DNA of 64,000 bases, from contig NZ_CP150265.1 of the NCBI RefSeq assembly GCF_037976325.1, positions 2,289,501-2,353,500 on the forward strand, written 5' to 3'. This DNA is from Paenibacillus sp. FSL K6-3182 (lineage in GTDB: Bacteria > Bacillota > Bacilli > Paenibacillales > Paenibacillaceae). The notes under the pieces were generated by a model that saw only the letters and a program-made list of their open reading frames with translations, made no database searches and was not told the origin of the DNA. Shown here one piece after another: positions 1 through 64,000 of the stretch. Position numbers and translations under genes: made by a program. Every line of letters begins with the position of its first letter. The stretch's first letter is position 1.

Positions 1-3000
1 AAAATGAAGTTGAGCTTAGAAATAGGCTGGAAGCCTTAGATGTTGAGCGGTTTCAAAACACGATGATGCCGAATATTTATTACGGCGATTCAAATGCAGT
101 GCATACGGGAGGGAATGACGAGCGAAAGCAAAAGGAGCTCTTAGAGCAGGTTGTCCGCAGTAATCGGGGCAAAGATGATGCAAGTACACAGTTAGCTCAG
201 TTATATGCAGCTGGTGCTAAAGTAGATTGGAAGGAGCTTTATCGTGATGAGAGACGCAGAAGGGTACCGCTGCCTGTATATTCATTTGATCCCTATCCGT
301 GTTGGGTAGAGGAAGATGATCGCAGTGTTAATATAGCACCTCTGACAGAGATCAAGCAGGAATCGGCAGTTAACCACGTGAGGCTGTGCAGTGAAGGTGC
401 AATCTCGGAATCGGAGCAAAGTGTCGCTAATGTATGGGGGGAACTGCTCGGTTATCGTGAGCTCAGCAACGATGCCAACTTCTATGAACTGGGTGGTGAT
501 TCGATCATTGCGCTGCGAATCGTAAATTCACTTAGTCAAAGCTGGGGGATTCGGCTAGAAGTGCAGCATTTGTTAGGACATCCTACACTTAGTGGGTTTG
601 CTGGTGTTGTGGAAGAGCGGCGATTAAGGAGCAGCTCGCCAGAAACGGAAAAAGTAATTCATATGCCCCGAGTAGCGGAGCGGGAGTATTATACGATCTC
701 TTCGTCGCAAAAGCGCATGTACTTGCAGCAAGCTGCCTCGCCTAGGGATAGAAGCTATAATTTGCCGGAGCTTTTACATATAGAGGGGGAAATTGATGCA
801 AGCAGATTGGAAGCGTCTATTCATTCATTAGTAAAACGGCATGAGATGTTAAGAACGTCATTCGCCATAGTAGACGGTGAAATTTGTCAATTTGTCCATA
901 CTGATGTTCACTTTTCCCTTCAGCGGCTTCAGGCATCAGAAGAAACGGTGATTGAAACGCTGCATAGCTTGTTTACATCATTTGACCTGAGTCATGCACC
1001 GCTGCTTCGCGCTGCTTTATTGACCGTTAATCCTGAGCGGCATGTGTTGTATTTGGATATGCATCATATTGCTTCGGATGGCTTCTCAGCAGGTATTTTG
1101 CTCAAAGAGCTTATGATGCTTTACCGAGGAGAGAGTCTTGAGCCGTTAACCTTGCGGTATATAGACTACGCAGCGTGGCAGAGAGAGGAACTGCAATCGG
1201 AGCGGATTGAGCGACAGAGAAGTTACTGGATGAAGCAATGCCAAGGGGAGTGGCCTGTACTGGAGCTTCCGACTGACTTTCCTCGCCCTCTGATAAAGAG
1301 CAATCGCGGTGAAACATTTGATATTTATGTGGACAACGAATTATCGGATAATCTGCGTAAGCTGGCAAAATCAACGGAATCTACGCTATTTATGGTGCTT
1401 TTATCCGTCTATTATACCCTTCTTGCAAAGTATTCTGGCGGGGAAGATATTGCTGTAGGCACACCGATTGCGGGGCGAGTCAACCGTGAAGCAGAAGCTC
1501 TGGTAGGGATGTTCGTCGGAACACTTGTATTGCGCGGGTATCCCGTGGCAAACAAACCGTTTACCCAGTTTTTAGAAGAGATAAAAGCAGCATCGACAGA
1601 GGCTTATGAAAATTCGGACTTTCCATTTGAAGAGCTAGCGTCCATGGTGGATCGGCGAGACAGCAGCCGCAATCCGTTATTCGATACGATGTTTATTATG
1701 CAAAATTTGAACATTCCCAACTACTCGAGTGAAGAATTGACCTATCGGCATGAGAGGTTCCCGCATGGGACGGCGAAATACGATCTGATGGTTCAAGCCG
1801 TGGAGCAAAATGACGGCACCCTGCGATTGGTAGTCGAATATGGCAAGGACTTGTTCCGCGAAGAGACCGTAAGGTCGATGATGAGGCATTACGTTACGTT
1901 GCTAAGTTATGTAACGGACTATCCAGACCATACATTAGGCGAGTGTGAAATGTTGTCCCCTCAAGATTACAACAAGTTGCTGACGGAATTTGGCAGTCGT
2001 GCGGCTGCTTTCCCTAGCGCTCGTTGTATCCACAGCAGCTTTGAAGAACAGGCAAGACGAGTTCCTGGAAGAGTCGCCGTTCAGTGCAGAGGGGAGTCAT
2101 TAACGTACGAACAATTGAATGGGCGAGCAAATGCGCTGGCGCGCAAGCTTGTTCGCTGCGGTGTTGGCCCTAACAGCATTGTCGGTGTGATGGCTGAACG
2201 TTCGATTTCAATGGTGACAGGAATGCTTGCGATTATGAAGGCTGGCGGTGCATACCTGCCAATCGACCTTCAATATCCGCAGGAGAGAATTAGCTATATG
2301 CTTTCTGACAGCGGAGCAAGTTTGCTCTTAGTAGACGATTCGGTTCATAGAAATGTGTATTCATCCGTTCAGGAAGTTCGATTAACGGATGAAACGATAT
2401 ATGACGGGGATAAAAGCAATGTGGACGTATCCATTTCAGCAGATGATCTTATGTATGTCATCTACACTTCGGGATCTACTGGGCAGCCGAAGGGGGTTAT
2501 GGTTCCGCATCGCAGCTTCTATAACTTCAGCCATTCGTTGAAGCTGTTTTATGACGGAAATTTTGATGAAAGAGACCGCTGCTTAAGCCTTACCAATATT
2601 TCGTTTGATGTGAGCGTTTGCGAGCTGTTTATGCCTTTTATGTTTGGCGCGTCCCTTGTCCTTTATCCAAATCCTAAGCTGCTTGATCCTAGAGAGCTAG
2701 CTAAAGTAATAGTAGAAGAGCAGATAACTTTTGCATATATTCCGCCGACGCTGCTTCGGGATGTGGCGCAAGCGTTGGAACAATCGAGGATGACGATCTC
2801 CTTGGACAAGCTGCTTGTTGGCGTTGAACCTATAAAAGATACAACGCTTGCGCTTTTTGTTCAATTAAATCCGAATATACGAATGGTTAACGGGTATGGT
2901 CCGACTGAGGCAACGATCTGCTCCAATATGTATGTGTATAAATCAGCTGCTGCCAGCGGCGTTAATGTACCAATTGGCGGGCCGATGCATGGCGTCGCTG

Positions 3001-6000
3001 TTCATATTTTAAATTTTGGAGACAAGCCTGCACCGGTGGGAACGGCTGGGGAGCTATGCATCTCCGGCAGCGGCCTTGCTGCTGGGTATGTTAATAAACC
3101 GGAATTGACCGCGGAACGGTTTGTTGAACACCCGCTGCAGCCTGGCACCATTATGTACCGTACCGGTGATTTAGCTAAGTGGCTGCCAGACGGAAATGCG
3201 GTGTATTTAGGCCGGATGGATGATCAAATCAAGCTGAGAGGCATTCGGATTGAGCTAGGAGAAATTGGTGCGCAGCTTCAAAGACATGAGGCGGTAGATG
3301 AAGCGGTTATCATCGCACATGAGGATCAAGCAGGCGATAAAAAACTTTGCGCATACATGGTTGTAAATCAAACAATCGGAGCTCAGGATTTAAAGATCTT
3401 TTTGAAAAGTAAAATGCCAGACTATATGATCCCTTCGTTTTTTATGGAGATCGATGCGATACCGTTAACACCTAATGGCAAAGTGGATCGCAAGGCGCTC
3501 CCAGAACCTGTTTTACAGCAACGAGTCGTGGCTGAGCTTACCCTGCCGCGAACCTCGCTCGAGACAGAGGTCGCTGAAATATGGAGAGATGTGCTCGGCA
3601 TTGAGCAAATTAGTATGTATGATGATTTCTTTGAGTTGGGTGGACATTCCCTGAAGGCTGCGGTATTGGTAAGCCGGATTCAAGCTAAATTCCATGTTGA
3701 AATGCCGCTAAGCGTCGTATTTGAGCGACTGTCTGTTGCGAGTATGGCTGAGTGGCTGGCAGGGGGAACGCGGTTAAATTCTGAGCTAGGCATCGCAGGA
3801 GCTATCATTCCACTGCAAGCAAATCGGGATCATTATCCAATGTCTCCTGCACAGAGACGCCAATATATGATCGAGCTCATTGCCGGACAATCGACGATGT
3901 ATCATATTCCGTTTGTGCTTCACATTCACGGTAATTTGGAAAAAAAGAAACTGGAAGCCGCGTTTACTGCTCTAATTACGAGACATGAGAGCCTGCGAAC
4001 ATCATTCCACTATGTGGGTGAAGAGTTCTGTCAGCGAATTCATCCTGCAGAGCCATTTCAGCTAACGGAAATGGTTATAAAAGGCGAGCAGGCTGAACTA
4101 TGGCAGCGCGCGTCATCTGCAATCGGAGCAGATATGAGGATCAATGAATTAATGGCCCAATTTACAGATCCATTTGACCTCGGAAGCGGTTCACTGCTAA
4201 GAATCGGTCTTGCTGAATTGGCAGAAAACCGTCACTTGTTATTGCTGAACATCCATCATATTGTGACGGATGGGATATCGATGAGCGTGCTCATAAAAGA
4301 GTTGATCGATTTATACAACGGGCAGGCATTGCCAGAGCTGACGGTGCAATATCGAGATTATGCAGTCTGGCAGCTGGAACGATTAAGCGGTGACTATTAC
4401 TCGAAGCTGAGGCGTTATTGGCTGGGCATGTTCTCGGACGAACTCCCGGTGCTTGATCTGCCTGCAGACAAGCAGCGTCCGGCGGTTCAGCGTTTTGAGG
4501 GCCGAAGGTATGCTTTTCAGCTAAACGAGGAGCTGGCATATCGGGCGCGGCAATTGGCAAGGGAACGAGGGACGACGTTATATACGCTGCTGCTTAGCGC
4601 TTATACGGTTCTCCTTGGGAAGTATAGCGGACAAGAGGATATTATCGTGGGTACTCCCGTAGCCGGACGCAATCACATTGATGTAGAAAGGCTAATCGGC
4701 ATGTTCGTCAATACGGTCGCCATTCGTTGCCGCCCGCAATTCGGAATGACGATTGGCAGTTACATTACTGAAATGCACGGGAATGTGCTGCAAGCGCTGG
4801 AGCATCAGGAATTTCCGTTCGAGGATCTTGTAAATCAGCTTGATATGGAACAGGATTTAAGTCGCAATCCCCTATTTAATACGATGTTTATTTTGCAAAA
4901 TATGGAGCAGCCAGCAAGGCAATCGGGGGATTTGATCTTCGAGCCGCAGCCGTACGAAACCGGATTCAGCAAGTTCGATTTGTCGCTGGAAGCAGTGGAG
5001 ACGGGGAAGGGGATCACATGCTGCCTTGAGTATGCAACCTCCTTATTTCATGAGAGTACGATCGAGAGAATGGCCGCATATTTCTGCACAATCGTTAGGG
5101 AGATGACATCAAGCGAAGGGTCTAGGAGGACGATTGGTGAGCTGGAATTATTGGATGAGGCAGAGCAATTGCAGCTTTCTTCGCTGTCAGCAAGCGCTGA
5201 TGATAAAGCGGAACAGAAGGGTAATGACATCGCTGAGAAGGTAAGAGATGCACTGCTCGATGAAATAAAAGAGATGGTAGAGATGACAGCAAATAATGCA
5301 CATTTCTCTGCATCGACCGAAGAGCATCCCTGCTGGATGAGCATCATGGAAGAGATAGAGCGGCAAGCGGCAGAAACGCCGCATTCCGCTGCGATTTTAT
5401 TTGGTTTGGAGACGCTCTCGTATTCCGAATTAAATGAGCAAGCGAATCGTCTTGCACATACGCTTCGCAGCCGCGGGGTAGGACCGGAGCGAATTGTAGC
5501 ATTGATGGCAGACCGATCACCTCTGTTATTGATAGGCATTCTTGGCATTTTGAAAGCAGGAGGGGCTTATGTCGCTATTGATCCGGCATACCCTGCTGAG
5601 CGTATCCAGTGGATGCTGGAGGATTGCGGCGATCAATGGCTTCTGACAGAAAGAAAATATGCCGGGTTTGTCATGAACGCTTCAGAAGAATGGTATTTGG
5701 ATGATGCTGATCTGTATAGCTCGGAACGAGGGAATCTGGAAAATATAAGCCTTCCCGAGCATCTGGCGTATGTACTGTATACTTCTGGCTCAACGGGCAG
5801 GCCGAAGGGTGCAATGATCGAGCATCGCGGACTGGCAAGCTTTGTGAGTTCATTCCGTGAGCGAATTCCATTCGAAGCAGGCCAAAGCATATTGGCAATG
5901 GCGACCGTATCCTTCGATATTTTCATTGTAGAGAGCCTGCTCCCATTAACAATGGGGATGAAAATGGTGCTGTGCAATGAAGAGGAGCGGGGTGATGCTC

Positions 6001-9000
6001 ATCTGCTGCAGGAGCTTATAAGTAAGCATCGGGTAGAAGTGCTGCAAATTACGCCATCGCGTTTCAAGTGGTGGATGGCGCAGGTGAGCCAAAGCGAGGT
6101 TTGGAAATCCTTAAGCGTAATCATGATTGGCGCGGAGCCGTTGACGATGGATCTGCTGGAGAGACTTCGTTCGGTGACGAATGCACGTATCTTCAATCTC
6201 TATGGACCAACGGAAACAACGGTATGGACATCGGTGTGCGAAGTAACTAGCGGTGAGAACATTACGATTGGCAAGCCTATTTCCGGGGCAGCAATGGTTG
6301 TGCTAAATCCAGCACTGCAGTTGCAGCCGACAGGTGTAATTGGTGAAATCTGCATCTTAGGAGCAGGCGTTGGACGGGGGTATCTTTGCCATCCAGAATG
6401 GGATCATGGAGTATTCATCACGAGCCCGTTTAATGCAGGTGAGAGGATGTACCGCACGGGTGATCTTGGCCGAAGGCTGGCAAACGGTGAATTTGTATAC
6501 GCAGGCCGCCGCGATCATCAGGTAAAAATACGAGGACATCGCATTGAAACCGGTGAGGTGGAGCAGCAGCTGCTGCTGCACGAGCATGTGAAGGAAGCTG
6601 TTGTTATCGCATTTCAGGAGGAGGAGGGCGAGCATGCGCTTTGCGCGTATGTTGTACCCGCTTCTGACTCTAGTTGTAACAACAATATTAACGAACACAA
6701 CCTCTCCGACATGATTTCGGAGCTGCAGACCCATCTCAGCAGCAAACTGCCTGCCTATATGATTCCAGCTTACGTGATGCTGCTAGATGTAATACCGCTC
6801 ACACCAACCGGAAAGCAGCATCGAAAGGCGCTGCCGAAACCTCATAAGGTTGCGCTGCGTGAGCGCCAGTACTTAAGGCCAAGAAACGAGACGGAACATA
6901 AGCTTGCCGAGCTGTGGAAAGATTTGCTGAAATCGGACGATATTGGCGTGATGGATAGCTTTTTCGAGCTTGGCGGCCATTCGCTCAAGGCTGCAGCGCT
7001 GGTAAGCCGAATCCACGAGCAGTTTGGTGTACATGTGCCGCTGAGGGAGCTGTTTTTAAATCCAAAGCTAGGGTCCCTTGCTGAAGTAATTGAAAGTAAA
7101 CATCTGCAAACATATGAATCGATTCCGCGCCAGATGGATCAGGAGCATTATCCGATGTCGCATGCGCAGAGAAGACAATACTTGCTGGGGCTGCTAACAG
7201 GAGAATCAACGATGTACCATGTTCCGTTTGCACTGCGAATTCGGGGCAATCTGGACTCTTCGAGGCTTGAAGCTGCGTTTACATCATTGGTCGCTAGGCA
7301 TGAAAGTTTACGAACTTCGTTTCATTATATTCATGAACAATTCAGGCAGCGTGTCCTCCCAGCGACGGTATTTCATTTCGAGGATGGTGTAGAGGAACTA
7401 GTACCAGCTGGCAAGTGGTTGGGAACTTCTGGTGATGATGTAAGCGCTGAATCCGAATGGCTGAATGAGCTTACTACAAAGTTTATAAGACCATTTGATT
7501 TGGAAAGCGGGCCGCTGCTAAGGGCAGGTCTACTTCAGCTGGAAGAAGAGCATTACTTGCTGCTGCTGGATATCCATCATATTGTGACTGATGGCGTTTC
7601 GATGAGTGTGCTGGTAAAGGAATTAACGGCATTATACGGCGGAAATGAACTGCCAGAGCTGCGGGTGCAATATAGGGATTATGCGGTCTGGCAGGAAGGA
7701 CAGCTAGGCGGTGAACCATTCGAGGCGCATGAGCGTTACTGGTTGAAGAAGTTTGAAGGCGAGCTGCCGCTGCTGGAATTGCCAACAGATAGGAAACGCC
7801 CGATCGTTCAAACTTTCAAGGGGCGAAAACATGTCTTCCATCTGAACGGAGAGCTTGCACAGCGAGCGCGGCGTTTGGCGGTAGAGCAAGGTGTGACACT
7901 ATATTCAGTGCTGCTGAGTGCTTTTGCTTTTATGCTTGGGAAGTACAGCGGACAAGAGGACATTATTATTGGCACGCCAGTAGCTGGACGTAATCATGCT
8001 GATGTAGAGGGACTCATCGGCATGTTCGTCAATACAGCAGCCATTCGTTGTCGACCGCAGCTCGAACGTACGGTGAGCAGCTACATTGCCGAATTGCACG
8101 AGGATGTGCTGCAGGCGCTGGAGCATCAGGAGTATCCGTTCGAGAAGCTGGTGGAGCGGCTAAACCTCGTTCAGGACAAGAGCCGAAATCCGTTGTTTGA
8201 TACGATGTTTATTTTGCAAAATATGGAGCACTCAGCATTGAAAACGGGCGGTTTGAGCTTCGAGCCGCAGCCGTTTGAACACGGTGTCAGCAAGTTTGAT
8301 TTGACACTTGAAGCTGTAGAGCGCGGGAAAGGCATTGCCTTCAGCTTGGAGTATGCAATGGATCTGTTTCATGAGGAAACGGTCATCAGGATGGCACACC
8401 ACTATTGCACGATTATTAAAGCAATGACATCGAGCAAAAATCGATGGCGAACTCTTGGTGAACTAGAGCTGTTAAACGATGAAGAAAAGCTGGAGCTGCT
8501 TGCGGAATTGGATAGCATGACGCGGATGAAGAGCAGTGGTGCTGATGTCAGAGGGGCTGTAGCACCAGAAGATGCACCCACTAAAATGCCGCTGAGTATG
8601 CAGGGCCAAGATTTATCTTTACCAGGCGTCCCGTTCAAATGGCGATCCGTTATCGAAGAGATAGAGCGGCAGGCAGCAAAAACTCCAGATGCGGTTGCAG
8701 TCCATTTTGAATCGGAGCAGATGACCTATCGCGAACTAAATGATAGATCCAACCAGCTGGCACATACGCTTCACAGCCGCGGGGTGGCACCAGAGCGAAT
8801 CGTAGCGCTGATGGCAGACCGTTCACCCCTGTTGATGATCGGCATTCTTGGCATTTTGAAAGCGGGTGGCGCTTATGTTGCTATTGATCCGGCATACCCT
8901 GCTGAGCGTATCCAGTGGATGCTGGAGGATTGCAGCGATCAATGGCTTCTGACAGAAAGGAAATATGCCGGGTTTGTCATGAATGCGTCAGAAGAATGGT

Positions 9001-11858
9001 ATTTGGATGATGCAGATCTGTATAGCTCGGAACGAGGAAATCTGGAGATCGTAAGCTTACCCGAGCATCTGGCGTATGTATTGTATACTTCCGGCTCAAC
9101 GGGCAGGCCGAAGGGTGCAATGATCGAGCATCGCGGACTGGCAAGCTTCGTGAGCGCATTCCGTGAGCGAATTCCATTCGAAGCAGGCCAAAGCCTATTA
9201 GCAATGGCGACTGTATCATTTGATATTTTCATCGTAGAGAGCCTGCTCCCATTAACAATGGGAATGAAAATGGTGCTGTGCAATGAAGAGGAACGGGGTG
9301 ATGCTCATCTGCTGCAGGAGCTTATAAAGAAGCATCAGGTAGAGGTGCTGCAAATTACGCCATCACGCTTCAAGTGGTGGATGGCGCAGGTGAGCCAAAG
9401 CGAGGTTTGGAAATCCTTAAACGTAGTCATGATTGGAGCGGAGCCGTTGACGATGGATCTGCTGGGGAGGCTGCGTTCGGTGACGAGTGCGCGTATTTTC
9501 AATCTCTATGGCCCAACGGAAACAACAGTATGGACATCGGTGTGCGAGGTGACTAGCGGTGAAGCGATTACGATTGGCACACCTATTTCAGGGGCAGCAA
9601 TGGTCGTACTGAGTCCAGAGCTGCAGCTGCAGCCAACAGGTGTGATTGGTGAAATTTGCATCGGAGGAGCAGGTGTTGGTCGGGGTTATCTTCAGCATCC
9701 GGAATGGGATCAGGGAGTATTTATTACGAGCCCGTTTGGTACAGGCGAGAGGATGTATCGCACGGGCGATCTTGGCAGAAGGCTGGCGAACGGTGAATTT
9801 GTATACGCAGGCCGCCGCGATCATCAGGTGAAAATACGAGGACATCGCATTGAAACCGGTGAGGTGGAGCAGCAGCTGCTGCAGCATGAACGTGTGAAGG
9901 AAGCGGTGGTCATCGCGTTTCAAGAGCCTGAGGGTGAGCCTGTTCTCTGCGCTTATGTTGTCCTGCAAAAGGCTGATGATGCTGATCTGCCCAATATGAC
10001 CTCGTACGCGGAACATTATGTTGCAGCAGCTTTCGAGAGTACCCATATGGGAGAACCCCTTTGGTTAGAGAACGTAGGCGGGCATTCTCTCGGAGCAACC
10101 GAGGAGCTCATCCAATATCTAAGAGGCAAGCTGCCTGCTTATATGATTCCAACCTATGTGATGCTGCAGGATGAAATACCGATGACGCCAACAGGCAAGA
10201 TAAATCGCAAGGCACTGCCAAGACCGCAGCAGACAGAACGGAATGTACGACATTACCGGGAGCCAAGCACGCAGACGGAGCGCAAGCTGGTTATGCTCTG
10301 GCAGGAGCTGCTATTGACGGAAAACATCGGAGCGACAGACAGCTTCTTCGAGTTAGGTGGACATTCGTTAAAGGCGGCAACATTGGTCAGTCGGATAGGC
10401 TTACAATTTGGTGTGCGCGTGCCGCTGAGAGAATTGTTTCAGAATCCGACACTAGAGTCACTCGCTCTAGTAATTGAAGGTCAAAGCCAGCAAACGTATG
10501 AATCGATTCCGCGTCAGATGGACAGGGCATATTTCCCGATGTCGCGCGCTCAAAGAAGGCAATATGTTTTATCTCTGCTATCTGGAGAAGCAACGATGTA
10601 TAATGTCCCATTTGCACTGCATATCCGTGGGAAGCTGGATGCGAAGAAGCTGGAGCAGGCGTTCACCTCTTTAATCATGAGGCATGAGAGCTTAAGGACG
10701 TCTTTCCATTATGAGGATGGACAATTCAGACAACGAATTCATCCATCAGCGGCATTTAAGCTGGAGGGCAATGCATGGGCACGAATGACTGCCAAGCGTT
10801 TGTTGTCAGAAGCGGGAATGGATGAAACCATCACTAGATTAATGTCGCGGTTCATACGTCCCTTTGATCTTGGCAGTTGCTTATTGCTGCGGGCAGCTCT
10901 TGTTCCGCTAAGCTCCAGCTCTCACTTGCTGCTGCTTGATATGCATCATATTGTTACGGATGGTGTATCGGTCAGTGTGCTTCTGAAAGAATTGATCGAA
11001 TTGTACTCCGGAAATGAGCCTGCAGAGCTGCGGGTACAGTATAGAGATTATGTCGTCTGGCAGGAAGCTCAATTAAATGGTCCAGGGTACGAGGCGCATG
11101 AGCGCCACTGGCTGGATATGTTCTCAGGCGAACTGCCAATACTGGAGCTCCAGGCGGATAATCCGCGACCAGCGATGCAGAGCTTCGAGGGGCGCAGATA
11201 TAGTTTTAAGTTGAATGAGGAACTTACGAGAAGAGCGCAGTACATGGCAAGAGAGCTGGGGACAACTTTGTATACGGTACTGCTTGGTGCTTATGCGCTT
11301 TTGCTTGGCAAGTACAGCGGCCAAGATGACATTATTATTGGCACGCCGACAGCGGGACGTGACCATGTTGATCTTGAGGGCCAAATCGGCATATTCGTTA
11401 ATACAGTTGCGATTCGATGCCGACCACAGCCTGAAAGAACACTCGGTGGTTATATCACCGATGTGCATAATGACGTACTGCAAGCGCTGGAGCATCAGGA
11501 GTATCCGTTTGAGGATTTGGTGAAGCGATTGGAGCTTGGAAAAAATCAAAGTCGAAATCCTTTGTTCGACACGATGTTCATTTTGCAAAATATGGATCGT
11601 TCTGTCATGCAAGGAGGCGATTTAACCTTTGAGCTTCAGCCGTTCGAGCCAGGCGTTAGTAAATTCGATTTGACGCTGGAGGTTGTGGAGAGCAATGGAG
11701 AAATGATTTGCAGCTTGGAGTATGCTACAGCACTGTTTCACTCAGATACGATTACGCGCATGGCTCAGCATTATTGTACAACTGTAGAGGAAATGACGGC
11801 TGCTGCCAGCCCTCTGATGAAACTAAGCGATCTATTGCTGCAAGATGGTCCGAAATAA
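1..11858 (+). CDS. Hybrid PKS-NRPS, 3' part (carrier, then C-A-PCP x3 and terminal C); 5' end outside window
   Basis: The frame is open from base 3, so the gene starts upstream; the ATG at 63 is internal. The first residues carry a typical post-AT/KS-linker ending (VDWKELY, then LPVYSFDPYPCW, about 225-305), so a PKS module precedes. Domains in order: carrier (GGDS 492-503); C1 (HHIASDG 1062-1082); A1 (TSGSTG near 2466); PCP (LGGHSL near 3640); C2 (HHIVTDG 4254-4274); A2 (near 5785); PCP (near 6972); C3 (HHIVTDG 7575-7595); A3 (near 9090); PCP (near 10355); C4 (HHIVTDG 10944-10964), ending after C4. No epimerase, methyltransferase or TE domain is seen, so all-L building blocks are inferred. 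By-eye A-domain codes: A1 DVCYLGGICK (not recognised); A2 and A3 DIVQMGLVWK, close to the glycine code DILQLGLIWK. The final C domain must act on a residue carried by another protein, probably the NRPS at 13704. Confidence 0.95.
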   Translation, partial: NEVELRNRLEALDVERFQNTMMPNIYYGDSNAVHTGGNDERKQKELLEQVVRSNRGKDDASTQLAQLYAAGAKVDWKELYRDERRRRVPLPVYSFDPYPCWVEEDDRSVNIAPLTEIKQESAVNHVRLCSEGAISESEQSVANVWGELLGYRELSNDANFYELGGDSIIALRIVNSLSQSWGIRLEVQHLLGHPTLSGFAGVVEERRLRSSSPETEKVIHMPRVAEREYYTISSSQKRMYLQQAASPRDRSYNLPELLHIEGEIDASRLEASIHSLVKRHEMLRTSFAIVDGEICQFVHTDVHFSLQRLQASEETVIETLHSLFTSFDLSHAPLLRAALLTVNPERHVLYLDMHHIASDGFSAGILLKELMMLYRGESLEPLTLRYIDYAAWQREELQSERIERQRSYWMKQCQGEWPVLELPTDFPRPLIKSNRGETFDIYVDNELSDNLRKLAKSTESTLFMVLLSVYYTLLAKYSGGEDIAVGTPIAGRVNREAEALVGMFVGTLVLRGYPVANKPFTQFLEEIKAASTEAYENSDFPFEELASMVDRRDSSRNPLFDTMFIMQNLNIPNYSSEELTYRHERFPHGTAKYDLMVQAVEQNDGTLRLVVEYGKDLFREETVRSMMRHYVTLLSYVTDYPDHTLGECEMLSPQDYNKLLTEFGSRAAAFPSARCIHSSFEEQARRVPGRVAVQCRGESLTYEQLNGRANALARKLVRCGVGPNSIVGVMAERSISMVTGMLAIMKAGGAYLPIDLQYPQERISYMLSDSGASLLLVDDSVHRNVYSSVQEVRLTDETIYDGDKSNVDVSISADDLMYVIYTSGSTGQPKGVMVPHRSFYNFSHSLKLFYDGNFDERDRCLSLTNISFDVSVCELFMPFMFGASLVLYPNPKLLDPRELAKVIVEEQITFAYIPPTLLRDVAQALEQSRMTISLDKLLVGVEPIKDTTLALFVQLNPNIRMVNGYGPTEATICSNMYVYKSAAASGVNVPIGGPMHGVAVHILNFGDKPAPVGTAGELCISGSGLAAGYVNKPELTAERFVEHPLQPGTIMYRTGDLAKWLPDGNAVYLGRMDDQIKLRGIRIELGEIGAQLQRHEAVDEAVIIAHEDQAGDKKLCAYMVVNQTIGAQDLKIFLKSKMPDYMIPSFFMEIDAIPLTPNGKVDRKALPEPVLQQRVVAELTLPRTSLETEVAEIWRDVLGIEQISMYDDFFELGGHSLKAAVLVSRIQAKFHVEMPLSVVFERLSVASMAEWLAGGTRLNSELGIAGAIIPLQANRDHYPMSPAQRRQYMIELIAGQSTMYHIPFVLHIHGNLEKKKLEAAFTALITRHESLRTSFHYVGEEFCQRIHPAEPFQLTEMVIKGEQAELWQRASSAIGADMRINELMAQFTDPFDLGSGSLLRIGLAELAENRHLLLLNIHHIVTDGISMSVLIKELIDLYNGQALPELTVQYRDYAVWQLERLSGDYYSKLRRYWLGMFSDELPVLDLPADKQRPAVQRFEGRRYAFQLNEELAYRARQLARERGTTLYTLLLSAYTVLLGKYSGQEDIIVGTPVAGRNHIDVERLIGMFVNTVAIRCRPQFGMTIGSYITEMHGNVLQALEHQEFPFEDLVNQLDMEQDLSRNPLFNTMFILQNMEQPARQSGDLIFEPQPYETGFSKFDLSLEAVETGKGITCCLEYATSLFHESTIERMAAYFCTIVREMTSSEGSRRTIGELELLDEAEQLQLSSLSASADDKAEQKGNDIAEKVRDALLDEIKEMVEMTANNAHFSASTEEHPCWMSIMEEIERQAAETPHSAAILFGLETLSYSELNEQANRLAHTLRSRGVGPERIVALMADRSPLLLIGILGILKAGGAYVAIDPAYPAERIQWMLEDCGDQWLLTERKYAGFVMNASEEWYLDDADLYSSERGNLENISLPEHLAYVLYTSGSTGRPKGAMIEHRGLASFVSSFRERIPFEAGQSILAMATVSFDIFIVESLLPLTMGMKMVLCNEEERGDAHLLQELISKHRVEVLQITPSRFKWWMAQVSQSEVWKSLSVIMIGAEPLTMDLLERLRSVTNARIFNLYGPTETTVWTSVCEVTSGENITIGKPISGAAMVVLNPALQLQPTGVIGEICILGAGVGRGYLCHPEWDHGVFITSPFNAGERMYRTGDLGRRLANGEFVYAGRRDHQVKIRGHRIETGEVEQQLLLHEHVKEAVVIAFQEEEGEHALCAYVVPASDSSCNNNINEHNLSDMISELQTHLSSKLPAYMIPAYVMLLDVIPLTPTGKQHRKALPKPHKVALRERQYLRPRNETEHKLAELWKDLLKSDDIGVMDSFFELGGHSLKAAALVSRIHEQFGVHVPLRELFLNPKLGSLAEVIESKHLQTYESIPRQMDQEHYPMSHAQRRQYLLGLLTGESTMYHVPFALRIRGNLDSSRLEAAFTSLVARHESLRTSFHYIHEQFRQRVLPATVFHFEDGVEELVPAGKWLGTSGDDVSAESEWLNELTTKFIRPFDLESGPLLRAGLLQLEEEHYLLLLDIHHIVTDGVSMSVLVKELTALYGGNELPELRVQYRDYAVWQEGQLGGEPFEAHERYWLKKFEGELPLLELPTDRKRPIVQTFKGRKHVFHLNGELAQRARRLAVEQGVTLYSVLLSAFAFMLGKYSGQEDIIIGTPVAGRNHADVEGLIGMFVNTAAIRCRPQLERTVSSYIAELHEDVLQALEHQEYPFEKLVERLNLVQDKSRNPLFDTMFILQNMEHSALKTGGLSFEPQPFEHGVSKFDLTLEAVERGKGIAFSLEYAMDLFHEETVIRMAHHYCTIIKAMTSSKNRWRTLGELELLNDEEKLELLAELDSMTRMKSSGADVRGAVAPEDAPTKMPLSMQGQDLSLPGVPFKWRSVIEEIERQAAKTPDAVAVHFESEQMTYRELNDRSNQLAHTLHSRGVAPERIVALMADRSPLLMIGILGILKAGGAYVAIDPAYPAERIQWMLEDCSDQWLLTERKYAGFVMNASEEWYLDDADLYSSERGNLEIVSLPEHLAYVLYTSGSTGRPKGAMIEHRGLASFVSAFRERIPFEAGQSLLAMATVSFDIFIVESLLPLTMGMKMVLCNEEERGDAHLLQELIKKHQVEVLQITPSRFKWWMAQVSQSEVWKSLNVVMIGAEPLTMDLLGRLRSVTSARIFNLYGPTETTVWTSVCEVTSGEAITIGTPISGAAMVVLSPELQLQPTGVIGEICIGGAGVGRGYLQHPEWDQGVFITSPFGTGERMYRTGDLGRRLANGEFVYAGRRDHQVKIRGHRIETGEVEQQLLQHERVKEAVVIAFQEPEGEPVLCAYVVLQKADDADLPNMTSYAEHYVAAAFESTHMGEPLWLENVGGHSLGATEELIQYLRGKLPAYMIPTYVMLQDEIPMTPTGKINRKALPRPQQTERNVRHYREPSTQTERKLVMLWQELLLTENIGATDSFFELGGHSLKAATLVSRIGLQFGVRVPLRELFQNPTLESLALVIEGQSQQTYESIPRQMDRAYFPMSRAQRRQYVLSLLSGEATMYNVPFALHIRGKLDAKKLEQAFTSLIMRHESLRTSFHYEDGQFRQRIHPSAAFKLEGNAWARMTAKRLLSEAGMDETITRLMSRFIRPFDLGSCLLLRAALVPLSSSSHLLLLDMHHIVTDGVSVSVLLKELIELYSGNEPAELRVQYRDYVVWQEAQLNGPGYEAHERHWLDMFSGELPILELQADNPRPAMQSFEGRRYSFKLNEELTRRAQYMARELGTTLYTVLLGAYALLLGKYSGQDDIIIGTPTAGRDHVDLEGQIGIFVNTVAIRCRPQPERTLGGYITDVHNDVLQALEHQEYPFEDLVKRLELGKNQSRNPLFDTMFILQNMDRSVMQGGDLTFELQPFEPGVSKFDLTLEVVESNGEMICSLEYATALFHSDTITRMAQHYCTTVEEMTAAASPLMKLSDLLLQDGPK
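5568..6636 (+). repeat. Duplicated NRPS adenylation segment, copy 1 (A2)
   Basis: This stretch of A2 aligns without gaps to the A3 segment at 8874-9942, offset 3306 bases (1102 codons, one full C-A-PCP module). By eye the DNA differs only at scattered, mostly third-codon bases. The flanking C and PCP domains of the two modules are also related but more diverged, so the A core was duplicated or homogenised most recently. Confidence 0.85.
8874..9942 (+). repeat. Duplicated NRPS adenylation segment, copy 2 (A3)
   Basis: Partner of 5568-6636 at a constant offset of 3306 bases. All ten specificity-code positions read the same as in A2. Beyond about 9942 the copies diverge: A3 has an extra stretch (about 9960-10100) with no counterpart in A2. 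Confidence 0.85.
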
Positions 11859-11863
11859 CATCG

Positions 11864-11901
11864 TTCTCGGCGGTATTTCCTTCGTGCAGTACCGCCGAGA
11901 A
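11864..11901 (+). other. Intercistronic hairpin between NRPS and C39-like gene
   Basis: Two perfect 12-base arms (11864-11875 and 11890-11901) are separated by a 14-base loop. No T-run follows, so it is not a classic terminator. It lies 46 bases before the next start codon and could stabilise or process the operon mRNA, or set the expression ratio of the genes either side (inference). Confidence 0.7.
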
Positions 11902-11946
11902 ATGATTAAATGATACGAGTTTGGATCTATTAAGGAGGATAAGCGG

Positions 11947-12918
11947 ATGAAAGTTACGTTGGACAGACAACCATTTAATGAATTCTGGGCGAACTGTATG
12001 CTCAATCAAGCCTATTCAATCGCTGTTTCTGCTCATCCCAGCTACCGATATGCGGCATATTTGAACATTCATCGATATTATCCTTGGTCTGCAGCGACAG
12101 ACCAGCAATTTCGATATCCGACGATTGATACGCTATATTATCTCGATGATTGGACCAAATTTCCATTAACCGGTGTTATGAAGTGGATTGAGCCTGGGCA
12201 CTTCCGCGATAAGGAAAAGTTTATAGATGAAATAAAAGAGGTGCTTGACGGTGGGCGCAATTTAAGTGTGAATGTCGATTTGTTCTATTGGCTGCCGGGA
12301 AGCATGGCTTGGAAAAAGTTTCATTGGTACCATTATTCGCTGTTTAATGGTTACGATAATGAACGCTCATCCTTCTATGTAATTGACGATACGCTTGCTG
12401 GCTACAGTGAACATGAGGTTCCTGAGGATCGGCTCAGAAAAGCATTCAAAAATTCAGAGTACAATATCAACAAAAACTATAATGGCCCTGCCTATTATAT
12501 TTATAATCTTCATTCAACGATTAAGCCGTATGAATTGAACTTATCGGAAGTTGTTGACAATGCGGAGCGGCTTACGCGGGAGCTTGACGATTTCTCTATG
12601 GAGGGAATGTGGCAAGTAGATTCAAGCCCGGATAAATATAGCGCTCATATTACGTATGCACTCATTGGAATCAACATTATATGCAACCGGCATATTGCAA
12701 ACGAAGGTCTTATTCGAACGCTGCGAGAGCAGAAGCAAATAAATGTGACATTATACGAATCCCTTAAGGAGCAATTGGAAATGATCTGTGACGGCTGGAA
12801 TGCAATCAAGCAATCTTTTGTTACGCATAAATTTCAGCGAGATAGAGAGATAGCTCTAGCAGAAAAACTATTTGCAATGGAAAAAACATTTTGGCGTACG
12901 CTGGCTAGTGGTGTTTAA
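11947..12918 (+). CDS. C39/BtrH-like protein of the NRPS cluster
   Basis: 323 residues, soluble, no signal peptide. The N-terminal half has the layout of BtrH-type or C39-peptidase-like proteins: a Cys near the start (FWANCMLNQAY, Cys17), a later His in HWYHYSLFNGYD (His129, with His126 nearby) and an Asp in FYVIDD (Asp147). This is a plausible Cys-His-Asp triad. BtrH in butirosin synthesis moves an acyl chain from a carrier protein to an amine, so a carrier-to-amine acyl transfer or chain-release role is possible here (inference). The C-terminal third is helical with no recognised domain. The start has an AAGGAGG site about 6 bases upstream. It sits between the NRPS that ends in a C domain and the type II thioesterase. 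Family assignment is by motif layout only. Confidence 0.6.
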   Translation: MKVTLDRQPFNEFWANCMLNQAYSIAVSAHPSYRYAAYLNIHRYYPWSAATDQQFRYPTIDTLYYLDDWTKFPLTGVMKWIEPGHFRDKEKFIDEIKEVLDGGRNLSVNVDLFYWLPGSMAWKKFHWYHYSLFNGYDNERSSFYVIDDTLAGYSEHEVPEDRLRKAFKNSEYNINKNYNGPAYYIYNLHSTIKPYELNLSEVVDNAERLTRELDDFSMEGMWQVDSSPDKYSAHITYALIGINIICNRHIANEGLIRTLREQKQINVTLYESLKEQLEMICDGWNAIKQSFVTHKFQRDREIALAEKLFAMEKTFWRTLASGV

Positions 12919-12959
12919 CAAAATCAAATCGCTTCCTAACAAGGTGGTCGTTCCTAATT

Positions 12960-13685
12960 ATGGATAGTATACCGTTGCTTTGTTTGCCTTACGCGGGGGG
13001 TTCGGCTCAGGTCTATAAGAAATGGTCGCGGCAGCTAGATCCTTCTATTCAATTGATTCCGATTGAATTAGCTGGGAGAGGAAGCCGGATGAGTGAGCCG
13101 CTCTACGAGGATATTCATGAGGCAGTTAAGGATGTATTGCATTTAATCCGTGACTATGCACAAAATCAGTATGCTTTATTCGGCCACAGCATGGGATGCT
13201 TGATCGCTTATGAATTAATTCATAGCATTCATGCAGCAGGATTGACGCTCCCATCCGTAGTTTTTATGTCAGGGTATGGGGCGCCTCATTCCAGCCATGT
13301 GAACCGGGAAATATACAAGCTTCCCGATAAAGCTTTTATCGAAGAAGTATTAAGCCTTGGCGGAACATCTGCTGAGCTGTTTGAGCATATGGAGCTGCGA
13401 GAAGTATTTATGCCCATATTGCGAGCTGACTTTAAGCTGGTTGGCACGTACAAGCCAGAGGTTAAGCCGCCGCTCCCTCTTCATCTCATTGTTATGAATG
13501 GCTCTGAGGACAGCAGCCTATACGGGACTTCAGAAGATTGGCAGTCACAAACGACGGAGACCTGTAAAATCGTCAACTTCGAAGGAGGCCATTTTTTCAT
13601 ACATGAACGGGAACAACAAGTCGTTTCGCTCCTAAATGATACGCTCCTGAGGACATTGACTGGCAAAGGAATCATCCATTCATAA
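12960..13685 (+). CDS. Type II thioesterase (proofreading, NRPS/PKS)
   Basis: 241 residues, the usual length for external thioesterases of the alpha/beta-hydrolase fold. Seen: LPYAGGSAQVYKKW at the N-terminus (family hallmark), nucleophile motif GHSMG (Ser about 76), acid in NGSEDSS (about 182) and His in EGGHFFIHE (about 211). Such enzymes clear misprimed or stalled carrier domains. Because neither NRPS in the window ends in a TE domain, it might also take part in release (inference). It starts 42 bases after the C39-like gene and ends 19 bases before the next NRPS, so it is clearly in the operon. Confidence 0.92.
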   Translation: MDSIPLLCLPYAGGSAQVYKKWSRQLDPSIQLIPIELAGRGSRMSEPLYEDIHEAVKDVLHLIRDYAQNQYALFGHSMGCLIAYELIHSIHAAGLTLPSVVFMSGYGAPHSSHVNREIYKLPDKAFIEEVLSLGGTSAELFEHMELREVFMPILRADFKLVGTYKPEVKPPLPLHLIVMNGSEDSSLYGTSEDWQSQTTETCKIVNFEGGHFFIHEREQQVVSLLNDTLLRTLTGKGIIHS

Positions 13686-13703
13686 CAGAGAGGAGCAAAA
13701 AAT

Positions 13704-16700
13704 ATGGATAAGGTATTCATAGACGCTGGCCAGAGAAATCAATATTTGTGGCGAGAGGATGGAGGGTTTCCCTCAGACTTGCTTAGCAGAGCAGCGGAGT
13801 ATAGTTCTATGGAGCAGTGTATCCATTTACCCAAAGAGCTCACAGAAATGCTGCTTCGATATGCTGAACATTCCAATCAGCGATTGTATAGCGTACTGCT
13901 TACTGCGGTTTATATCATGCTTTATAAATATAAAGGGGATGACCGATTAACGATCGGCATTCCGTCTCAGGGATTCGGAAGTCATATGGACGGGACATGG
14001 ATTCCGCTTCAAATCAGGGTAGATGAGCAAAATATGCTTCAGTCATTGCTAAAGCAATTAGACGGAGCTCTAAATGAATTCGAGGACAGTAATAAGGGAC
14101 ATATTTTGGAACTAGAAACGATGGATTCCGCCAGAACAAGCAGCTTCAATTCAGGACAGGCTGTAGCCGTAACCTTGGAAAATAGTTATGGGAAACCGAG
14201 CGCTGATGGGGTTGGTTTGCTCTTTTCGTACAGTGTCTTGGAGTCAGAATCACCCGCTATAACGCTTACTATGACATATAATAGCTCTGCTTACAGCACG
14301 ACAATGATGAAAAATCTAGCTAATCATGTTCATCGGGCAGCGGAGCTGTTAGTTCGAGGCGACGACATTCTCATTAGAGATGCAGCCATATTGGATGAAG
14401 ATGAAGTTCAAGCATTAATAAAATCACTTTGTATTGGTTCATGCTCATCCACTGAACATAAGCCTTTGCATAGAGAGGGAATAGCTGGTGAATTAAGCAT
14501 AACCCTGCATCAGCTATTCGAGAAGCAGGCTCAATCTCGCCCCCATGAGACGGCACTTATTTGCGGCGAGGAGTCGTTTACTTACGGCACGCTGAATCAG
14601 CGGGCACGCGAACTTGCTAGTAGACTGCGCAGAGAAGGCGTGCGTTCAGGAATTGTGGTTGGACTGATGGTGGAGCGAACGGTCGAGCTGGTAGTTGGCA
14701 TCATCGGCATTTGGAAGGCTGGAGGCGCCTATTTGCCCATTGATTTGGAATACCCAGAGGATCGCATTCATTATATGCTGGAGGATACTAAGGCTCCGGT
14801 TTTGTTAACGCAGTACGATTACCTCTCAAAAGCTTCTCAATATGAAGGCAATATTGTTTGTATCGATGAGAGAGACGAGCAGTGCGCTGCTGGCATGGAA
14901 GAGAAGAATTCACACATACTCTCAAGCAGCATGGAGCAGGACAATTCCTCTCAAAATCTAGCTTATGTGATCTATACATCAGGTTCAACAGGCAGACCAA
15001 AAGGTGTAATGATTCAGCATGAGAGTGCGATACGGTTCATAGAAGGAATGGCAGAGCAAGTAGAATATGTACCAGGAAAAACGATTGTTGCTTTAGCAAG
15101 CGCTGCGTTCGATGTATCTATACATGACTTAATTATGCCACTTCTTTATGGGATGAAGGTCGTTCTAGCATCACAAGCGGAGCGCAGAGACCCAGACCTG
15201 CTGGATCGTCTCATCGTCAATCATGATGTTGAGATGATGGTAACTACCCCGATGAGACTGCAAATGCTGCTGGCTGGCAAAGAAGAGAGACCATGCTTGC
15301 GCTATTTAAAAGATTTGATCATTGGCGGGGAGCCGTTTATTCCAACCCTATGGAATCGGCTGAAGCCTTATCCACAGCTTCGAATATACAATGTTTACGG
15401 GCCGACAGAAACGACGGTATGGTCAACCATACAGCGGATAGAGGATAATCATCCCGGAATAGGCAAACCGCTTGCTGGAGTGCGAACGTACATTTTGGAT
15501 AAGGCGGGACGTCTTCAGCCTCCAGGCGTTGCTGGTGAACTTTGTATAGCGGGGACAAGATTGGCCCAAGGTTACTTTGGGAAGCCGGAGCTTACGGAGG
15601 AACAGTTCGTTAGCGACCCTTTTTATCCCGGTGAGAGAATGTATAGAACAGGAGATCTTGCACGCTACTTAAACGACGGAAACCTCGAATTTCTCGGGCG
15701 CAGTGACTTTCAAGTGAAAATCCGCGGACATCGCGTCGAGCTGGAGGAAGTTGGAATGATGCTCGCACGGCACGAGGACGTTACTGAATCGGCGGTGCTG
15801 CTGGAAGAGGAGCAGTCTAATGGCGGATTGTTATGTGCTTATTATGCAGCGGAGTCTGAATTGTCGACATTAGAGCTTCGCAGCTTTATGGCAAGTCGAG
15901 TGCCTGAATATATGGTTCCGCAGCGTTACATTTGGCTTGCAGCATTGCCATTGAATAATAATGGAAAGATTGATCGCAAGGCGCTGCCAAAGCAGAGTGA
16001 AGTGGCTCGTTTGCGGGATAATGCTGCATTTGCTCTGCAGCTGCTTGAGCTGGATACCGATACGGAGCGGAAAGTAGCGGCTCTTTGGCAAGAGGTGCTG
16101 CATACAGTCGATTTTGCCGCTGAAGACAACTTCTTCGAGGTAGGAGGCAACTCCATTCTGCTTGTTGCTTTACATCACAACTTGGAGCAGCACTACCCTT
16201 CTCGTGTATCCGTTGCTGATTTGTTCGGACATGCGACACTCCGCGGAATGGCTGCGCTAATGGATGCACCATTCAGTGAAGAAGGAGATATGGATGGATT
16301 AGCAGGGCTGAAAGGTTTAACTTTCCCTAATCGCATCATAAGCAGAGAAACGGGTATAGATCATGCAGCCATTCCCCGTTCATGCAAGCTGGATGAAGCG
16401 CTGCTCGGGAAATTGATGCAGCTATCAGAAGACATTGGATCAGATATCGTCGATATATTGCTTGTCCTTTATATGTACGTGCTATCCGATATTACGATGT
16501 CCGATGAAGTTACAGTCATCGTCAAAGATGGTGTAGGAGATCGGATGGTGCCTGTGTCGCTGAATATGTCCCACTATATGACGGTTGTGGAAATGATCCC
16601 TGAAGTAGTTAATCAACGGGAAAGCGGCGACTATTATACCTTTTCCTCGCTTGCGACAGCAGCTGGTTTCCGTACATTGGACAATGGAATCATACCATGG

Positions 16701-16916
16701 TTCTCTTCAACCGACTTGAGAGGAATGGAGTCCTATATGCCGCTAATCGGCTTTGCTCTTCAGCTTGAGTTTAGTGAAGACGAGTTAAACATCCGATGTC
16801 TATATGATGCTCTTTCATGGGACATAGCAAGTGTGGATGAATTGCTCTCTCTGTATCTAGCATCTCTCAAGGTTGTACTCGCAGAATTAGAAGAGGGAGC
16901 TGAAAGCGTATGGTAG
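13704..16916 (+). CDS. NRPS: partial C domain - A - PCP - partial C domain
   Basis: 1070 residues. Residues about 20-235 resemble only the C-terminal lobe of a condensation domain (LYSVLLTAVYIMLYKYKGDD corresponds to the usual TLYxVLLxAYxxLLxKYSGQ stretch), with no HHxxxDG half. Next come a full A domain (TSGSTG about 425, YGPTETT, YRTGDL, NGKIDRKALP) and a carrier with GGNS at about 813. The last about 190 residues again look like a degenerate C-domain C-lobe. There is no TE or reductase. By-eye A code DVHVIGVVWK, not recognised. The enzyme probably activates one residue that the C4 domain of the upstream NRPS condenses. Start ATG 13704 has GAGAGGAG upstream; the stop overlaps the next gene. 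Confidence 0.9.
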   Translation: MDKVFIDAGQRNQYLWREDGGFPSDLLSRAAEYSSMEQCIHLPKELTEMLLRYAEHSNQRLYSVLLTAVYIMLYKYKGDDRLTIGIPSQGFGSHMDGTWIPLQIRVDEQNMLQSLLKQLDGALNEFEDSNKGHILELETMDSARTSSFNSGQAVAVTLENSYGKPSADGVGLLFSYSVLESESPAITLTMTYNSSAYSTTMMKNLANHVHRAAELLVRGDDILIRDAAILDEDEVQALIKSLCIGSCSSTEHKPLHREGIAGELSITLHQLFEKQAQSRPHETALICGEESFTYGTLNQRARELASRLRREGVRSGIVVGLMVERTVELVVGIIGIWKAGGAYLPIDLEYPEDRIHYMLEDTKAPVLLTQYDYLSKASQYEGNIVCIDERDEQCAAGMEEKNSHILSSSMEQDNSSQNLAYVIYTSGSTGRPKGVMIQHESAIRFIEGMAEQVEYVPGKTIVALASAAFDVSIHDLIMPLLYGMKVVLASQAERRDPDLLDRLIVNHDVEMMVTTPMRLQMLLAGKEERPCLRYLKDLIIGGEPFIPTLWNRLKPYPQLRIYNVYGPTETTVWSTIQRIEDNHPGIGKPLAGVRTYILDKAGRLQPPGVAGELCIAGTRLAQGYFGKPELTEEQFVSDPFYPGERMYRTGDLARYLNDGNLEFLGRSDFQVKIRGHRVELEEVGMMLARHEDVTESAVLLEEEQSNGGLLCAYYAAESELSTLELRSFMASRVPEYMVPQRYIWLAALPLNNNGKIDRKALPKQSEVARLRDNAAFALQLLELDTDTERKVAALWQEVLHTVDFAAEDNFFEVGGNSILLVALHHNLEQHYPSRVSVADLFGHATLRGMAALMDAPFSEEGDMDGLAGLKGLTFPNRIISRETGIDHAAIPRSCKLDEALLGKLMQLSEDIGSDIVDILLVLYMYVLSDITMSDEVTVIVKDGVGDRMVPVSLNMSHYMTVVEMIPEVVNQRESGDYYTFSSLATAAGFRTLDNGIIPWFSSTDLRGMESYMPLIGFALQLEFSEDELNIRCLYDALSWDIASVDELLSLYLASLKVVLAELEEGAESVW

Positions 16917-18181
16917 GCGGCACATTGCTGTTTCCCGGTCAGGGCTCACAGTATGTTGGCATGGGCAAGGATTTGTATAGAAAATATGAGCTCGCCAAAG
17001 AGACCTTTCATGAAGCGAGTGAAGCGATAAACATGGATCTCACAAAACTTATGTTTGAGGGCAGCATGGAGGAATTGACAAGGACGGAATATGCACAGCC
17101 AGCTATATTAACTGTAGGGATAGCAATGTACAAAATATACCGAGACCTGCTGGGGAAGGCTCCGCAATTTTTAGCCGGTCATAGCCTTGGAGAAATTACC
17201 GCCTTGACTTGTGCAGGGGGTATTCCATTCGACAGCGCTGTCCGTATCGTTCATCGTCGCGGTGAACTCATGCGAGATGCGGACGATGCTGGTAGTGGTG
17301 CAATGGCGGCGGTAATATCGCTTAGCGCAGCTGAAGTTGCAGAGATCTGCAAGCACGCTAGTTCCTCGTTTCAGGGTGGAGCTGAAATTGTTGTAGTGTC
17401 TAATATTAATTCAGATGATCAGGTTGTCATTTCTGGACATAAAGGAGTATTGAACGAAGCGGTGCAGCGTATCTCCAAGCGGGGAGGCGTTGTCATCCCG
17501 CTTCATGTGAGCGCGCCGTTCCACAGTCCTCTTATGGCACCAGCAGCGCAGCTATTTGCAGAGGAGCTTAAAGGACTGAAGCTTGGAACACTCCAGCATC
17601 CGGTTGTTTCAAGTGTGACTGCAAGATTATATCGGAGTGCGGATGAGATTCCAGCAGTACTGACAGAGCAGATTACCGCACCCGTACAATGGACAGCGGT
17701 TATCCGTTTTTTGCTGGAGAACGGGGTTTCGGAAGCGGTTGAGATGGGCCCCCAATCGATATTGAAGAAACTAGCCAACAATAGTACTACCCTTAGGGTG
17801 CTTTCTTTCGACCATGAACCGGATAGGGAACAGCTCCTTGGGAAGGGCCGGGATGAGGGGCAAGACTATTCGTTAGATTTTATTATTCAATGTTTGACTA
17901 TCGTTACGTGCATGCGTAATCGGAACAGAGATTTAGAGCAGTATGAGCAAGGTGTAGTTGTACCTTACCGCGAGGTTCAGACGATGTTGAATGAGCTTCA
18001 GCTTTCTCGTGGCAGGGCAGAGTGGAAGCATTTGGTTAAGGCTTATGAGATGCTGATCTCTGCGTTCCATACGAAGCTTGTTCCAGAGAACGAACAGCAG
18101 GATCGATTGGAACAATTGCTTCAAGACAACGGCCTTAAGGATAAATTAGGGAGTCGATTTTTAGCTTCTAATAGAAGTTAA
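16910..18181 (+). CDS. Free-standing malonyl-type acyltransferase (trans-AT)
   Basis: 423 residues. Residues 1-300 are a complete FabD-like AT: FPGQGSQYVGMG at the N-terminus, nucleophile motif GHSLGE (Ser about 91), a conserved Arg in VHRRGELM, and the catalytic His in SAPFHSPLM (about 204). The remaining about 110 residues form a helical tail not found in plain FabD. Known role of the family: load malonyl units onto carriers of PKS modules that lack an internal AT. This suggests the PKS module upstream of the window is a trans-AT module, although the linker visible at the start of the window does not settle this. It overlaps the NRPS stop by 7 bases, indicating translational coupling. Confidence 0.9.
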   Translation: MVGGTLLFPGQGSQYVGMGKDLYRKYELAKETFHEASEAINMDLTKLMFEGSMEELTRTEYAQPAILTVGIAMYKIYRDLLGKAPQFLAGHSLGEITALTCAGGIPFDSAVRIVHRRGELMRDADDAGSGAMAAVISLSAAEVAEICKHASSSFQGGAEIVVVSNINSDDQVVISGHKGVLNEAVQRISKRGGVVIPLHVSAPFHSPLMAPAAQLFAEELKGLKLGTLQHPVVSSVTARLYRSADEIPAVLTEQITAPVQWTAVIRFLLENGVSEAVEMGPQSILKKLANNSTTLRVLSFDHEPDREQLLGKGRDEGQDYSLDFIIQCLTIVTCMRNRNRDLEQYEQGVVVPYREVQTMLNELQLSRGRAEWKHLVKAYEMLISAFHTKLVPENEQQDRLEQLLQDNGLKDKLGSRFLASNRS

Positions 18182-18224
18182 AGGATGTAAAAGGGAAGTC
18201 AACCATGCCAAGGAGGACTTTACG

Positions 18225-19568
18225 ATGATTAGCAGCTTGGACGGGCCGATATATGAGTCCCCTCAATATCTATTGCAGCAATTAATACGGTTCAATACAA
18301 CGAATCCGCCAGGCAATGAGCGAGATTGTATTTATTTTATTCGTGATCTTCTTCTTGAATCGGGAATCAGTGATACGATCATTATTGCTCAAGAAGAGCA
18401 TAGACCTAATTTAATTGCACGATTAAAGGGGTGCGGAGATGCACCCCCTTTTCTCATGTACGGGCATGTTGACGTTGTAGGTGTAGAGAAGCAAGCATGG
18501 ACCCGCGATCCATTCGGTGGTGAGATTAGCGATGGTTACGTATGGGGGAGAGGAAGCCTAGATATGAAAGGCGGTGTAGCGATGATGCTTGCCGCCTTTC
18601 TAAAAGCTCACGCAGAGAAAACAGTATTACAGGGCGATATGATTTTGGCTATTGTAAGTGATGAAGAAGCAGGCGGGGATTTAGGAGCCTCCTACTTAGT
18701 TAAACATCATTCTTATCTTTTTGCTGGCGTGAACTATGCGATAGGGGAGTTTGGGGGCTTCTCCTTTCAAGTAAGCGGCCAAAAATTTTATCCGATTATG
18801 GTGGCAGAGAAACAAATTTGTTTCCTTAGAGCTACGGTTAGAGGAGGAGGCGGGCATGGTTCGCTTGGCCAAAATGAAGGAAGCATGGCGCAGCTTGCCT
18901 ATATGCTGGGAGCGTTAAATAAGGTTAAACTGCCGATTCATGTCACGCCCGCAGCGTCGTATATGATTCAATCCATGGCATCGGCATTGCCCCTATTGCC
19001 GAGGTTATTATTGAAAGGGCTGCTTCGGCCACGCCTGAGCAATCTCATGCTGAGGATAATGGGTGACAAGGGAAAGCTGTTTCAACCGCTGCTTCGCAAT
19101 ACAATAAGTGCTACGGTTGTGCATGGTGGCGAAAAAATCAATGTGCATCCAAGTGAAATCATTGTGGAGATGGATGGGAGGCTGCTGCCCGGTTTTACTC
19201 CAGAGCAGTTCATTGCCGAGCTGTACGATCATGCCATACAACATCAAATAACGTTAGAAGTGATTCGCCATGACCCTTGTCCAGAAAACCCGGAAATGGA
19301 ATTGTTTGAATTGCTGTCAGATGTGCTGAAGAAAGCCGATGAAGCTGCAGTGCCTATTCCGATGCTGCTGCCGGGTGGAACAGATGCGAGACATTTTTCA
19401 ACATTAGGTATTCAAACGTATGGTTTTTTGCCTATGACGCTCCCAGAGGACATGAATTTCTCGGAGTTGATCCATGCAGCAGATGAGCGTGTGCCTGTTG
19501 AGGCTATTCGTTTTGGGGCAAAAGCTATTCATGAAGTGATGGCGCGTTATGGAAATTCGAGGTTATGA
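18225..19568 (+). CDS. M20-family metallopeptidase in the NRPS cluster
   Basis: 447 residues, ArgE/DapE/ACY1 type. Metal-site motifs: MYGHVDVVG, GRGSLDMKGG, SDEEAGGD (catalytic and metal Glu), GEFGGF, and a C-terminal GTDARHF supplying the last His. No signal peptide, so cytoplasmic. An AAGGAGG site precedes ATG 18225. In an NRPS cluster such an enzyme could trim an acyl or peptide leader, mature the product, supply a building block or give self-resistance by cleaving the product; the sequence does not decide which. It is 43 bases after the acyltransferase and 54 bases before the phosphopantetheinyl transferase. Confidence 0.88.
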   Translation: MISSLDGPIYESPQYLLQQLIRFNTTNPPGNERDCIYFIRDLLLESGISDTIIIAQEEHRPNLIARLKGCGDAPPFLMYGHVDVVGVEKQAWTRDPFGGEISDGYVWGRGSLDMKGGVAMMLAAFLKAHAEKTVLQGDMILAIVSDEEAGGDLGASYLVKHHSYLFAGVNYAIGEFGGFSFQVSGQKFYPIMVAEKQICFLRATVRGGGGHGSLGQNEGSMAQLAYMLGALNKVKLPIHVTPAASYMIQSMASALPLLPRLLLKGLLRPRLSNLMLRIMGDKGKLFQPLLRNTISATVVHGGEKINVHPSEIIVEMDGRLLPGFTPEQFIAELYDHAIQHQITLEVIRHDPCPENPEMELFELLSDVLKKADEAAVPIPMLLPGGTDARHFSTLGIQTYGFLPMTLPEDMNFSELIHAADERVPVEAIRFGAKAIHEVMARYGNSRL

Positions 19569-19622
19569 TAGATTCAGACGAGTGCTTTTAGGATTAGTTG
19601 AGGGGGAAAGGAGCAGCAAACT

Positions 19623-20312
19623 GTGCAGGCTGAGATCATGGTTTTGAAAATACCGCAAAACATCACGTCGAATGACTACCGGCAATTGTTAAGTCTCGTA
19701 TCAGAAGAGAAGCGTTTAAAAATAAGTCGATTGCGACAGCAATGTGATGTTTATCGGACGTTATTTGGTGAAGTGCTTGTACGTGCTGCAATTGTGCGAA
19801 ACCTAGACCTATCCAATCAAGCAATTCAGTTTACTTCCAATTCATATGGTAAGCCGTCACTTATCGGCTGCGAAGATTTTCACTTTAATATTTCGCATGC
19901 TGGAGAATGGGCTGCCTTATTTATAAGCTCTTCCCCGGTAGGCATTGATGTGGAACAAATAGGTGAAATAGATGAAAGTATAGCAAAATCTTATTTTTCG
20001 AAAATGGAATATGAACGGTTGTTTTGTTTGAGAGGGGAGGAGCGAACCGCTTATTTCTATGAGCTTTGGACGCTGAAGGAAAGTTACATAAAAGCAAAAG
20101 GTAAAGGGTTGTCCATACCGCTGGATTCCTTCTCAATACATATTAGTGAGGATAGCTTCATCGCTTTAACTCCGAGAACGGAAGCTTATTTTTTCAAACA
20201 ATATGAACTGAACCGAAGCTATAAGCTGGCGGCTTGTACTACTGCTCCAAAGGGATTCCCTAATCAGCTGCAGCATTGGAGCATGGAGGATTTAATACAC
20301 CTCTTTTTCTAA
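19623..20312 (+). CDS. 4'-phosphopantetheinyl transferase, Sfp type
   Basis: 229 residues, normal Sfp length. Diagnostic motifs: FNISHAG, PVGIDVEQ (Mg-binding Asp, about 107-110) and WTLKESYIKAKGKGL (about 148). It converts apo-carriers to holo-carriers by adding the CoA arm to the carrier serine and should activate all carriers of this cluster. GTG start at 19623 with an AAAGGAG site 8 bases upstream. Last gene of the biosynthetic operon; a strong hairpin follows. Confidence 0.94.
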   Translation: MQAEIMVLKIPQNITSNDYRQLLSLVSEEKRLKISRLRQQCDVYRTLFGEVLVRAAIVRNLDLSNQAIQFTSNSYGKPSLIGCEDFHFNISHAGEWAALFISSSPVGIDVEQIGEIDESIAKSYFSKMEYERLFCLRGEERTAYFYELWTLKESYIKAKGKGLSIPLDSFSIHISEDSFIALTPRTEAYFFKQYELNRSYKLAACTTAPKGFPNQLQHWSMEDLIHLFF

Positions 20313-20353
20313 TTGTAATACATTGCGTTTGTACCATTCATGTGAAACGACAT

Positions 20354-20424
20354 GACGCGTAATAAGCGGAAAGCCTTTCTGTACCGAAAGGTGTACTTGG
20401 CTTATCGCGCGTCTTTTGTGTTTA
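20354..20424 (+). terminator. Terminator of the NRPS operon
   Basis: Long imperfect inverted repeat (GACGCG-TAATAAGC against GCTTATC-GCGCGTC) enclosing a second perfect small stem (CCTTTC/GAAAGG), followed by TTTTGTGTTT. Placed 42 bases after the phosphopantetheinyl transferase stop. Confidence 0.7.
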
Positions 20425-20481
20425 TACTATAATCAAAGATACATGTGAATGGAAGAAAACGGATGTATGGAGGTTGTTGGA

Positions 20482-21213
20482 TTGACATTAACGTTGATTG
20501 GTAAAATTAGTGGCATAAGCAGGTACCCGATTAAGTCATTTGCAGGAGAGGAACTGGATACCTGTAAAATCGATAGATACGGATTAATGGGAGACCGTTG
20601 TTACGCTTTTTATGATGAAACAAAGGAAGGCTGGGATAGCTTCTTTACTGCAAGAGAAATCCCGGCAATGCTCGCATACAAAGCGAAGCTGGTTGATGAA
20701 CGCACGAGCGCAGAGCATCCCAAAGTAGAAATAACTTCTCCAGAGGGTCAGACCTTCAGCTGGGACGAGGAGCTGTTAGCCGAAATGCAGAAGCACTCCA
20801 AGAAGAAGATGCGGATGCGCAGCTATCAGGCACAAAGCCCTGATCTTAAAGCGGTGGATGAAGGCAGTATCCTCATCATCACCGATAGGAGTTTGCAAAA
20901 GCTCGAAGCGATATGGGGAAAACAGCTGGACGCACGGCGCTTTAGAGCAAATATACTCATTACAGTAGAGGAAGGCGCTTTTGGAGAAAAAGAGTGGATA
21001 GGCAGACGAATAACGGTAGGCGGTGCTGAATTGCAAGTGGATAAATATTGTGATCGCTGCTCCATGGTTACGCTTGATCCAGATTCGCTAGCACGTGATG
21101 CTTCCTTATTGAAAAAAATTAACACAGAGATGAATTTAAACTTCGGGGTGTATGCTTCTGTAAAAAAGACAGGAGACATTGAAATAGGCGAAAAGGTATT
21201 TCTAATGGATTGA
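20482..21213 (+). CDS. MOSC domain-containing protein
   Basis: 243 residues from TTG 20482, chosen because a TGGAGG site ends 8 bases before it; the in-frame ATG at 20449 has no ribosome site. N-terminal MOSC beta-barrel (YPIKSFAGEELD, YGLMGDRCYAFYD) and C-terminal MOSC core (DARRFRANILI, then DKYCDRCSMVTLDPD with the family Cys). MOSC proteins bind molybdenum cofactor or carry sulfur; YiiM/YcbX-like relatives reduce N-hydroxylated compounds. The exact substrate is unknown. A TATAAT at 20428-20433 may be its -10. It is monocistronic and outside the NRPS operon. Confidence 0.85.
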   Translation: MTLTLIGKISGISRYPIKSFAGEELDTCKIDRYGLMGDRCYAFYDETKEGWDSFFTAREIPAMLAYKAKLVDERTSAEHPKVEITSPEGQTFSWDEELLAEMQKHSKKKMRMRSYQAQSPDLKAVDEGSILIITDRSLQKLEAIWGKQLDARRFRANILITVEEGAFGEKEWIGRRITVGGAELQVDKYCDRCSMVTLDPDSLARDASLLKKINTEMNLNFGVYASVKKTGDIEIGEKVFLMD

Positions 21214-21215
21214 AA

Positions 21216-21267
21216 AAGATCGCTGCCCGAATGCCACTGTGGCAAGGGGGCACGATCTTTTTTTTAA
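21216..21267. terminator. Bidirectional terminator, MOSC / CotH genes
   Basis: AAAAGATCG and CGATCTTTTTTTT form the outer stem, with CTGCCC opposed to GGGGGCA inside. It lies between two convergent genes and has A/T runs on both sides. Confidence 0.8.
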
Positions 21268-21276
21268 CTAGAATGC

Positions 21277-23100
21277 TTATAGTCGTTTACGTTTATAGAA
21301 GACGATGAATGCACAGGAGAGAAGCAGGATCACGATGGCGATTCCAGCCGTCGCGGCTTCTTTAGGACTGCCTTGTGCCTGAGTTTGCTGCGTGCCAGGG
21401 CCGCCGAAGCCGCCTCCCATGCCGCCACCCATATCGTTTGGTCTTTGGCCGCCAAACCCGCCTTGCATGCCGCCTTGCTGATTAGGCATTTGTCCATCTG
21501 GAGGCGTCATGCCCCCATCGCCCTGAGGGACTTGCCCGTCAGGAGCAGCGGTACCTGCATTGCCTTGAGTGCTCTGCGTAGTAGGGGAGGTAGTGTTATC
21601 AACTACTTGCTGAACGACGCCATCTGCCACAGCACCTTGCGGACTCAGCTCTTTGTTCGCTGTAATACCGGCATTTTGCTGCCCGGCTCCTGCATTAACA
21701 GCAGCTTTGCTGTTTCCGGTGTTGCCCTGAGCGTTGCCCTGCTGACCGTTTGGCCGATTGCCGCCGAATCCGCCACCACCGCCCATGCCACCACCGCCAC
21801 CCATCCCGCCGCCGCTGCCAGATCCGTCGCCTGCAGCAGGAATAGTGCCGGCGAGCTGCTGTGCAATGGTACTGGTTTGCTGCGAATTAAAGGAAACAAC
21901 CTGAGCAACGCCTTGCTCATATTGCTCATACGTGTAGAAGGAGGAAGGGTCTGCCTTTACATAATCCGAGATCATAGCTTTAATTACATCGACCCTTTCC
22001 TGAAACTTATCTGTTGCCAAATATCCTTCTAGCATGCTTGTAACGATTTCGTGATATTTATCTTTATAGGCATCCACTTTAAGCAGCTTGTCAATAAGCG
22101 GCCGATCGGCTATCGCGCCGGTAGTTGGCTCATCAATGAGCACGCTGGAGCCGCCGAAACCGCCAAAGGACATATTGTAATCCCAAGGCAAAATGCTGAA
22201 AATACCATCATCCTCATACAAATAATAATTATGTTTTTTCTCAGAGAGGTAGCTGTCAAAGTTGCCGGCTACTGCGTTTAAGGCAATGAACTTAAGCGCT
22301 TCATCAACGTCCAGCACACTCTCGTAATTTGCGCCATTGTTCAGTTCATCCAGCATATCGAGCAAGATATCATCATTTGATTTGTCGGACTTCAAATCGA
22401 GTCCCGTATAGGCATCGATCGTTTCAAGCCAGTTGAGCTCGCTGCCGTTTCCGCCGTTTGCTTTGTAAAGCGCGCCATATGCATTGCCAAAATTACGTTC
22501 AAGATAGGCATCGCCAATCTGCTCGACAGCCAAATAAAAGCCCCAAAGCTCGCCATTGACGTAAACATTGACATAAGAATATTTTGGCGTTGGAAGTCCC
22601 ATTTGCTCAGCAAGCTCATACGATAGAAACTCTCGCATATAAGAGGCATCGCTGTAGTTGTTATTTAAATTAATTTTGCTTATTCCTTGCAAGGTTTGAT
22701 TAACATACTCATCGAATGAAATTTTAAAGCTGTACCGATCGGAATCGGTCATTCTTACGACACTGTTCAAGCTGAGATTGCCCTTCGTTCGAATGGCTAC
22801 GTTATCGAACTTCTGACCGTTATATTCGACCGAGGCTTCTTTATATTCCTCCGCGCTGGCGTTGTCCAGCATATTTTGGAACGCATCCTCGTCGATCGTA
22901 ATTTTTACATCTACGATTTTATCTTTAGGAAAAACCGTTTCATCTAGCTTTTGCTCATCCGCTGATTTCTCATCTGTACCCGTTGACGCACCCGAGCTGC
23001 TGAGACTGAAGGATGTACCGCCTGCGGCACATCCAGCGAGTAAAGTAATCAGGAGAATGGAGCAAAAGCATAATAAGATTACACGCGCTTTCGCTTTCAT
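21277..23100 (-). CDS. CotH-family (atypical kinase fold) lipoprotein with Gly-rich tail
   Basis: 607 residues. Lipoprotein signal with lipobox LLAGC (Cys about 24). The CotH domain runs about 55-370 (KITIDEDAFQNML, RTKGNLSLNSV, INLNNNYSDASYMREFLSYEL, VYVNGELWGFYLAVEQIG, LPWDYNMSFGG). Bacillus CotH phosphorylates spore-coat proteins; secreted relatives occur outside spores. The last about 200 residues are Gly/Gln/Pro-rich low complexity, ending in a hydrophobic segment and KRKRL, so the protein may be membrane-held at both ends. The HMM-like lobes appear complete. It is the last gene of an operon with the DUF4956 and VTC genes (18-base gap). Confidence 0.88.
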   Translation of the reverse strand: MKAKARVILLCFCSILLITLLAGCAAGGTSFSLSSSGASTGTDEKSADEQKLDETVFPKDKIVDVKITIDEDAFQNMLDNASAEEYKEASVEYNGQKFDNVAIRTKGNLSLNSVVRMTDSDRYSFKISFDEYVNQTLQGISKINLNNNYSDASYMREFLSYELAEQMGLPTPKYSYVNVYVNGELWGFYLAVEQIGDAYLERNFGNAYGALYKANGGNGSELNWLETIDAYTGLDLKSDKSNDDILLDMLDELNNGANYESVLDVDEALKFIALNAVAGNFDSYLSEKKHNYYLYEDDGIFSILPWDYNMSFGGFGGSSVLIDEPTTGAIADRPLIDKLLKVDAYKDKYHEIVTSMLEGYLATDKFQERVDVIKAMISDYVKADPSSFYTYEQYEQGVAQVVSFNSQQTSTIAQQLAGTIPAAGDGSGSGGGMGGGGGMGGGGGFGGNRPNGQQGNAQGNTGNSKAAVNAGAGQQNAGITANKELSPQGAVADGVVQQVVDNTTSPTTQSTQGNAGTAAPDGQVPQGDGGMTPPDGQMPNQQGGMQGGFGGQRPNDMGGGMGGGFGGPGTQQTQAQGSPKEAATAGIAIVILLLSCAFIVFYKRKRL

Positions 23101-23118
23101 AAAAACACCTCCCGATAA

Positions 23119-23835
23119 TTAGGATACATAGTCCCCGCTATAGCTAATAAGTACGGCGTTACGAACGCCAGCCAGCTCCGTCAGTTGGTTAACGAAACGT
23201 CCGGTTTCGTCGCGAAGGCGAATTTCCAGCGTCATTTCAATATTGCCCTGCGTCACTGTTTTTTGCTTCACGTTATAACGCTTAACGAGCGTGCCGACTT
23301 GCTTGTGAACAAGCTGCTCGGTAGCATCACTGTCGCAGTTAACAACAAGCAGGTAAGGTGTTTCCACCGATCCGCCCTTAACGAAGAAGAACAGAATAAG
23401 ACCAACCACAACCGAACCAATTACCGCTAGTGTAAAGAAGCCCGCGCCTGTAACGATACCTGCAACGGCAGCCCAGAATAAGAAAATTAAATCGGTTGGA
23501 TCTTTAATTGGAGTACGGAAACGGACGATGGACAGAGCGCCAACCATACCAAGCGACAGCACGAGATTGGAGTTAATCGCGATAATGACAACTGCTGTAA
23601 TCATGGTCATGCCGATCAGCGAAACGTTAAAGCTTTTTGAATAAAGCACGCCGCTAAATATTCGTTTATAAAGCAAGTAAATAAAGAAGCCAAGTAAAAA
23701 AGCGACGCCCAGCGTAATCAATATTTTCGAGAGGCTGATATCAGAAGCAAAGTTATCCAGTACTGAATTTTTTAAAAGATCGGCAAAATTTGTTGTCGTC
23801 TCCGTTGCAGCCGCGGCAGTTGTATTGGTTTCCAT
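23119..23835 (-). CDS. DUF4956 membrane protein
   Basis: 238 residues. About four hydrophobic segments between residues 40 and 165 (ILITLGVAFLLGFFIYLLY; VSLIGMTMITAVVIIAIN; the conserved LGMVGALSIVRFRTPIKDP; LAVIGSVVVGLILFFFV), followed by a soluble ACT-like C-terminal domain (about 175-238). LSIVRFRTP with nearby DPTD is the hallmark of this family. Function unknown; the family is repeatedly found with VTC-domain and CotH proteins, as here. It starts one base after the VTC stop. Confidence 0.88.
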   Translation of the reverse strand: METNTTAAAATETTTNFADLLKNSVLDNFASDISLSKILITLGVAFLLGFFIYLLYKRIFSGVLYSKSFNVSLIGMTMITAVVIIAINSNLVLSLGMVGALSIVRFRTPIKDPTDLIFLFWAAVAGIVTGAGFFTLAVIGSVVVGLILFFFVKGGSVETPYLLVVNCDSDATEQLVHKQVGTLVKRYNVKQKTVTQGNIEMTLEIRLRDETGRFVNQLTELAGVRNAVLISYSGDYVS

Positions 23836-23836
23836 T

Positions 23837-24550
23837 TTAATAATCCTCCCATGTGTTGAACTTCAAATGTTTTCGGCAGATGACATATTTTGAAGCGGAT
23901 TGCCGGTTTAGTCCTTCAAGCTGCAAAGCGATTCGAATAAAAGCTGGAATGTATTCGTCATATTTCACCTCAAGAATGATTAAATCATTGTCGAGTGCGC
24001 GTACGGGCTCCACCTTTTCATCAAAAATATTAACGGCATGAAGTCCTGTGCGCAGCTCCTTGTCGAACGTAATGCGTACGTTGCCGTTAGCGTAAACATA
24101 TGGCTCACGGACATAATCGACGATGACCTTCGGACGCAGCAAATGATGCTTCATTTCATTGTGAATTTCGTTCAAAAGCGGCTTGTCCGGCCCTCTAAGG
24201 ACGTCGTAATCGCCATCCATAAGCTTGTCGTACATTTCCCTCGTTAGCGGTTCCTTCACCTTTGCGATGTAGTCCTTGAATTTAATCTTTTTCTCAAAAT
24301 GAATGACATGGTCTTGGCCATTGTATATGCGGATACGATATTTGACCCGATCACGAATGCCGCCAAGCTTCTCATGCAAAGCTTTGTTGTTTATATCATC
24401 AAAATATAAGCTTCTAATATGGTACTCGCCTGACGGACCGACATGTTTGTCTTGTTCCATCAGATCCTTTAGCCGCTGGCGAATAATAAAGTATTGATGA
24501 TAGTTAATGAAAAATTTCAATTCATGGCGATAGTTTAGGTTCTTGTTCAT
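23837..24550 (-). CDS. VTC-domain polyphosphate polymerase-like protein
   Basis: 237 residues. Start at 24550 preferred over an in-frame ATG four codons upstream (24562) because the latter overlaps the GAGGTG ribosome site. VTC tunnel-domain motifs: YRHELKFFI, YHIRSLYFDD, KYRIRIYNGQ, HFEKKIKFKDYIAKVKE, IVDYVREPY, ILEVKYDEYIP. Alternating basic residues and Glu in beta-strands line the polyphosphate tunnel in the yeast Vtc4 family. Inferred to make or handle polyphosphate at the membrane with the DUF4956 partner. First gene of the - strand operon. Confidence 0.87.
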   Translation of the reverse strand: MNKNLNYRHELKFFINYHQYFIIRQRLKDLMEQDKHVGPSGEYHIRSLYFDDINNKALHEKLGGIRDRVKYRIRIYNGQDHVIHFEKKIKFKDYIAKVKEPLTREMYDKLMDGDYDVLRGPDKPLLNEIHNEMKHHLLRPKVIVDYVREPYVYANGNVRITFDKELRTGLHAVNIFDEKVEPVRALDNDLIILEVKYDEYIPAFIRIALQLEGLNRQSASKYVICRKHLKFNTWEDY

Positions 24551-24710
24551 CTCACACCTCATTTCATGTTCAGCGCCCCTCGCTGCTTACAAATGTTATT
24601 CTACGGGCCTTTACTTATTCTTAACTTAAGGCTGGCTGAAAGATTGCTGAATGCGCCGTGCAACAGCTTTTTGTTAAGATATAATTAAAATTAGATAGAG
24701 AAGAAGGAGT

Positions 24711-25982
24711 GTGACTAGGATAAAAATCCGAAAAGACATGATGATACTGCTCATATGCTGCGCCTTATTAGTTGTTGGAGCCATTGGCATGGAATGGTTA
24801 AAGGCCAATAAGTCGGTGAAGCCAGCCGCGATTGTGACCACGTTCAAGGGCGATCCAAAAACTAGCCGCGCCTTCACTTGGCATAGTACGAATGTACACT
24901 CCGATTCAATTGTTCAGATCATTGAAGGAGCCGTCCCTAGCGATTGGGAAGAGGCTCTTGTAATGACCTTTAAGGGTACGACATCATCGATTGACATAGG
25001 TGAGGATACTTTGCGCGGTGTTCATAAAGCAGAAGCTACCGGCCTTAAGCCGGGAACCACATACACGTACCGAGTAGGCAGCGGAGAAAAAGAGGCATGG
25101 AGCGATGCTGCACAATTTAGGACGGAGGCTGAAGCAAGCGATGCTTTTACTTTCATAAACGTAACGGATTCGCAAGGCGTGACGGAGCAGGATTTTGAGC
25201 TATGGGGAAATACGCTGGATCAGGCGTTTAACGTTTTTCCGGCGTCTGCCTTTATCGTCCATAATGGTGATCTGACAGAAGAGCCCACCGATGAGCAAGC
25301 CTGGATCGAGCTTTTCGCAAAAGCAGGCAAGTGGGTAACACAGGTTCCATTTATGCCAGTTACGGGCAACCATGATGAAGTGGATGGAGATGCCAAGCGA
25401 TTTGTTTCTCATTTCAACTTACCTGCGAGTGGCGCGAAGGGATCGAATGCGGGAACGACATACTCGTTTGATTATGGTTCTGTTCATTTTGTTATTTTAA
25501 ATTCGGAATCGAATATAAAGGAGCAAACCAGCTGGCTGAAAAAAGATTTGGAGAGCACGGATCAGCCATGGAAAATCGTTGCTCTGCATCAAGGGCCTTA
25601 TGGAGGCAATACGAACAAGAAGGTAAAGGATTGGACAACGCTATTTGACGAATTTGAGGTTGATTTGGTGCTGCAGGGTCATAATCATGAGTACTCCAGA
25701 TCCTATCCGCTTCGTGATGGTCAAATCACAGGCGACGGTGATCAAGCGGTCCAAAACCGAGAGGGCACTGTATATGTGGTAACCAATACTGCAGGGCAAA
25801 AATTCAATGAGAAAAAGGAAAATAAGTTTTATCATAAGGTTCATTTTCAGAATGAGAAGCAAATGTTTGCAGGGATTACGGTAAACGGCGACAATCTAAC
25901 TTATCAAGCCTATGACGTGGAAGGTGCAAAGCTGGATGAGTTTGTGCTTCAGCACGGAGCAGCAGATTCAAAAATGAAGTGA
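24711..25982 (+). CDS. Purple-acid-phosphatase-like metallophosphoesterase, membrane-anchored
   Basis: 423 residues. An N-terminal hydrophobic segment (MMILLICCALLVVGAIG) anchors it outside the membrane. Residues about 45-140 form a PAP N-terminal/fibronectin-like domain (AEATGLKPGTTYTYRVG). Metallophosphatase motifs follow: NVTDSQG, VHNGDLTEEP, MPVTGNHDEVDG, VALHQGPYGG, LQGHNHEYSRSYP. Expected to hydrolyse phosphate esters or polyphosphate outside the cell. GTG 24711 lies only one base from AAGGAG; ATG 24738 is an alternative start. It is divergent from the VTC/CotH operon, hinting at shared phosphate metabolism (inference). Confidence 0.88.
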   Translation: MTRIKIRKDMMILLICCALLVVGAIGMEWLKANKSVKPAAIVTTFKGDPKTSRAFTWHSTNVHSDSIVQIIEGAVPSDWEEALVMTFKGTTSSIDIGEDTLRGVHKAEATGLKPGTTYTYRVGSGEKEAWSDAAQFRTEAEASDAFTFINVTDSQGVTEQDFELWGNTLDQAFNVFPASAFIVHNGDLTEEPTDEQAWIELFAKAGKWVTQVPFMPVTGNHDEVDGDAKRFVSHFNLPASGAKGSNAGTTYSFDYGSVHFVILNSESNIKEQTSWLKKDLESTDQPWKIVALHQGPYGGNTNKKVKDWTTLFDEFEVDLVLQGHNHEYSRSYPLRDGQITGDGDQAVQNREGTVYVVTNTAGQKFNEKKENKFYHKVHFQNEKQMFAGITVNGDNLTYQAYDVEGAKLDEFVLQHGAADSKMK

Positions 25983-25988
25983 CATTAC

Positions 25989-26029
25989 AAAAAGCCGATT
26001 TCTTTGCAAGCTAAGAAATTCGGCATTTT
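25989..26029. terminator. Bidirectional terminator
   Basis: AAAAAGCCGATTTCTT opposed to AAGAAATTCGGCATTTTT with one bulged base, between convergent metallophosphatase and VanZ genes. Confidence 0.8.
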
Positions 26030-27034
26030 TCATTTAAATAATGTTTTTAGTTTTTGTTTGATCCCATTTATTATTTTTTGTCCGGTATTTACTTTATGAA
26101 GTGCAATGTCCCACAGCAGGACATCTCGATCGGATGTATGATTAACAATTTTTATAGTAAGCTCCTTTGCTCCATTCAAAGGGATTTGAAAAAACTCGGA
26201 AGGAAGCTCTTCCTGTCCATCGAAACTCCATCCAAACGAATGGATTACGGTTCCGTCTGCGCTAAAAATGAGATCGATATTTCCATTGCCGGCACTTTGA
26301 ATTAAGTCTTTTGATATCGCGAGATTACCTGCTATCATGTGATATTTGCCGTCTAAAAGATAGGTAAACTCATTTGTTCGTGTATTGTTTCGGCTGTACA
26401 TATTTAGTTTCGGCTCAACGTTCTCTTGGGCTGCGGGGAAGCTGGAGAGGCTTTTATCCCAAAGAACAGTTCCAGCCTTTAATGGCAGTTTATCTAAAGC
26501 GATAACCTCGCTGCTTGCTTTATCTAGATAATTATTAATGCCTCCAATACTGCCGATGACACCAATCGCAAGTACAATTGCTGTTATTATAATTTTGCAG
26601 AAGCCTTTAAATGTATCACGCTCATGTCGAACAAACCTTTGTGCGCAGTAGCCTACTGCAGCACCTAACGTATTAATAATAATATCGTTGATATCAAAGG
26701 AGCCTAAACGGGAAAGCATCTGCAGCGTCTCAAGCATGGTAATCGATACAATAAATAGCAGTATAAAACCCAAAAAACGAGAACGAAACAGAAGCGGGAT
26801 CATGATTCCGAAAGGTATAAATGCTGCAAAGTTGCCGAACTCAAAAAGCGAAAATGAAAACTCTCTCTGCATAGGGAGGAATAAATGGATCTTCTCGGGT
26901 ATTAGATTATATCGCAAGCCGCTGTCATGAATAGAAGCAGCTCTGTTGAATCCGACATATAAGAAATAGAAGATTAGTACGGTATATAAAACCAACAGTA
27001 AAATAGTTATTTTTCGCAGCTTTCCTTGATACAT
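26030..27034 (-). CDS. VanZ family membrane protein
   Basis: 334 residues. The VanZ-like domain occupies about 1-155: four to five hydrophobic segments and the family patterns YNLIPEKI, FGNFAAFIPFGIMIPLL and ETLQMLSRLGSFDINDIIINTLGA. The remaining about 180 residues are extracellular and beta-rich with no recognised motif. VanZ proteins are linked to low-level glycopeptide resistance and envelope processes, but this extended form has no assigned role. Monocistronic; divergent from the ROK regulator, with a perfect palindrome in the shared region. Confidence 0.82.
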   Translation of the reverse strand: MYQGKLRKITILLLVLYTVLIFYFLYVGFNRAASIHDSGLRYNLIPEKIHLFLPMQREFSFSLFEFGNFAAFIPFGIMIPLLFRSRFLGFILLFIVSITMLETLQMLSRLGSFDINDIIINTLGAAVGYCAQRFVRHERDTFKGFCKIIITAIVLAIGVIGSIGGINNYLDKASSEVIALDKLPLKAGTVLWDKSLSSFPAAQENVEPKLNMYSRNNTRTNEFTYLLDGKYHMIAGNLAISKDLIQSAGNGNIDLIFSADGTVIHSFGWSFDGQEELPSEFFQIPLNGAKELTIKIVNHTSDRDVLLWDIALHKVNTGQKIINGIKQKLKTLFK

Positions 27035-27089
27035 CGTTACATCCTTTCTTGTCTGAGTGCGGTAATTACCAGAATAATTGCTTTACGTG

Positions 27090-27105
27090 TTATTCTATAG
27101 AATAA
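27090..27105. promoter_or_regulatory. 16-base perfect palindrome, candidate ROK-regulator operator
   Basis: TTATTCTATAGAATAA reads the same on both strands. It lies in the 190-base divergent region between VanZ and the ROK regulator and resembles the TTATTT...AAATAA layout of NagC/Mlc-type sites (established knowledge). That the neighbouring ROK protein binds here is inference. Confidence 0.45.
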
Positions 27106-27224
27106 ACATGAAAACTTTTTTAAGCATCTCTTATTTTTTCCTGAAGATTACTTTTATCCAAGACGATATTCTGATATTATCGGTGTAACTTTTTAAATGT
27201 ATTTAATAAGTATAGCAATCAGAG

Positions 27225-28268
27225 GTGGTGATCATCATAAATGAGCTATTTGCAACTCCAAAAGAATGGAAGAAAGTTATTTTACGCAGCATTCGAGCGG
27301 CTCTTCTGGAGCATGGGAGTGCCACGAAGGTTGAGCTAAGTCAGAAGCTAGGAGTAAGCTTCCCAACCATTAGTAAGTTTCTCACGCAAATGGAAAAGGA
27401 CGGGGAACTCATTTTAGTTGGTCTCGATCATTCAAGTGGCGGGAGAAGAGCAAACAGATACGCATACAATCCCGAGTTCATGCTCGGTTTGGCTATATTT
27501 TTAGAAAAAACAGAAACTAACTATACCATTTTTAATTGTTTAGGCGAAGAGAAAGAACAAGGCAGTACTTCAAGTGTGCTATTGGATGATGCTTTGAGCT
27601 TATCTCATTTACTTGAAAGCATTATTGAAAAGCATCCCAAAATCAGCTCTGTAGCTATAGGTGTGCCGGGTTCAGTCAATAATGGCCGAATTATTTTCAT
27701 CCCAAGCTATGAACAGTTTCATGATTTTGATTTAAAAGGACATTTTGAGGAGCGTTTATCCATACCTGTCGTTGTAGAGAATGATATGAATGCGGCTGTC
27801 CTTGGATACTACGACAACCGAAACAATAAAGACAAGGGTTCCTTGGTCTACTTGTATTTGGGTCAAAATGGTCCTGGTGCCGGCATTATGATTAATGGTG
27901 ATGTCGTGCGAGGCAGTACGTTTTTCTCAGGAGAAATATCCTTCGTTCCTCAGTATGATGACCGAAATTTTGTACAAGCCCTCAATAACGAGGATGGAAC
28001 AGAAACTGCATTGGTTCATGATGAGAAAAAGATTGATGCGATTAGTCGGTTGGTAGCCTCATTTACAGCTACAATAAACCCGCACACGATTATTTTTTCC
28101 AATGATGAAATAAATAAGCAAATAACCGACCAAATAACATTAAGAAGCGCAGCCTATATTCCTAAAGAACATTTGCCGGAGCTTACTGTGAGCGACTGGA
28201 AACAAGATTATTTGTATGGATTACAGAAGCTTGGTTTAGGCCTAATGATTTCAGGAACAAAAAAGTAA
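27225..28268 (+). CDS. ROK-family transcriptional regulator
   Basis: 347 residues. N-terminal winged helix about 15-75 (TKVELSQKLGVSFPTISKFLTQMEKDGEL), then a ROK domain (SVAIGVPGSV, VVENDMNAAVLGYY, GPGAGIMINGDVVRGSTFFSGEI). The ATP-binding DxGxT strand is degenerate (AIFLEKTETNYTIF) and the zinc-binding CxCGxxGC loop is absent, so it is unlikely to be a kinase and senses a sugar or other ligand by a diverged site. GTG start; an in-frame stop at 27213 rules out a longer form. Probably controls the sugar acetyltransferase 68 bases downstream and/or VanZ. Confidence 0.85.
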   Translation: MVIIINELFATPKEWKKVILRSIRAALLEHGSATKVELSQKLGVSFPTISKFLTQMEKDGELILVGLDHSSGGRRANRYAYNPEFMLGLAIFLEKTETNYTIFNCLGEEKEQGSTSSVLLDDALSLSHLLESIIEKHPKISSVAIGVPGSVNNGRIIFIPSYEQFHDFDLKGHFEERLSIPVVVENDMNAAVLGYYDNRNNKDKGSLVYLYLGQNGPGAGIMINGDVVRGSTFFSGEISFVPQYDDRNFVQALNNEDGTETALVHDEKKIDAISRLVASFTATINPHTIIFSNDEINKQITDQITLRSAAYIPKEHLPELTVSDWKQDYLYGLQKLGLGLMISGTKK

Positions 28269-28336
28269 TCGAATGTAGTGACCAGACAAACCGTATTTCT
28301 GCTTACAATTGAAACAACAAACAGGAGTGGTACCGA

Positions 28337-28897
28337 ATGAAGACAGAAAAAGAGAAAATGCTGAATGGTGAGCTTTATAATGCAGCCGATGCTGTGCTGA
28401 TTGCGGATAGAATGAACGCTCGCAGACTAACGAGGTTATTCAATCAAACCTTGGAGACAGAGGATAACAAAAGAACGGAGCTGCTAAAGGAATTGTTCGG
28501 ATCCACAGGCAAAAGTCTATATGTCGAGTCCACTTTCCGTTGTGATTACGGCTACAACATTCATGTTGGAGAAAACTTTTATGCTAATTTTGATAGTGTA
28601 CTATTGGACGTTTGCGAAATTCGAATTGGCAACAATTGTTTTCTTGCACCAGGAGTTCACATCTACACAGCAACTCACCCCTTGAATGCAAAGGAGAGAA
28701 TATCTGGCGTTGAATACGGAAAACCGGTAACGATTGGCCATAATGTATGGATAGGCGGGAGAGCCGTTATAAACCCTGGCGTGAACATCGGCAATAATGT
28801 CGTTGTTGCTTCCGGTGCTGTCGTTACAAAGGATGTGCCAGATAACGTAGTTGTAGGTGGAAATCCCGCCAAGATTATAAAGCAGATTGAAGAGTAA
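28337..28897 (+). CDS. maa: Maltose O-acetyltransferase-like sugar acetyltransferase
   Basis: 186 residues, typical for Maa/LacA/NodL. N-terminal Mac domain ([33 protein letters not shown]), then left-handed beta-helix hexapeptide repeats ([22 protein letters not shown] with the catalytic His; [38 protein letters not shown]). Transfers acetyl from acetyl-CoA to a sugar 6-OH. GGAGTGG site before ATG 28337. Likely co-transcribed with the ROK regulator. Confidence 0.92.
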
Positions 28898-28948
28898 TGG
28901 AACGTAATTGAAATTTTTTATTAAACAAAATTGGGGGCTTATGCTTGT

Positions 28949-29722
28949 TTAAGGTGCCGAGCTTGAGAAAATAATATCGTCGACCATCCATGTATTTTGA
29001 ATTTGTTTAAGGATGATTCTTCGCTCGACAATCATACCTCCAGCATTTAAGGGGGATTCATATTGATTAATATATCCTTCCTTTCCTTCGGAATGACTGT
29101 ATGCTGTACCTGTGAATGGAACGTTGAACTCTAGCCCATTTTGTTTGATGATTTTATTAATGAATGTGCCAGTAAAATTGGATTTAAAATGGGCTCTAAT
29201 TTGTGAATAGGAAGATAGCTTAGTCGCTTCGTTCGCTTTTTGGATCAGCGTATTGATATGTCCTTGCGGGATCGTAGACAAGTTAAAAGTAGACTCTGTA
29301 GTAATTCTAACTTGTTTGTCGCCTAAAGAAACGTCGGCTACTCTACTTTCAGCATCCCAAGAAATGGTACCGCCTAAGGTTTGTGAGATAAAGCGAATGG
29401 GGATGTATGTAACCCCTTTGGTTATTTGAGCAGGAACATCAATCGTGATTTCAGTACCATTCTGCATCACTTTATTTGAATTCATTTTGAGCATAACTTC
29501 GGTTTTTCCGTTAAGAATGGTTACCGTTTTGGACTGTTGGTTCCAATTAACCTCAGCCCCTAACCCTGCAGCAACATAGCGTACTGGAACTAAAGTGCGT
29601 CCCTGAACCACTTTTCCTTCTATTACGAATGGCTGATTTGCTGCTTCAGCATGAATGTGATTAACTGAAAATATGCTGGCAGACAACATAAGAGATAATA
29701 ATGCAATAGTAGTTTTTTTCAT
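28949..29722 (-). CDS. Secreted stalk-domain (copper amine oxidase N-terminal) protein
   Basis: 257 residues from ATG 29722, which has GGAGG 8 bases upstream; an in-frame upstream ATG (29797) would place residues before the signal peptide. Signal peptide MKKTTIALLSLMLSASIFSVNHIHAEA. Two stalk-domain repeats: VVQGRTLVPVRYVAAGLGAEVNWNQ and KGVTYIPIRFISQTLGGTISWD, each ending in a short strand (TVTILNG, VADVSLGDK). The C-terminal about 110 residues form a separate domain of unknown function. The family is abundant in Paenibacillus cell-surface proteins. Monocistronic. Confidence 0.85.
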   Translation of the reverse strand: MKKTTIALLSLMLSASIFSVNHIHAEAANQPFVIEGKVVQGRTLVPVRYVAAGLGAEVNWNQQSKTVTILNGKTEVMLKMNSNKVMQNGTEITIDVPAQITKGVTYIPIRFISQTLGGTISWDAESRVADVSLGDKQVRITTESTFNLSTIPQGHINTLIQKANEATKLSSYSQIRAHFKSNFTGTFINKIIKQNGLEFNVPFTGTAYSHSEGKEGYINQYESPLNAGGMIVERRIILKQIQNTWMVDDIIFSSSAP

Positions 29723-29898
29723 CTGAAAGCCCTCCATATCATGTATATCGTAATAGACGTCTCCACAAAGGATTAGTTGCTTAGATAACCTAAGCAATTT
29801 AATCCTTTTTTCATTTTTATTTTGTCAGGATGGGTGTAAACTGAAAGGAAAGATTGCTATACAGATATGAAAGTGTGGATAGGAGGCTGGACAGCTTT

Positions 29899-31089
29899 AT
29901 GCAGGTGAAAATCGATAAGGATCGGTTCGTTCGCAATGAGCGCGAAGCGGAAATCGTGGCGACAGCGGATCAGCTGGCAAGCAAGTTTGCAGGAAGATCA
30001 GCTAAGCATGATAGGGAAGGCTCTTTTCCACATGACAACTTTGCCGATATGCGGGAGTGCGGGTATTTGAAGCTTACTGTGCCGAAGCAATATGGCGGGG
30101 ATGAGGCGTCATTGTATGAATTTGTACTAGCACAGGATCATTTGGCCCGCGGTGACGGTTCAACGGCGCTCGCCGCGGGCTGGCATCTGGGACAGGTGAT
30201 GCAAATGCGGATAAGCCGTCCATGGCCCGAAGCTTTATACGCCAGCTTTTGCAAAGAGGTTGTAAGCAAAGGCGCCACAATAAATCATTATGCAAGCGAG
30301 CGAGCAACTGGAAGCCCGAGCAGAGGCGGCAAGCCGGAAACTACAGCGATAAGAACGGCTGGAGGTTTCCTTATTAACGGGCGCAAGACCTATAGCACGC
30401 TTAGTCCTGATGTGTCTTATTTCACCATATCTGCATGGATGGAAGAAGAAAATCGTGCAAGCGAGTTTTTAATTCCAATGGGTGCAGGCATAAGTATTGA
30501 GGAAACATGGGATACACTTGGCATGCGGGCAACTGGAAGCCATGACCTCCTGTTGAATCAAGTATTCGTGCCAGACAGCGGTACGCTTGAAGGCGCAGAA
30601 ATTAATCGTAAAGGCGGGACGGCCTTCGATGGCGGAACGCTGCTTCATATTCCTGCCTGTTATATCGGCATTGCACATGCGGCACGTGATTTTGCAATTC
30701 ACTTTGCCCAAAACTATCGGCCTAACAGTTTGCCAGGCCCAATATCCGAACTGCCAACGATCCAGCGGCAAATTGGCGAAATGGAAGCGGAGCTAATAAC
30801 GGCTCGCACCTTACTCTACAGCATCGCCGATCGCTGGGACCGGGAGCCGGAGGGACGGAGCGGATTAAAGCCCGAGCTGGGCCTCGCTAAATATGTGGCG
30901 ACCAATTCAGCCGTTCGCATCGTTGATCTTGCCATGAGAATAGTGGGTGGAACCAGCTTGTCTCGCACGCTTCCGCTGGAGCGGATGTACCGGGATGTTC
31001 GCGCAGGCTTGCATAATCCGCCGATGGATGATATTACTTTAAACGGATTAGCTCAGCGGGCATTAGCAGAGATGCAGTCTGCGGAATAA
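29899..31089 (+). CDS. Acyl-CoA dehydrogenase family flavoprotein
   Basis: 396 residues from ATG 29899, behind AGGAGG at 29880; a TTG at 29854 is possible but adds an unusual leader. N-terminal helical domain (LKLTVPKQYGGDEASLYEFVLAQDHLARGDGSTALA), middle domain (WDTLGMRATGSHDLLLNQVFVP, the family WxxxGMRxTGS motif) and C-terminal helical domain ending GGTSLSRTLPLERMYRDVRAGLHNPP. This ending resembles the subfamily of DszC/monooxygenase-like and hydroxylase-like acyl-CoA dehydrogenases, so the substrate need not be a fatty acyl-CoA. Monocistronic with a strong terminator. Confidence 0.87.
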   Translation: MQVKIDKDRFVRNEREAEIVATADQLASKFAGRSAKHDREGSFPHDNFADMRECGYLKLTVPKQYGGDEASLYEFVLAQDHLARGDGSTALAAGWHLGQVMQMRISRPWPEALYASFCKEVVSKGATINHYASERATGSPSRGGKPETTAIRTAGGFLINGRKTYSTLSPDVSYFTISAWMEEENRASEFLIPMGAGISIEETWDTLGMRATGSHDLLLNQVFVPDSGTLEGAEINRKGGTAFDGGTLLHIPACYIGIAHAARDFAIHFAQNYRPNSLPGPISELPTIQRQIGEMEAELITARTLLYSIADRWDREPEGRSGLKPELGLAKYVATNSAVRIVDLAMRIVGGTSLSRTLPLERMYRDVRAGLHNPPMDDITLNGLAQRALAEMQSAE

Positions 31090-31104
31090 ATAATAAATCA
31101 TGAA

Positions 31105-31163
31105 GAAGAGGCAGTCTCAAAAGTAGAAAATCTACTTTTGAGACTGCCTCTTCCTGTTTTTTC
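31105..31163. terminator. Strong bidirectional terminator
   Basis: Perfect 22-base arms (GAAGAGGCAGTCTCAAAAG... and complement) around a 5-base loop, followed by GTTTTTTC, between the convergent acyl-CoA dehydrogenase and the histidine kinase gene. The arms resemble those of the terminator at 60683. Confidence 0.9.
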
Positions 31164-31167
31164 TAAG

Positions 31168-32709
31168 TTAATCTTGCATATCAATCGGCTGGAGCGGGGT
31201 GGTTGGGAGCAAAATGCGGAAGGTTGTTCCTGCTCCGGGCAAGCTGTCTACTGTAATTGTACCTCTATGAGCATCTACAATCGATTTCGTAATGGCAAGC
31301 CCGAGACCTGCGCCGCCCTTCTTACGCGTTCTGGATGATTCGTTTCGATAAAAGCGCTCAAACAAATGCGGCAGATGCACGGCCTCAATCCCTGTTCCAT
31401 TGTCGGCAACGCGTATTTCAGCTTGATTATTGTACGAAGCGAGCGTGATGCTGATCACGCCTGTCTCCGAATCGGTATGCTGCACCGCGTTGAAAAATAA
31501 ATTGAGCACCACCTGTTTCAGCTTATCCGCATGGAACTGACCGCTCACATGAGGAGTGAGAAGCAGCTCTACTATGCGATTGCCAGCAATCAATTGTAAT
31601 TGAGGTTCCATCTCGAGCAGAAGCGCATCCAGCTTTGTTTCGGCCAGCTGCAGCTGCGGGTCTTGATCAAGCTTCGCCAGCACGAGTAAATCCTCGACCA
31701 GCTTGTTGATACGATTGGATTCAAGAAACATGCTGTTAAGCGCGCGCGCGAGTTGATCCGGATTCGAGGCCGCTCCGCGCAGCAGCACTTCTAGAAATCC
31801 GTGAATCGAAGTAAGCGGTGTACGCAGCTCATGGGAGGCGTCCGCTACGAAACGCCGCATTTTTTCAGTTGTTTTCCGTTCCGCCTCGAAGGAATGATCG
31901 AGTCGCTCAAGCATCCCATTAAACGCATCGGATAAACGATCGATTTCCTCTTGTCCTTGGCTGGCGGGAATTCGTTTCGTTAAGCTGCCTGCATCGGTTT
32001 GCTGCGCTGCCACAACGACGCGAGATAAAGGGCGAAGCGTACGCCGAAGCAGCGGCAAATAAAGCGCGAGCCCTGCTGCAAGTGCAAGGACAGATAAGCC
32101 AGCGAATATGGCAAGCTGTGTCATGAGCAGCTGCTTGAGTGAATCAGTTTCGGTGCTTACTTGAATGAGGCCTTCGGCTCTGCCTGGCGGTCCAGCCATA
32201 CGATAGACGACTAGCTGCTCGATGCCTTCAGCATTGTTCAGGATTTTATAGCCGATTTGCTTATGCGCTTTAAGCTGAATTCTAATCTGCTCATATTCGT
32301 CCGTTGATAGAAGCGGGGCGTTAAGGTTATTATCCTTCGATACGTCGGCCGTGACACCGTTTGGATCAATAAGGACGATAGACAAGCCCGGTTGATAGAA
32401 CATGGGCGAGTCGCGTCGATCTCGCTGCGGCCGTTCAGCCGAATTAGCAGGATCACCCTGATTGCTCGTTTCAGGGCGATTATTCGTATCTTTCCCATCC
32501 ATAAACCAATCCATGGGCATCGACATGATTTGAGCATTTAAGGCATCGGCTTTATTTTGAAAAATAAAGTCCTTCATAATGAAGTATTGAAGCACGCCAA
32601 TTAACAGAAACAAAGCCGCTAGTATAAGCAGCGACCGATATAATAACTGATATTTTAGTGAACGTGGAGCAAAGAAACGAGTGATGTCGGACCTTTTAAT
32701 AAGCGTCAT
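31168..32709 (-). CDS. Sensor histidine kinase (OmpR-type partner)
   Basis: 513 residues from ATG 32709, which overlaps the response-regulator stop by four bases (ATGA). Longer in-frame extension into the regulator gene is rejected. TM1 about 23-45 (SLLILAALFLLIGVLQYF), extracellular sensor about 46-190, TM2 about 195-215 (LAIFAGLSVLALAAGLALYLPLL), HAMP, HisKA with ADASHELRTPLTSIHGFLEVL, and HATPase with NLFFNAVQHT, RVADNGTGI and GGAGLGLAITKSIV. Autophosphorylates the His and passes phosphate to the adjacent regulator. The signal is unknown. Confidence 0.93.
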   Translation of the reverse strand: MTLIKRSDITRFFAPRSLKYQLLYRSLLILAALFLLIGVLQYFIMKDFIFQNKADALNAQIMSMPMDWFMDGKDTNNRPETSNQGDPANSAERPQRDRRDSPMFYQPGLSIVLIDPNGVTADVSKDNNLNAPLLSTDEYEQIRIQLKAHKQIGYKILNNAEGIEQLVVYRMAGPPGRAEGLIQVSTETDSLKQLLMTQLAIFAGLSVLALAAGLALYLPLLRRTLRPLSRVVVAAQQTDAGSLTKRIPASQGQEEIDRLSDAFNGMLERLDHSFEAERKTTEKMRRFVADASHELRTPLTSIHGFLEVLLRGAASNPDQLARALNSMFLESNRINKLVEDLLVLAKLDQDPQLQLAETKLDALLLEMEPQLQLIAGNRIVELLLTPHVSGQFHADKLKQVVLNLFFNAVQHTDSETGVISITLASYNNQAEIRVADNGTGIEAVHLPHLFERFYRNESSRTRKKGGAGLGLAITKSIVDAHRGTITVDSLPGAGTTFRILLPTTPLQPIDMQD

Positions 32710-33392
32710 GGCAGATCCATCCGATAGCCGGCCCCGCGGAGTGTTCGAATGAGGCGATGCTCCTTGTCGTCCAATTTGTCGCGAAGCGAGCGGATATACA
32801 CCTCGACAATATTTTCTTCTCCACCGAATTGATATCCCCATACCTTATCTAAAATGAGCGATTTACTAAGCACGACACCATGATTTAGAATGATAAACCT
32901 TAGCAGCTCATATTCGGTAGGAGACAGTTCAAGAACCTGTTCCATATAAATGAGTTCTTTGCGGCGGTCATCGAGCCGGAACGGTCCATACACAGCTTCA
33001 CCAAGCAAATTAGGAAACTGATTCCGCAGTCTTGCACCTATGCGGGCAAGCAGCTCGCTGAAGCTGAAGGGCTTCACCAAATAGTCGTCAGCTCCAAGGG
33101 TTAAGCCTTTGACACGATCCTCAATCTCATCTTTTGCTGTCAGCATAATAATAGCGATATTTTCGCCGGTAGCCCTTAATGCCTCGCATACTTCAAATCC
33201 GTTCAGCCCGGGCATCATCACATCGAGGATGACGACATGGGGCTGAAAGGTACTCGCTTCCTGCAAAGCGGATTCCCCGTCATAGGCGAATCGAATATCA
33301 AATCCTTCGTTGATGAGCCCAAGCTCCAGAAATTGCACGATATTTGGTTCATCATCCACAAGCAATATTTTAATCCCTTTGAAGGACACCAT
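32706..33392 (-). CDS. OmpR/PhoB-family response regulator
   Basis: 228 residues. Receiver domain 1-125: acidic pair VDDEP, phospho-acceptor Asp in VVILDVMMPG (about 57), Thr in MLTAKD, Lys in LVKPF. Winged-helix C-terminus (LELSPTEYELLRFIILNHGVVLSKSLILDKVWG ... VEVYIRSLRDKLD ... LIRTLRGAGYRM). Translationally coupled to the downstream kinase. No target is evident from the neighbourhood. Confidence 0.94.
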   Translation of the reverse strand: MVSFKGIKILLVDDEPNIVQFLELGLINEGFDIRFAYDGESALQEASTFQPHVVILDVMMPGLNGFEVCEALRATGENIAIIMLTAKDEIEDRVKGLTLGADDYLVKPFSFSELLARIGARLRNQFPNLLGEAVYGPFRLDDRRKELIYMEQVLELSPTEYELLRFIILNHGVVLSKSLILDKVWGYQFGGEENIVEVYIRSLRDKLDDKEHRLIRTLRGAGYRMDLP

Positions 33393-33693
33393 TTCAAATT
33401 CCCCTTTCGCAGCTTACCCCTCTATTATCTGTCTTTTTAGAAAAAGATGCATCTGTTTACTCGTTCTTTCAGCAAACTTTCAGCCACATACGAAACCGAT
33501 TGATGGGTTTAGTTTACAGGTTCTATTTTGCAAAAAATGAGGTAACCTTTATATTTATAAAGCATCTTATTCCTAGTGCGTTACTTAAACTGACGTAAAC
33601 TTGTTTTTTTGTATTGACTAGAGAGGAAACGTTTGTTAATTTATTGATTAATAGAAACTAATTATTGAATAATGATAATAAGGAGAATCGGAT
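33393..33693. promoter_or_regulatory. Promoter region of the ergothioneine-type catabolic operon
   Basis: This 301-base divergent gap contains a promoter-like pair for the + strand operon: TTGACT (33614-33619), 17-base spacer, TAATTT (33637-33642), followed by two AT-rich related elements (33641-33650 and 33661-33680) and AAGGAG before ATG 33694. The part next to the response regulator (33393-33600) shows no clear structure. Confidence 0.55.
33661..33680 (+). promoter_or_regulatory. Leader element, copy A (candidate IclR-type operator)
   Basis: ATTATTGAATAATGATAATA matches the element at 42007-42026 in 17 of 20 positions. Its first 13 bases are a perfect palindrome around a central G. It sits between the -10 and the ribosome site, where a bound repressor would block transcription. 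A partial extra copy, TTATTGATTA, lies at 33641-33650. Confidence 0.55.
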
Positions 33694-35349
33694 ATGGATC
33701 GAATTGTAGCTGCCAGAGGCGTTGAACTGCGTTGCAAAGGCTGGAGGCAGGAGGCGCTGCTGCGAATGCTAGAGAATGTTCTTGAAAATGGCGAAAACCA
33801 ACAAGAGCTTACTGTCTATGCTGCACTCGCCAAAGCGGCGCGTAATTGGGACTCCTATCATGCAATTGTCAGCACGCTCAAATCATTAGAGGAAGATGAG
33901 ACGCTGGTCATTCAATCAGGCAAGCCTATCGGTATTATGAGAACACATAAGTACGCTCCAATTGTTGTAATGGCGAATTGCAACATTGTTGGCAAATGGG
34001 CAACGAGCGACAATTTCTATAAATATCAAGAACAGGGATTAATCGTTTGGGGCGGTTTGACCGCGGCAGCTTGGCAATATATCGGTTCACAAGGTGTCAT
34101 ACAAGGAACCTATGAGATTTTTCAATCGATAGCTAGAATGCATTACGACTGCAATCTGGCTGGGAAGTTTATTTTGACAGCCGGTCTCGGAGGAATGGGC
34201 GGCGCACAGCCGCTTGCAGGAACGATGGCGGGTGCCGTTATTTTATGCGTAGAAGTGTCTGAGGCTAGAATCGACAAACGTATCGAGGTCGGCTATTTGC
34301 AGAAAAAAACGGCAAGCTTGGATGAGGCTTTGGAATGGATTCAAGCAGCTTGTGCGAATAAGGAGAGCTTGTCAGTCGGTCTTCTTGGCAACGCAGCCGA
34401 TATTTATCCTGAACTGATACGCAGAGGCATTCAGCCTGACGTTGTAACCGATCAGACGTCGGCGCATGATCTCATGTACGGATATATCCCTTCAGGCTAC
34501 AGTTTAGATAAGGTTGCTGAGCTGCGCAGAACAAAACCGGATCAGCTTCAAGCGGATGCAAGAGCTTCTATCGCATTAGAAGTTGAGGCGATGCTGGAGT
34601 TTCAGCGCAGAGGTGCAGTCGTTTTTGACAACGGCAACAATATTCGTTCGCAGGCTGTACAAAATGGCGTTACAAATGCTTTTGATATTCCTGTGTTTAC
34701 CGAAGCGTTTCTAAGACCGCTGTTTTCTCGTGCGATTGGGCCGTTCCGCTGGGTCGCTTTGAGCGGTGAGGTTTGTGATATTCGCAAGATTGATCAATAT
34801 ATATTGGAGCATTTCAGCGATAACGAGGTTGTAGTCAACTGGATTCGCTTAGCGAATCAGTATGTTCCGGTCGAGGGCTTGCCTGCGCGCATTGGCTGGT
34901 TCGGTCATGGCGATCGGACGAAGCTGGCACTAGCGGTGAACGCCATGGTTCAAGCTGGCGAGCTAAGCGGTCCCATTGCCTTCTCGCGTGATCACCTCGA
35001 TGCGGGAGCGATGGCTCACCCGAATATTATGACGGAGAACATGAAGGATGGCAGCGATGCAATATCGGATTGGCCGCTGCTTAATGCAATGATTAACTGT
35101 TCATCGATGGCTGATCTTGTAGCGATACACTCTGGCGGCGGCGGCTACAGCGGATATATGACAAGCGCGGGTGTCACGCTCGTTGCAGATGGCACATCCG
35201 ATGCAGAGCTTCGATTAAAAACGACGCTAGACAATGACACAGGCCTTGGCGTACTTCGATATGCTGACGCTGGTTATGAGGAAGCGCTGGATGAAGTAAG
35301 CAAAAAGGGAATACGTCGAATTGATACGAATCGGAAGGAGAATGCATGA
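33694..35349 (+). CDS. Urocanate hydratase paralogue (probable thiourocanate hydratase)
   Basis: 551 residues, urocanase family: RGVELRCKGWRQEALLRMLENVL, KAARNWDSYHAIV, IQSGKPIGIMRTH, the NAD+-binding TAGLGGMGGAQPLAGTM, FDNGNNIR, GPFRWVALSG, RDHLDAGAMAHPN, DGSDAISDWPLLNA. Two active-site differences from classical HutU: the Cys of LFCRG is Ser345 (RPLFSRAIGPFRW), and the HHGGGVGMGFSQH loop reads HSGGGGYSGYMTS. The substrate is therefore probably a modified urocanate. In the proposed pathway it hydrates 2-thiourocanate with internal redox to a thiohydantoin propionate. No hutG or hutI is nearby. First gene of the operon; overlaps the DUF917 gene by four bases. Confidence 0.85.
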   Translation: MDRIVAARGVELRCKGWRQEALLRMLENVLENGENQQELTVYAALAKAARNWDSYHAIVSTLKSLEEDETLVIQSGKPIGIMRTHKYAPIVVMANCNIVGKWATSDNFYKYQEQGLIVWGGLTAAAWQYIGSQGVIQGTYEIFQSIARMHYDCNLAGKFILTAGLGGMGGAQPLAGTMAGAVILCVEVSEARIDKRIEVGYLQKKTASLDEALEWIQAACANKESLSVGLLGNAADIYPELIRRGIQPDVVTDQTSAHDLMYGYIPSGYSLDKVAELRRTKPDQLQADARASIALEVEAMLEFQRRGAVVFDNGNNIRSQAVQNGVTNAFDIPVFTEAFLRPLFSRAIGPFRWVALSGEVCDIRKIDQYILEHFSDNEVVVNWIRLANQYVPVEGLPARIGWFGHGDRTKLALAVNAMVQAGELSGPIAFSRDHLDAGAMAHPNIMTENMKDGSDAISDWPLLNAMINCSSMADLVAIHSGGGGYSGYMTSAGVTLVADGTSDAELRLKTTLDNDTGLGVLRYADAGYEEALDEVSKKGIRRIDTNRKENA

Positions 35350-36446
35350 TGCGTGAATTAACGATAGAGGATGTAAAAGCAGCAGTAAGAGGAGGGGCAG
35401 TATTCGCATCCGGAGGCGGGGGCTGGGTTGATCATGGCCTTGAGATTGGCGGGGCAGCAGTAGGCATTGCTAGACCAAAGCTGGTTTCGGTTGATGAGCT
35501 GCCTGATGATGCCATTATTGTGACAGCGACGGCGATTGGCGCACCAGCAGGAAATGACTGGGAAATGTGGGGCATTGATTATATTAAGGCTGTTCAGCTG
35601 CTGATGGACAACTATGACGGCAAGGTTGTAGGGGTTATGACACCGCAAAACGGCATGTCGAGCACCATTAATGGCTGGCTTCCAGCTGCGGCGCTCGGTC
35701 TGGTTGTCGTTGATGCGACTGGTGATATTCGTGCGCATCCAACAGGCAAGATGGGTTCGATGGGCCTTGCTTCCCGCACCGATTATGAAACGATTCAGGT
35801 CGTTGTTGGCGGACGCAGAGATACGGGTTCTTATTTGGAGCTCGTTGTAAAAGGCACGCCAGCTAAGACATCGAACATTTTGCGGACAGCTGCAGATATG
35901 TCGGGAGGATTTATCGCTTCTGCTCGCCATCCTATTCCAGCATCTTATGTGAAGGAGCATGCAGCGATTGGCGGCATTTCGTTAGCGCTTGATCTAGGTT
36001 ATGCGATGATCGAGGCTGAGCCGAATGGCGCGGAAGCGATTATGGAAACGGTTTGCAGTAAAACAAATGGACAGATCATCGGTCGCGGTGTCGTTTTGAA
36101 AAAGGATGTTCATTATTCAGGCGCTTTCGATATTGGCACCATTACAATGGCGGATGGATCAGGCGGTCAACTGACGATGCATGTCATGAATGAATATATG
36201 GCTGTGGATGATGCTGACGGCAAGCGACTTACAACTTATCCGGATGTTATTACGACCTTTGAAGCAGCAACAGGTTTGCCGATCAGCGTAGGCGGCGTGA
36301 AGGAAGGGATGGAGATCGCATTGTTTGCAATCGACAAGCAATTTGTCCCTTTAAGCTCCAGCGTGAAAGACCCTACCGTATATCCAGAGGTGGAAAAGGC
36401 GCTTGGCATACCGCTTGCTGAATATGGCTTGAAGGGTATCGTCTAG
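35346..36446 (+). CDS. DUF917 family protein (probable thiohydantoin desulfurase)
   Basis: 366 residues covering a full DUF917 protein. Features: FASGGGGWVDHGLEIG at the N-terminus, TATAIGAPAGNDWEMWGIDYIKAVQLL, DATGDIRAHPTGKMGSMGL, and a C-terminal beta-domain (GRGVVLKKDVHYSGAFDIGTITMAD, LTTYPDVITTFEAATGLP). From memory the family has been renamed S-methyl thiohydantoin desulfurase; this could not be looked up. Between a urocanase paralogue and a hydantoinase it fits removal of the ring sulfur (as H2S or methanethiol), giving hydantoin-5-propionate. Translationally coupled to the urocanase gene. Confidence 0.8.
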   Translation: MMRELTIEDVKAAVRGGAVFASGGGGWVDHGLEIGGAAVGIARPKLVSVDELPDDAIIVTATAIGAPAGNDWEMWGIDYIKAVQLLMDNYDGKVVGVMTPQNGMSSTINGWLPAAALGLVVVDATGDIRAHPTGKMGSMGLASRTDYETIQVVVGGRRDTGSYLELVVKGTPAKTSNILRTAADMSGGFIASARHPIPASYVKEHAAIGGISLALDLGYAMIEAEPNGAEAIMETVCSKTNGQIIGRGVVLKKDVHYSGAFDIGTITMADGSGGQLTMHVMNEYMAVDDADGKRLTTYPDVITTFEAATGLPISVGGVKEGMEIALFAIDKQFVPLSSSVKDPTVYPEVEKALGIPLAEYGLKGIV

Positions 36447-36491
36447 CACGATCATTCTAATTTATCGATATCTACTAAGAAGGTGCCTGTT

Positions 36492-38051
36492 ATGAATGAA
36501 GTTATAGATGGTATCGGTTTGGAGGATACACAGTCGTCCGAACGATTGGTTACGCTTGATGGCAATACGCTCACGATTCGCGAGCTTGAGCAAATTGCAT
36601 TGGAAGGTTATCGCGTGGAGTGCTCGCAGCATGCATTGAAGCGAGTAGAGGAGGCTCATGTTCTCATTCATGAGCTTGCCGCCGAAGGCATTCCGATCTA
36701 TGGGCTAAACCGCGGCGTAGGTCTTAATAAAGATCGAACCATTACAACGGAGATGTATGAACAGTTTAACCGCAATCTTATTTATTCCCATTCGGCGGCT
36801 ATTGCGCCTGCTGCTTCTGAGCAGCAGGTGCGAGCCGTGCTCGTTGCCAGGCTAAATTCATTGCTTATTGGTTGTACAGGTGTGCAGCCTGCGGTCGTAC
36901 GCATGTATCAGGATTTGCTTAACGCAGCTATCCATCCGATCATTCCGCTTCGAGGATCTGTTGGCGCAGGCGACATCTCGGTTTTGTCTCATATCGGCTT
37001 AACGATGATGGGAGAAGGAAATGTGAATTACAAAGGCCAAATGATGAGCGCGGAAATGGCTTTTCAAGCTGAGGGGATTACTCCTGTGAAGCTGGGGCCA
37101 AAGGATGCACTGGCCATTGTAAGCTCCAATGCGCTGTCCGCGGGCACTGGTGCACTGGCAGCAGCAGCGGCTTTAAAGCTGCTCGGTACGGCAGATGCTA
37201 TTTTTGCATTGTCGCTTGAAGCGCTTCGGGGATGCATGAATCCGCTTGATCCGGCGTTATTTGAGGTAAGGCCATTCGAGGGAGCTGCAGCAAGCGCGGC
37301 AAATGTGAGAAGTTATTTGCAAGGCGGAACGCTGCAGCAGTCAAGTAAAAACGATAAAATTCAAGATCCGCTCAGCTTTCGCAGTGCTTGCCATGTACAT
37401 GGCGCAGCTCGTGATGCGCTTGCTTATGCGACAAGGCTGCTGCTCATTCAATTAAACGGATCTGATGATAATCCTTGTGTATTAATAGATGAAAGAAGAG
37501 TAGTGCCCTCCTCAAACTTTGACGTAACCTCATGGACCGTGGCGTTTGAGATGGTAGCGATAGCGCTAAGTCATGTATCCAAAATAAGCTGCTACAGATC
37601 ACTTAAGCTCGGAACGCCATCCTTTACCGGTCTGGAGAGGTTTCTAGCCCCAAATCCTGAGTCTATCGCTTTCGGAACGCTTCAAAAAACATACACCTCC
37701 CTTGATGCGGAAATCCGCTTGCTCTCTAATCCGGTATCTGCTGATTATTTATCGCTGGCAGGCGACATGGAGGATCATGCAAACAATACACCGCTCGTCA
37801 TTCGTAAGCTCGAAGACATTATCGATCGCTTAACCTACATTATAGGGATGGAAGCGCTGCATGCAGCCCAAGCCATTGATTTACGCGGTATACAAGCTGA
37901 ATTAGGCATAGGCTCGGCCGCTGTTTATTCACAAATTCGCAGTGCAGTGCCTATGTTGACGGAAGATCGTCCGCTAACCCCAGATATTTCTGCTATGTAT
38001 GAGCTTATTCGCAGCGGCATTCAATTGAGAGGAGGAGCAAATGGTGAATAA
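36492..38051 (+). CDS. Histidine ammonia-lyase paralogue lacking the MIO serine (probable ergothionase)
   Basis: 519 residues from ATG 36492, with AAGAAGG 8 bases upstream (a GTG at 36483 overlaps that site). HAL fold: YGLNRGVGLNKD, RLNSLLIGCTGVQ, FEVRPFEGAAASAANVR, IQDPLSFRSACHVHGAARDAL, NGSDDNPCV. The MIO-forming loop, normally GSVGASGDLAPLAH, here reads GSVGAGDISVLSH (residues 155-167): the Ser of Ala-Ser-Gly is deleted, so the MIO group cannot form. Trimethylammonium is already a good leaving group, and ergothionases are, from memory, MIO-free members of this superfamily. Proposed reaction: ergothioneine to thiourocanate plus trimethylamine. Overlaps the next gene by 11 bases. Confidence 0.85.
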   Translation: MNEVIDGIGLEDTQSSERLVTLDGNTLTIRELEQIALEGYRVECSQHALKRVEEAHVLIHELAAEGIPIYGLNRGVGLNKDRTITTEMYEQFNRNLIYSHSAAIAPAASEQQVRAVLVARLNSLLIGCTGVQPAVVRMYQDLLNAAIHPIIPLRGSVGAGDISVLSHIGLTMMGEGNVNYKGQMMSAEMAFQAEGITPVKLGPKDALAIVSSNALSAGTGALAAAAALKLLGTADAIFALSLEALRGCMNPLDPALFEVRPFEGAAASAANVRSYLQGGTLQQSSKNDKIQDPLSFRSACHVHGAARDALAYATRLLLIQLNGSDDNPCVLIDERRVVPSSNFDVTSWTVAFEMVAIALSHVSKISCYRSLKLGTPSFTGLERFLAPNPESIAFGTLQKTYTSLDAEIRLLSNPVSADYLSLAGDMEDHANNTPLVIRKLEDIIDRLTYIIGMEALHAAQAIDLRGIQAELGIGSAAVYSQIRSAVPMLTEDRPLTPDISAMYELIRSGIQLRGGANGE

Positions 38052-39411
38052 CAGCTATGATCTCGTCATTTATGGAAATCTCGTACTTCCAGGGGGCGTC
38101 GCATACCATTCCGCAGTTGGAATCAAGGACGGTAAAATTGTTCGTATTGGTGATAGAGACGACACGGACATGGCTGCCGCAACAGAAAAGATTAATGCCG
38201 AAGGCAGCTATGTGCTGCCTGGTGCAGTCGACGCTCATGTCCATTGTTACAGCTCACTTGACGAAGGGTTTTACACAGCGAGTGCGGCTGCAGCTGCCGG
38301 AGGCGTAACAACGATTATTGAAATGCCTTATGATGCGACGGGGATGATCTGTACGCTTTCTGCTTTCGAGGAAAAAAAACAGCAGCTGGAACAGCAATCC
38401 ATCGTTGATATGGCGATGCTTGTTACGATTCATAAGCAAGATGGTTATGAGCATATCCGCCAGCTTGCCGAGGCCGGTGCATGCGGCTTTAAAGTATCGA
38501 TGTTTAATACAGATTCCTTCCGCTTTCCGCGAATAGATGACGGACAATTGCTTGATTCGTTTGCGGTTATTGCTGAAACAGGTTGTCCGGTTGGCGTGCA
38601 TGCGGAAAACGATGAGATCGTCCGCAGATATATTGATAAATATCGCTCCCAAGGTGCAGATCCACGTTCGCATGGCTGGAGCAGGCCGAAAGTAAGTGAA
38701 TCAGCCGCAGCGCTGACCGCTATGGAGCTTGCTTATGAGACAGGAGTCAAACTGCATTTATATCATTGTACGTATCCGCGTATTTTTCAGCTGGTGGACT
38801 ATTTCCGTTCAATCGGAGCGAAAGTCACTGCGGAAACCTGTACCCACTATTTGACGCTAAGTGAAGAAGATATGCCGCGTTTGCAGGCGAAAGGTAAAAT
38901 CAATCCACCGCTTCGCACGAAGCAGGATAAAGAGGATTTATGGGACTTATTGAAAACCGGATCGATCGATATGATTACTTCCGATCATGCTCCGTGGCTA
39001 ATTGGGCGTAAATCAGACGCGGATATTTTTAATAATGCTTCAGGTGCTCCCGGAGTGGAACATTTGCTTCCGATTATTTACAGCGAGGGCGTGGCTAAAG
39101 GGAAATTGGCGCTTACCGACATGGTCAGGCTGATCAGTCAAAGGCCTGCTGATGTATTTGGGCTTGGTCATCGCAAAGGAAGATTAACAGATGGTTACGA
39201 TGCGGATATCGCGATTATCGATCCTGCTGCAGCTTGGACGCTAGATGAGCGTGAGCTTCAATCGAGTGCTGGCTGGAGTGCTTATAACGGAATGAGTATG
39301 CAAGGTAAAGTAACGCACACGCTCGTAAGGGGAACGCTTGTGTATGAAGCGGGAGCTGTTACCGGCAAGGCGGGTCATGGCGAATTTATTAGAGCAGAGC
39401 ATCTTGCTTAA
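38041..39411 (+). CDS. Hydantoinase/dihydropyrimidinase-like amidohydrolase
   Basis: 456 residues, cyclic amidohydrolase family (hydantoinase, allantoinase, dihydroorotase). Metal ligands: DAHVH (His66, His68), carboxylated Lys in GFKVSMF (Lys151), His in VGVHAEND (His187), His in LYHCTYP (His242), catalytic Asp in TSDHAPW (Asp315). C-terminal beta-sandwich motif GRLTDGYDADIAIID. It opens five- or six-membered cyclic amides; in this pathway it would hydrolyse hydantoin-5-propionate to N-carbamoyl-glutamate. ATG 38041 follows GAGGAGG and overlaps the lyase stop, so translation is coupled. Confidence 0.88.
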   Translation: MVNNSYDLVIYGNLVLPGGVAYHSAVGIKDGKIVRIGDRDDTDMAAATEKINAEGSYVLPGAVDAHVHCYSSLDEGFYTASAAAAAGGVTTIIEMPYDATGMICTLSAFEEKKQQLEQQSIVDMAMLVTIHKQDGYEHIRQLAEAGACGFKVSMFNTDSFRFPRIDDGQLLDSFAVIAETGCPVGVHAENDEIVRRYIDKYRSQGADPRSHGWSRPKVSESAAALTAMELAYETGVKLHLYHCTYPRIFQLVDYFRSIGAKVTAETCTHYLTLSEEDMPRLQAKGKINPPLRTKQDKEDLWDLLKTGSIDMITSDHAPWLIGRKSDADIFNNASGAPGVEHLLPIIYSEGVAKGKLALTDMVRLISQRPADVFGLGHRKGRLTDGYDADIAIIDPAAAWTLDERELQSSAGWSAYNGMSMQGKVTHTLVRGTLVYEAGAVTGKAGHGEFIRAEHLA

Positions 39412-39438
39412 TCATTTTGCGAGAGAGGAGTGAATGGG

Positions 39439-40713
39439 ATGGGTAGCAAAATGGATAGACTGGTGCCAAGTGTATCTCGAATGATGTCTGATATTGAACA
39501 TCTATCGATGTTTGTTGATCCATCAAAACCCGGCTGGACGCGTCGTCCATTTACGAAGCAGTATGCTGACGGCAGGTGCTGGCTGACCGAGAAAATGGAG
39601 GAAGCGGGCCTGTCTGTTTCGCTGGATGCAGCTTCAAATTTGATAGGCAGCTTGTCTGGCAGCGATCTGGATTTAGCGCCTATCATGATTGGCTCCCATA
39701 CAGATACCGTTACTGGCGGCGGGCGATTCGATGGAATCATAGGAGTGCTAGCCGGCATAGAAATTGCCCGTCTACTTCAACAATCAGGAACGCAGCTTAG
39801 GCATCCGCTGCAAATTGTCGATTTCACGGCAGAGGAGCCGAGTGAGTTTGGCATCTCCACGATTGGGAGCAGAGGGATGGTCGGCAATTTGCCTGAAGCG
39901 ATGCTGGAGCTTAGCGACGATACTGGGCTGAAGCTTAGTGATGCGATTAATCAACAAGGCGGAAATGTCGAACGGTTGACAAGTGAGGCGAGGCAGGTGG
40001 GTGATGTAGCGCTCTACCTTGAGCTTCATATCGAGCAAGGTCCGGTGCTGGAGCAATCAGGCCATCAACTTGGAGCGGTGCTCGGTATCGTAGGTATTCA
40101 TCGCTATCGTGTCACGCTCAAAGGTGCGCCAAATCATGCAGGGACGACGCCGATGACGCTTCGTAACGATGCGCTGGCAGGCTTTTGCGAGATTGGTTTA
40201 GCATTTGAACGTCACTGCAACGATCATGCAAGCGTAGCCGTAGGCACGATCGGCAAAGTGACGAATGAGCCGAATGCATCCAATGTCGTGCCCGGCCTCG
40301 TTCGTTTTGAGCTTGAAATCCGTTCGCTAGATCGTAAGGTGGCTGACGCGGTTTACGCCGCTTTTGCTGCGGAGACGATCCAGATTGCTGCAAGGCGAGG
40401 CCTTCGTTTGTCGCTTGAGCTGCTGTCGAAGTCAGATTCCGTCATTGTCAAAAAGTCTGTGCTGGGTGGAGTGCTTGCAGCCTGTGCTTCTGTTGCTCCA
40501 GCTATTCACCTCGCAAGCGGGGCGGGGCATGATGCGAACCAGCTTGCGCGCATTGCGCCAATCGGCATGATCTTTGTTCCTAGCAAGGATGGCAGAAGCC
40601 ATTGTCCCGAGGAATGGACCGATGAGGATGATATTGCTGCGGGAACGCAGGCTCTAGCCGCCGCATTGCTTTATTTTGATAAGGAGGATTTAAGCGGGTG
40701 GCATGATGGCTAA
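39439..40713 (+). CDS. M20 amidase, hydantoinase/carbamoylase family (1)
   Basis: 424 residues from ATG 39439 (AGGAG 8 bases upstream; an in-frame GTG at 39430 abuts that site). Bimetal motifs: IGSHTDTVTGGGRFDGIIGV, FTAEEPSEFGIS, LELHIEQGPVLE, GAPNHAGTTPM (dimer-interface lid His), and GRSHCPEEW with the last His ligand. The family hydrolyses N-carbamoyl-amino acids, allantoate and ureidoglycolate. Proposed role: N-carbamoyl-glutamate to glutamate, CO2 and NH3. The sequence after the EE pair (PSEFG) departs from the more common GVRFG seen in the next gene. Confidence 0.87.
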   Translation: MGSKMDRLVPSVSRMMSDIEHLSMFVDPSKPGWTRRPFTKQYADGRCWLTEKMEEAGLSVSLDAASNLIGSLSGSDLDLAPIMIGSHTDTVTGGGRFDGIIGVLAGIEIARLLQQSGTQLRHPLQIVDFTAEEPSEFGISTIGSRGMVGNLPEAMLELSDDTGLKLSDAINQQGGNVERLTSEARQVGDVALYLELHIEQGPVLEQSGHQLGAVLGIVGIHRYRVTLKGAPNHAGTTPMTLRNDALAGFCEIGLAFERHCNDHASVAVGTIGKVTNEPNASNVVPGLVRFELEIRSLDRKVADAVYAAFAAETIQIAARRGLRLSLELLSKSDSVIVKKSVLGGVLAACASVAPAIHLASGAGHDANQLARIAPIGMIFVPSKDGRSHCPEEWTDEDDIAAGTQALAAALLYFDKEDLSGWHDG

Positions 40714-41956
40714 GGCTCAGCATGTACAGGTCAACGGTAAACGGTTATGGGATTCGATTCAAGCTTTGGGTTTAATCGGCGCAGATCCAAGCGGCGGTGT
40801 AACACGGCTATCACTCAGCAATGAGGAATTAATAGCGAGGCAATTTATTATCAGTGAAATGAAAGCAGCAGGACTAGAAGTCAGGCAGGATGAGGCGGGC
40901 AATCTGATTGGGCGATTGGAGGGGGAGGAGCAACGGGCAGGAGCTGTAGTGACGGGCTCTCATATCGATACGGTCATTCAAGCAGGCCAATTCGATGGAG
41001 CGCTTGGTGTTCTTGGCGGTATTGAGGTTTTGCGAACGATCAAGGAGCAGTCAATCAGGCATGATAGGCCTTTCGAGGTTATTTGCTTTACGGACGAAGA
41101 GGGCGTACGCTTTGGAGCCGGCTATTTGGGAAGCCGTGCGATGGCAAATACTTGGGATGAAAAGTGGCTGGATCTTACTGATTCTTCCGGCATGTCGCTT
41201 CGCGAAGCGATGGAGCATAGCGGCTTGAACCCCGATTACGCAGCACTTGCAAGTCGCAGCTCAGAATCCATTCATGCCTATGTTGAGCTTCATATTGAGC
41301 AAGGACGAGTTCTGGAAGAGCTGAATAAAGCGGTTGGCATTGCAACAGCGATTTATGGACATCGCTGGTTCGAAGTGACCATTCATGGACGAGCGGACCA
41401 TGCGGGAACAACGCCCATGAAGTTAAGACAGGATCCGATGCCTGCCGCAGCAGAAGTTGTGCTTGCTGTGGAACAAATCGCAGTGAAGCATGGGGGCGTC
41501 GTAACAACAGGGACGTTTAAGCTTGCGCCAGCCGCAATAAACGTAATTCCGGGTGAAGCGGTGTTTACACTCGATGTTCGGCATGAATCCTTGGAGTCGC
41601 TCAATAAGCTGGAGGTTGCGATAAAAGGCGAGTTGTCACGCCTTACTGCAGCAAGAGGGCTGACCTACGCTATCCGGACATTAGATGCTGCTGTGCCTGT
41701 ACAAACGTCGGAGTATATTGCAAAAGTGATTACAGATAGCTGTGAGGATGCTGGTTTGCCTGCGGAGTATATGATTTGCGGCGCAGGTCATGATGCGGTG
41801 GTCATGAGTGAATTAGCGGAAATGGGGCTCATCTTGGTACGTTCAAAGGATGGTATCAGTCATCATCCACTTGAATGGAGCAGCCGAGAGGACTGTGAAG
41901 CAGGAGTAAACGTACTGCTGCAAACGCTTATTCAGCTAGGAAATGATGTAAATTAA
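40703..41956 (+). CDS. M20 amidase, hydantoinase/carbamoylase family (2)
   Basis: 417 residues, a diverged paralogue of the previous gene with all metal motifs intact: TGSHIDTVIQAGQFDGALGV, CFTDEEGVRFGAGYLGSRAM, ELHIEQGRVLEE, GRADHAGTTPM, GAGHDAVVMSELAEMG, DGISHHPLEW. It overlaps the first paralogue by 11 bases; AAGGAGG lies 15 bases before the ATG. Why two are needed is unclear. They may differ in stereochemistry or substrate, for example thiocarbamoyl against carbamoyl, or S-methylated intermediates. Confidence 0.87.
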   Translation: MMAKAQHVQVNGKRLWDSIQALGLIGADPSGGVTRLSLSNEELIARQFIISEMKAAGLEVRQDEAGNLIGRLEGEEQRAGAVVTGSHIDTVIQAGQFDGALGVLGGIEVLRTIKEQSIRHDRPFEVICFTDEEGVRFGAGYLGSRAMANTWDEKWLDLTDSSGMSLREAMEHSGLNPDYAALASRSSESIHAYVELHIEQGRVLEELNKAVGIATAIYGHRWFEVTIHGRADHAGTTPMKLRQDPMPAAAEVVLAVEQIAVKHGGVVTTGTFKLAPAAINVIPGEAVFTLDVRHESLESLNKLEVAIKGELSRLTAARGLTYAIRTLDAAVPVQTSEYIAKVITDSCEDAGLPAEYMICGAGHDAVVMSELAEMGLILVRSKDGISHHPLEWSSREDCEAGVNVLLQTLIQLGNDVN

Positions 41957-41965
41957 TAATTCCGA

Positions 41966-41994
41966 TTGACATAATGGGGTATAAAGTTTAATAA
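41966..41994 (+). promoter_or_regulatory. Promoter of the ABC-transporter half
   Basis: TTGACA (41966-41971), 17-base spacer, TAATAA (41989-41994), just after the second carbamoylase stop. It suggests the importer and IclR genes can be transcribed separately from the enzymes. Confidence 0.6.
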
Positions 41995-42006
41995 TAATGG
42001 TAACAA

Positions 42007-42026
42007 GTTATTGATTAGTGATAATA
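42007..42026 (+). promoter_or_regulatory. Leader element, copy B (candidate IclR-type operator)
   Basis: GTTATTGATTAGTGATAATA, matching 33661-33680 in 17 of 20 positions, lies between the -10 and the AAGGAGG ribosome site of the transporter operon. Same relative placement as copy A, supporting a common regulator. Confidence 0.55.
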
Positions 42027-42052
42027 CATAAGGGAAGGAGGATGACAAACGA

Positions 42053-42697
42053 GTGAATGTATTCCTCGAAGCTTATGACTATGTGAATGCTAACAGCGAC
42101 AGATTTTTGGAAGCGGTCAAGGTGCATTTAAGCATAAGTTTCTACGCGCTCCTTATTGCTTTCGTCGTATGTGTGCCTCTCGGTATACTATGTGCCAAGA
42201 AAGAGTGGCTGACCGGTCCGATTATGGGGCTGTTCAACTCCTTGCGAGTCATCCCAAGCCTTGCGGTTTTAGTCATTATTTTACCGATCATGGGAACTGG
42301 CTTTGCACCGGCATTAGTTGCATTAACGCTGCTTGCTTGTCCGCCTATTCTCATTAATACATACATGGGCTTTAGAGGTATTGAGCCAGCGATTATTGAA
42401 GCTGCTTCAGGCCTCGGTATGGGAGAGAAAATGATTATGCGGAAAATCGAACTGCCGTTAGCTGCTCCGCTGCTGCTGTCAGGACTAAAAACAGCCGCCG
42501 TAGAAGTTATCGCCAGTGCAACATTGGCCGCATTCATCGGAGGAGGCGGGCTGGGAACGTTTATTATTAACGGTCTTGGCATGTACAAATTCTCATTGCT
42601 GCTTGTCGGGGCGCTGCCGGTAGCGCTGCTAGCTATTTTATCGGAGATCGGATTTGCAGGAATTGAAAGAGCAGTAACCAAATATCAGCGTGTATAA
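42053..42697 (+). CDS. OpuC-type ABC permease (1)
   Basis: 214 residues, about five to six TM segments. Quaternary-amine-uptake permease signature: VCVPLGILCAKK, LFNSLRVIPSLAVLVIILPIMGTGFAPALVALTLLACPPILINTYMGFRGIEPAIIEAASGLGM (EAA loop), ATLAAFIGGGGLGTFIINGL. GTG start at 42053, AAGGAGG 11 bases upstream. Pairs with the second permease at 44643. The transporter family imports glycine betaine, choline and carnitine; the pneumococcal and Helicobacter EgtUV systems of this family take up ergothioneine (from memory). Confidence 0.9.
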   Translation: MNVFLEAYDYVNANSDRFLEAVKVHLSISFYALLIAFVVCVPLGILCAKKEWLTGPIMGLFNSLRVIPSLAVLVIILPIMGTGFAPALVALTLLACPPILINTYMGFRGIEPAIIEAASGLGMGEKMIMRKIELPLAAPLLLSGLKTAAVEVIASATLAAFIGGGGLGTFIINGLGMYKFSLLLVGALPVALLAILSEIGFAGIERAVTKYQRV

Positions 42698-42715
42698 TGA
42701 AAGGGGAAAATTCAG

Positions 42716-43621
42716 ATGAAAAAGAAATGGGTAAGCTTGGCATTGTTGATTATAAGTGTGGTACTCGTTATTAGCGCTTGTTCTTCCAAGGGAGGTTCAG
42801 GCAAAGAAAAGATTAAAGTCGGCTCGAAAAACTTTACGGAATCATTGATTTTGGGTGAAATGTACGCACTGGCACTTGAGGACGCAGGGTACAAGGTAGA
42901 TCGCAAGCTCAATCTTGGCGGCACACTCGTTGCCCATGAAGCGCTCAAAAAAGGCGACATCGACTTTTACCCGGAATATACAGGAACAGGCTTAATCAAC
43001 GTATTGGAATTGCCGCCAAACTCCGATGCCAAAACCGTATATGATACTGTAGCAAAAGGCTACAAAGAGAAATTCAACCTGGTTTGGCTGGAGCCAACAA
43101 ACGCAAACGATTCACAAGGTCTTGTTACAACAAAGAAAATTGCTGAAAAATATAATCTTTACAAAATATCAGATTTGGTGAAATTAGCTCCTGAGCTTAA
43201 CCTCGCTGCTGTTCCTGAGTTTGAAGAGCGCGAAGACGGATTAAAAGGACTAAATACTTTCTACGGTAAAATGAACTTCAAAAGCATCAAGCTGTTTGAT
43301 TACGGCATCAAATACCGTGTAACGCTAGATGGTGAAGCGGATGTAACTGTTGGCTTCACGACTGATGGCGATTTGACGAATCCGGATCTTGTATTGCTTG
43401 AGGATGATAAGAAGTTTTGGCCTCCTTACTTCGTAGCTCCAGTGCTTCGCGGCGAGCTGAACGAGAAGGACCCTGAAATTGCTAAAGTGTTGAACAAAAT
43501 TTCTGCAAAGCTGGATAACACAACTGTTCAGAAGCTGAACGCGCAAGTGGATATCGACAAGAAAGAATACGCGGATGTAGCGAAGGCATTTTTGGAAGAG
43601 CAAGATTTATTGAAAAAATAA
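42716..43621 (+). CDS. OpuC-type substrate-binding lipoprotein
   Basis: 301 residues. Lipoprotein signal with lipobox VISAC (Cys about 22). Family motifs: VGSKNFTESLILGEMYALALEDAGY, LGGTLVAHEALKKGDIDFYPEYTGTGL, TTKKIAEKYNLYKISDLVK, VGFTTDGDL, PYFVAPVLRGE. Members bind compounds with quaternary ammonium groups in an aromatic cage. Located between the two permease genes, 18 bases after the first. Proposed ligand: ergothioneine or a methylated relative (inference from gene neighbours). Confidence 0.9.
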   Translation: MKKKWVSLALLIISVVLVISACSSKGGSGKEKIKVGSKNFTESLILGEMYALALEDAGYKVDRKLNLGGTLVAHEALKKGDIDFYPEYTGTGLINVLELPPNSDAKTVYDTVAKGYKEKFNLVWLEPTNANDSQGLVTTKKIAEKYNLYKISDLVKLAPELNLAAVPEFEEREDGLKGLNTFYGKMNFKSIKLFDYGIKYRVTLDGEADVTVGFTTDGDLTNPDLVLLEDDKKFWPPYFVAPVLRGELNEKDPEIAKVLNKISAKLDNTTVQKLNAQVDIDKKEYADVAKAFLEEQDLLKK

Positions 43622-43639
43622 TTCATAATTAAATGCAGC

Positions 43640-43666
43640 GGGGTTTCTCCATATTGGGGAAGCCCC
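43640..43666 (+). other. Hairpin after the binding-protein gene
   Basis: GGGGTTTCTCC and GGGGAAGCCCC form an imperfect stem around ATATT with no T-run. Hairpins after binding-protein genes commonly protect that part of the mRNA and favour excess binding protein over ATPase and permease. Confidence 0.5.
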
Positions 43667-43689
43667 CTTCCTACAGGAGTTGATATAGA

Positions 43690-44646
43690 ATGAGCAAAGA
43701 GGCCATTATTTTTGAGCAGGTGTCCAAAACATTTCCAAAGTCTGCGAATCCCTCCGTTAATGAAACGAGCCTTATTATTCCGCAAGGCTCCTTTGCTACG
43801 ATTCTAGGTGCATCAGGATGCGGCAAAACTACCTTGCTAAAAATGGTAAACCGAATTATTGAACCGACCGCAGGCACGATTTCGATATTTGGCAAAGACA
43901 TTCGCAGCTTGCCCGTGACGGAGCTTCGCCGAAGCATCGGTTATGTAATCCAGCAGGTAGGGTTGTTTCCGCATTTGTCGATTGAACAAAATATTGCAAC
44001 GGTCCCTAATATACTGGGCTGGGAACGCCAAAAAACAGCGGAGAGAATCGATTATTTAATGGATCTTGTTCATTTGCCAGCAAGCTATAAGAAGCTTTAT
44101 CCGCGTCAGCTGTCAGGTGGACAGCAGCAGCGTGTAGGGATTGCTAGAGCGATGGCAGGTGATCCAGCTATATTGCTGATGGATGAACCGTTTGGAGCGA
44201 TTGACGCGATTACGCGTACGAAGCTGCAGGATGATTTTAAGCAAATACAACGTGAGCTTGGCAAAACCGTATTGTTTGTGACGCATGACGTGGAAGAGGC
44301 GATGAAGCTCGGCGATCATATGATCGTGATGAACGAAGGAACGATTCAGCAATATGATACACCGCTTGCCATCATGTCCAAGCCGAGTAATGCTTTCGTA
44401 TCGCAACTGATTCAAGCCGATGATTTGTTCCAACAGCTTCACCTGATTAGGGCAGAAGAGAAAATGATTGAGCTGGAAGAACCGGCTGGATCTGATATTC
44501 CTCGCATTCCCGCTGGTGATAGTCTAAAGTCGGCGCTTCAAATTCTACTGCAGCAAAACGCACCTTATGTGGCTGTGGAAAATACCGAGCATGAAATCAT
44601 TGGTAAAATAACGCTTGAGCAATTGAAGCTGCAGAACGGCAGGTGA
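43690..44646 (+). CDS. OpuC-type ABC ATPase with partial CBS tail
   Basis: 318 residues. Walker A GASGCGKTT (40-48), Q-loop IQQVGLFPH, signature LSGGQQQR, Walker B AILLMDEPFGAID, H-loop FVTHDVEEA. The C-terminal about 60 residues (SLKSALQILLQQNAPYVAVENTEHEIIGKIT) look like one CBS motif, often an osmotic or second-messenger sensing part in the OpuA/OpuC class. Powers import through the two flanking permeases. Overlaps the second permease gene by four bases. Confidence 0.93.
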   Translation: MSKEAIIFEQVSKTFPKSANPSVNETSLIIPQGSFATILGASGCGKTTLLKMVNRIIEPTAGTISIFGKDIRSLPVTELRRSIGYVIQQVGLFPHLSIEQNIATVPNILGWERQKTAERIDYLMDLVHLPASYKKLYPRQLSGGQQQRVGIARAMAGDPAILLMDEPFGAIDAITRTKLQDDFKQIQRELGKTVLFVTHDVEEAMKLGDHMIVMNEGTIQQYDTPLAIMSKPSNAFVSQLIQADDLFQQLHLIRAEEKMIELEEPAGSDIPRIPAGDSLKSALQILLQQNAPYVAVENTEHEIIGKITLEQLKLQNGR

Positions 44647-45290
44647 GAGGCATGCTTGACTATTTAACCCGCCATTATGATGATTTGTTAACCTCGTTGC
44701 TGGAGCATATTTATCTCACCTTCGTTTCGTTATTTATCGCACTTGTTATTGCGCTGCCATTAGGTTATTGGTTGTCGAGGCATCGACGGATTTCCGTTCC
44801 TATTTTGTCCGTACTCGGCATTATCTATGCGATTCCAAGCCTCGGGATGTTCGCTTTGCTTATTCCGCTAGTTGGCCTCGGCAGCAAGCCGGCGATTATC
44901 GCATTAGTTGTATATAGTCAGCTGATTTTGGTGCGAAATGTCATTTCAGGATTTCAATCGATTGAACCTTCGATCATTGAAGCAGCCAAAGGAATGGGTT
45001 ATGGCAAGTGGAGGCTGTTCGTCCATATCGAGCTGCCGCTGGCACTGCCCGTCATAATTGGCGGCATTCGTATAGCATCGGTATCCGTAATAGGTATCGC
45101 AACCATAGCGGCGTGGATTAATGCCGGCGGGTTAGGCGGTATTTTATTCGAAGGCTTATATCAAAACTCAGTACCAAAAATGGTATGGGGCACGCTGCTC
45201 GTATCGTTATTAGCTTTATCTACAAATACGATTTTGCTGCAAGTTGAAAAATCAACGATGCGCAATGCACGCGGAGAACAAAGGGTATGA
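44643..45290 (+). CDS. OpuC-type ABC permease (2)
   Basis: 215 residues, about five to six TM segments: LTFVSLFIALVIALPLGYWLSRH, SVLGIIYAIPSLGMFALLIPLVGLGSKPAIIALVVYSQLILVRNV, EAA loop IEPSIIEAAKGMGYGKWRLFVHIELPLALPVIIGGIRIASV, AAWINAGGLGGILFEGL. Completes the importer with the permease at 42053. Start overlaps the ATPase stop (translational coupling). Confidence 0.92.
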   Translation: MRGMLDYLTRHYDDLLTSLLEHIYLTFVSLFIALVIALPLGYWLSRHRRISVPILSVLGIIYAIPSLGMFALLIPLVGLGSKPAIIALVVYSQLILVRNVISGFQSIEPSIIEAAKGMGYGKWRLFVHIELPLALPVIIGGIRIASVSVIGIATIAAWINAGGLGGILFEGLYQNSVPKMVWGTLLVSLLALSTNTILLQVEKSTMRNARGEQRV

Positions 45291-45341
45291 TATACTGATC
45301 CTTATAATTGACTACTATTGTAAATATTTTGAGGTGCAATG

Positions 45342-46082
45342 ATGAATGGAACTCAAACATTAGGACGTGCTATCGATATTTTATTCGTGCTCGCTGAATC
45401 GGGTGCAACGCTCACGGTCAGTGAAATTGCGGAGAAGGTAGGCATCCCCGACAGTACCGCATATCGTTTTATTCAAACGCTTATAAAAAATGGTTTCGTA
45501 GAGCGTAAGGGCAGAGGGCAAATTGGTTTAGGTCTGCGTATTTTTGATTTAGCGAGAAGCTTATCGCAGCAAATCGAAAAGGAGCTTCTTACGATCGCGA
45601 GGCCGATTATGGAAGACCTCACCGCACTTACGAATGAAACGACGGTGCTTTTTGTCCGCTCCGGTTCCAAAGCCATTTGTATCGAAAATGTAACGAGTAA
45701 ACGTTTGATTAGGCTTTCTATTGAAAATGGAAGAATATTGCCGCTTAATTCAGGCGCTTCAGGGAAAACGCTGCTCGCTAATGAAAATGACAAAGTTATT
45801 GAAGAAATGTGCAAGCTTTTTGGCGAAGATGCCGGTAAACCTTTGCTTTTGCAAGAAATGCATCGTATTAGGGAAGCGGGTTATTGCTTTACTTTGGGTG
45901 AGGTGGATACGGATGCTTTTGCAATTGCTGCCCCTATTTTTGATCCTCAGAAGCGAATCGTAGCCAGCTTATCTGCAGCAGGACCTATCCATCGGCTTAA
46001 TGAGAAGGAAATTCCAAATGTGATCCAATATGTAAAGGCAGCTGCATCACAAATTTCGTGCAAGCTTGGTGGTTTGGCATAA
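45342..46082 (+). CDS. IclR-family transcriptional regulator
   Basis: 246 residues from the second of two adjacent ATGs (GAGGTG 5 bases upstream). N-terminal winged helix (LGRAIDILFVLAESGATLTVSEIAEKVGIPDSTAYRFIQTLIKNGFVER), then the IclR effector domain (ETTVLFVRSGSKAICIENV, LNSGASGKTLLA, REAGYCFTLGEVDTDAFAIAAPIFD, VASLSAAGP). Expected to control the upstream catabolic and transport genes in response to substrate or an intermediate. The shared leader elements at 33661 and 42007 are its most likely sites (inference). Last gene of the operon. Confidence 0.92.
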   Translation: MNGTQTLGRAIDILFVLAESGATLTVSEIAEKVGIPDSTAYRFIQTLIKNGFVERKGRGQIGLGLRIFDLARSLSQQIEKELLTIARPIMEDLTALTNETTVLFVRSGSKAICIENVTSKRLIRLSIENGRILPLNSGASGKTLLANENDKVIEEMCKLFGEDAGKPLLLQEMHRIREAGYCFTLGEVDTDAFAIAAPIFDPQKRIVASLSAAGPIHRLNEKEIPNVIQYVKAAASQISCKLGGLA

Positions 46083-46110
46083 GTATTTTCAAATAGGATG
46101 AAGAAGAGTA

Positions 46111-46141
46111 GCGGAGCGCAAATAAGCGATCCGCTTTTTTA
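46111..46141 (+). terminator. Terminator after the IclR gene
   Basis: AGCGGA-GCGC and AGCGA-TCCGCT form a stem around AAATA, followed by TTTTTT. Confidence 0.8.
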
Positions 46142-46227
46142 ATGGATTCAATGTGGAATGAAATTAAATATTTGGGGATAGTAAGGGGGGAGTTAAATTC
46201 AAGAATCAAAAGGATGGTGTATTTTGC

Positions 46228-47349
46228 ATGCAACAACATAAAAAGGAAATTGGATTGGATGAACAACGCAATAAGATTGGGAGGTTTGCTGCAAGGTACA
46301 TAGGCGCAGCGTTGCTCGCGATCACATTGATGTTCAGTATGCCTCATACTGGTCAAGCGATTGGCAAGAATGCTAAGGGTCCAGATGTCTATGTTATTCA
46401 AGGCATGCTGAAATCCCTGGGCAGCTATTCTGGTAAAATTGACGGTCGTTATGGGCCTTCTACAGTGCGCGGCGTAAAATATTATCAAAAAACACATGGC
46501 TTGCCTACAACAGGCGCCGTAGATGCTAAAACGCTACAATCGATTTCTTATTCTTATTCGGAGAAGAAAGCAGCAACGAAGGCAAAAACGCAAGCAAAAT
46601 GGAAAGGTAAAGCAAAATCACTCGGCAACGGTAAAGGCGCTGGCAATGGAGCTGGTGGCGGTGCAGGTGGCGGTGCAGGCGGCGGAGCTGGTGGCGGTGC
46701 AGGCGGCGGAGCTGGTGGTGGCGCAGGCGGCGGTGCAGGCGGCGGAGCTGGTGGTGGCGTAGGCGGCGGAGCTGGTGGTGGCGCAGGCGGCGGAGCTGGT
46801 GGCGGTGCAGGCGGCGGAGCTGGCGGCGGAGCTGGTGGTGGCGCAGGCGGCGGAGCTGGTGGCGGTGTAGGCGGCGGAGCTGGTGGCGGTGTAGGCGGCG
46901 GAGCTGGTGGTGGCGCAGGCGGCGGAGCTGGTGGCGGTACAGGCGGTGGAGCTGGTGGCGGTGCAGGCGGTGGAGCTGGCAGAGGTTATGGTGAGAACCA
47001 AGGCAAAGGCGGCGGATTTGGCGGAGGCCAAGGAGAAAACCGTGGCAAAGGCGGCGGCATTGGCGGAGGCCAAGGAGAAAACCGTGGCAAAGGCGGCGGC
47101 ATTGGCGGAGGCCAAGGAGAAAACCGTGGCAAAGGCGGCGGCATTGGCGGAAACCGTGGCAAAGGCAGCGGCATTGGCGGAGGTCAAGGAGAAAACCGTG
47201 GCAAAGGCGGCGGTATTGGCGGAGGTCAAGGTAATAACCAAGGTATCGGTGGAGGCAACTCTAATAACCAAAGCAACAAAGCTCCATCCGAAAACCAAGG
47301 CAAAGGCGGCGCTCAAACGGAAAACCAAGGGCCGAATGGAAGCCATTAA
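46228..47349 (+). CDS. Secreted peptidoglycan-binding protein with Gly-rich repeats
   Basis: 373 residues. After a basic N-terminus comes a hydrophobic segment (IGAALLAITLMFSM) and a probable cleavage near GQAIG. The PG_binding_1 domain spans about 50-110 (VYVIQGMLKSLGSYSGKIDGRYGPSTVRGVKYYQKTHGLPTTGAVDAKTL). A Lys-rich linker is followed by about 28 GAGG-type tetrapeptides (46651-46986, a few with Val or Thr for Ala) and about five copies of a 14-residue GGGQGENRGKGGGI unit. Probably a structural cell-wall or spore-layer protein. Repeat length may vary between strains or be misassembled. Long antisense frames here are repeat artefacts. Confidence 0.8.
   Translation: MQQHKKEIGLDEQRNKIGRFAARYIGAALLAITLMFSMPHTGQAIGKNAKGPDVYVIQGMLKSLGSYSGKIDGRYGPSTVRGVKYYQKTHGLPTTGAVDAKTLQSISYSYSEKKAATKAKTQAKWKGKAKSLGNGKGAGNGAGGGAGGGAGGGAGGGAGGGAGGGAGGGAGGGAGGGVGGGAGGGAGGGAGGGAGGGAGGGAGGGAGGGAGGGVGGGAGGGVGGGAGGGAGGGAGGGTGGGAGGGAGGGAGRGYGENQGKGGGFGGGQGENRGKGGGIGGGQGENRGKGGGIGGGQGENRGKGGGIGGNRGKGSGIGGGQGENRGKGGGIGGGQGNNQGIGGGNSNNQSNKAPSENQGKGGAQTENQGPNGSH
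46651..46986 (+). repeat. 12-base tandem repeat encoding (GAGG)n
   Basis: About 28 in-frame units of GGCGGAGCTGGT / GGCGGTGCAGGC type, varying at third positions and at Ala-to-Val (GTA) or Thr (ACA) changes; most units fall into 24-base pairs. Lies inside the peptidoglycan-binding protein gene. Confidence 0.9.
46995..47235 (+). repeat. 42-base tandem repeat encoding GGGQGENRGKGGGI
   Basis: About five near-identical copies, one shortened by loss of the GGGQGE part (around 47140-47160). Immediately follows the 12-base repeat in the same gene. Confidence 0.85.
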
Positions 47350-47441
47350 GCAACTCGCTTCCTTGATATAGATGAAAGGACTTCTCTTAAGTGAAGGTCA
47401 GAGATTAACAGCGATTAATGTTGTGAAGTGAATATAAAATC

Positions 47442-47486
47442 AAAAGGCGGCTTTCATTCCATAGTGAATGTAAAGTCGCCTTTTTA
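47442..47486. terminator. Bidirectional terminator
   Basis: AAAAGGCGGCTTTCATTC opposed to GAATGTAAAGTCGCCTTTTT, between the convergent Gly-rich and collagen-like protein genes. Confidence 0.85.
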
Positions 47487-47523
47487 TATTTTTGGATGTT
47501 GTTATGAGATCCATTCTATTTCC

Positions 47524-48273
47524 TTATGCGATTTGTGTAATAACAAGATGAGCTGAAACAGATCTTGTTCCTCCAGCGAGCGGTGTGATCGTAAGTGCCG
47601 TGGAATTGCCCGCAGGGTTTCGCACGGTGAGTATTGAATTAATGACAGTCGTGTGTACAAGAGCCATTCCTACAATTTGAGAAGTACCTGTTGCTCGGCC
47701 AACCACTGTATAAGCTAGATCAGCGCCATTAATGGTTAAAATCAGCTGCCCCGGTTCGGTCACACTTACTTGAAACAAAATCTGATACGTTCCAATTACA
47801 GCTAAGTTAAATGTAGTAGCACCAGTGCGGGTAATGTTAGTTCCGCTAGTAGGTCCATTTTGCGGAAAACTTACATCTGCACCGACAGCAACAGTTGCTG
47901 CATTATCAGGCGGCATCAATGCAAAAAAATCAGCGAAGCTTAATACTCCTCCGGCTACGCCAGTTGCGCCAGCAGCTCCAGGTGCCCCATTAGTACCAGG
48001 TGCGCCATTAGTGCCAGTCGCACCAGTTGCGCCAGCAGCTCCAGTCGCCCCATTAGTGCCAGTCGCACCAGTTGCTCCTACTGAACCAGGAATACCCTGG
48101 GGTCCTTGAGGTCCGGTCGGTCCTACCGGAGCAGTTACATTCACTTGAGGAGGAGGACATGTTACCTTCACAATTTTTTTAACAACTCTATTACGGCATT
48201 TCTTTCTGTTTTTTGATTTGCATACTATTACACGTATCTTTTTGCAGCGATTTCTTTTATTCAAACAACTCAC
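47524..48273 (-). CDS. Collagen-like protein with BclA-type C-terminal domain
   Basis: About 250 residues; GTG 48273 fits the AGGTAGGTG ribosome site better than the in-frame GTG at 48282. Very basic Cys/Lys/Arg-rich N-terminus (about 1-40), then about 20 Gly-X-Y triplets ([20 protein letters not shown], then GTNGA and GAAGA units), then a beta-rich C-terminal domain of about 130 residues with the pattern of the exosporium BclA C-terminal trimer ([46 protein letters not shown]). Likely a trimeric filament on the spore surface (inference from family). No classical signal peptide, consistent with mother-cell assembly. Monocistronic. Confidence 0.85.
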
Positions 48274-48450
48274 TAAAGACACCTACCTATAGATGGTTTA
48301 GTGTACGTTTATACCTTTTTTTAAGGTTGGACTAATAACCATTTTTAACTAGACTAAAAACTATTTTAAGAAAAATGGGTTAATGATAGGGTTATTTCGC
48401 CGCCCAAAAGTTGGGTCTATTAGACTTTTTATGGAATATAGGATATGATT

Positions 48451-48468
48451 CTATCGAATAATCGATAG
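48451..48468 (+). promoter_or_regulatory. Short inverted repeat upstream of the SLH-hydrolase gene
   Basis: CTATCGA and TCGATAG (7-base perfect arms, 4-base loop) lie just after a TATGAT-type -10 candidate (48445-48450), 34 bases before the start codon. Could be an operator or a leader hairpin; no other support. Confidence 0.3.
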
Positions 48469-48501
48469 AGTGATAGCTATGCTCATAAAGGAGAGGATGT
48501 A

Positions 48502-50127
48502 GTGAGGTTCAAAGGGAAAACAACCGTTATTATTGGAATCCTGCTAATATTTATGCTGGGAAACGCCGTGCAGGTGTTTGCGTATGATGCGCAATTAAAG
48601 CCCTATCGAGATGTACCTGTAAAGGATTGGGCAGCCGAATCTATTTATCGTTTAGTCGCACTTGGAGTCGTTTCTGGATATGAGGATGGAACCTTTCGTC
48701 CAAGCGCCGAACTTACGAGAGAAGCATTCGTAAAGCTGCTAGTACAATCCGTTAAACCGGTGATAGATAAAGAGAAGTCTGCTGGACTCTCTGACGTGGC
48801 CAAGGATCGTTGGTCTTATGCCTTTATTAAACCCGCATATGATGCTGGTTGGTTGGATTTGCTCATCGTAAATGGGAAATTTAATCCGAGCCAAAATATT
48901 AAGCGTGAGGAAGTAGCAGCATTAACGGCTTTTGCGCTGCTTCAAGGAAAAACGGCAGAAGAGAAGCAGCAATGGTTAGATACAGGCTGGCAAGAAGCTA
49001 GCGAGAAAGCGGCCTTTGCCGATATGAATCAAGTGGATAAAAACCTTGCACCATATGTGCTGCGTACATACGCGGATTCGATTATGCAAGGGGACAATAA
49101 AGGTTTGTTTCTTCCGAAAAAGTCGTTATCACGACGCGAAGCAGCCGCCATTGTTGATCGGATGATCGACTTCCAAAGCGAAAGCCGCCAGCTTGAGGTA
49201 TCAGTTTTTTTTGCAGCAGGTGGACCTTACAAAAAACTGGATAGATTCGCCGCCTCAGATGAGGTTATCTTTGACTGGGCTAAGCTTGACTATCAGGGAG
49301 CGGGCAAAGCATCCGTTCTTATGTCGCCGCCAAGCGACTGGAAGCAGACTCTAACAGCGGCAGAAACGAGTGGTTCTACGAAGACGCTAATGATCTTTGG
49401 AAATACAACGCTTCAGAAGCTTGGTGATTTTATAATCGATGCTGAAGCTCGCAAAGCATTTGCTAGTTCTGTAGCCGAGGCAGCCGCTAATCCTTTGTAT
49501 GGTTTTGAGCGAGTGGCGATTGATTTTGAAGGCATGGTACCTGCTGAGTATAAGCAGCCTTTCGTTGAACTGATTCGTGCAATTAAGGCCGAACTAAGCA
49601 GTGAAATATCACTTACGGTAGTTGTACCGCCTTCTTATTATTATGCAGGTTATGATTACAAACAAATTGGCGAACTGGCTGATGAAGTTATATTGATGGC
49701 CTATGAATTTACGCATGAGGAAAGTGGATTGCCGTCTGCGCCGCTTACGCTTGTTGGCGATTCCGTACGAAATATACTCTCGTATATTCCAGCAGATAAG
49801 CTGAAGCTAGGCATTTCTAAGCAGGCTAACCAATGGACAACAAAGGCAGACGGTACTGTAGAGTTTTTCCGGTCGCCAGCCATCGCGGCTGTAGAAAGTC
49901 GCTTAGCAGCTGCTGATACGAAATCTGTCATGCAGCTGCCGTACTTTTTGAATCAAATTACGTTTAAGGACGATAGAGGCTCGCATCTGCTTTGGTATGA
50001 GAATACGCAAAGCATCGAAGCCAAAATACGTTTAGCGAAAGCGTTTGGCTTGCGCGGTGTTGCGGTATGGCAAATCAATCAATTAACGGATGCCGATTGG
50101 ACAATGATCTCTTCTTATCATCATTAA
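48502..50127 (+). CDS. S-layer-homology protein with GH18-like hydrolase domain
   Basis: 541 residues. Signal peptide 1-27 (IIGILLIFMLGNAVQVFA). Three SLH motifs in about 32-225 (PVKDWAAESIYRLVALGVVSGYEDGTFRPSAELTREAFVKLLVQ and two weaker copies). A C-terminal GH18-type barrel follows (about 235-541): FERVAIDFEGM carries the catalytic Glu, then LTVVVPPSYYYAG, EVILMAYEF, LKLGISKQANQW, GLRGVAVWQINQL. Related to YaaH/spore-germination-type GH18 proteins that cut peptidoglycan or chitin-like glycans. Held to the wall by SLH. GTG start with AAGGAGAGG upstream. Confidence 0.85.
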   Translation: MRFKGKTTVIIGILLIFMLGNAVQVFAYDAQLKPYRDVPVKDWAAESIYRLVALGVVSGYEDGTFRPSAELTREAFVKLLVQSVKPVIDKEKSAGLSDVAKDRWSYAFIKPAYDAGWLDLLIVNGKFNPSQNIKREEVAALTAFALLQGKTAEEKQQWLDTGWQEASEKAAFADMNQVDKNLAPYVLRTYADSIMQGDNKGLFLPKKSLSRREAAAIVDRMIDFQSESRQLEVSVFFAAGGPYKKLDRFAASDEVIFDWAKLDYQGAGKASVLMSPPSDWKQTLTAAETSGSTKTLMIFGNTTLQKLGDFIIDAEARKAFASSVAEAAANPLYGFERVAIDFEGMVPAEYKQPFVELIRAIKAELSSEISLTVVVPPSYYYAGYDYKQIGELADEVILMAYEFTHEESGLPSAPLTLVGDSVRNILSYIPADKLKLGISKQANQWTTKADGTVEFFRSPAIAAVESRLAAADTKSVMQLPYFLNQITFKDDRGSHLLWYENTQSIEAKIRLAKAFGLRGVAVWQINQLTDADWTMISSYHH

Positions 50128-50133
50128 GAAGCA

Positions 50134-50180
50134 AAAAAATAGGACAAAGCAGACTGCTACAGCTGCTTGTCCTATTTTTT
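50134..50180 (+). terminator. Terminator
   Basis: AAAAAATAGGACAAAGCAG opposed to CTGCTTGTCCTATTTTTT, between the SLH-hydrolase gene and the convergent AraC gene. Confidence 0.88.
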
Positions 50181-50244
50181 ATTGCCAATAGAAGGCAGAC
50201 CCTTAGAATTATACCCTTATACCTTAGTTTCTTACATCGTCACA

Positions 50245-51135
50245 TTATGAATGCGCTTTTATAATTGAATTATCGCCTTGATGCGATCGCTTCTCCGAAT
50301 AGGCTGTTCGATAATCGGTTGGGGTTAGATTTGTTTCTTTACGGAAAAATTTCGTGAAATGATTCGTTTCTTTAAAACCAGATTGATCAGCAACCTCCTT
50401 AATACTGCGAGAAGTTGTCGTTAAAAGTTGTTTGGCTCGATCTACTCGTTTGCGGCTGACGTATTTAAGCGGAGGCATCCCGAAATGTTTTTTGAAATAG
50501 GAACTAAAATAGTTGGGATGAAGATGAACAGATTCCGCCATTTGATCGACGCTGATGCTCGTATGAAGACGACTGTCTACATATTGCTGTATGACGTTCA
50601 AACGGTTCATTTCCTCTGTACGGTGCTGCAGCACGCGAATCGGAACGGATTCGAGAAAACAGCTTATGATTTCTAGCAATACAGCTTTTTCTCGGAGCCT
50701 AGCAACGATTGAATCTTGTCCATGCCATTCGATGAGCTCATGGAACAAGCGCGTCATGCTGTTCTTATCTTTAATGTTTAAGCAAAGCGGAACGCCAATC
50801 CACTGAAAAAGATCGAGGGGACCTGCCATGATATTGAAATGGCACCAATATTTTAAGTATGGGCGATTATTTAAAGAGGAGAACGATATCTTTGTATGCG
50901 CAGGCGTGAGAAACAGCTGACCGGGTTTTGGATAATAGTCGTCGTTGCCGATGCGAATCCAGCCTTCCCCTTCGCAAATAAAATATAGCTTATTGTATTC
51001 GGGAACAGAGTTGGTTTCCCCCCAATTTAGAGAGACTTGGGTTTTATGCGCCATAAGCAATTTTAGCTGCAGCGACTGCAGCAACTCAGATAACGCATGT
51101 TGTTCACTTGTTCTATCCACCTGCGGCACCGCCAT
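50245..51135 (-). CDS. AraC-family transcriptional regulator
   Basis: 296 residues. N-terminal cupin-like ligand domain (LYFICEGEGWIRIGNDDYYPKPGQLFLTPAHTKISF). C-terminal double HTH about 190-285 (VIQQYVDSRLHTSISVDQMAESVHLHPNYFSSYFKKHFGMPPLKYVSRKRVDRAKQLLTTTSRSIKEVADQSGF.ETNHFTKFFRKETNLTPTDYR). Divergent from the GH95 gene with a 77-base gap, so it most likely activates that gene in response to a sugar. Confidence 0.9.
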   Translation of the reverse strand: MAVPQVDRTSEQHALSELLQSLQLKLLMAHKTQVSLNWGETNSVPEYNKLYFICEGEGWIRIGNDDYYPKPGQLFLTPAHTKISFSSLNNRPYLKYWCHFNIMAGPLDLFQWIGVPLCLNIKDKNSMTRLFHELIEWHGQDSIVARLREKAVLLEIISCFLESVPIRVLQHRTEEMNRLNVIQQYVDSRLHTSISVDQMAESVHLHPNYFSSYFKKHFGMPPLKYVSRKRVDRAKQLLTTTSRSIKEVADQSGFKETNHFTKFFRKETNLTPTDYRTAYSEKRSHQGDNSIIKAHS

Positions 51136-51212
51136 TCAATTTTTTTGAAGGATTATTAATATAGTAAAGGATTGTTCTCTTAAATAAAAGATGATTAAAA
51201 GGGGAATGGAAG

Positions 51213-53519
51213 ATGACGCTGGTTGAAGAAACGCGCTTGTGGTATAAGGAGCCTGCCTCCAATTGGGAGGAAGCGCTGCCTGTTGGCAATGGGAAGCTCG
51301 GAGGCATGGTATTTGGGGGCATTAGACGTGAGCGGATAGCTCTGAACGAAGACAGCGTATGGTATGGCGGACCGCGTGATCGCAACAATCCAGACGCACT
51401 GCCATATTTGCCGAAAATTCGTGAGCTGCTGAGAGAGGGAAGTTTGAACGAAGCACATGATTTATCCGCGATGGCTCTATCTGGCGTACCCGAAACGCAG
51501 AGGCACTATATGCCGCTTGGAGATATAGAGCTAAGCTTAAAATATGATTCGAAAGAAGAAGCACGAGAATATGTTAGAGCTCTCGATATCGTCAACGGTA
51601 TTGCAAGTGTAACCTTTACTAAAGGAGACGTTTGTTTTGCCCGTGAGACATTTGCTAGTTTCCCAGATGAAGCAATAGTTACAAGATTCACAGCAGATAA
51701 GCCGGGCAGCATCAGCTTTACAGCCCGTTTGCTGCGCGGCAGCAATCGCTACTATGACGAGCTGGTGAAAGCAGACGAGAATACGATCGTGATGCGCGGC
51801 ATGTGCGGCGGTTCAGGCGGGTCTGATTTCCGAACTTCTTTGCGCGCGGTTGCAGATGGCGGTTCAGTATCAATTATTGGCGAGCATCTCATCGTGGAAG
51901 GCGCCAATAGCGTAACGCTTCTATTAACCGCAGCCACATCATTCCGTCATGCTGATCCGGAGGCATATGCTGTCCATGCAGGAGCCCGTGCTGGCTTAAT
52001 AAGCTATGAAGAGTTGAAATCGCGCCATATTCAAGATTTCACTTCATTGTCAAAGCGGGTACTGCTTCGCTTAACGGATGCTGCTTATTCGAATGCCGCC
52101 TATGTACCTACAAATGAGCGTTTAAAGCTAGTTCAAGAAGGCAGCGCCGACGTAGGATTAATGGCCTTATATTATCAGTTTGGCCGCTATTTGCTCATTT
52201 CAAGCAGTCGTCCGGGCTCGCTTCCTGCCAATTTGCAAGGCATTTGGAACGAGAAAATGCTGCCGCCGTGGGACAGCAAATATACGATTAATATTAATAC
52301 GCAAATGAATTATTGGCCGGCAGAAGCGGGAAATCTAGCAGAATGCCATGAGCCATTATTTGATCTCATCAAGCGGATGCGTGAACCCGGCAGAATAACC
52401 GCAAGAGCAATGTACGATTGTGGAGGTTTTGTCGCTCATCATAATACCGACATTTGGGGCGATACCGCTCCGCAAGACATTTATTTGCCAGCCTCGTATT
52501 GGACGCTTGGTGCGGCTTGGCTTTGCCTGCATATGTGGGAGCATTATGAGTATGGCCTTGATGATGCTTTTCTTGAGCAAATATATCCAACCTTGAAGGA
52601 GTCGGCACAATTTTTTGTGGATTTCTTGACGGAAACAGAGGATGGCCTGCTTGTATTGAATCCTTCTGTATCACCTGAGAATACCTATTTATTGCCAAAT
52701 GGACAATCCGGTACGTTATGTATTGGTGCATCGATGGATAGTCAAATTTTATATGAATTGTTTACGGCTTGTGCAGAAGCGGCGAAGAAGCTCGGCATCG
52801 ACTCATCGGAGCAGGAACTTTGGCACAATATGAGAGCCCGTTTGCCGGAGCCTGCAATTGGCAAGCATGGGCAAATTCAAGAATGGATGGAGGATTACGA
52901 GGAAGCGGAGCCGGGACATCGTCATATCTCGCATCTGTTCGCCCTGCATCCCGGCAAGCGCTTTACGGTTAGAGGGACACCTGAATGGGCAAATGCTGCC
53001 AGAGTAACGCTAGATCAAAGGCTTGCAAGCGGCGGCGGTCACACGGGTTGGAGTAGAGCTTGGATTATTAACTTTTGGGCAAGGCTTGAGGATGGGGAGA
53101 AGGCGTATGCGAATGTGCAAGATTTGCTAAGTCATTCCACGCTGCCTAATCTGTTTGATAATCATCCTCCGTTCCAAATCGATGGCAACTTCGGAGGCGC
53201 TGCAGGCATAACGGAAATGCTGCTTCAATGCCATGCGGGCAGTCTGCATGTATTGCCTGCTTTGCCGGAAGCATGGCCTCATGGAGAAGTGACAGGTCTC
53301 CGCGCAAGAGGCGGCTTCGAGGTGGACATCCGCTGGTCAAATGGCTTGCTTGTTGAAGCATGCATACGAGCTGGCGCAGCTAATAGCTGTGTCGTGCAAA
53401 GCAGCATTCCGCTCATCGTAAGGAAAGATGGCCATGAGGTGAAAGACGTATTCAGCAAGGATGGGCTTGTATCATGGACGGTGAGTGCCGGAAGCGAGTA
53501 CGTGCTTTCTCCGAAGTAG
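51213..53519 (+). CDS. GH95 alpha-L-fucosidase/galactosidase-like glycoside hydrolase
   Basis: 768 residues, normal for GH95. N-terminal beta-sandwich (LWYKEPASNWEEALPVGNGKLGGMVFGG, LNEDSVWYGGPRDRNNPDA) and an (alpha/alpha)6 catalytic barrel with SRPGSLPANLQGIWNEKMLPPWDSKYTININTQMNYWPAEAGNLAECHEPL (family Asn residues), GHRHISHLFALHPGKRF, GHTGWSRAW and QIDGNFGGAAGITEMLLQ (family general-base Asp). No signal peptide, so it probably acts in the cytoplasm on imported oligosaccharides. Releases terminal alpha-1,2-linked L-fucose or related sugars. GGGGAATGGAAG precedes the ATG. Confidence 0.93.
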   Translation: MTLVEETRLWYKEPASNWEEALPVGNGKLGGMVFGGIRRERIALNEDSVWYGGPRDRNNPDALPYLPKIRELLREGSLNEAHDLSAMALSGVPETQRHYMPLGDIELSLKYDSKEEAREYVRALDIVNGIASVTFTKGDVCFARETFASFPDEAIVTRFTADKPGSISFTARLLRGSNRYYDELVKADENTIVMRGMCGGSGGSDFRTSLRAVADGGSVSIIGEHLIVEGANSVTLLLTAATSFRHADPEAYAVHAGARAGLISYEELKSRHIQDFTSLSKRVLLRLTDAAYSNAAYVPTNERLKLVQEGSADVGLMALYYQFGRYLLISSSRPGSLPANLQGIWNEKMLPPWDSKYTININTQMNYWPAEAGNLAECHEPLFDLIKRMREPGRITARAMYDCGGFVAHHNTDIWGDTAPQDIYLPASYWTLGAAWLCLHMWEHYEYGLDDAFLEQIYPTLKESAQFFVDFLTETEDGLLVLNPSVSPENTYLLPNGQSGTLCIGASMDSQILYELFTACAEAAKKLGIDSSEQELWHNMRARLPEPAIGKHGQIQEWMEDYEEAEPGHRHISHLFALHPGKRFTVRGTPEWANAARVTLDQRLASGGGHTGWSRAWIINFWARLEDGEKAYANVQDLLSHSTLPNLFDNHPPFQIDGNFGGAAGITEMLLQCHAGSLHVLPALPEAWPHGEVTGLRARGGFEVDIRWSNGLLVEACIRAGAANSCVVQSSIPLIVRKDGHEVKDVFSKDGLVSWTVSAGSEYVLSPK

Positions 53520-53527
53520 AGGGTTTG

Positions 53528-53576
53528 CCAAAGAAACCAGCTGTACCTGATAATCGGGTGCAGCTGGTTTCTTTGG
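53528..53576. terminator. Bidirectional terminator
   Basis: Perfect 16-base arms CCAAAGAAACCAGCTG / CAGCTGGTTTCTTTGG around a 17-base loop, between convergent GH95 and MocR genes. Confidence 0.85.
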
Positions 53577-53604
53577 TTTGCCGGCTTTTCTCGGCAGGAG
53601 ACAT

Positions 53605-54978
53605 TCAATTCTTGAGGGCTTTGCCAATGCGACGGACGCCCTCATAAATTTGCTGATCGTCCAAATGCCCGTATCCAAGCAGCATTCGGTTATTCGGCAG
53701 CAAGTCCGCAAATACAGACGCTGCTTCCAACCGGTTCATTAAATCTTCCGGCAGCTGCGCTTCAAACTGAGCGACCAGATGCAAACCAGCCGCTCGTCCA
53801 CATATCTGGTAAGGCAGGGTAATTTGCTCATGTAAAGCATCAAGCAGGAGCTGGCGTCTCTTTTTGTACAACTTTTTCATTTTTAAAATATGAGCATTAA
53901 GCGTTCCGCTGTTCATGAAACGAATCAAAGCGAGCTGCTCAATCATAGGCGTTTGATAGTCTGACAGCCGCTTAAGCTGGCGACAGGGTTCAACCAGTGG
54001 TTCAGGGACAATCATATAGCCGATTCGCAGCGAAGGGAACATGACTTTGCTGAAGGTTCCAATATAGACTACCTGCTTAGGACATAAGCTTTGGAGTGAA
54101 TGGATAGGAGCCCCATCATACCGGAATTCGCTGTCATAATCATCTTCGAGGATATAGCTGCCGCTTTGGCGGGCGTATTCAACTAATTCAATCCGCCTTT
54201 GTATCGGTAAAATGCCGCCAAGCGGGAATTGATGAGAGGGTGTGACGTAGATGCATTTTGGCCGAAGGTTTACGGGAAGCTTGTGGGTTAAAAGGCCGGA
54301 ATCGTCAACGGGAACGCCATGTAGCTCGGCTCCTGTAGAAGTTAATATCGTCTTTAAATCTACATTGGACGGATCTTCGACTAAAACATCTTCCCCGCCT
54401 CTCAGCAGCAGCTTAACGATCAGCTGAAGCGCCTGTACCGCACCGTTTGTAATTATAATTTGTTCGGGATTGCTGACGACTCCTCTTGAAATCCACAGCT
54501 GTTTGGATAGCAGACGACGTAATTCCAAGTCACCGGACGGATCGCCATAACCTAATTCAGCAATAGAGGAATCCATGCATACACTTTGCAAAATAGAGCC
54601 CCATTTTTTCATCGGAAATAGATTCAGTGCGGGCAGGCCCGTACGAAACGAGATGAAATCGAGCTCTGATTTGTTCGTCGATTCTGCTAATGAAGCGGGT
54701 AATGGTAACGGTGACGCCTTCGTGAAGCCAAGCAAGCAGGCTCCTTGAGCTACATAAGTTCCTGCACCAGAGCGGCCTGTTATGTATCCTTCAGCCAATA
54801 AAAGCTCATAGGCTTCCAAAATCACGTTGCGCGAGACATGAAGCTGCGAAGCAAGCTCTCTTGTGGATGGAAGCTTGTAGCCAGCAGGCAGCTCACCCGA
54901 GAGAATAGCACCTTGGAGTGAGTTGAAAACCTGGCGAAACATAGGCAAATTTGCTTGTCTATCGATGGACAGCCACAA
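53605..54978 (-). CDS. MocR/PdxR-type GntR regulator with aminotransferase domain
   Basis: 457 residues. N-terminal GntR winged helix 1-75 (LPAGYKLPSTRELASQLHVSRNVILEAYELLLAEGYITGRSGAGTYVA), linker, then a fold-type I PLP domain (IITNGAVQALQLIVKLL, VEDPSNVDL, VTPSHQFPLGGILP, EDDYDSEFRY, YIGTFSKVMFPSLRIGYM with the PLP Lys). TTG start behind AAAGGAG. Such proteins sense PLP or an amino compound. It is divergent from an EamA transporter (about 107-base gap), the standard arrangement for control of that neighbour. Confidence 0.92.
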   Translation of the reverse strand: MWLSIDRQANLPMFRQVFNSLQGAILSGELPAGYKLPSTRELASQLHVSRNVILEAYELLLAEGYITGRSGAGTYVAQGACLLGFTKASPLPLPASLAESTNKSELDFISFRTGLPALNLFPMKKWGSILQSVCMDSSIAELGYGDPSGDLELRRLLSKQLWISRGVVSNPEQIIITNGAVQALQLIVKLLLRGGEDVLVEDPSNVDLKTILTSTGAELHGVPVDDSGLLTHKLPVNLRPKCIYVTPSHQFPLGGILPIQRRIELVEYARQSGSYILEDDYDSEFRYDGAPIHSLQSLCPKQVVYIGTFSKVMFPSLRIGYMIVPEPLVEPCRQLKRLSDYQTPMIEQLALIRFMNSGTLNAHILKMKKLYKKRRQLLLDALHEQITLPYQICGRAAGLHLVAQFEAQLPEDLMNRLEAASVFADLLPNNRMLLGYGHLDDQQIYEGVRRIGKALKN

Positions 54979-55094
54979 AATATCCAGACTCCTTTTGAAG
55001 TGGTACTATGAAAATGCCTGTTTAATGGCACTACAACCAGTTAACGACCCTTTGCTACAGTATACATGAAACAAAAGTAGAGGGGTTGCTGAAT

Positions 55095-56039
55095 GTGAAT
55101 CATTCTCGTATTATTGCGTATTTTGAGCTGACCATTGCCGCTATTCTCATCGGAAGCTCCATAGTAGCCGGCAAAATAACGACGATGCAGATGCCGGTTT
55201 TTTTGTCACAAGCGATTAGCCTAATCATTGCTTTATTGCTGTTAATTCCGATTTTGATGCTAAGCGGCAAAACCACGCTCCGAGTCGGGAGAAAGGATTT
55301 TTTATTTTTACTGCTGCAAGCGTTTCTCGGGATGTTTTTATTCCGCGTATTCATGCTGTATGGCCTTCGGACCGCGCTCGCAACGGAAGCGGGTATTGTG
55401 ACGAGCTTAACGCCGGCGGTCGTTGCTTTCCTTTCGTATATGATTTTAAAAGAAAAATTAACGAATCCGATTAAAATAGGCATCGTTTGCTCCATACTGG
55501 GTGTTGTTAGCATTCAGGTGCCAGGATGGCTGATTCCTTCCTCTTCACCTCCGTCACAAGCTTCGTATATTGGGCTTTTGCTTATTTTAGGCGCAGTTGT
55601 TGGGGAATCGATGCTTACGATCCTGCGCAAAATGACTGCAAGCAATGTCTCTTCACTGCTTGGGACAACCTATGTAACCTTGTTTTCATTCATCATGTTT
55701 TTGCCTATTGCACTTATTGAGGCTAAACAATACGATTTCAGCAGTGTAACTGTTGGCGATATTGGCCTGTTGTTTTATTACGGTATTTTCGTTACCGCTT
55801 TGGCTTATATATTATGGTTTCGCGGTGTTTCCAAAGTGAGTGCGGGAACAGCGGCTGTCTACACAAGCTGCATTCCGCTTAGCACTGTGCTTCTATCCTA
55901 CGGCATTTTAAACGAACCTTTCTCATGGTCTCATCTCGTAGGGGGAGCGTTTGTTTGCCTAGGCATTTGGCAAGTTTCTAAGAGCGATTCATTAGTGCCG
56001 CGGAAGCTGAAAAAAAGCCCCAAAAGCAGCAGCGCTTAA
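55095..56039 (+). CDS. EamA/DMT-family transporter
   Basis: About 314 residues, ten predicted TM helices in two EamA repeats (LTIAAILIGSSIVAGKI..., FLFLLLQAFLGMFLFRVFMLYGLRTALATEAGIVTSLTPAVVAFLSYMILKEKL; second repeat ending ILWFRGVSKVSAGTAAVYTSCIPLSTVLLSYGILNEPFSWSHLVGGAFVCLGI). GTG 55095 fits GAGGGG about 10 bases upstream; TTG 55086 is too close to it. Likely an exporter of amino acids or metabolites under the divergent MocR regulator. Confidence 0.88.
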   Translation: MNHSRIIAYFELTIAAILIGSSIVAGKITTMQMPVFLSQAISLIIALLLLIPILMLSGKTTLRVGRKDFLFLLLQAFLGMFLFRVFMLYGLRTALATEAGIVTSLTPAVVAFLSYMILKEKLTNPIKIGIVCSILGVVSIQVPGWLIPSSSPPSQASYIGLLLILGAVVGESMLTILRKMTASNVSSLLGTTYVTLFSFIMFLPIALIEAKQYDFSSVTVGDIGLLFYYGIFVTALAYILWFRGVSKVSAGTAAVYTSCIPLSTVLLSYGILNEPFSWSHLVGGAFVCLGIWQVSKSDSLVPRKLKKSPKSSSA

Positions 56040-56142
56040 ACCTTATAAAGATCAATTCTCAGATTATAGAAACTCCATTGTTTCACACCCTATACATATG
56101 GGATAATTAATGTGGAACGATCATCAGGAATGGAGCTTGTGT

Positions 56143-57423
56143 ATGAACAAATTCAGTATTAAGAAAAAAGCGGATTTAGCGCTTCTTTTCTCAGCGATCG
56201 GAATATTGGCGGCTTTTCCCTTTCATGAAACATTTATTGGCGGCCTGTTATTTTCCTTATTTAGCGCTGCAACGATTGGCGGACTGGCGGATTCCTTTGC
56301 GGTAAGCGCATTGTTTGGAAATCCTTTACAAATAAAGTGGCCGGTGTGGATGGGAACCAACATCATTTCTCGGAATCGTGAGCGCTTGATTGGCGAGCTT
56401 GTCCAAATGGTTCAAAATGAATTGTTAACCATCCCGAATATTAGGGAGAGGCTTGACGAATACAATATTGCAGACGTTTTAGTCACATATTTGAAGCAGC
56501 ACGGCGGCGAACAGGGTGTGAATGACATTTTGCAGCAGCTGGCGGATGATGTAATTACGACAATTGATTTGCAGGAACTGGCCAAAACCGTTCAAACCTT
56601 CCTTCTCGAGCATGCCGATTCGATTCCTGTAGCAGACATTGCTGCCGATGCTGGTGATTGGACCATCAAAAACGGTTACGATGATCGGATTATCGAGTTT
56701 ATCATTCCGGAGCTTATCAAAATTGTGAAATCGGCACCATTTGGCGCTGTTGTAGACCAAATTGTCGATTCAGCCATTCGTTCCTACGAAGGCGATAAGT
56801 TTAGAAGGAAGCTGATCGATTTCTCTGCAGGGCTAGAAGCGGCAAATATTAGTGGACGATTGCAGGAGTGGCTGGTATCTTTTCTACAGAAATTTCATGC
56901 TGAAGACCACCCGCAGCGCAAGGAAATCAAAGCTTTTATTGCGCAATTTGTTGCAAGACTGCGTACGGATGAACAATTGCGCAGCCGAATAGAAGCGGGG
57001 AAAACAACGCTTCTGGCATCTGTGAAGGATGAGCTTAAGCTCGATGCGTTCATTCAGCGGGGACTGGAGTCCATTCGACTCGCTGCGGCTTCCAATGCGG
57101 AAGGCGAGCAAGTGCGCTATCCTTGGATCAAGGATAAAGTTGAAGAAGGAATAGCTTATGTAGTGGGAAATACAGAGCTGCTTACTCGACTGGATCAATA
57201 CGTGAAGACGACGCTGCTGAAATGGGTGGAGCAGAAGCATTCTTTTATCGGCAAAATGGTAACTGACAAGCTGAACAGCTTCTCTGAAGAAGAGCTTATC
57301 GAGCTGGTTAAAGAGAAAGCAGGACGCGACTTGCAGTACATTCGGATTAACGGAATTGGTATCGGAGCGCTTATCGGCGTAGTCCTGCATCTAGCGACGT
57401 TTTGGATTGGAGGGCGAGCATAA
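56143..57423 (+). CDS. DUF445 membrane protein (1)
   Basis: 426 residues from ATG 56143 (GGAG 8 bases upstream; the ATG at 56110 lacks a site). N-terminal TM pair with FSAATIGGLADSFAVSALFGNPL, the DUF445 signature, followed by SRNRERLIGELVQMVQNELLT, a long helical middle and a C-terminal TM (RINGIGIGALIGVVLHLATFWI). Function unknown; relatives are YheB/YjiN-like. It ends one base before the second DUF445 gene. Confidence 0.87.
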   Translation: MNKFSIKKKADLALLFSAIGILAAFPFHETFIGGLLFSLFSAATIGGLADSFAVSALFGNPLQIKWPVWMGTNIISRNRERLIGELVQMVQNELLTIPNIRERLDEYNIADVLVTYLKQHGGEQGVNDILQQLADDVITTIDLQELAKTVQTFLLEHADSIPVADIAADAGDWTIKNGYDDRIIEFIIPELIKIVKSAPFGAVVDQIVDSAIRSYEGDKFRRKLIDFSAGLEAANISGRLQEWLVSFLQKFHAEDHPQRKEIKAFIAQFVARLRTDEQLRSRIEAGKTTLLASVKDELKLDAFIQRGLESIRLAAASNAEGEQVRYPWIKDKVEEGIAYVVGNTELLTRLDQYVKTTLLKWVEQKHSFIGKMVTDKLNSFSEEELIELVKEKAGRDLQYIRINGIGIGALIGVVLHLATFWIGGRA

Positions 57424-58758
57424 ATGGCTATGAGAAAAAAAGCAAACCGCAGCTTAATATTGCTTGCCGCCTTATTCGTCATTGCCGCCTGCTGCTTATA
57501 TGTCTTCCCAGACCAGTGGTGGGCACGGATGCTGCTCTACACGACCGAAGCGGGCCTCGTTGGCGCATTAGCTGATTTATTTGCTGTAACGGTATTGTTC
57601 CGCCACCCATTTGGGTGGAAGTGGATTCCGCATACAGCGATTATCCCTAGAAATCGCGATAAGCTGATTGAAGGCGTCGCGAATATGGTCGAGCAGCAGC
57701 TGCTCAGCAAAGATTTGTTAAAGGAAAAGGTAAAGCAAATATCGCTTGTAGAGATCGGCATTTCATGGATCGATCGCCGACCAAACGGCATGCTCGCTGA
57801 GCAAGGCTGGACGCTGGTGGCTGGTCTGCTTGCCAAGCTGGATATTAAAGGTCTATCCGTCATTTTGGATGAGAAAGCACGAAAAAGCTTAGGCAAGATT
57901 AGCTTGTCGCCTTACGCCGGCAAGGCGCTCAAATGGGTGATGGCGAAAGGCAATTTCCAAAGCTGGGTTAGCCAGATCGTTGAGTTCGCCGCGGCACGCG
58001 CAGCAGAAGAAGAAACCAAAGTTGTCATTCGTGAGCTGCTTGGCAAGGAGAAGGAGAAGTTTGTAAATCAAGGCAGTATCTTCTCCAAGTGGCTCAAAAA
58101 AATGGCAGTGGAGATTGCTGAATCAACGAATGCGCTGAATCTCGACGATGCTACAAATGTGCTGTATGACGATTTGCAGCTGCTCATTAATGATTTGCGA
58201 AATCCAGAGCATGAGCTTCGTGTTTTACTGGAGGAAATGGTGCTGCAGCTTGCCGACAATTTGCAGCACCGCGAGGATGTTTCGGCTGCTGTTGATGAAT
58301 GGAGAGATGAAGTGATTGAGAAGATCTCGTTGCTTCCTTCTATTGAAGCTTTGCTCGGCAACTTTAGACAGCTGCTGATCAGCGAACCGAAGCTGCAGCT
58401 AGCCTTGCCGCAGAAACATTCCGTCAATCCATCCGATATTAAGGAGCTGATTAATCAGTTCATTATGTCATACTGGGAGTGGTTCAAAGCGAACGAGGAA
58501 ACGAAGGGCTGGCTGGAGCAATATGTGCAGAAATTCGTGCAGAAGATGATTGAAACCGAACATGCAATTATCGGAATCATCGTACGCAAGACGCTTGATA
58601 GCTTCACAGAGCAAAAGCTGGTGCATTTCATCGAGAGCAAGGTCGAGACCGATCTGCAGCGTATTCGTTTGAACGGAGCTTATATAGGCTCAGCGCTCGG
58701 AGCGGCATTTTATATTCTGCTGTACGGAGTATACGAGCCGATTTTGAACTTGTTATAA
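57424..58758 (+). CDS. DUF445 membrane protein (2)
   Basis: 444 residues, a diverged paralogue of the preceding protein: LVGALADLFAVTVLFRHPFGWKWIPHTAIIPRNRDKLIEGVANMVEQQLLSKDLL at the N-terminus and RIRLNGAYIGSALGAAFYILLYGVYEPIL at the C-terminus. GGAGGGCGAGC precedes the ATG, within the end of the upstream gene, so the two are co-translated and may form a heteromer (inference). Confidence 0.87.
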   Translation: MAMRKKANRSLILLAALFVIAACCLYVFPDQWWARMLLYTTEAGLVGALADLFAVTVLFRHPFGWKWIPHTAIIPRNRDKLIEGVANMVEQQLLSKDLLKEKVKQISLVEIGISWIDRRPNGMLAEQGWTLVAGLLAKLDIKGLSVILDEKARKSLGKISLSPYAGKALKWVMAKGNFQSWVSQIVEFAAARAAEEETKVVIRELLGKEKEKFVNQGSIFSKWLKKMAVEIAESTNALNLDDATNVLYDDLQLLINDLRNPEHELRVLLEEMVLQLADNLQHREDVSAAVDEWRDEVIEKISLLPSIEALLGNFRQLLISEPKLQLALPQKHSVNPSDIKELINQFIMSYWEWFKANEETKGWLEQYVQKFVQKMIETEHAIIGIIVRKTLDSFTEQKLVHFIESKVETDLQRIRLNGAYIGSALGAAFYILLYGVYEPILNLL

Positions 58759-58764
58759 CACGAG

Positions 58765-58820
58765 AAGCAGCTGTTTCCAGCAGGTTTTTGAGACCTATTG
58801 GGACAGCTGCTTTTATTTTT
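58765..58820 (+). terminator. Terminator after DUF445 pair
   Basis: AAGCAGCTGT opposed to ACAGCTGCTT with an inner AGGT/ACCT pairing, followed by TTATTTTT. Confidence 0.8.
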
Positions 58821-58999
58821 GAGTGAGCTTGTCTTTGGATGATCGTATGAAGGTGTGCAGGTACACTCGTTTATTTAATACTAGACCATAAAGTTTGCAA
58901 TTACCCCCGTGTAATCCGAAATACAGTCAGGTAGTATGTAGTTAGGTAATGGTTCCGTATTGAACATCTTTGAAAATGCATGAAGGGGAAGGTGAGAGG

Positions 59000-60649
59000 A
59001 TGCTGCGTGCTTTAATAGTGGACGATGAATTCGAAATCCGCGAAGGTTTACGTAACCGCTTTCCATGGGAAACATTCGGAATTGATGAGGTACTGGTGGC
59101 TGATGATGGAGATACGGCATTAATGCTTGCACTGGATATGAGACCGGATCTTATCGTCACAGATATTAAAATGAATCGGATGTCGGGGCTGGAATTTCTT
59201 CGTTCATTGACTACCGTTGAAAATTATAAACCGGAAGCGATTGTTGTAAGTGGGTATGATGATTTTGAACTGGTGAAGCAGGCGATACAAATCGGTGTTA
59301 TGGACTATATCCTCAAGCCGATCAATTTGGACGAGCTGACCCAAATCGTTAGAAAAACGATGGATCATATCCACAGAAAAAGAATGGACCAGCATAACGA
59401 GCAGCAGCTTATTAATCAAGTGAGGTTTGCGATTCCAAAAATGCGCGAGGAGCTGCTCAGAGAAATGATTGAGCAGGACTATGATCCTTATCGTGAAGCA
59501 CGGAGAAGACATCGCTTGCAGACATTGAATTTGGAGTGGATAGCGAATCAGCATATGACGCTTGTTGTTGTGGAAGCTGATGATCTGAAAGCAATCGAGA
59601 ATCGCCATACGAAGGAAAAGGATTTAATATTGTTCGGAATCGGCAATGTGGTCAATCAAACGCTGGAGGAAGATTATCCCCACCCCTTTGCGCTTTGCAT
59701 GGACAGCAGCAATCGATGGATTGTCATTTTCAGCTGCTCGCGGCCAGAGCATGCCGAACTGAGCCGGGGCATGGCGCAGCTTTGCTTACAGCGAATCAAC
59801 GATTTTGTTAAGGTGAAAGCAAGCGCTGGCATGCGAACAACACCTTGTACATTTGAGAATCTTCATGAAATGTATGCGGAAGCGATAAACGTATTGGAGC
59901 AAAAGGCTGTATACGGAGGCAATCGATTATTTACGGAGCAGGGTTTATTTTATGAGGGTGACGGGAGTGACTTGTCGCTTAGCGAGCCTGAAGAGGTGCT
60001 CGATCTCGTGAAGTATGGCACGGATGAGGAAATTACAGCAGCGATGGATCGATTTGTGGAGATGGTACAAGCCTGGCGTCTCAATCAATTGCGTGACATT
60101 CAGCAAAAAATATTTGAGTGGCTGTTCGAGGTGTTTCGCAGAGCGGCGGCGGCAGGTGTTCCAAGCAAAAATTTGGGCAGCAATCCGATCGCGGTGTGGG
60201 AGCTGTTAGAGCAATACGATACATTGCAATCGCTGCGTGTGCAAACAGAGCTGTTCCTTCTTGCAATCGCAGCAGATTTCCGCAAGCTGTCCAATACGCC
60301 GAGCCAGATCGTCTATGAAGCGGAGAAAATATTGCAGAGGGATTATGCTGAAAGCTTAACTCTTCAGAGTGTTGCAATGGCCGTTCATGTGACGCCGGTA
60401 TGGCTGAGCAAGCTTTTTAAGAAGGAGAAACGGAAAACCTTTTTGGAATATTTGACAGAAATACGGATTGAGAAGGCGAAGGAAATGTTAGGCGACATCA
60501 AATACAAAGTGTATCAAATCTCATTTCAGGTGGGGTATAAGGACCCGGTTCATTTCTCGAAGCTGTTCAAAAAGCAGGTCGGCTGCACGCCGAAGGAATA
60601 TAGACGACAAAGAGGCATTGCGGATGAAGAGCCAGCTGTGCCACACTAA
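59000..60649 (+). CDS. YesN-type response regulator, AraC output domain
   Basis: 549 residues from ATG 59000 (AAGGTGAGAGG upstream; an earlier in-frame ATG at 58970 lacks a site). Receiver: VDDEFEIREGLRN, Asp in LIVTDIKMNRMSG, Ser in AIVVSGYDDFEL, Lys in ILKPINLDEL. Long helical middle (about 125-440). C-terminal AraC double HTH (SLTLQSVAMAVHVTPVWLSKLFKKEKRKTFLEYLTEIRIEKAKEMLG ... VGYKDPVHFSKLFKKQVGCTPKEYRRQ). The usual partner is a YesM-type kinase; one begins at 63732, beyond the mannosidase gene. Confidence 0.92.
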   Translation: MLRALIVDDEFEIREGLRNRFPWETFGIDEVLVADDGDTALMLALDMRPDLIVTDIKMNRMSGLEFLRSLTTVENYKPEAIVVSGYDDFELVKQAIQIGVMDYILKPINLDELTQIVRKTMDHIHRKRMDQHNEQQLINQVRFAIPKMREELLREMIEQDYDPYREARRRHRLQTLNLEWIANQHMTLVVVEADDLKAIENRHTKEKDLILFGIGNVVNQTLEEDYPHPFALCMDSSNRWIVIFSCSRPEHAELSRGMAQLCLQRINDFVKVKASAGMRTTPCTFENLHEMYAEAINVLEQKAVYGGNRLFTEQGLFYEGDGSDLSLSEPEEVLDLVKYGTDEEITAAMDRFVEMVQAWRLNQLRDIQQKIFEWLFEVFRRAAAAGVPSKNLGSNPIAVWELLEQYDTLQSLRVQTELFLLAIAADFRKLSNTPSQIVYEAEKILQRDYAESLTLQSVAMAVHVTPVWLSKLFKKEKRKTFLEYLTEIRIEKAKEMLGDIKYKVYQISFQVGYKDPVHFSKLFKKQVGCTPKEYRRQRGIADEEPAVPH

Positions 60650-60682
60650 TGATATGAAAAATTGCACTCAGCAAGAAGCATG

Positions 60683-60740
60683 AAGAGGCAGACTCCTAGG
60701 TGAAAATGGCATAACCTTGGGAGACTGCCTCTTTGCATTT
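60683..60740. terminator. Bidirectional terminator
   Basis: AAGAGGCAGACTCCTAGG opposed to CCTTGGGAGACTGCCTCTT, then TTGCATTTT. The right-arm 13-mer GAGACTGCCTCTT is identical to that of the terminator at 31105. Confidence 0.85.
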
Positions 60741-60763
60741 TAACTTTTAGTTTTTTGATTTGG

Positions 60764-63499
60764 TCATTTTGAAGCTGCGGTTAAACCAATCGTTACGATT
60801 TTGAAGCCTTCGACCTGAACGCTGTTTTTGATTTTATTTTCGTTATCGTTCTCCATTATGTCGCTTACATAGGATTCAGAAGCAGCGCTTGGATGAATAG
60901 CTAAGCTGGTCGTGGATTCTGCTAAATTGTACCACCTTGCCATGCTGTCGCCACGCTCCTCGTTGATCTTCAGGCTGGAGAAGGCGAGCTGGTCACCATT
61001 CCATTTGAGGAAATCACAAGTGGGAGCAAGCTCGCCATCATGCAATCCAGCTGCGATTGCCGTAACAGGTATAGGGAAACGATAGGCTTCTCGATAAGCC
61101 TCAAAACGTTCTTCAGCGCTGCCGTAAGGAATGATCATCCATTCCGCTTCATTTGTACCTAAGCACTGCGCTTCAGGCGTATGAAATACACCCCAATCGC
61201 CAAGCTCTCCGACGGAGCGCAGAAGGGTTACAGCGATCGTATTTCTGCCATCTTGAAGCACTTCATATTCATTTAAGCCTTTGCCTGCAATCGTGAGGCC
61301 TCTTTGCTCGCTATGCACGTCAATGAACGTCTGCATATGCTGAGCATTGCTCGGATTTTGCCATTCCTTTGCAGGAACGTTTTGACGCTCAGCGACCTCG
61401 AAGATTGAATCTGCAAAATGTGTGGATGCAGCAATATCCGAAGGAAGAAGCACGCGCAGCCTGTGATCTTGCGATTGATTTTCAATGCGCGCATGGACTT
61501 GAACACCTTTGCCCTCACGTTCTAGGCTAACTAGTGTCACAATTTCTAGCGGTACAAGGGAAGTCGATCTGCCAGCCTTCCGCTGCCGGAATTCAACCAT
61601 TGTGCGGATTTCTTCTGCTAGAAGATCATCTGCCCGCGCAGGTATAGCAAGGCGATGAGTGATTTCAATGGCTGCCCGGTAAGGCGAGTCCTCAACTACT
61701 CGAATTTCGGCTTTGCTGCCCTTAGTCGTGATTGGCAAGTCGCCTACTGGCTGCTTGAAAATATATTCATTGCCGATATCGCCTACATTCTCGTAATGGC
61801 CAAGATCCGAAAACAGCTGCTGGCTTTTCTTATCATAAACTGTAAAACTTCCGTCTTCCTCTATCATCAATGTAAGACGAGCATTTTCAAGTGTTCGTTC
61901 ACTAGTCACTAATGAATGGCTATTCTCGCCGGATGTTATAATTTCATTTTGACATGGTATCCATGCAAAAGATTCATATCCCATCGAAGGCAATATGCCG
62001 GTCTCGAAGGTTAGACGCAGTGCGCGAGCCATATAGGGCTGCCGGAATTTATCATTTGGCAGTTCATAGCCGAAGCGAACGCCCAAATCATGAGCAGTAA
62101 AGTCGATGCGTTCACCGCTGCCGTTCACCAAGTACCCTTCGGCGTGCGTCCGATCTTGAACCTGCTTAGCAATGGCAACAGGATCCTCGCTTTGATCGAA
62201 GAAACGGTGCGACCATTCAATCTCGAATTGGTGGACCGATGAGCCTTCATAGCCGCTTGAGTTAAAGACGATAAAGGGAGCAGCTGACTCACTGATATTG
62301 GCAAAATGATTTGTATTGACCTTAGTGCTAATAAATTTAACGCTCTCGGTCGTTAATGCTTTGCCAACCTCCATGCTTTTGGCAAAACGAGTTTTCATTT
62401 CTTGGTACACTTCGTCGACACTGCATCCGCAAATGCTGTCGTGCGGATGATTTTGCATCAGTGTCTTCCAAGCATATTGGAATAGACCATGCGGATAAGG
62501 CTTGCCGAGCTGATGGGCGATGGCAGAGATCGGCTCGGCCACCTTCTCCAGCAGCGTCTGATTTTGTTGATTAAGCTGTTTGATGTAAACACGAGCAGAC
62601 GCTGTATTCACTAACGAATACCAGCCATCCGTTTGCTGGCCGCGCAGCTCTCCGCGCGTTAGGCTCAGGTTCGGAGGCTGCTGCGTTTGAACCGCCTTTA
62701 CATAATCGTCAAAGCTCGAGTGGATGAACTCGTACGCAGGGAACAGCTCTCTCGCTACGCGGAGCGCTTCGGAGAGATTGGTCTGAATGGGCTGATGATC
62801 GCAGCCGTTCATAAGCAGCAGCTGCGAGGTTGAAGCATATTGTTCCACTCGCGCAAGGCGATGCTCCCAGTAAGGCTTTGCTTTGAGAGGATCAACTGGA
62901 ATCTCCATACCGTTGTTATACCAATTGGCAAATAGGATGCCTAATACGCTTGAACCGTCGGGTGCCTGCCAGATGAGCTCGGAATAAGGGGACTCAAGGC
63001 CGGAGGAATCTTCCACCCGATTGTTGAAGCCAGTTGCTTTTACACCTCTTCCGAACACGGCGGTATCGATGCCTGCTTGTCTTAATAGCTGAGCAGCCTG
63101 TCCCATATTGCCAAACGAATCTGGGAAATAACCAAGCTTCGAAATCGGTCCATATTTTTTGGCATCCCTATGTCCGATTTGCAAGTTTCTTACGTTTGCT
63201 TCGCTGCTGGTTAGAAACTCATCCTGCAAAATATACCAAGGACCCAAAGAGAGCTTGCCTTCATCACACAGCTTTTGGATTTGGCTCTGCTTCTCTGGGT
63301 ACACCTGCAGATAATCATCTAAAATTATTGTTTGACCATCGAGGTAAAAGCTGCGAAAATCAGGATCGGCCTCGAACGTTTCCAGCAGCGTGTCCATTGT
63401 CTCAATCAGCTTGACATGATGGGCTTCGTAAGGCATATACCATTCTCGATCCCAATGGGTATGCGAAATGACATGTACCACCCTTTTCGATGCAGTCAT
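60764..63499 (-). CDS. GH38 alpha-mannosidase
   Basis: 911 residues. Zn site HTHWDREW (13-20); nucleophile Asp in GYFPDSFGNMGQ (about 130); second metal region MNGCDHQPIQ and HPHDSICGCSVDEVYQEM; C-terminal beta domains to the end (EAQCLGTNEAEWMIIPYG). No signal peptide, so cytoplasmic and probably acting on imported mannosyl sugars (mngB-like, for example mannosylglycerate or short alpha-mannosides). GAGGAGC site before ATG 63499. Transcribed towards the YesN gene. Confidence 0.93.
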   Translation of the reverse strand: MTASKRVVHVISHTHWDREWYMPYEAHHVKLIETMDTLLETFEADPDFRSFYLDGQTIILDDYLQVYPEKQSQIQKLCDEGKLSLGPWYILQDEFLTSSEANVRNLQIGHRDAKKYGPISKLGYFPDSFGNMGQAAQLLRQAGIDTAVFGRGVKATGFNNRVEDSSGLESPYSELIWQAPDGSSVLGILFANWYNNGMEIPVDPLKAKPYWEHRLARVEQYASTSQLLLMNGCDHQPIQTNLSEALRVARELFPAYEFIHSSFDDYVKAVQTQQPPNLSLTRGELRGQQTDGWYSLVNTASARVYIKQLNQQNQTLLEKVAEPISAIAHQLGKPYPHGLFQYAWKTLMQNHPHDSICGCSVDEVYQEMKTRFAKSMEVGKALTTESVKFISTKVNTNHFANISESAAPFIVFNSSGYEGSSVHQFEIEWSHRFFDQSEDPVAIAKQVQDRTHAEGYLVNGSGERIDFTAHDLGVRFGYELPNDKFRQPYMARALRLTFETGILPSMGYESFAWIPCQNEIITSGENSHSLVTSERTLENARLTLMIEEDGSFTVYDKKSQQLFSDLGHYENVGDIGNEYIFKQPVGDLPITTKGSKAEIRVVEDSPYRAAIEITHRLAIPARADDLLAEEIRTMVEFRQRKAGRSTSLVPLEIVTLVSLEREGKGVQVHARIENQSQDHRLRVLLPSDIAASTHFADSIFEVAERQNVPAKEWQNPSNAQHMQTFIDVHSEQRGLTIAGKGLNEYEVLQDGRNTIAVTLLRSVGELGDWGVFHTPEAQCLGTNEAEWMIIPYGSAEERFEAYREAYRFPIPVTAIAAGLHDGELAPTCDFLKWNGDQLAFSSLKINEERGDSMARWYNLAESTTSLAIHPSAASESYVSDIMENDNENKIKNSVQVEGFKIVTIGLTAASK

Positions 63500-63731
63500 C
63501 GTTGCTCCTCTTTTCGTTGAAAGGTTAGGTATTACGCCATTAGTCTAAAGAATATGCAAGCTGCTCACAATGAGGGATATGCAAACTTTAAGGGGAATTA
63601 TTATCGCTTTACCAGGAATGAGGAATTAAGCATAACGAAATGCTGTAACAAGCTTAAATTACTTATTGCAAAAGTAACTCAATGAAGTATATTATCGAGG
63701 ACAAGTCTACTCCAGCGATGGAGGCAGCATA

Positions 63732-64000
63732 GTGGAAGGCAGGTGTATACTTGTGAATAAAGTGTCCTTTCGGCTCGCTTCATCCTTTCGCAATCGGATG
63801 ATTCTCATATTTTTTATGATCATTATCGTCCCGTTTCTGCTTTTTGCATATTATGCGCATATTAAATCGATCGAGGGCATCTCCAATACAAATACGAAAA
63901 TGTCCATGAGCTATCTACTTCAAGCAAGAAAAAACTTCGAGATTTATCTGGGCAACTTAAATGATCAAGTTAACGATGTCATTGGAAATAAGGAACTTCA
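63732..64000 (+). CDS. YesM-type sensor histidine kinase, N-terminal fragment
   Basis: The frame runs off the window. GTG 63732 has GGAGG 7 bases upstream; GTG 63753 (AGGTG upstream) is a second option. The visible part is a basic leader, one TM helix (MILIFFMIIIVPFLLFAYYAH) and the beginning of an extracellular domain (SMSYLLQARKNFEIYLGNLNDQVNDVIGN), typical of dCACHE-bearing YesM kinases. The kinase domains are outside. Possible partner of the YesN regulator at 59000. Confidence 0.75.
   Translation, partial: MEGRCILVNKVSFRLASSFRNRMILIFFMIIIVPFLLFAYYAHIKSIEGISNTNTKMSMSYLLQARKNFEIYLGNLNDQVNDVIGNKEL

Follow-up and report, generated by a model that had tools for sequence, protein, structure and literature searches.

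A conserved eleven-gene operon with a predicted role in ergothioneine uptake and catabolism in Paenibacillus

Ergothioneine is a stable antioxidant from fungi (mushroom) and some bacteria, and the organisms that destroy it in soil and gut are of practical interest. Could a single operon equip a bacterium such as Paenibacillus sp. FSL K6-3182 to use it as a nutrient? The question is raised by eleven uninterrupted + strand genes (33,694-46,082) within a 64,000-nucleotide stretch of the host's single 7.56 Mb contig (NZ_CP150265.1); this stretch, at its full length, is referred to here as the window. A first-pass annotation had read these genes as a complete uptake and breakdown pathway. The genes that it named were all found as open + strand frames, and adjacent genes of the operon either overlap or are separated by no more than 96 bases.

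Taking the gene content together, we consider it very probable that the operon supports a self-contained use of ergothioneine, from import to breakdown to glutamate. In the proposed route an OpuC-type ABC importer would take up ergothioneine, which a MIO-less lyase would split into thiourocanate and trimethylamine; a urocanase paralogue would then convert thiourocanate and water to thiohydantoin propionate, and a DUF917-type enzyme would take the sulphur off this product, leaving hydantoin-5-propionate. Ring opening by a hydantoinase would yield N-carbamoyl-glutamate, which an ErtE-type carbamoylase would convert to glutamate.

Gene order and upstream region

The window was compared with 79 loci (best 80 of 84 matches), of which 14 share its layout (A-type), 10 have a second layout represented by Paenibacillus sp. 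Root444D2 (L025-type) and 55 are rhizobial. All eleven genes occur in identical order in 13 of the 14 A-type loci, the remaining one being without the second carbamoylase (best 80 of 84 matches); because the order is kept in this way, the arrangement is not due to chance. An acyl-CoA-dehydrogenase-like gene further upstream (29,854-31,089) was excluded from the operon: it lies on the far side of a two-component pair encoded on the opposite strand, and one A-type locus of 14, the near-identical L013, has a match to it (best 80 of 84 matches). Neither RNA families at gathering score nor tRNAs were found in the 64-kb window.

The last gene (45,339-46,082, + strand) encodes an IclR-family regulator (PF01614, 113.4 bits; PF09339, 55.2 bits) and is present in 14/14 A-type loci (best 80 of 84 matches). 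It probably controls the operon by way of a conserved dyad that immediately precedes the promoter. The candidate operator is a 15-bp imperfect dyad, GTTACTTAAACTGAC (pattern GTNANTTNAANTNAC), located at 33,580-33,594 with no strand assigned and conserved upstream of the first gene; the IclR protein may bind it. In the window and in 10 of the 14 A-type loci (best 80 of 84 matches), the exact pattern lies at -109 to -116 relative to the first gene, and all 11 of its exact matches in 1.63 Mb of locus DNA lie upstream of this operon type. A second match in the host genome, flanked by a NikR-like gene and an ABC importer of the peptide/nickel type as judged by reading the translations, was not counted as part of a regulon. 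A candidate sigma-A promoter, TTGACT - 17 - TAATTT (33,614-33,642, + strand), was read by eye, and its TTGAC is invariant in 15/15 aligned rows. It is absent from the list given by the consensus scan, which performed no better than on shuffled sequence (20 versus 20.3 promoter-like and 15 versus 13.1 terminator-like hits).

Enzymes of the predicted route

Three of the six enzymes, the hydratase, the desulfurase and ErtE, pass curated pathway models; these are NCBIfam equivalog models with curated cut-offs, and scores are given below as bits/cut-off. The thiourocanate hydratase, a urocanase paralogue (33,694-35,349, + strand), reaches 1017.8/930 with NF058530. The thiohydantoin desulfurase of the DUF917 / S-Me-THD family (35,346-36,446, + strand) reaches 601.5/440 with NF058529, an equivalog model that updates the DUF917 label. 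The M20 enzyme ErtE, an N-carbamoyl-L-glutamate amidohydrolase (39,430-40,713, + strand), scores 546.7/520 with NF058540.

The lyase (36,483-38,051, + strand) has as its best solved match the ergothionase 6s7j, which we take to be that of Treponema denticola, with an E value of 5.3e-136 against 5.4e-67 for the next-best solved match. Its loop reads GSVGAGDI in place of the GSVGASGD of histidine ammonia-lyase, and for this reason the label "MIO-less" given in the first-pass annotation is correct. The ASG triad is found in none of 74 aligned lyases (the window and 73 of the 79 loci; the other six have no lyase match at 1e-20), while K402 and E430 are invariant in 74/74. The triad is likewise missing from 6s7j, which is equal to the window lyase at the lysine and glutamate positions and differs in the loop (GEGDI versus GAGDI). 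On nearest solved relative and triad loss, the enzyme is predicted to be an ergothionase; no NCBIfam ergothionase model was among its matches. A 2026 paper still describes ergothionase as limited to a few genera (PMC13405746).

The hydantoinase (38,041-39,411, + strand) is a predicted hydantoin-5-propionate amidohydrolase that has diverged from curated ErtD: its top two models are the ErtD families, and it stays below both (493.1/650 and 455.3/600). In the hydantoinase tree the A-type group has support of 47/0 with a long-branch warning, and the deep branches are not settled; both this tree and that of the desulfurase sample the rhizobial loci with 7 of 55, and two of the 32 desulfurase rows (L033 and L034, <300 residues) were dropped. 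A putative second M20 carbamoylase/amidase (40,703-41,956, + strand) is above the cut-off of subfamily NF006771 (458.4/399) and below that of ErtE (411/520), and is kept in 13/14 A-type loci (best 80 of 84 matches).

Two other substrates have to be weighed against ergothioneine. The first-pass annotation had left room for S-methyl-ergothioneine, from which methanethiol would be released instead of sulfide. The Pfam names of the DUF917-type domains, S-Me-THD_N and S-Me-THD_C, would suit this substrate (S-Me-THD presumably stands for S-methyl thiohydantoin desulfurase), and the absolute scores of both S-methyl models are high; however, these models remain below their NCBIfam cut-offs, at 790.6/880 for the hydratase and 307.9/450 for the desulfurase, where the non-methyl models pass, and the hydratase is 78% identical to the solved 7NED over 546 residues. 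We therefore disfavour this alternative and reject it as improbable. Even less credible is a variant histidine-utilisation operon with histidine or a methylhistidine as its substrate. The lyase and hydratase are indeed members of the HutH and HutU superfamilies, and the hydratase is above the cut-off of the hutU model as well (714.7/375), but it has a better and more specific model, the lyase lacks the MIO triad and falls below the hutH cut-off (385.6/539), and a desulfurase takes the place of HutI; histidine was rejected as the substrate. The only hutH-like gene and the only urocanase-like gene of the host genome both lie inside the operon, so neither is a redundant copy from a histidine pathway. 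Ergothioneine catabolism, as first proposed, is thus the reading retained, since half of the enzymes pass curated models, ergothionase is the nearest solved relative of the lyase, and neither S-methyl model reaches its cut-off. No EgtD match was found in the host genome, and the cell is therefore not expected to make ergothioneine via the EgtD route.

The importer and its plausible substrate

Four genes on the + strand encode the importer: OpuC-type permease 1 (42,053-42,697; PF00528, 97.1 bits), an OpuAC-type quaternary-amine binding lipoprotein (42,716-43,621; PF04069, 213.6 bits), an ATPase (43,690-44,646; PF00005, 119.8 bits) that is below the proV subfamily cut-off (292.4/326.6), and OpuC-type permease 2 (44,643-45,290; PF00528, 72 bits). 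The substrate was assigned from the neighbouring genes, and ergothioneine import is no more than plausible because the binding protein is without the EgtU signature residues. It belongs to the same family as EgtU and keeps the pocket residues Lys242, Thr275, Thr296, Glu375, Arg379 and Tyr443; however, it has Phe (Phe40) for Gly244 and Tyr (Tyr88) for Phe293, as well as Asp for Asn339, Gln for Tyr341 and Phe for Tyr419, so that the cage tyrosines of EgtU are replaced by Gln and Phe. Gly at 244 and Phe at 293 are both absent from all 25 operon rows that were compared, although the EgtU study gives the former as invariant and the latter as present in all EgtUs (PMC9732360). Among solved structures, sensors of acetylcholine, nicotine and serotonin match the binding protein best and rank above EgtUC.

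These differences leave room for a reading in which the enzymes degrade ergothioneine that enters by another way, and the linked importer serves mainly another betaine; we consider this unlikely, albeit more credible than either alternative substrate above. It would be in keeping with the missing signature, and with the Firmicutes EgtU being a separate transporter that has permease and binding domain in one protein (PMC9732360); the window has separate genes for the two. Binding proteins at least 69% identical to that of the window have a desulfurase within 12 kb in 17 of 20 places and none nearby in the other three. Against it stand the retained EgtU pocket residues and the presence of all four importer genes, permease 2 included, in 14/14 A-type loci (best 80 of 84 matches). 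Moreover, the genome has three further PF04069 matches, of which two were inspected: one resembles a glycine-betaine-type protein and lies beside its own permease, and the other, by reading, resembles a NitT/TauA-type protein. With ergothioneine as its plausible substrate, the importer offers a test case for repeated evolution of bacterial ergothioneine uptake.

Related operons and what is new

A five-step bacterial ergothioneine catabolism was reportedly reconstituted by Beliaeva, Leisinger and Seebeck in 2021, and the window has an equal set of reactions, judged from gene content. Over 546 residues, the hydratase 7NED, presumably produced for that study, matches with 100% identity a protein that sits in an equivalent cluster of Paenibacillus sp. 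Root444D2 (L025). The earlier suggestion that such an operon is little described in a Paenibacillus-like host does not hold in view of this cluster and of the pathway said to be published already: the enzyme route is not new chemistry and is known even from a related Paenibacillus. The gene arrangement and importer, in contrast, are a distinct version of the known route. We found no paper that deals with the present layout, with ergothioneine catabolism in Paenibacillus or with the breakdown of hercynine, but subscription journals were thinly covered and this is weak evidence of absence.

The A-type layout (14 loci) differs from that of Root444D2 (10 loci; best 80 of 84 matches): its hydantoinase stays under both ErtD cut-offs, a second carbamoylase is usually present, the importer lacks the EgtU signature, and the conserved 15-bp dyad lies upstream. 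The L025 order is importer genes, monooxygenase, DUF427, EamA, hydantoinase, carbamoylase, hydratase, desulfurase, lyase and IclR; this cluster has a single carbamoylase, and its hydantoinase is above the cut-off of NF058539 (783.8/650). The rhizobial clusters make up 55 of the 79 loci and, like the window, unite hydantoinase, carbamoylase, desulfurase and hydratase; a lyase relative, only about 30% identical, is placed first in 51 of the 55, no same-strand importer gene was matched there, and an opposite-strand ATPase was matched in three loci (all counts from the best 80 of 84 matches).

Within the host's family, 35 of 394 genomes have a desulfurase above the curated cut-off. Lyase and desulfurase genes tend to occur together: of 43 lyase places, 40 have a desulfurase within 10 kb, and a lyase accompanies the desulfurase in 40 of 42 places. 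In two relatives, an A-type operon has lost parts that are present at a second locus. The desulfurase is among the losses, and since its sole full genomic copy is at the second locus, a single shared pathway is supported; these complementary losses are natural evidence that both gene layouts serve one pathway.

In three other genomes (L103, L104 and L107) we observed a sulphur-free cousin operon, possibly for hercynine. Tentatively, and with slightly less than even confidence, we propose a Paenibacillaceae family of "histidine-betaine" operons, each combining a MIO-less, trimethylamine-expelling lyase with its own OpuC-type importer. The window would be the ergothioneine branch, its importer a second, independent uptake solution with a rebuilt amine cage (Asp132, Gln134, Phe214), and the cousin would act on hercynine and pass urocanate to HutU and HutI. 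The catalytic MIO triad is deleted in all three cousin lyases, and that of L103 passes the histidine ammonia-lyase model (611.2/539).

Gene content and pathway assignment

The host genome is a single contig of 7.56 Mb, and the closest named relative among the loci (best 80 of 84 matches) is Paenibacillus sp. FSL A5-0031, with a 100% identical desulfurase. At 33694-46082, eleven genes, all on the + strand, encode proteins with the Pfam domains urocanase, S-Me-THD (formerly DUF917), aromatic amino acid lyase, amidohydrolase and two M20 peptidases (genes 1-6), then permease, OpuAC binding protein, ABC ATPase, permease and IclR (genes 7-11), which confirms the gene set and order proposed in the first-pass annotation. 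Intergenic spaces measure 96 bases at most, several adjacent genes overlap, and a divergent two-component pair lies upstream.

Pathway steps were assigned with the NCBIfam release 20 models and their cut-offs. The hydratase scored above the cut-off for "thiourocanate hydratase" (1017.8 bits, cut-off 930) and below that of the S-methyl model (790.6/880); it also passed the broader hutU model (714.7/375). Likewise, the desulfurase passed the "thiohydantoin desulfurase" model (601.5/440) and remained below the S-methyl desulfurase model (307.9/450). The ErtE model was passed by the first carbamoylase (546.7/520) and not by the second (411/520), while for the hydantoinase the two ErtD families were the top two models, both below cut-off (493.1/650 and 455.3/600). 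The lyase fell below the hutH cut-off (385.6/539), and its best solved match is the ergothionase 6s7j (E 5.3e-136), followed by a probable histidine ammonia-lyase (E 5.4e-67). With the hydratase, desulfurase and ErtE models passed and the lyase nearest to ergothionase, the proposed ergothioneine breakdown is, as judged by sequence comparison, a well-supported prediction of the operon's biochemistry.

In ammonia-lyases, an Ala-Ser-Gly triad forms the MIO cofactor. The window's lyase carries the loop GSVGAGDI at this position, and its earlier description as MIO-less was thus borne out. The triad is absent from all 74 rows of an alignment of the window with 73 of the 79 loci (the remaining six are without a lyase match at 1e-20), and Lys402, Glu430, Ser214 and Asn216 are invariant throughout. 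The solved ergothionase has Lys and Glu at the same positions, whereas the histidine ammonia-lyase 1gkj has Val in place of the conserved Lys, which we take to be catalytic.

Layouts, distribution and complementary losses

The best 80 of 84 desulfurase relatives gave 79 loci, namely 14 with the window's layout (A), 10 having or resembling that of Paenibacillus sp. Root444D2, locus L025 (B), and 55 rhizobial ones. All eleven genes are found in order in 13 of the 14 A loci, and L022 is without the second carbamoylase. Desulfurase matches are broken in L033 and L034, in the latter also those of hydratase and permease, which may reflect sequencing errors. Since L015/L017 and L013/window are near-copy pairs, the A loci are not all independent. 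The complete L025 order was observed in 7/10 B loci, L029 and L031 being reduced and L028 a hybrid. A relative of NtaA/DmoA-type flavin monooxygenases is present in nine of the ten B loci (L025:2331-5539 and eight others), and a DUF427 double-domain protein and an EamA exporter in eight each. In the desulfurase tree (30 rows after two overly short ones were removed; rhizobial loci represented by 7 of the 55), the A rows all fall on one side of a single branch with support 100/99. In the hydantoinase tree they form one group with support 47/0 and a long-branch warning, and therefore this tree does not establish a separate origin of the A hydantoinase.

Within the host's family, 35 of 394 genomes hold a desulfurase above cut-off. 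Over these 394 genomes, a lyase lies within 10 kb in 40 of 42 desulfurase places (at least 316 bits: 39 over the cut-off and three split genes; matches of 301 bits or less omitted). Conversely, 40 of 43 lyase places have a desulfurase of this set within 10 kb; in most genomes the best 3 to 5 candidates were scored, and further places are possible. The window's genome has one hutH-like and one urocanase-like gene, both belonging to the operon, and a search covering the EgtD route of ergothioneine synthesis gave no EgtD match there.

In two draft assemblies, G364 and G278 (estimated contamination 3 and 2%), genes are missing from an A-type operon; these deletions fall inside contigs and the sequences are free of N. 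The G364 operon (L095) retains hydratase, lyase, hydantoinase, both carbamoylases and IclR; its desulfurase is reduced to 17 residues, a remnant that marks a deletion, one permease to a C-terminal piece, and binding protein, ATPase and the other permease are all unmatched. At a threshold of E 1e-10, the sole desulfurase match of this genome is at a second locus (L100), together with a B-type importer, where none of hydratase, lyase, hydantoinase and carbamoylase was matched. In G278 (L099, L102), the A-type operon is without desulfurase and lyase; the genome's only desulfurase is on another contig, adjoining a lyase, and a further lyase is on a third. Most simply interpreted, both layouts, A and B, act in a single pathway and share its intermediates, and their redundancy has been eroded in a complementary manner (n = 2 genomes).

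In another genome, G355, a B-type cluster (L101, G355:C32) has only a lyase fragment, with hydantoinase and carbamoylase unmatched; elsewhere (L097, G355:C11) a lyase and a B-type binding protein occur without desulfurase.

Importer and candidate operator

The binding proteins of the window and of all 24 A and B loci were compared at 14 positions with EgtUC, of the known Firmicutes ergothioneine importer EgtU, using the pocket residues described in section 8 of PMC9732360; position 243 was left unused, as the EgtUC row differs there from the paper's wild type. All 14 positions are identical across the 15 A-type rows, which retain Lys242, Thr275, Thr296, Glu375, Arg379 and Tyr443 but carry Phe for Gly244, Tyr for Phe293, Asp for Asn339, Gln for Tyr341 and Phe for Tyr419. 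Neither Gly at 244 nor Phe at 293 is found in any A or B row; lacking these signature residues, the importer of the window falls outside EgtU as defined by the stated signature. The residues that the same section describes as contacting the imidazole nitrogen and the carboxylate are retained in the window's binding protein. The same pocket occurs in some importers of the clade where the pathway is lacking (L098), so that the pocket alone is no proof of substrate.

Linkage was assessed for binding-protein matches with E at most 1e-70. A desulfurase lies within 12 kb in 17/20 places where the binding protein is at least 69% identical, 0/8 at 58-68%, 7/9 at 53-57% and 0/14 below 53%. Of the three unlinked places among the closest 20, one adjoins the partly deleted operon of G278; the others belong to G292 and G295, where the desulfurase search gave no match. 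By association, ergothioneine import is the likeliest role of the window's importer.

Ten of the 14 A loci have a 15-bp imperfect dyad, GTNANTTNAANTNAC, 109-116 bases 5' of the first gene, and the window has it at 33580-33594. In L016, L022 (start codon imprecisely assigned) and L035, GTTACTTAA is kept and the dyad is broken; L017 differs. Of 11 exact copies in 1.63 Mb of locus DNA, ten have this position and the remaining one also lies upstream of the operon, in L034. The B and rhizobial loci have no exact copy, with a few one-mismatch copies in B loci. A TTGAC 3' of the dyad is invariant in the 15 aligned rows. The narrower pattern GTTACTTAANNTNAC has two occurrences in the whole genome, the second at a NikR-like gene and an ABC importer. 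The dyad is a candidate operator, to which the operon's IclR protein is inferred to bind.

The first-pass annotation had considered such an operon little described in a Paenibacillus-like host. This claim falls, because 7NED, a solved "urocanate hydratase" to which the window's hydratase is 78% identical, matches a Root444D2 protein with 100% identity over 546 residues, and a single cluster at L025 combines hydantoinase, carbamoylase, hydratase, desulfurase, lyase and IclR. The structure presumably originates from the published five-step ergothioneine catabolism study. A literature search, with most subscription journals outside its coverage, did not find the window's own layout described. What is new is the A layout, the non-EgtU importer, the candidate operator and the complementary-loss evidence, and not the kind of operon.

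A sulphur-free cousin cluster and other genes of the window

Outside the window, three genomes carry a ten-gene cluster (L103, 2649-14476; L104; L107). It comprises in L103 an AraC regulator, an OpuC-type importer, lyase, HutU, HutI, an M20 amidase and an amidohydrolase, and all ten genes were matched in L104 and L107. In L103, HutU (989.2/375) and HutI (509.2/298) score above cut-off, the M20 amidase is below that of ErtE (423.9/520), and the amidohydrolase is under all cut-offs listed (hutF 198.3/413). The L103 lyase passes the hutH model (611.2/539); however, the loop reads GSVGYLTHMAH in all three cousin lyases, and therefore the MIO triad is deleted in 3/3. Of seven places examined besides L103, the cluster is present in two, and no more than importer genes in the remaining five. 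A MIO-less lyase requires a good leaving group. Because such a lyase is combined with an adjoining quaternary-amine importer and a normal urocanate pathway downstream, our best guess for the substrate is hercynine, in a predicted trimethylamine-lyase pathway.

Elsewhere in the window, 63-16916 holds non-ribosomal peptide synthetase genes for proteins of 3931 and 1070 residues, the larger with four condensation, three AMP-binding and four carrier stretches. At 46228-47349, a long GGGA repeat follows a peptidoglycan-binding domain, and the further reading frames that it opens are probably not genes. A collagen-like repeat protein is encoded at 47524-48282 (PF01391, 36.8 bits), and 48502-53519 carries two hydrolase genes, one for a family 18 glycosyl hydrolase with an S-layer domain and one for a family 95 glycoside hydrolase; an AraC-type regulator gene on the opposite strand separates them.
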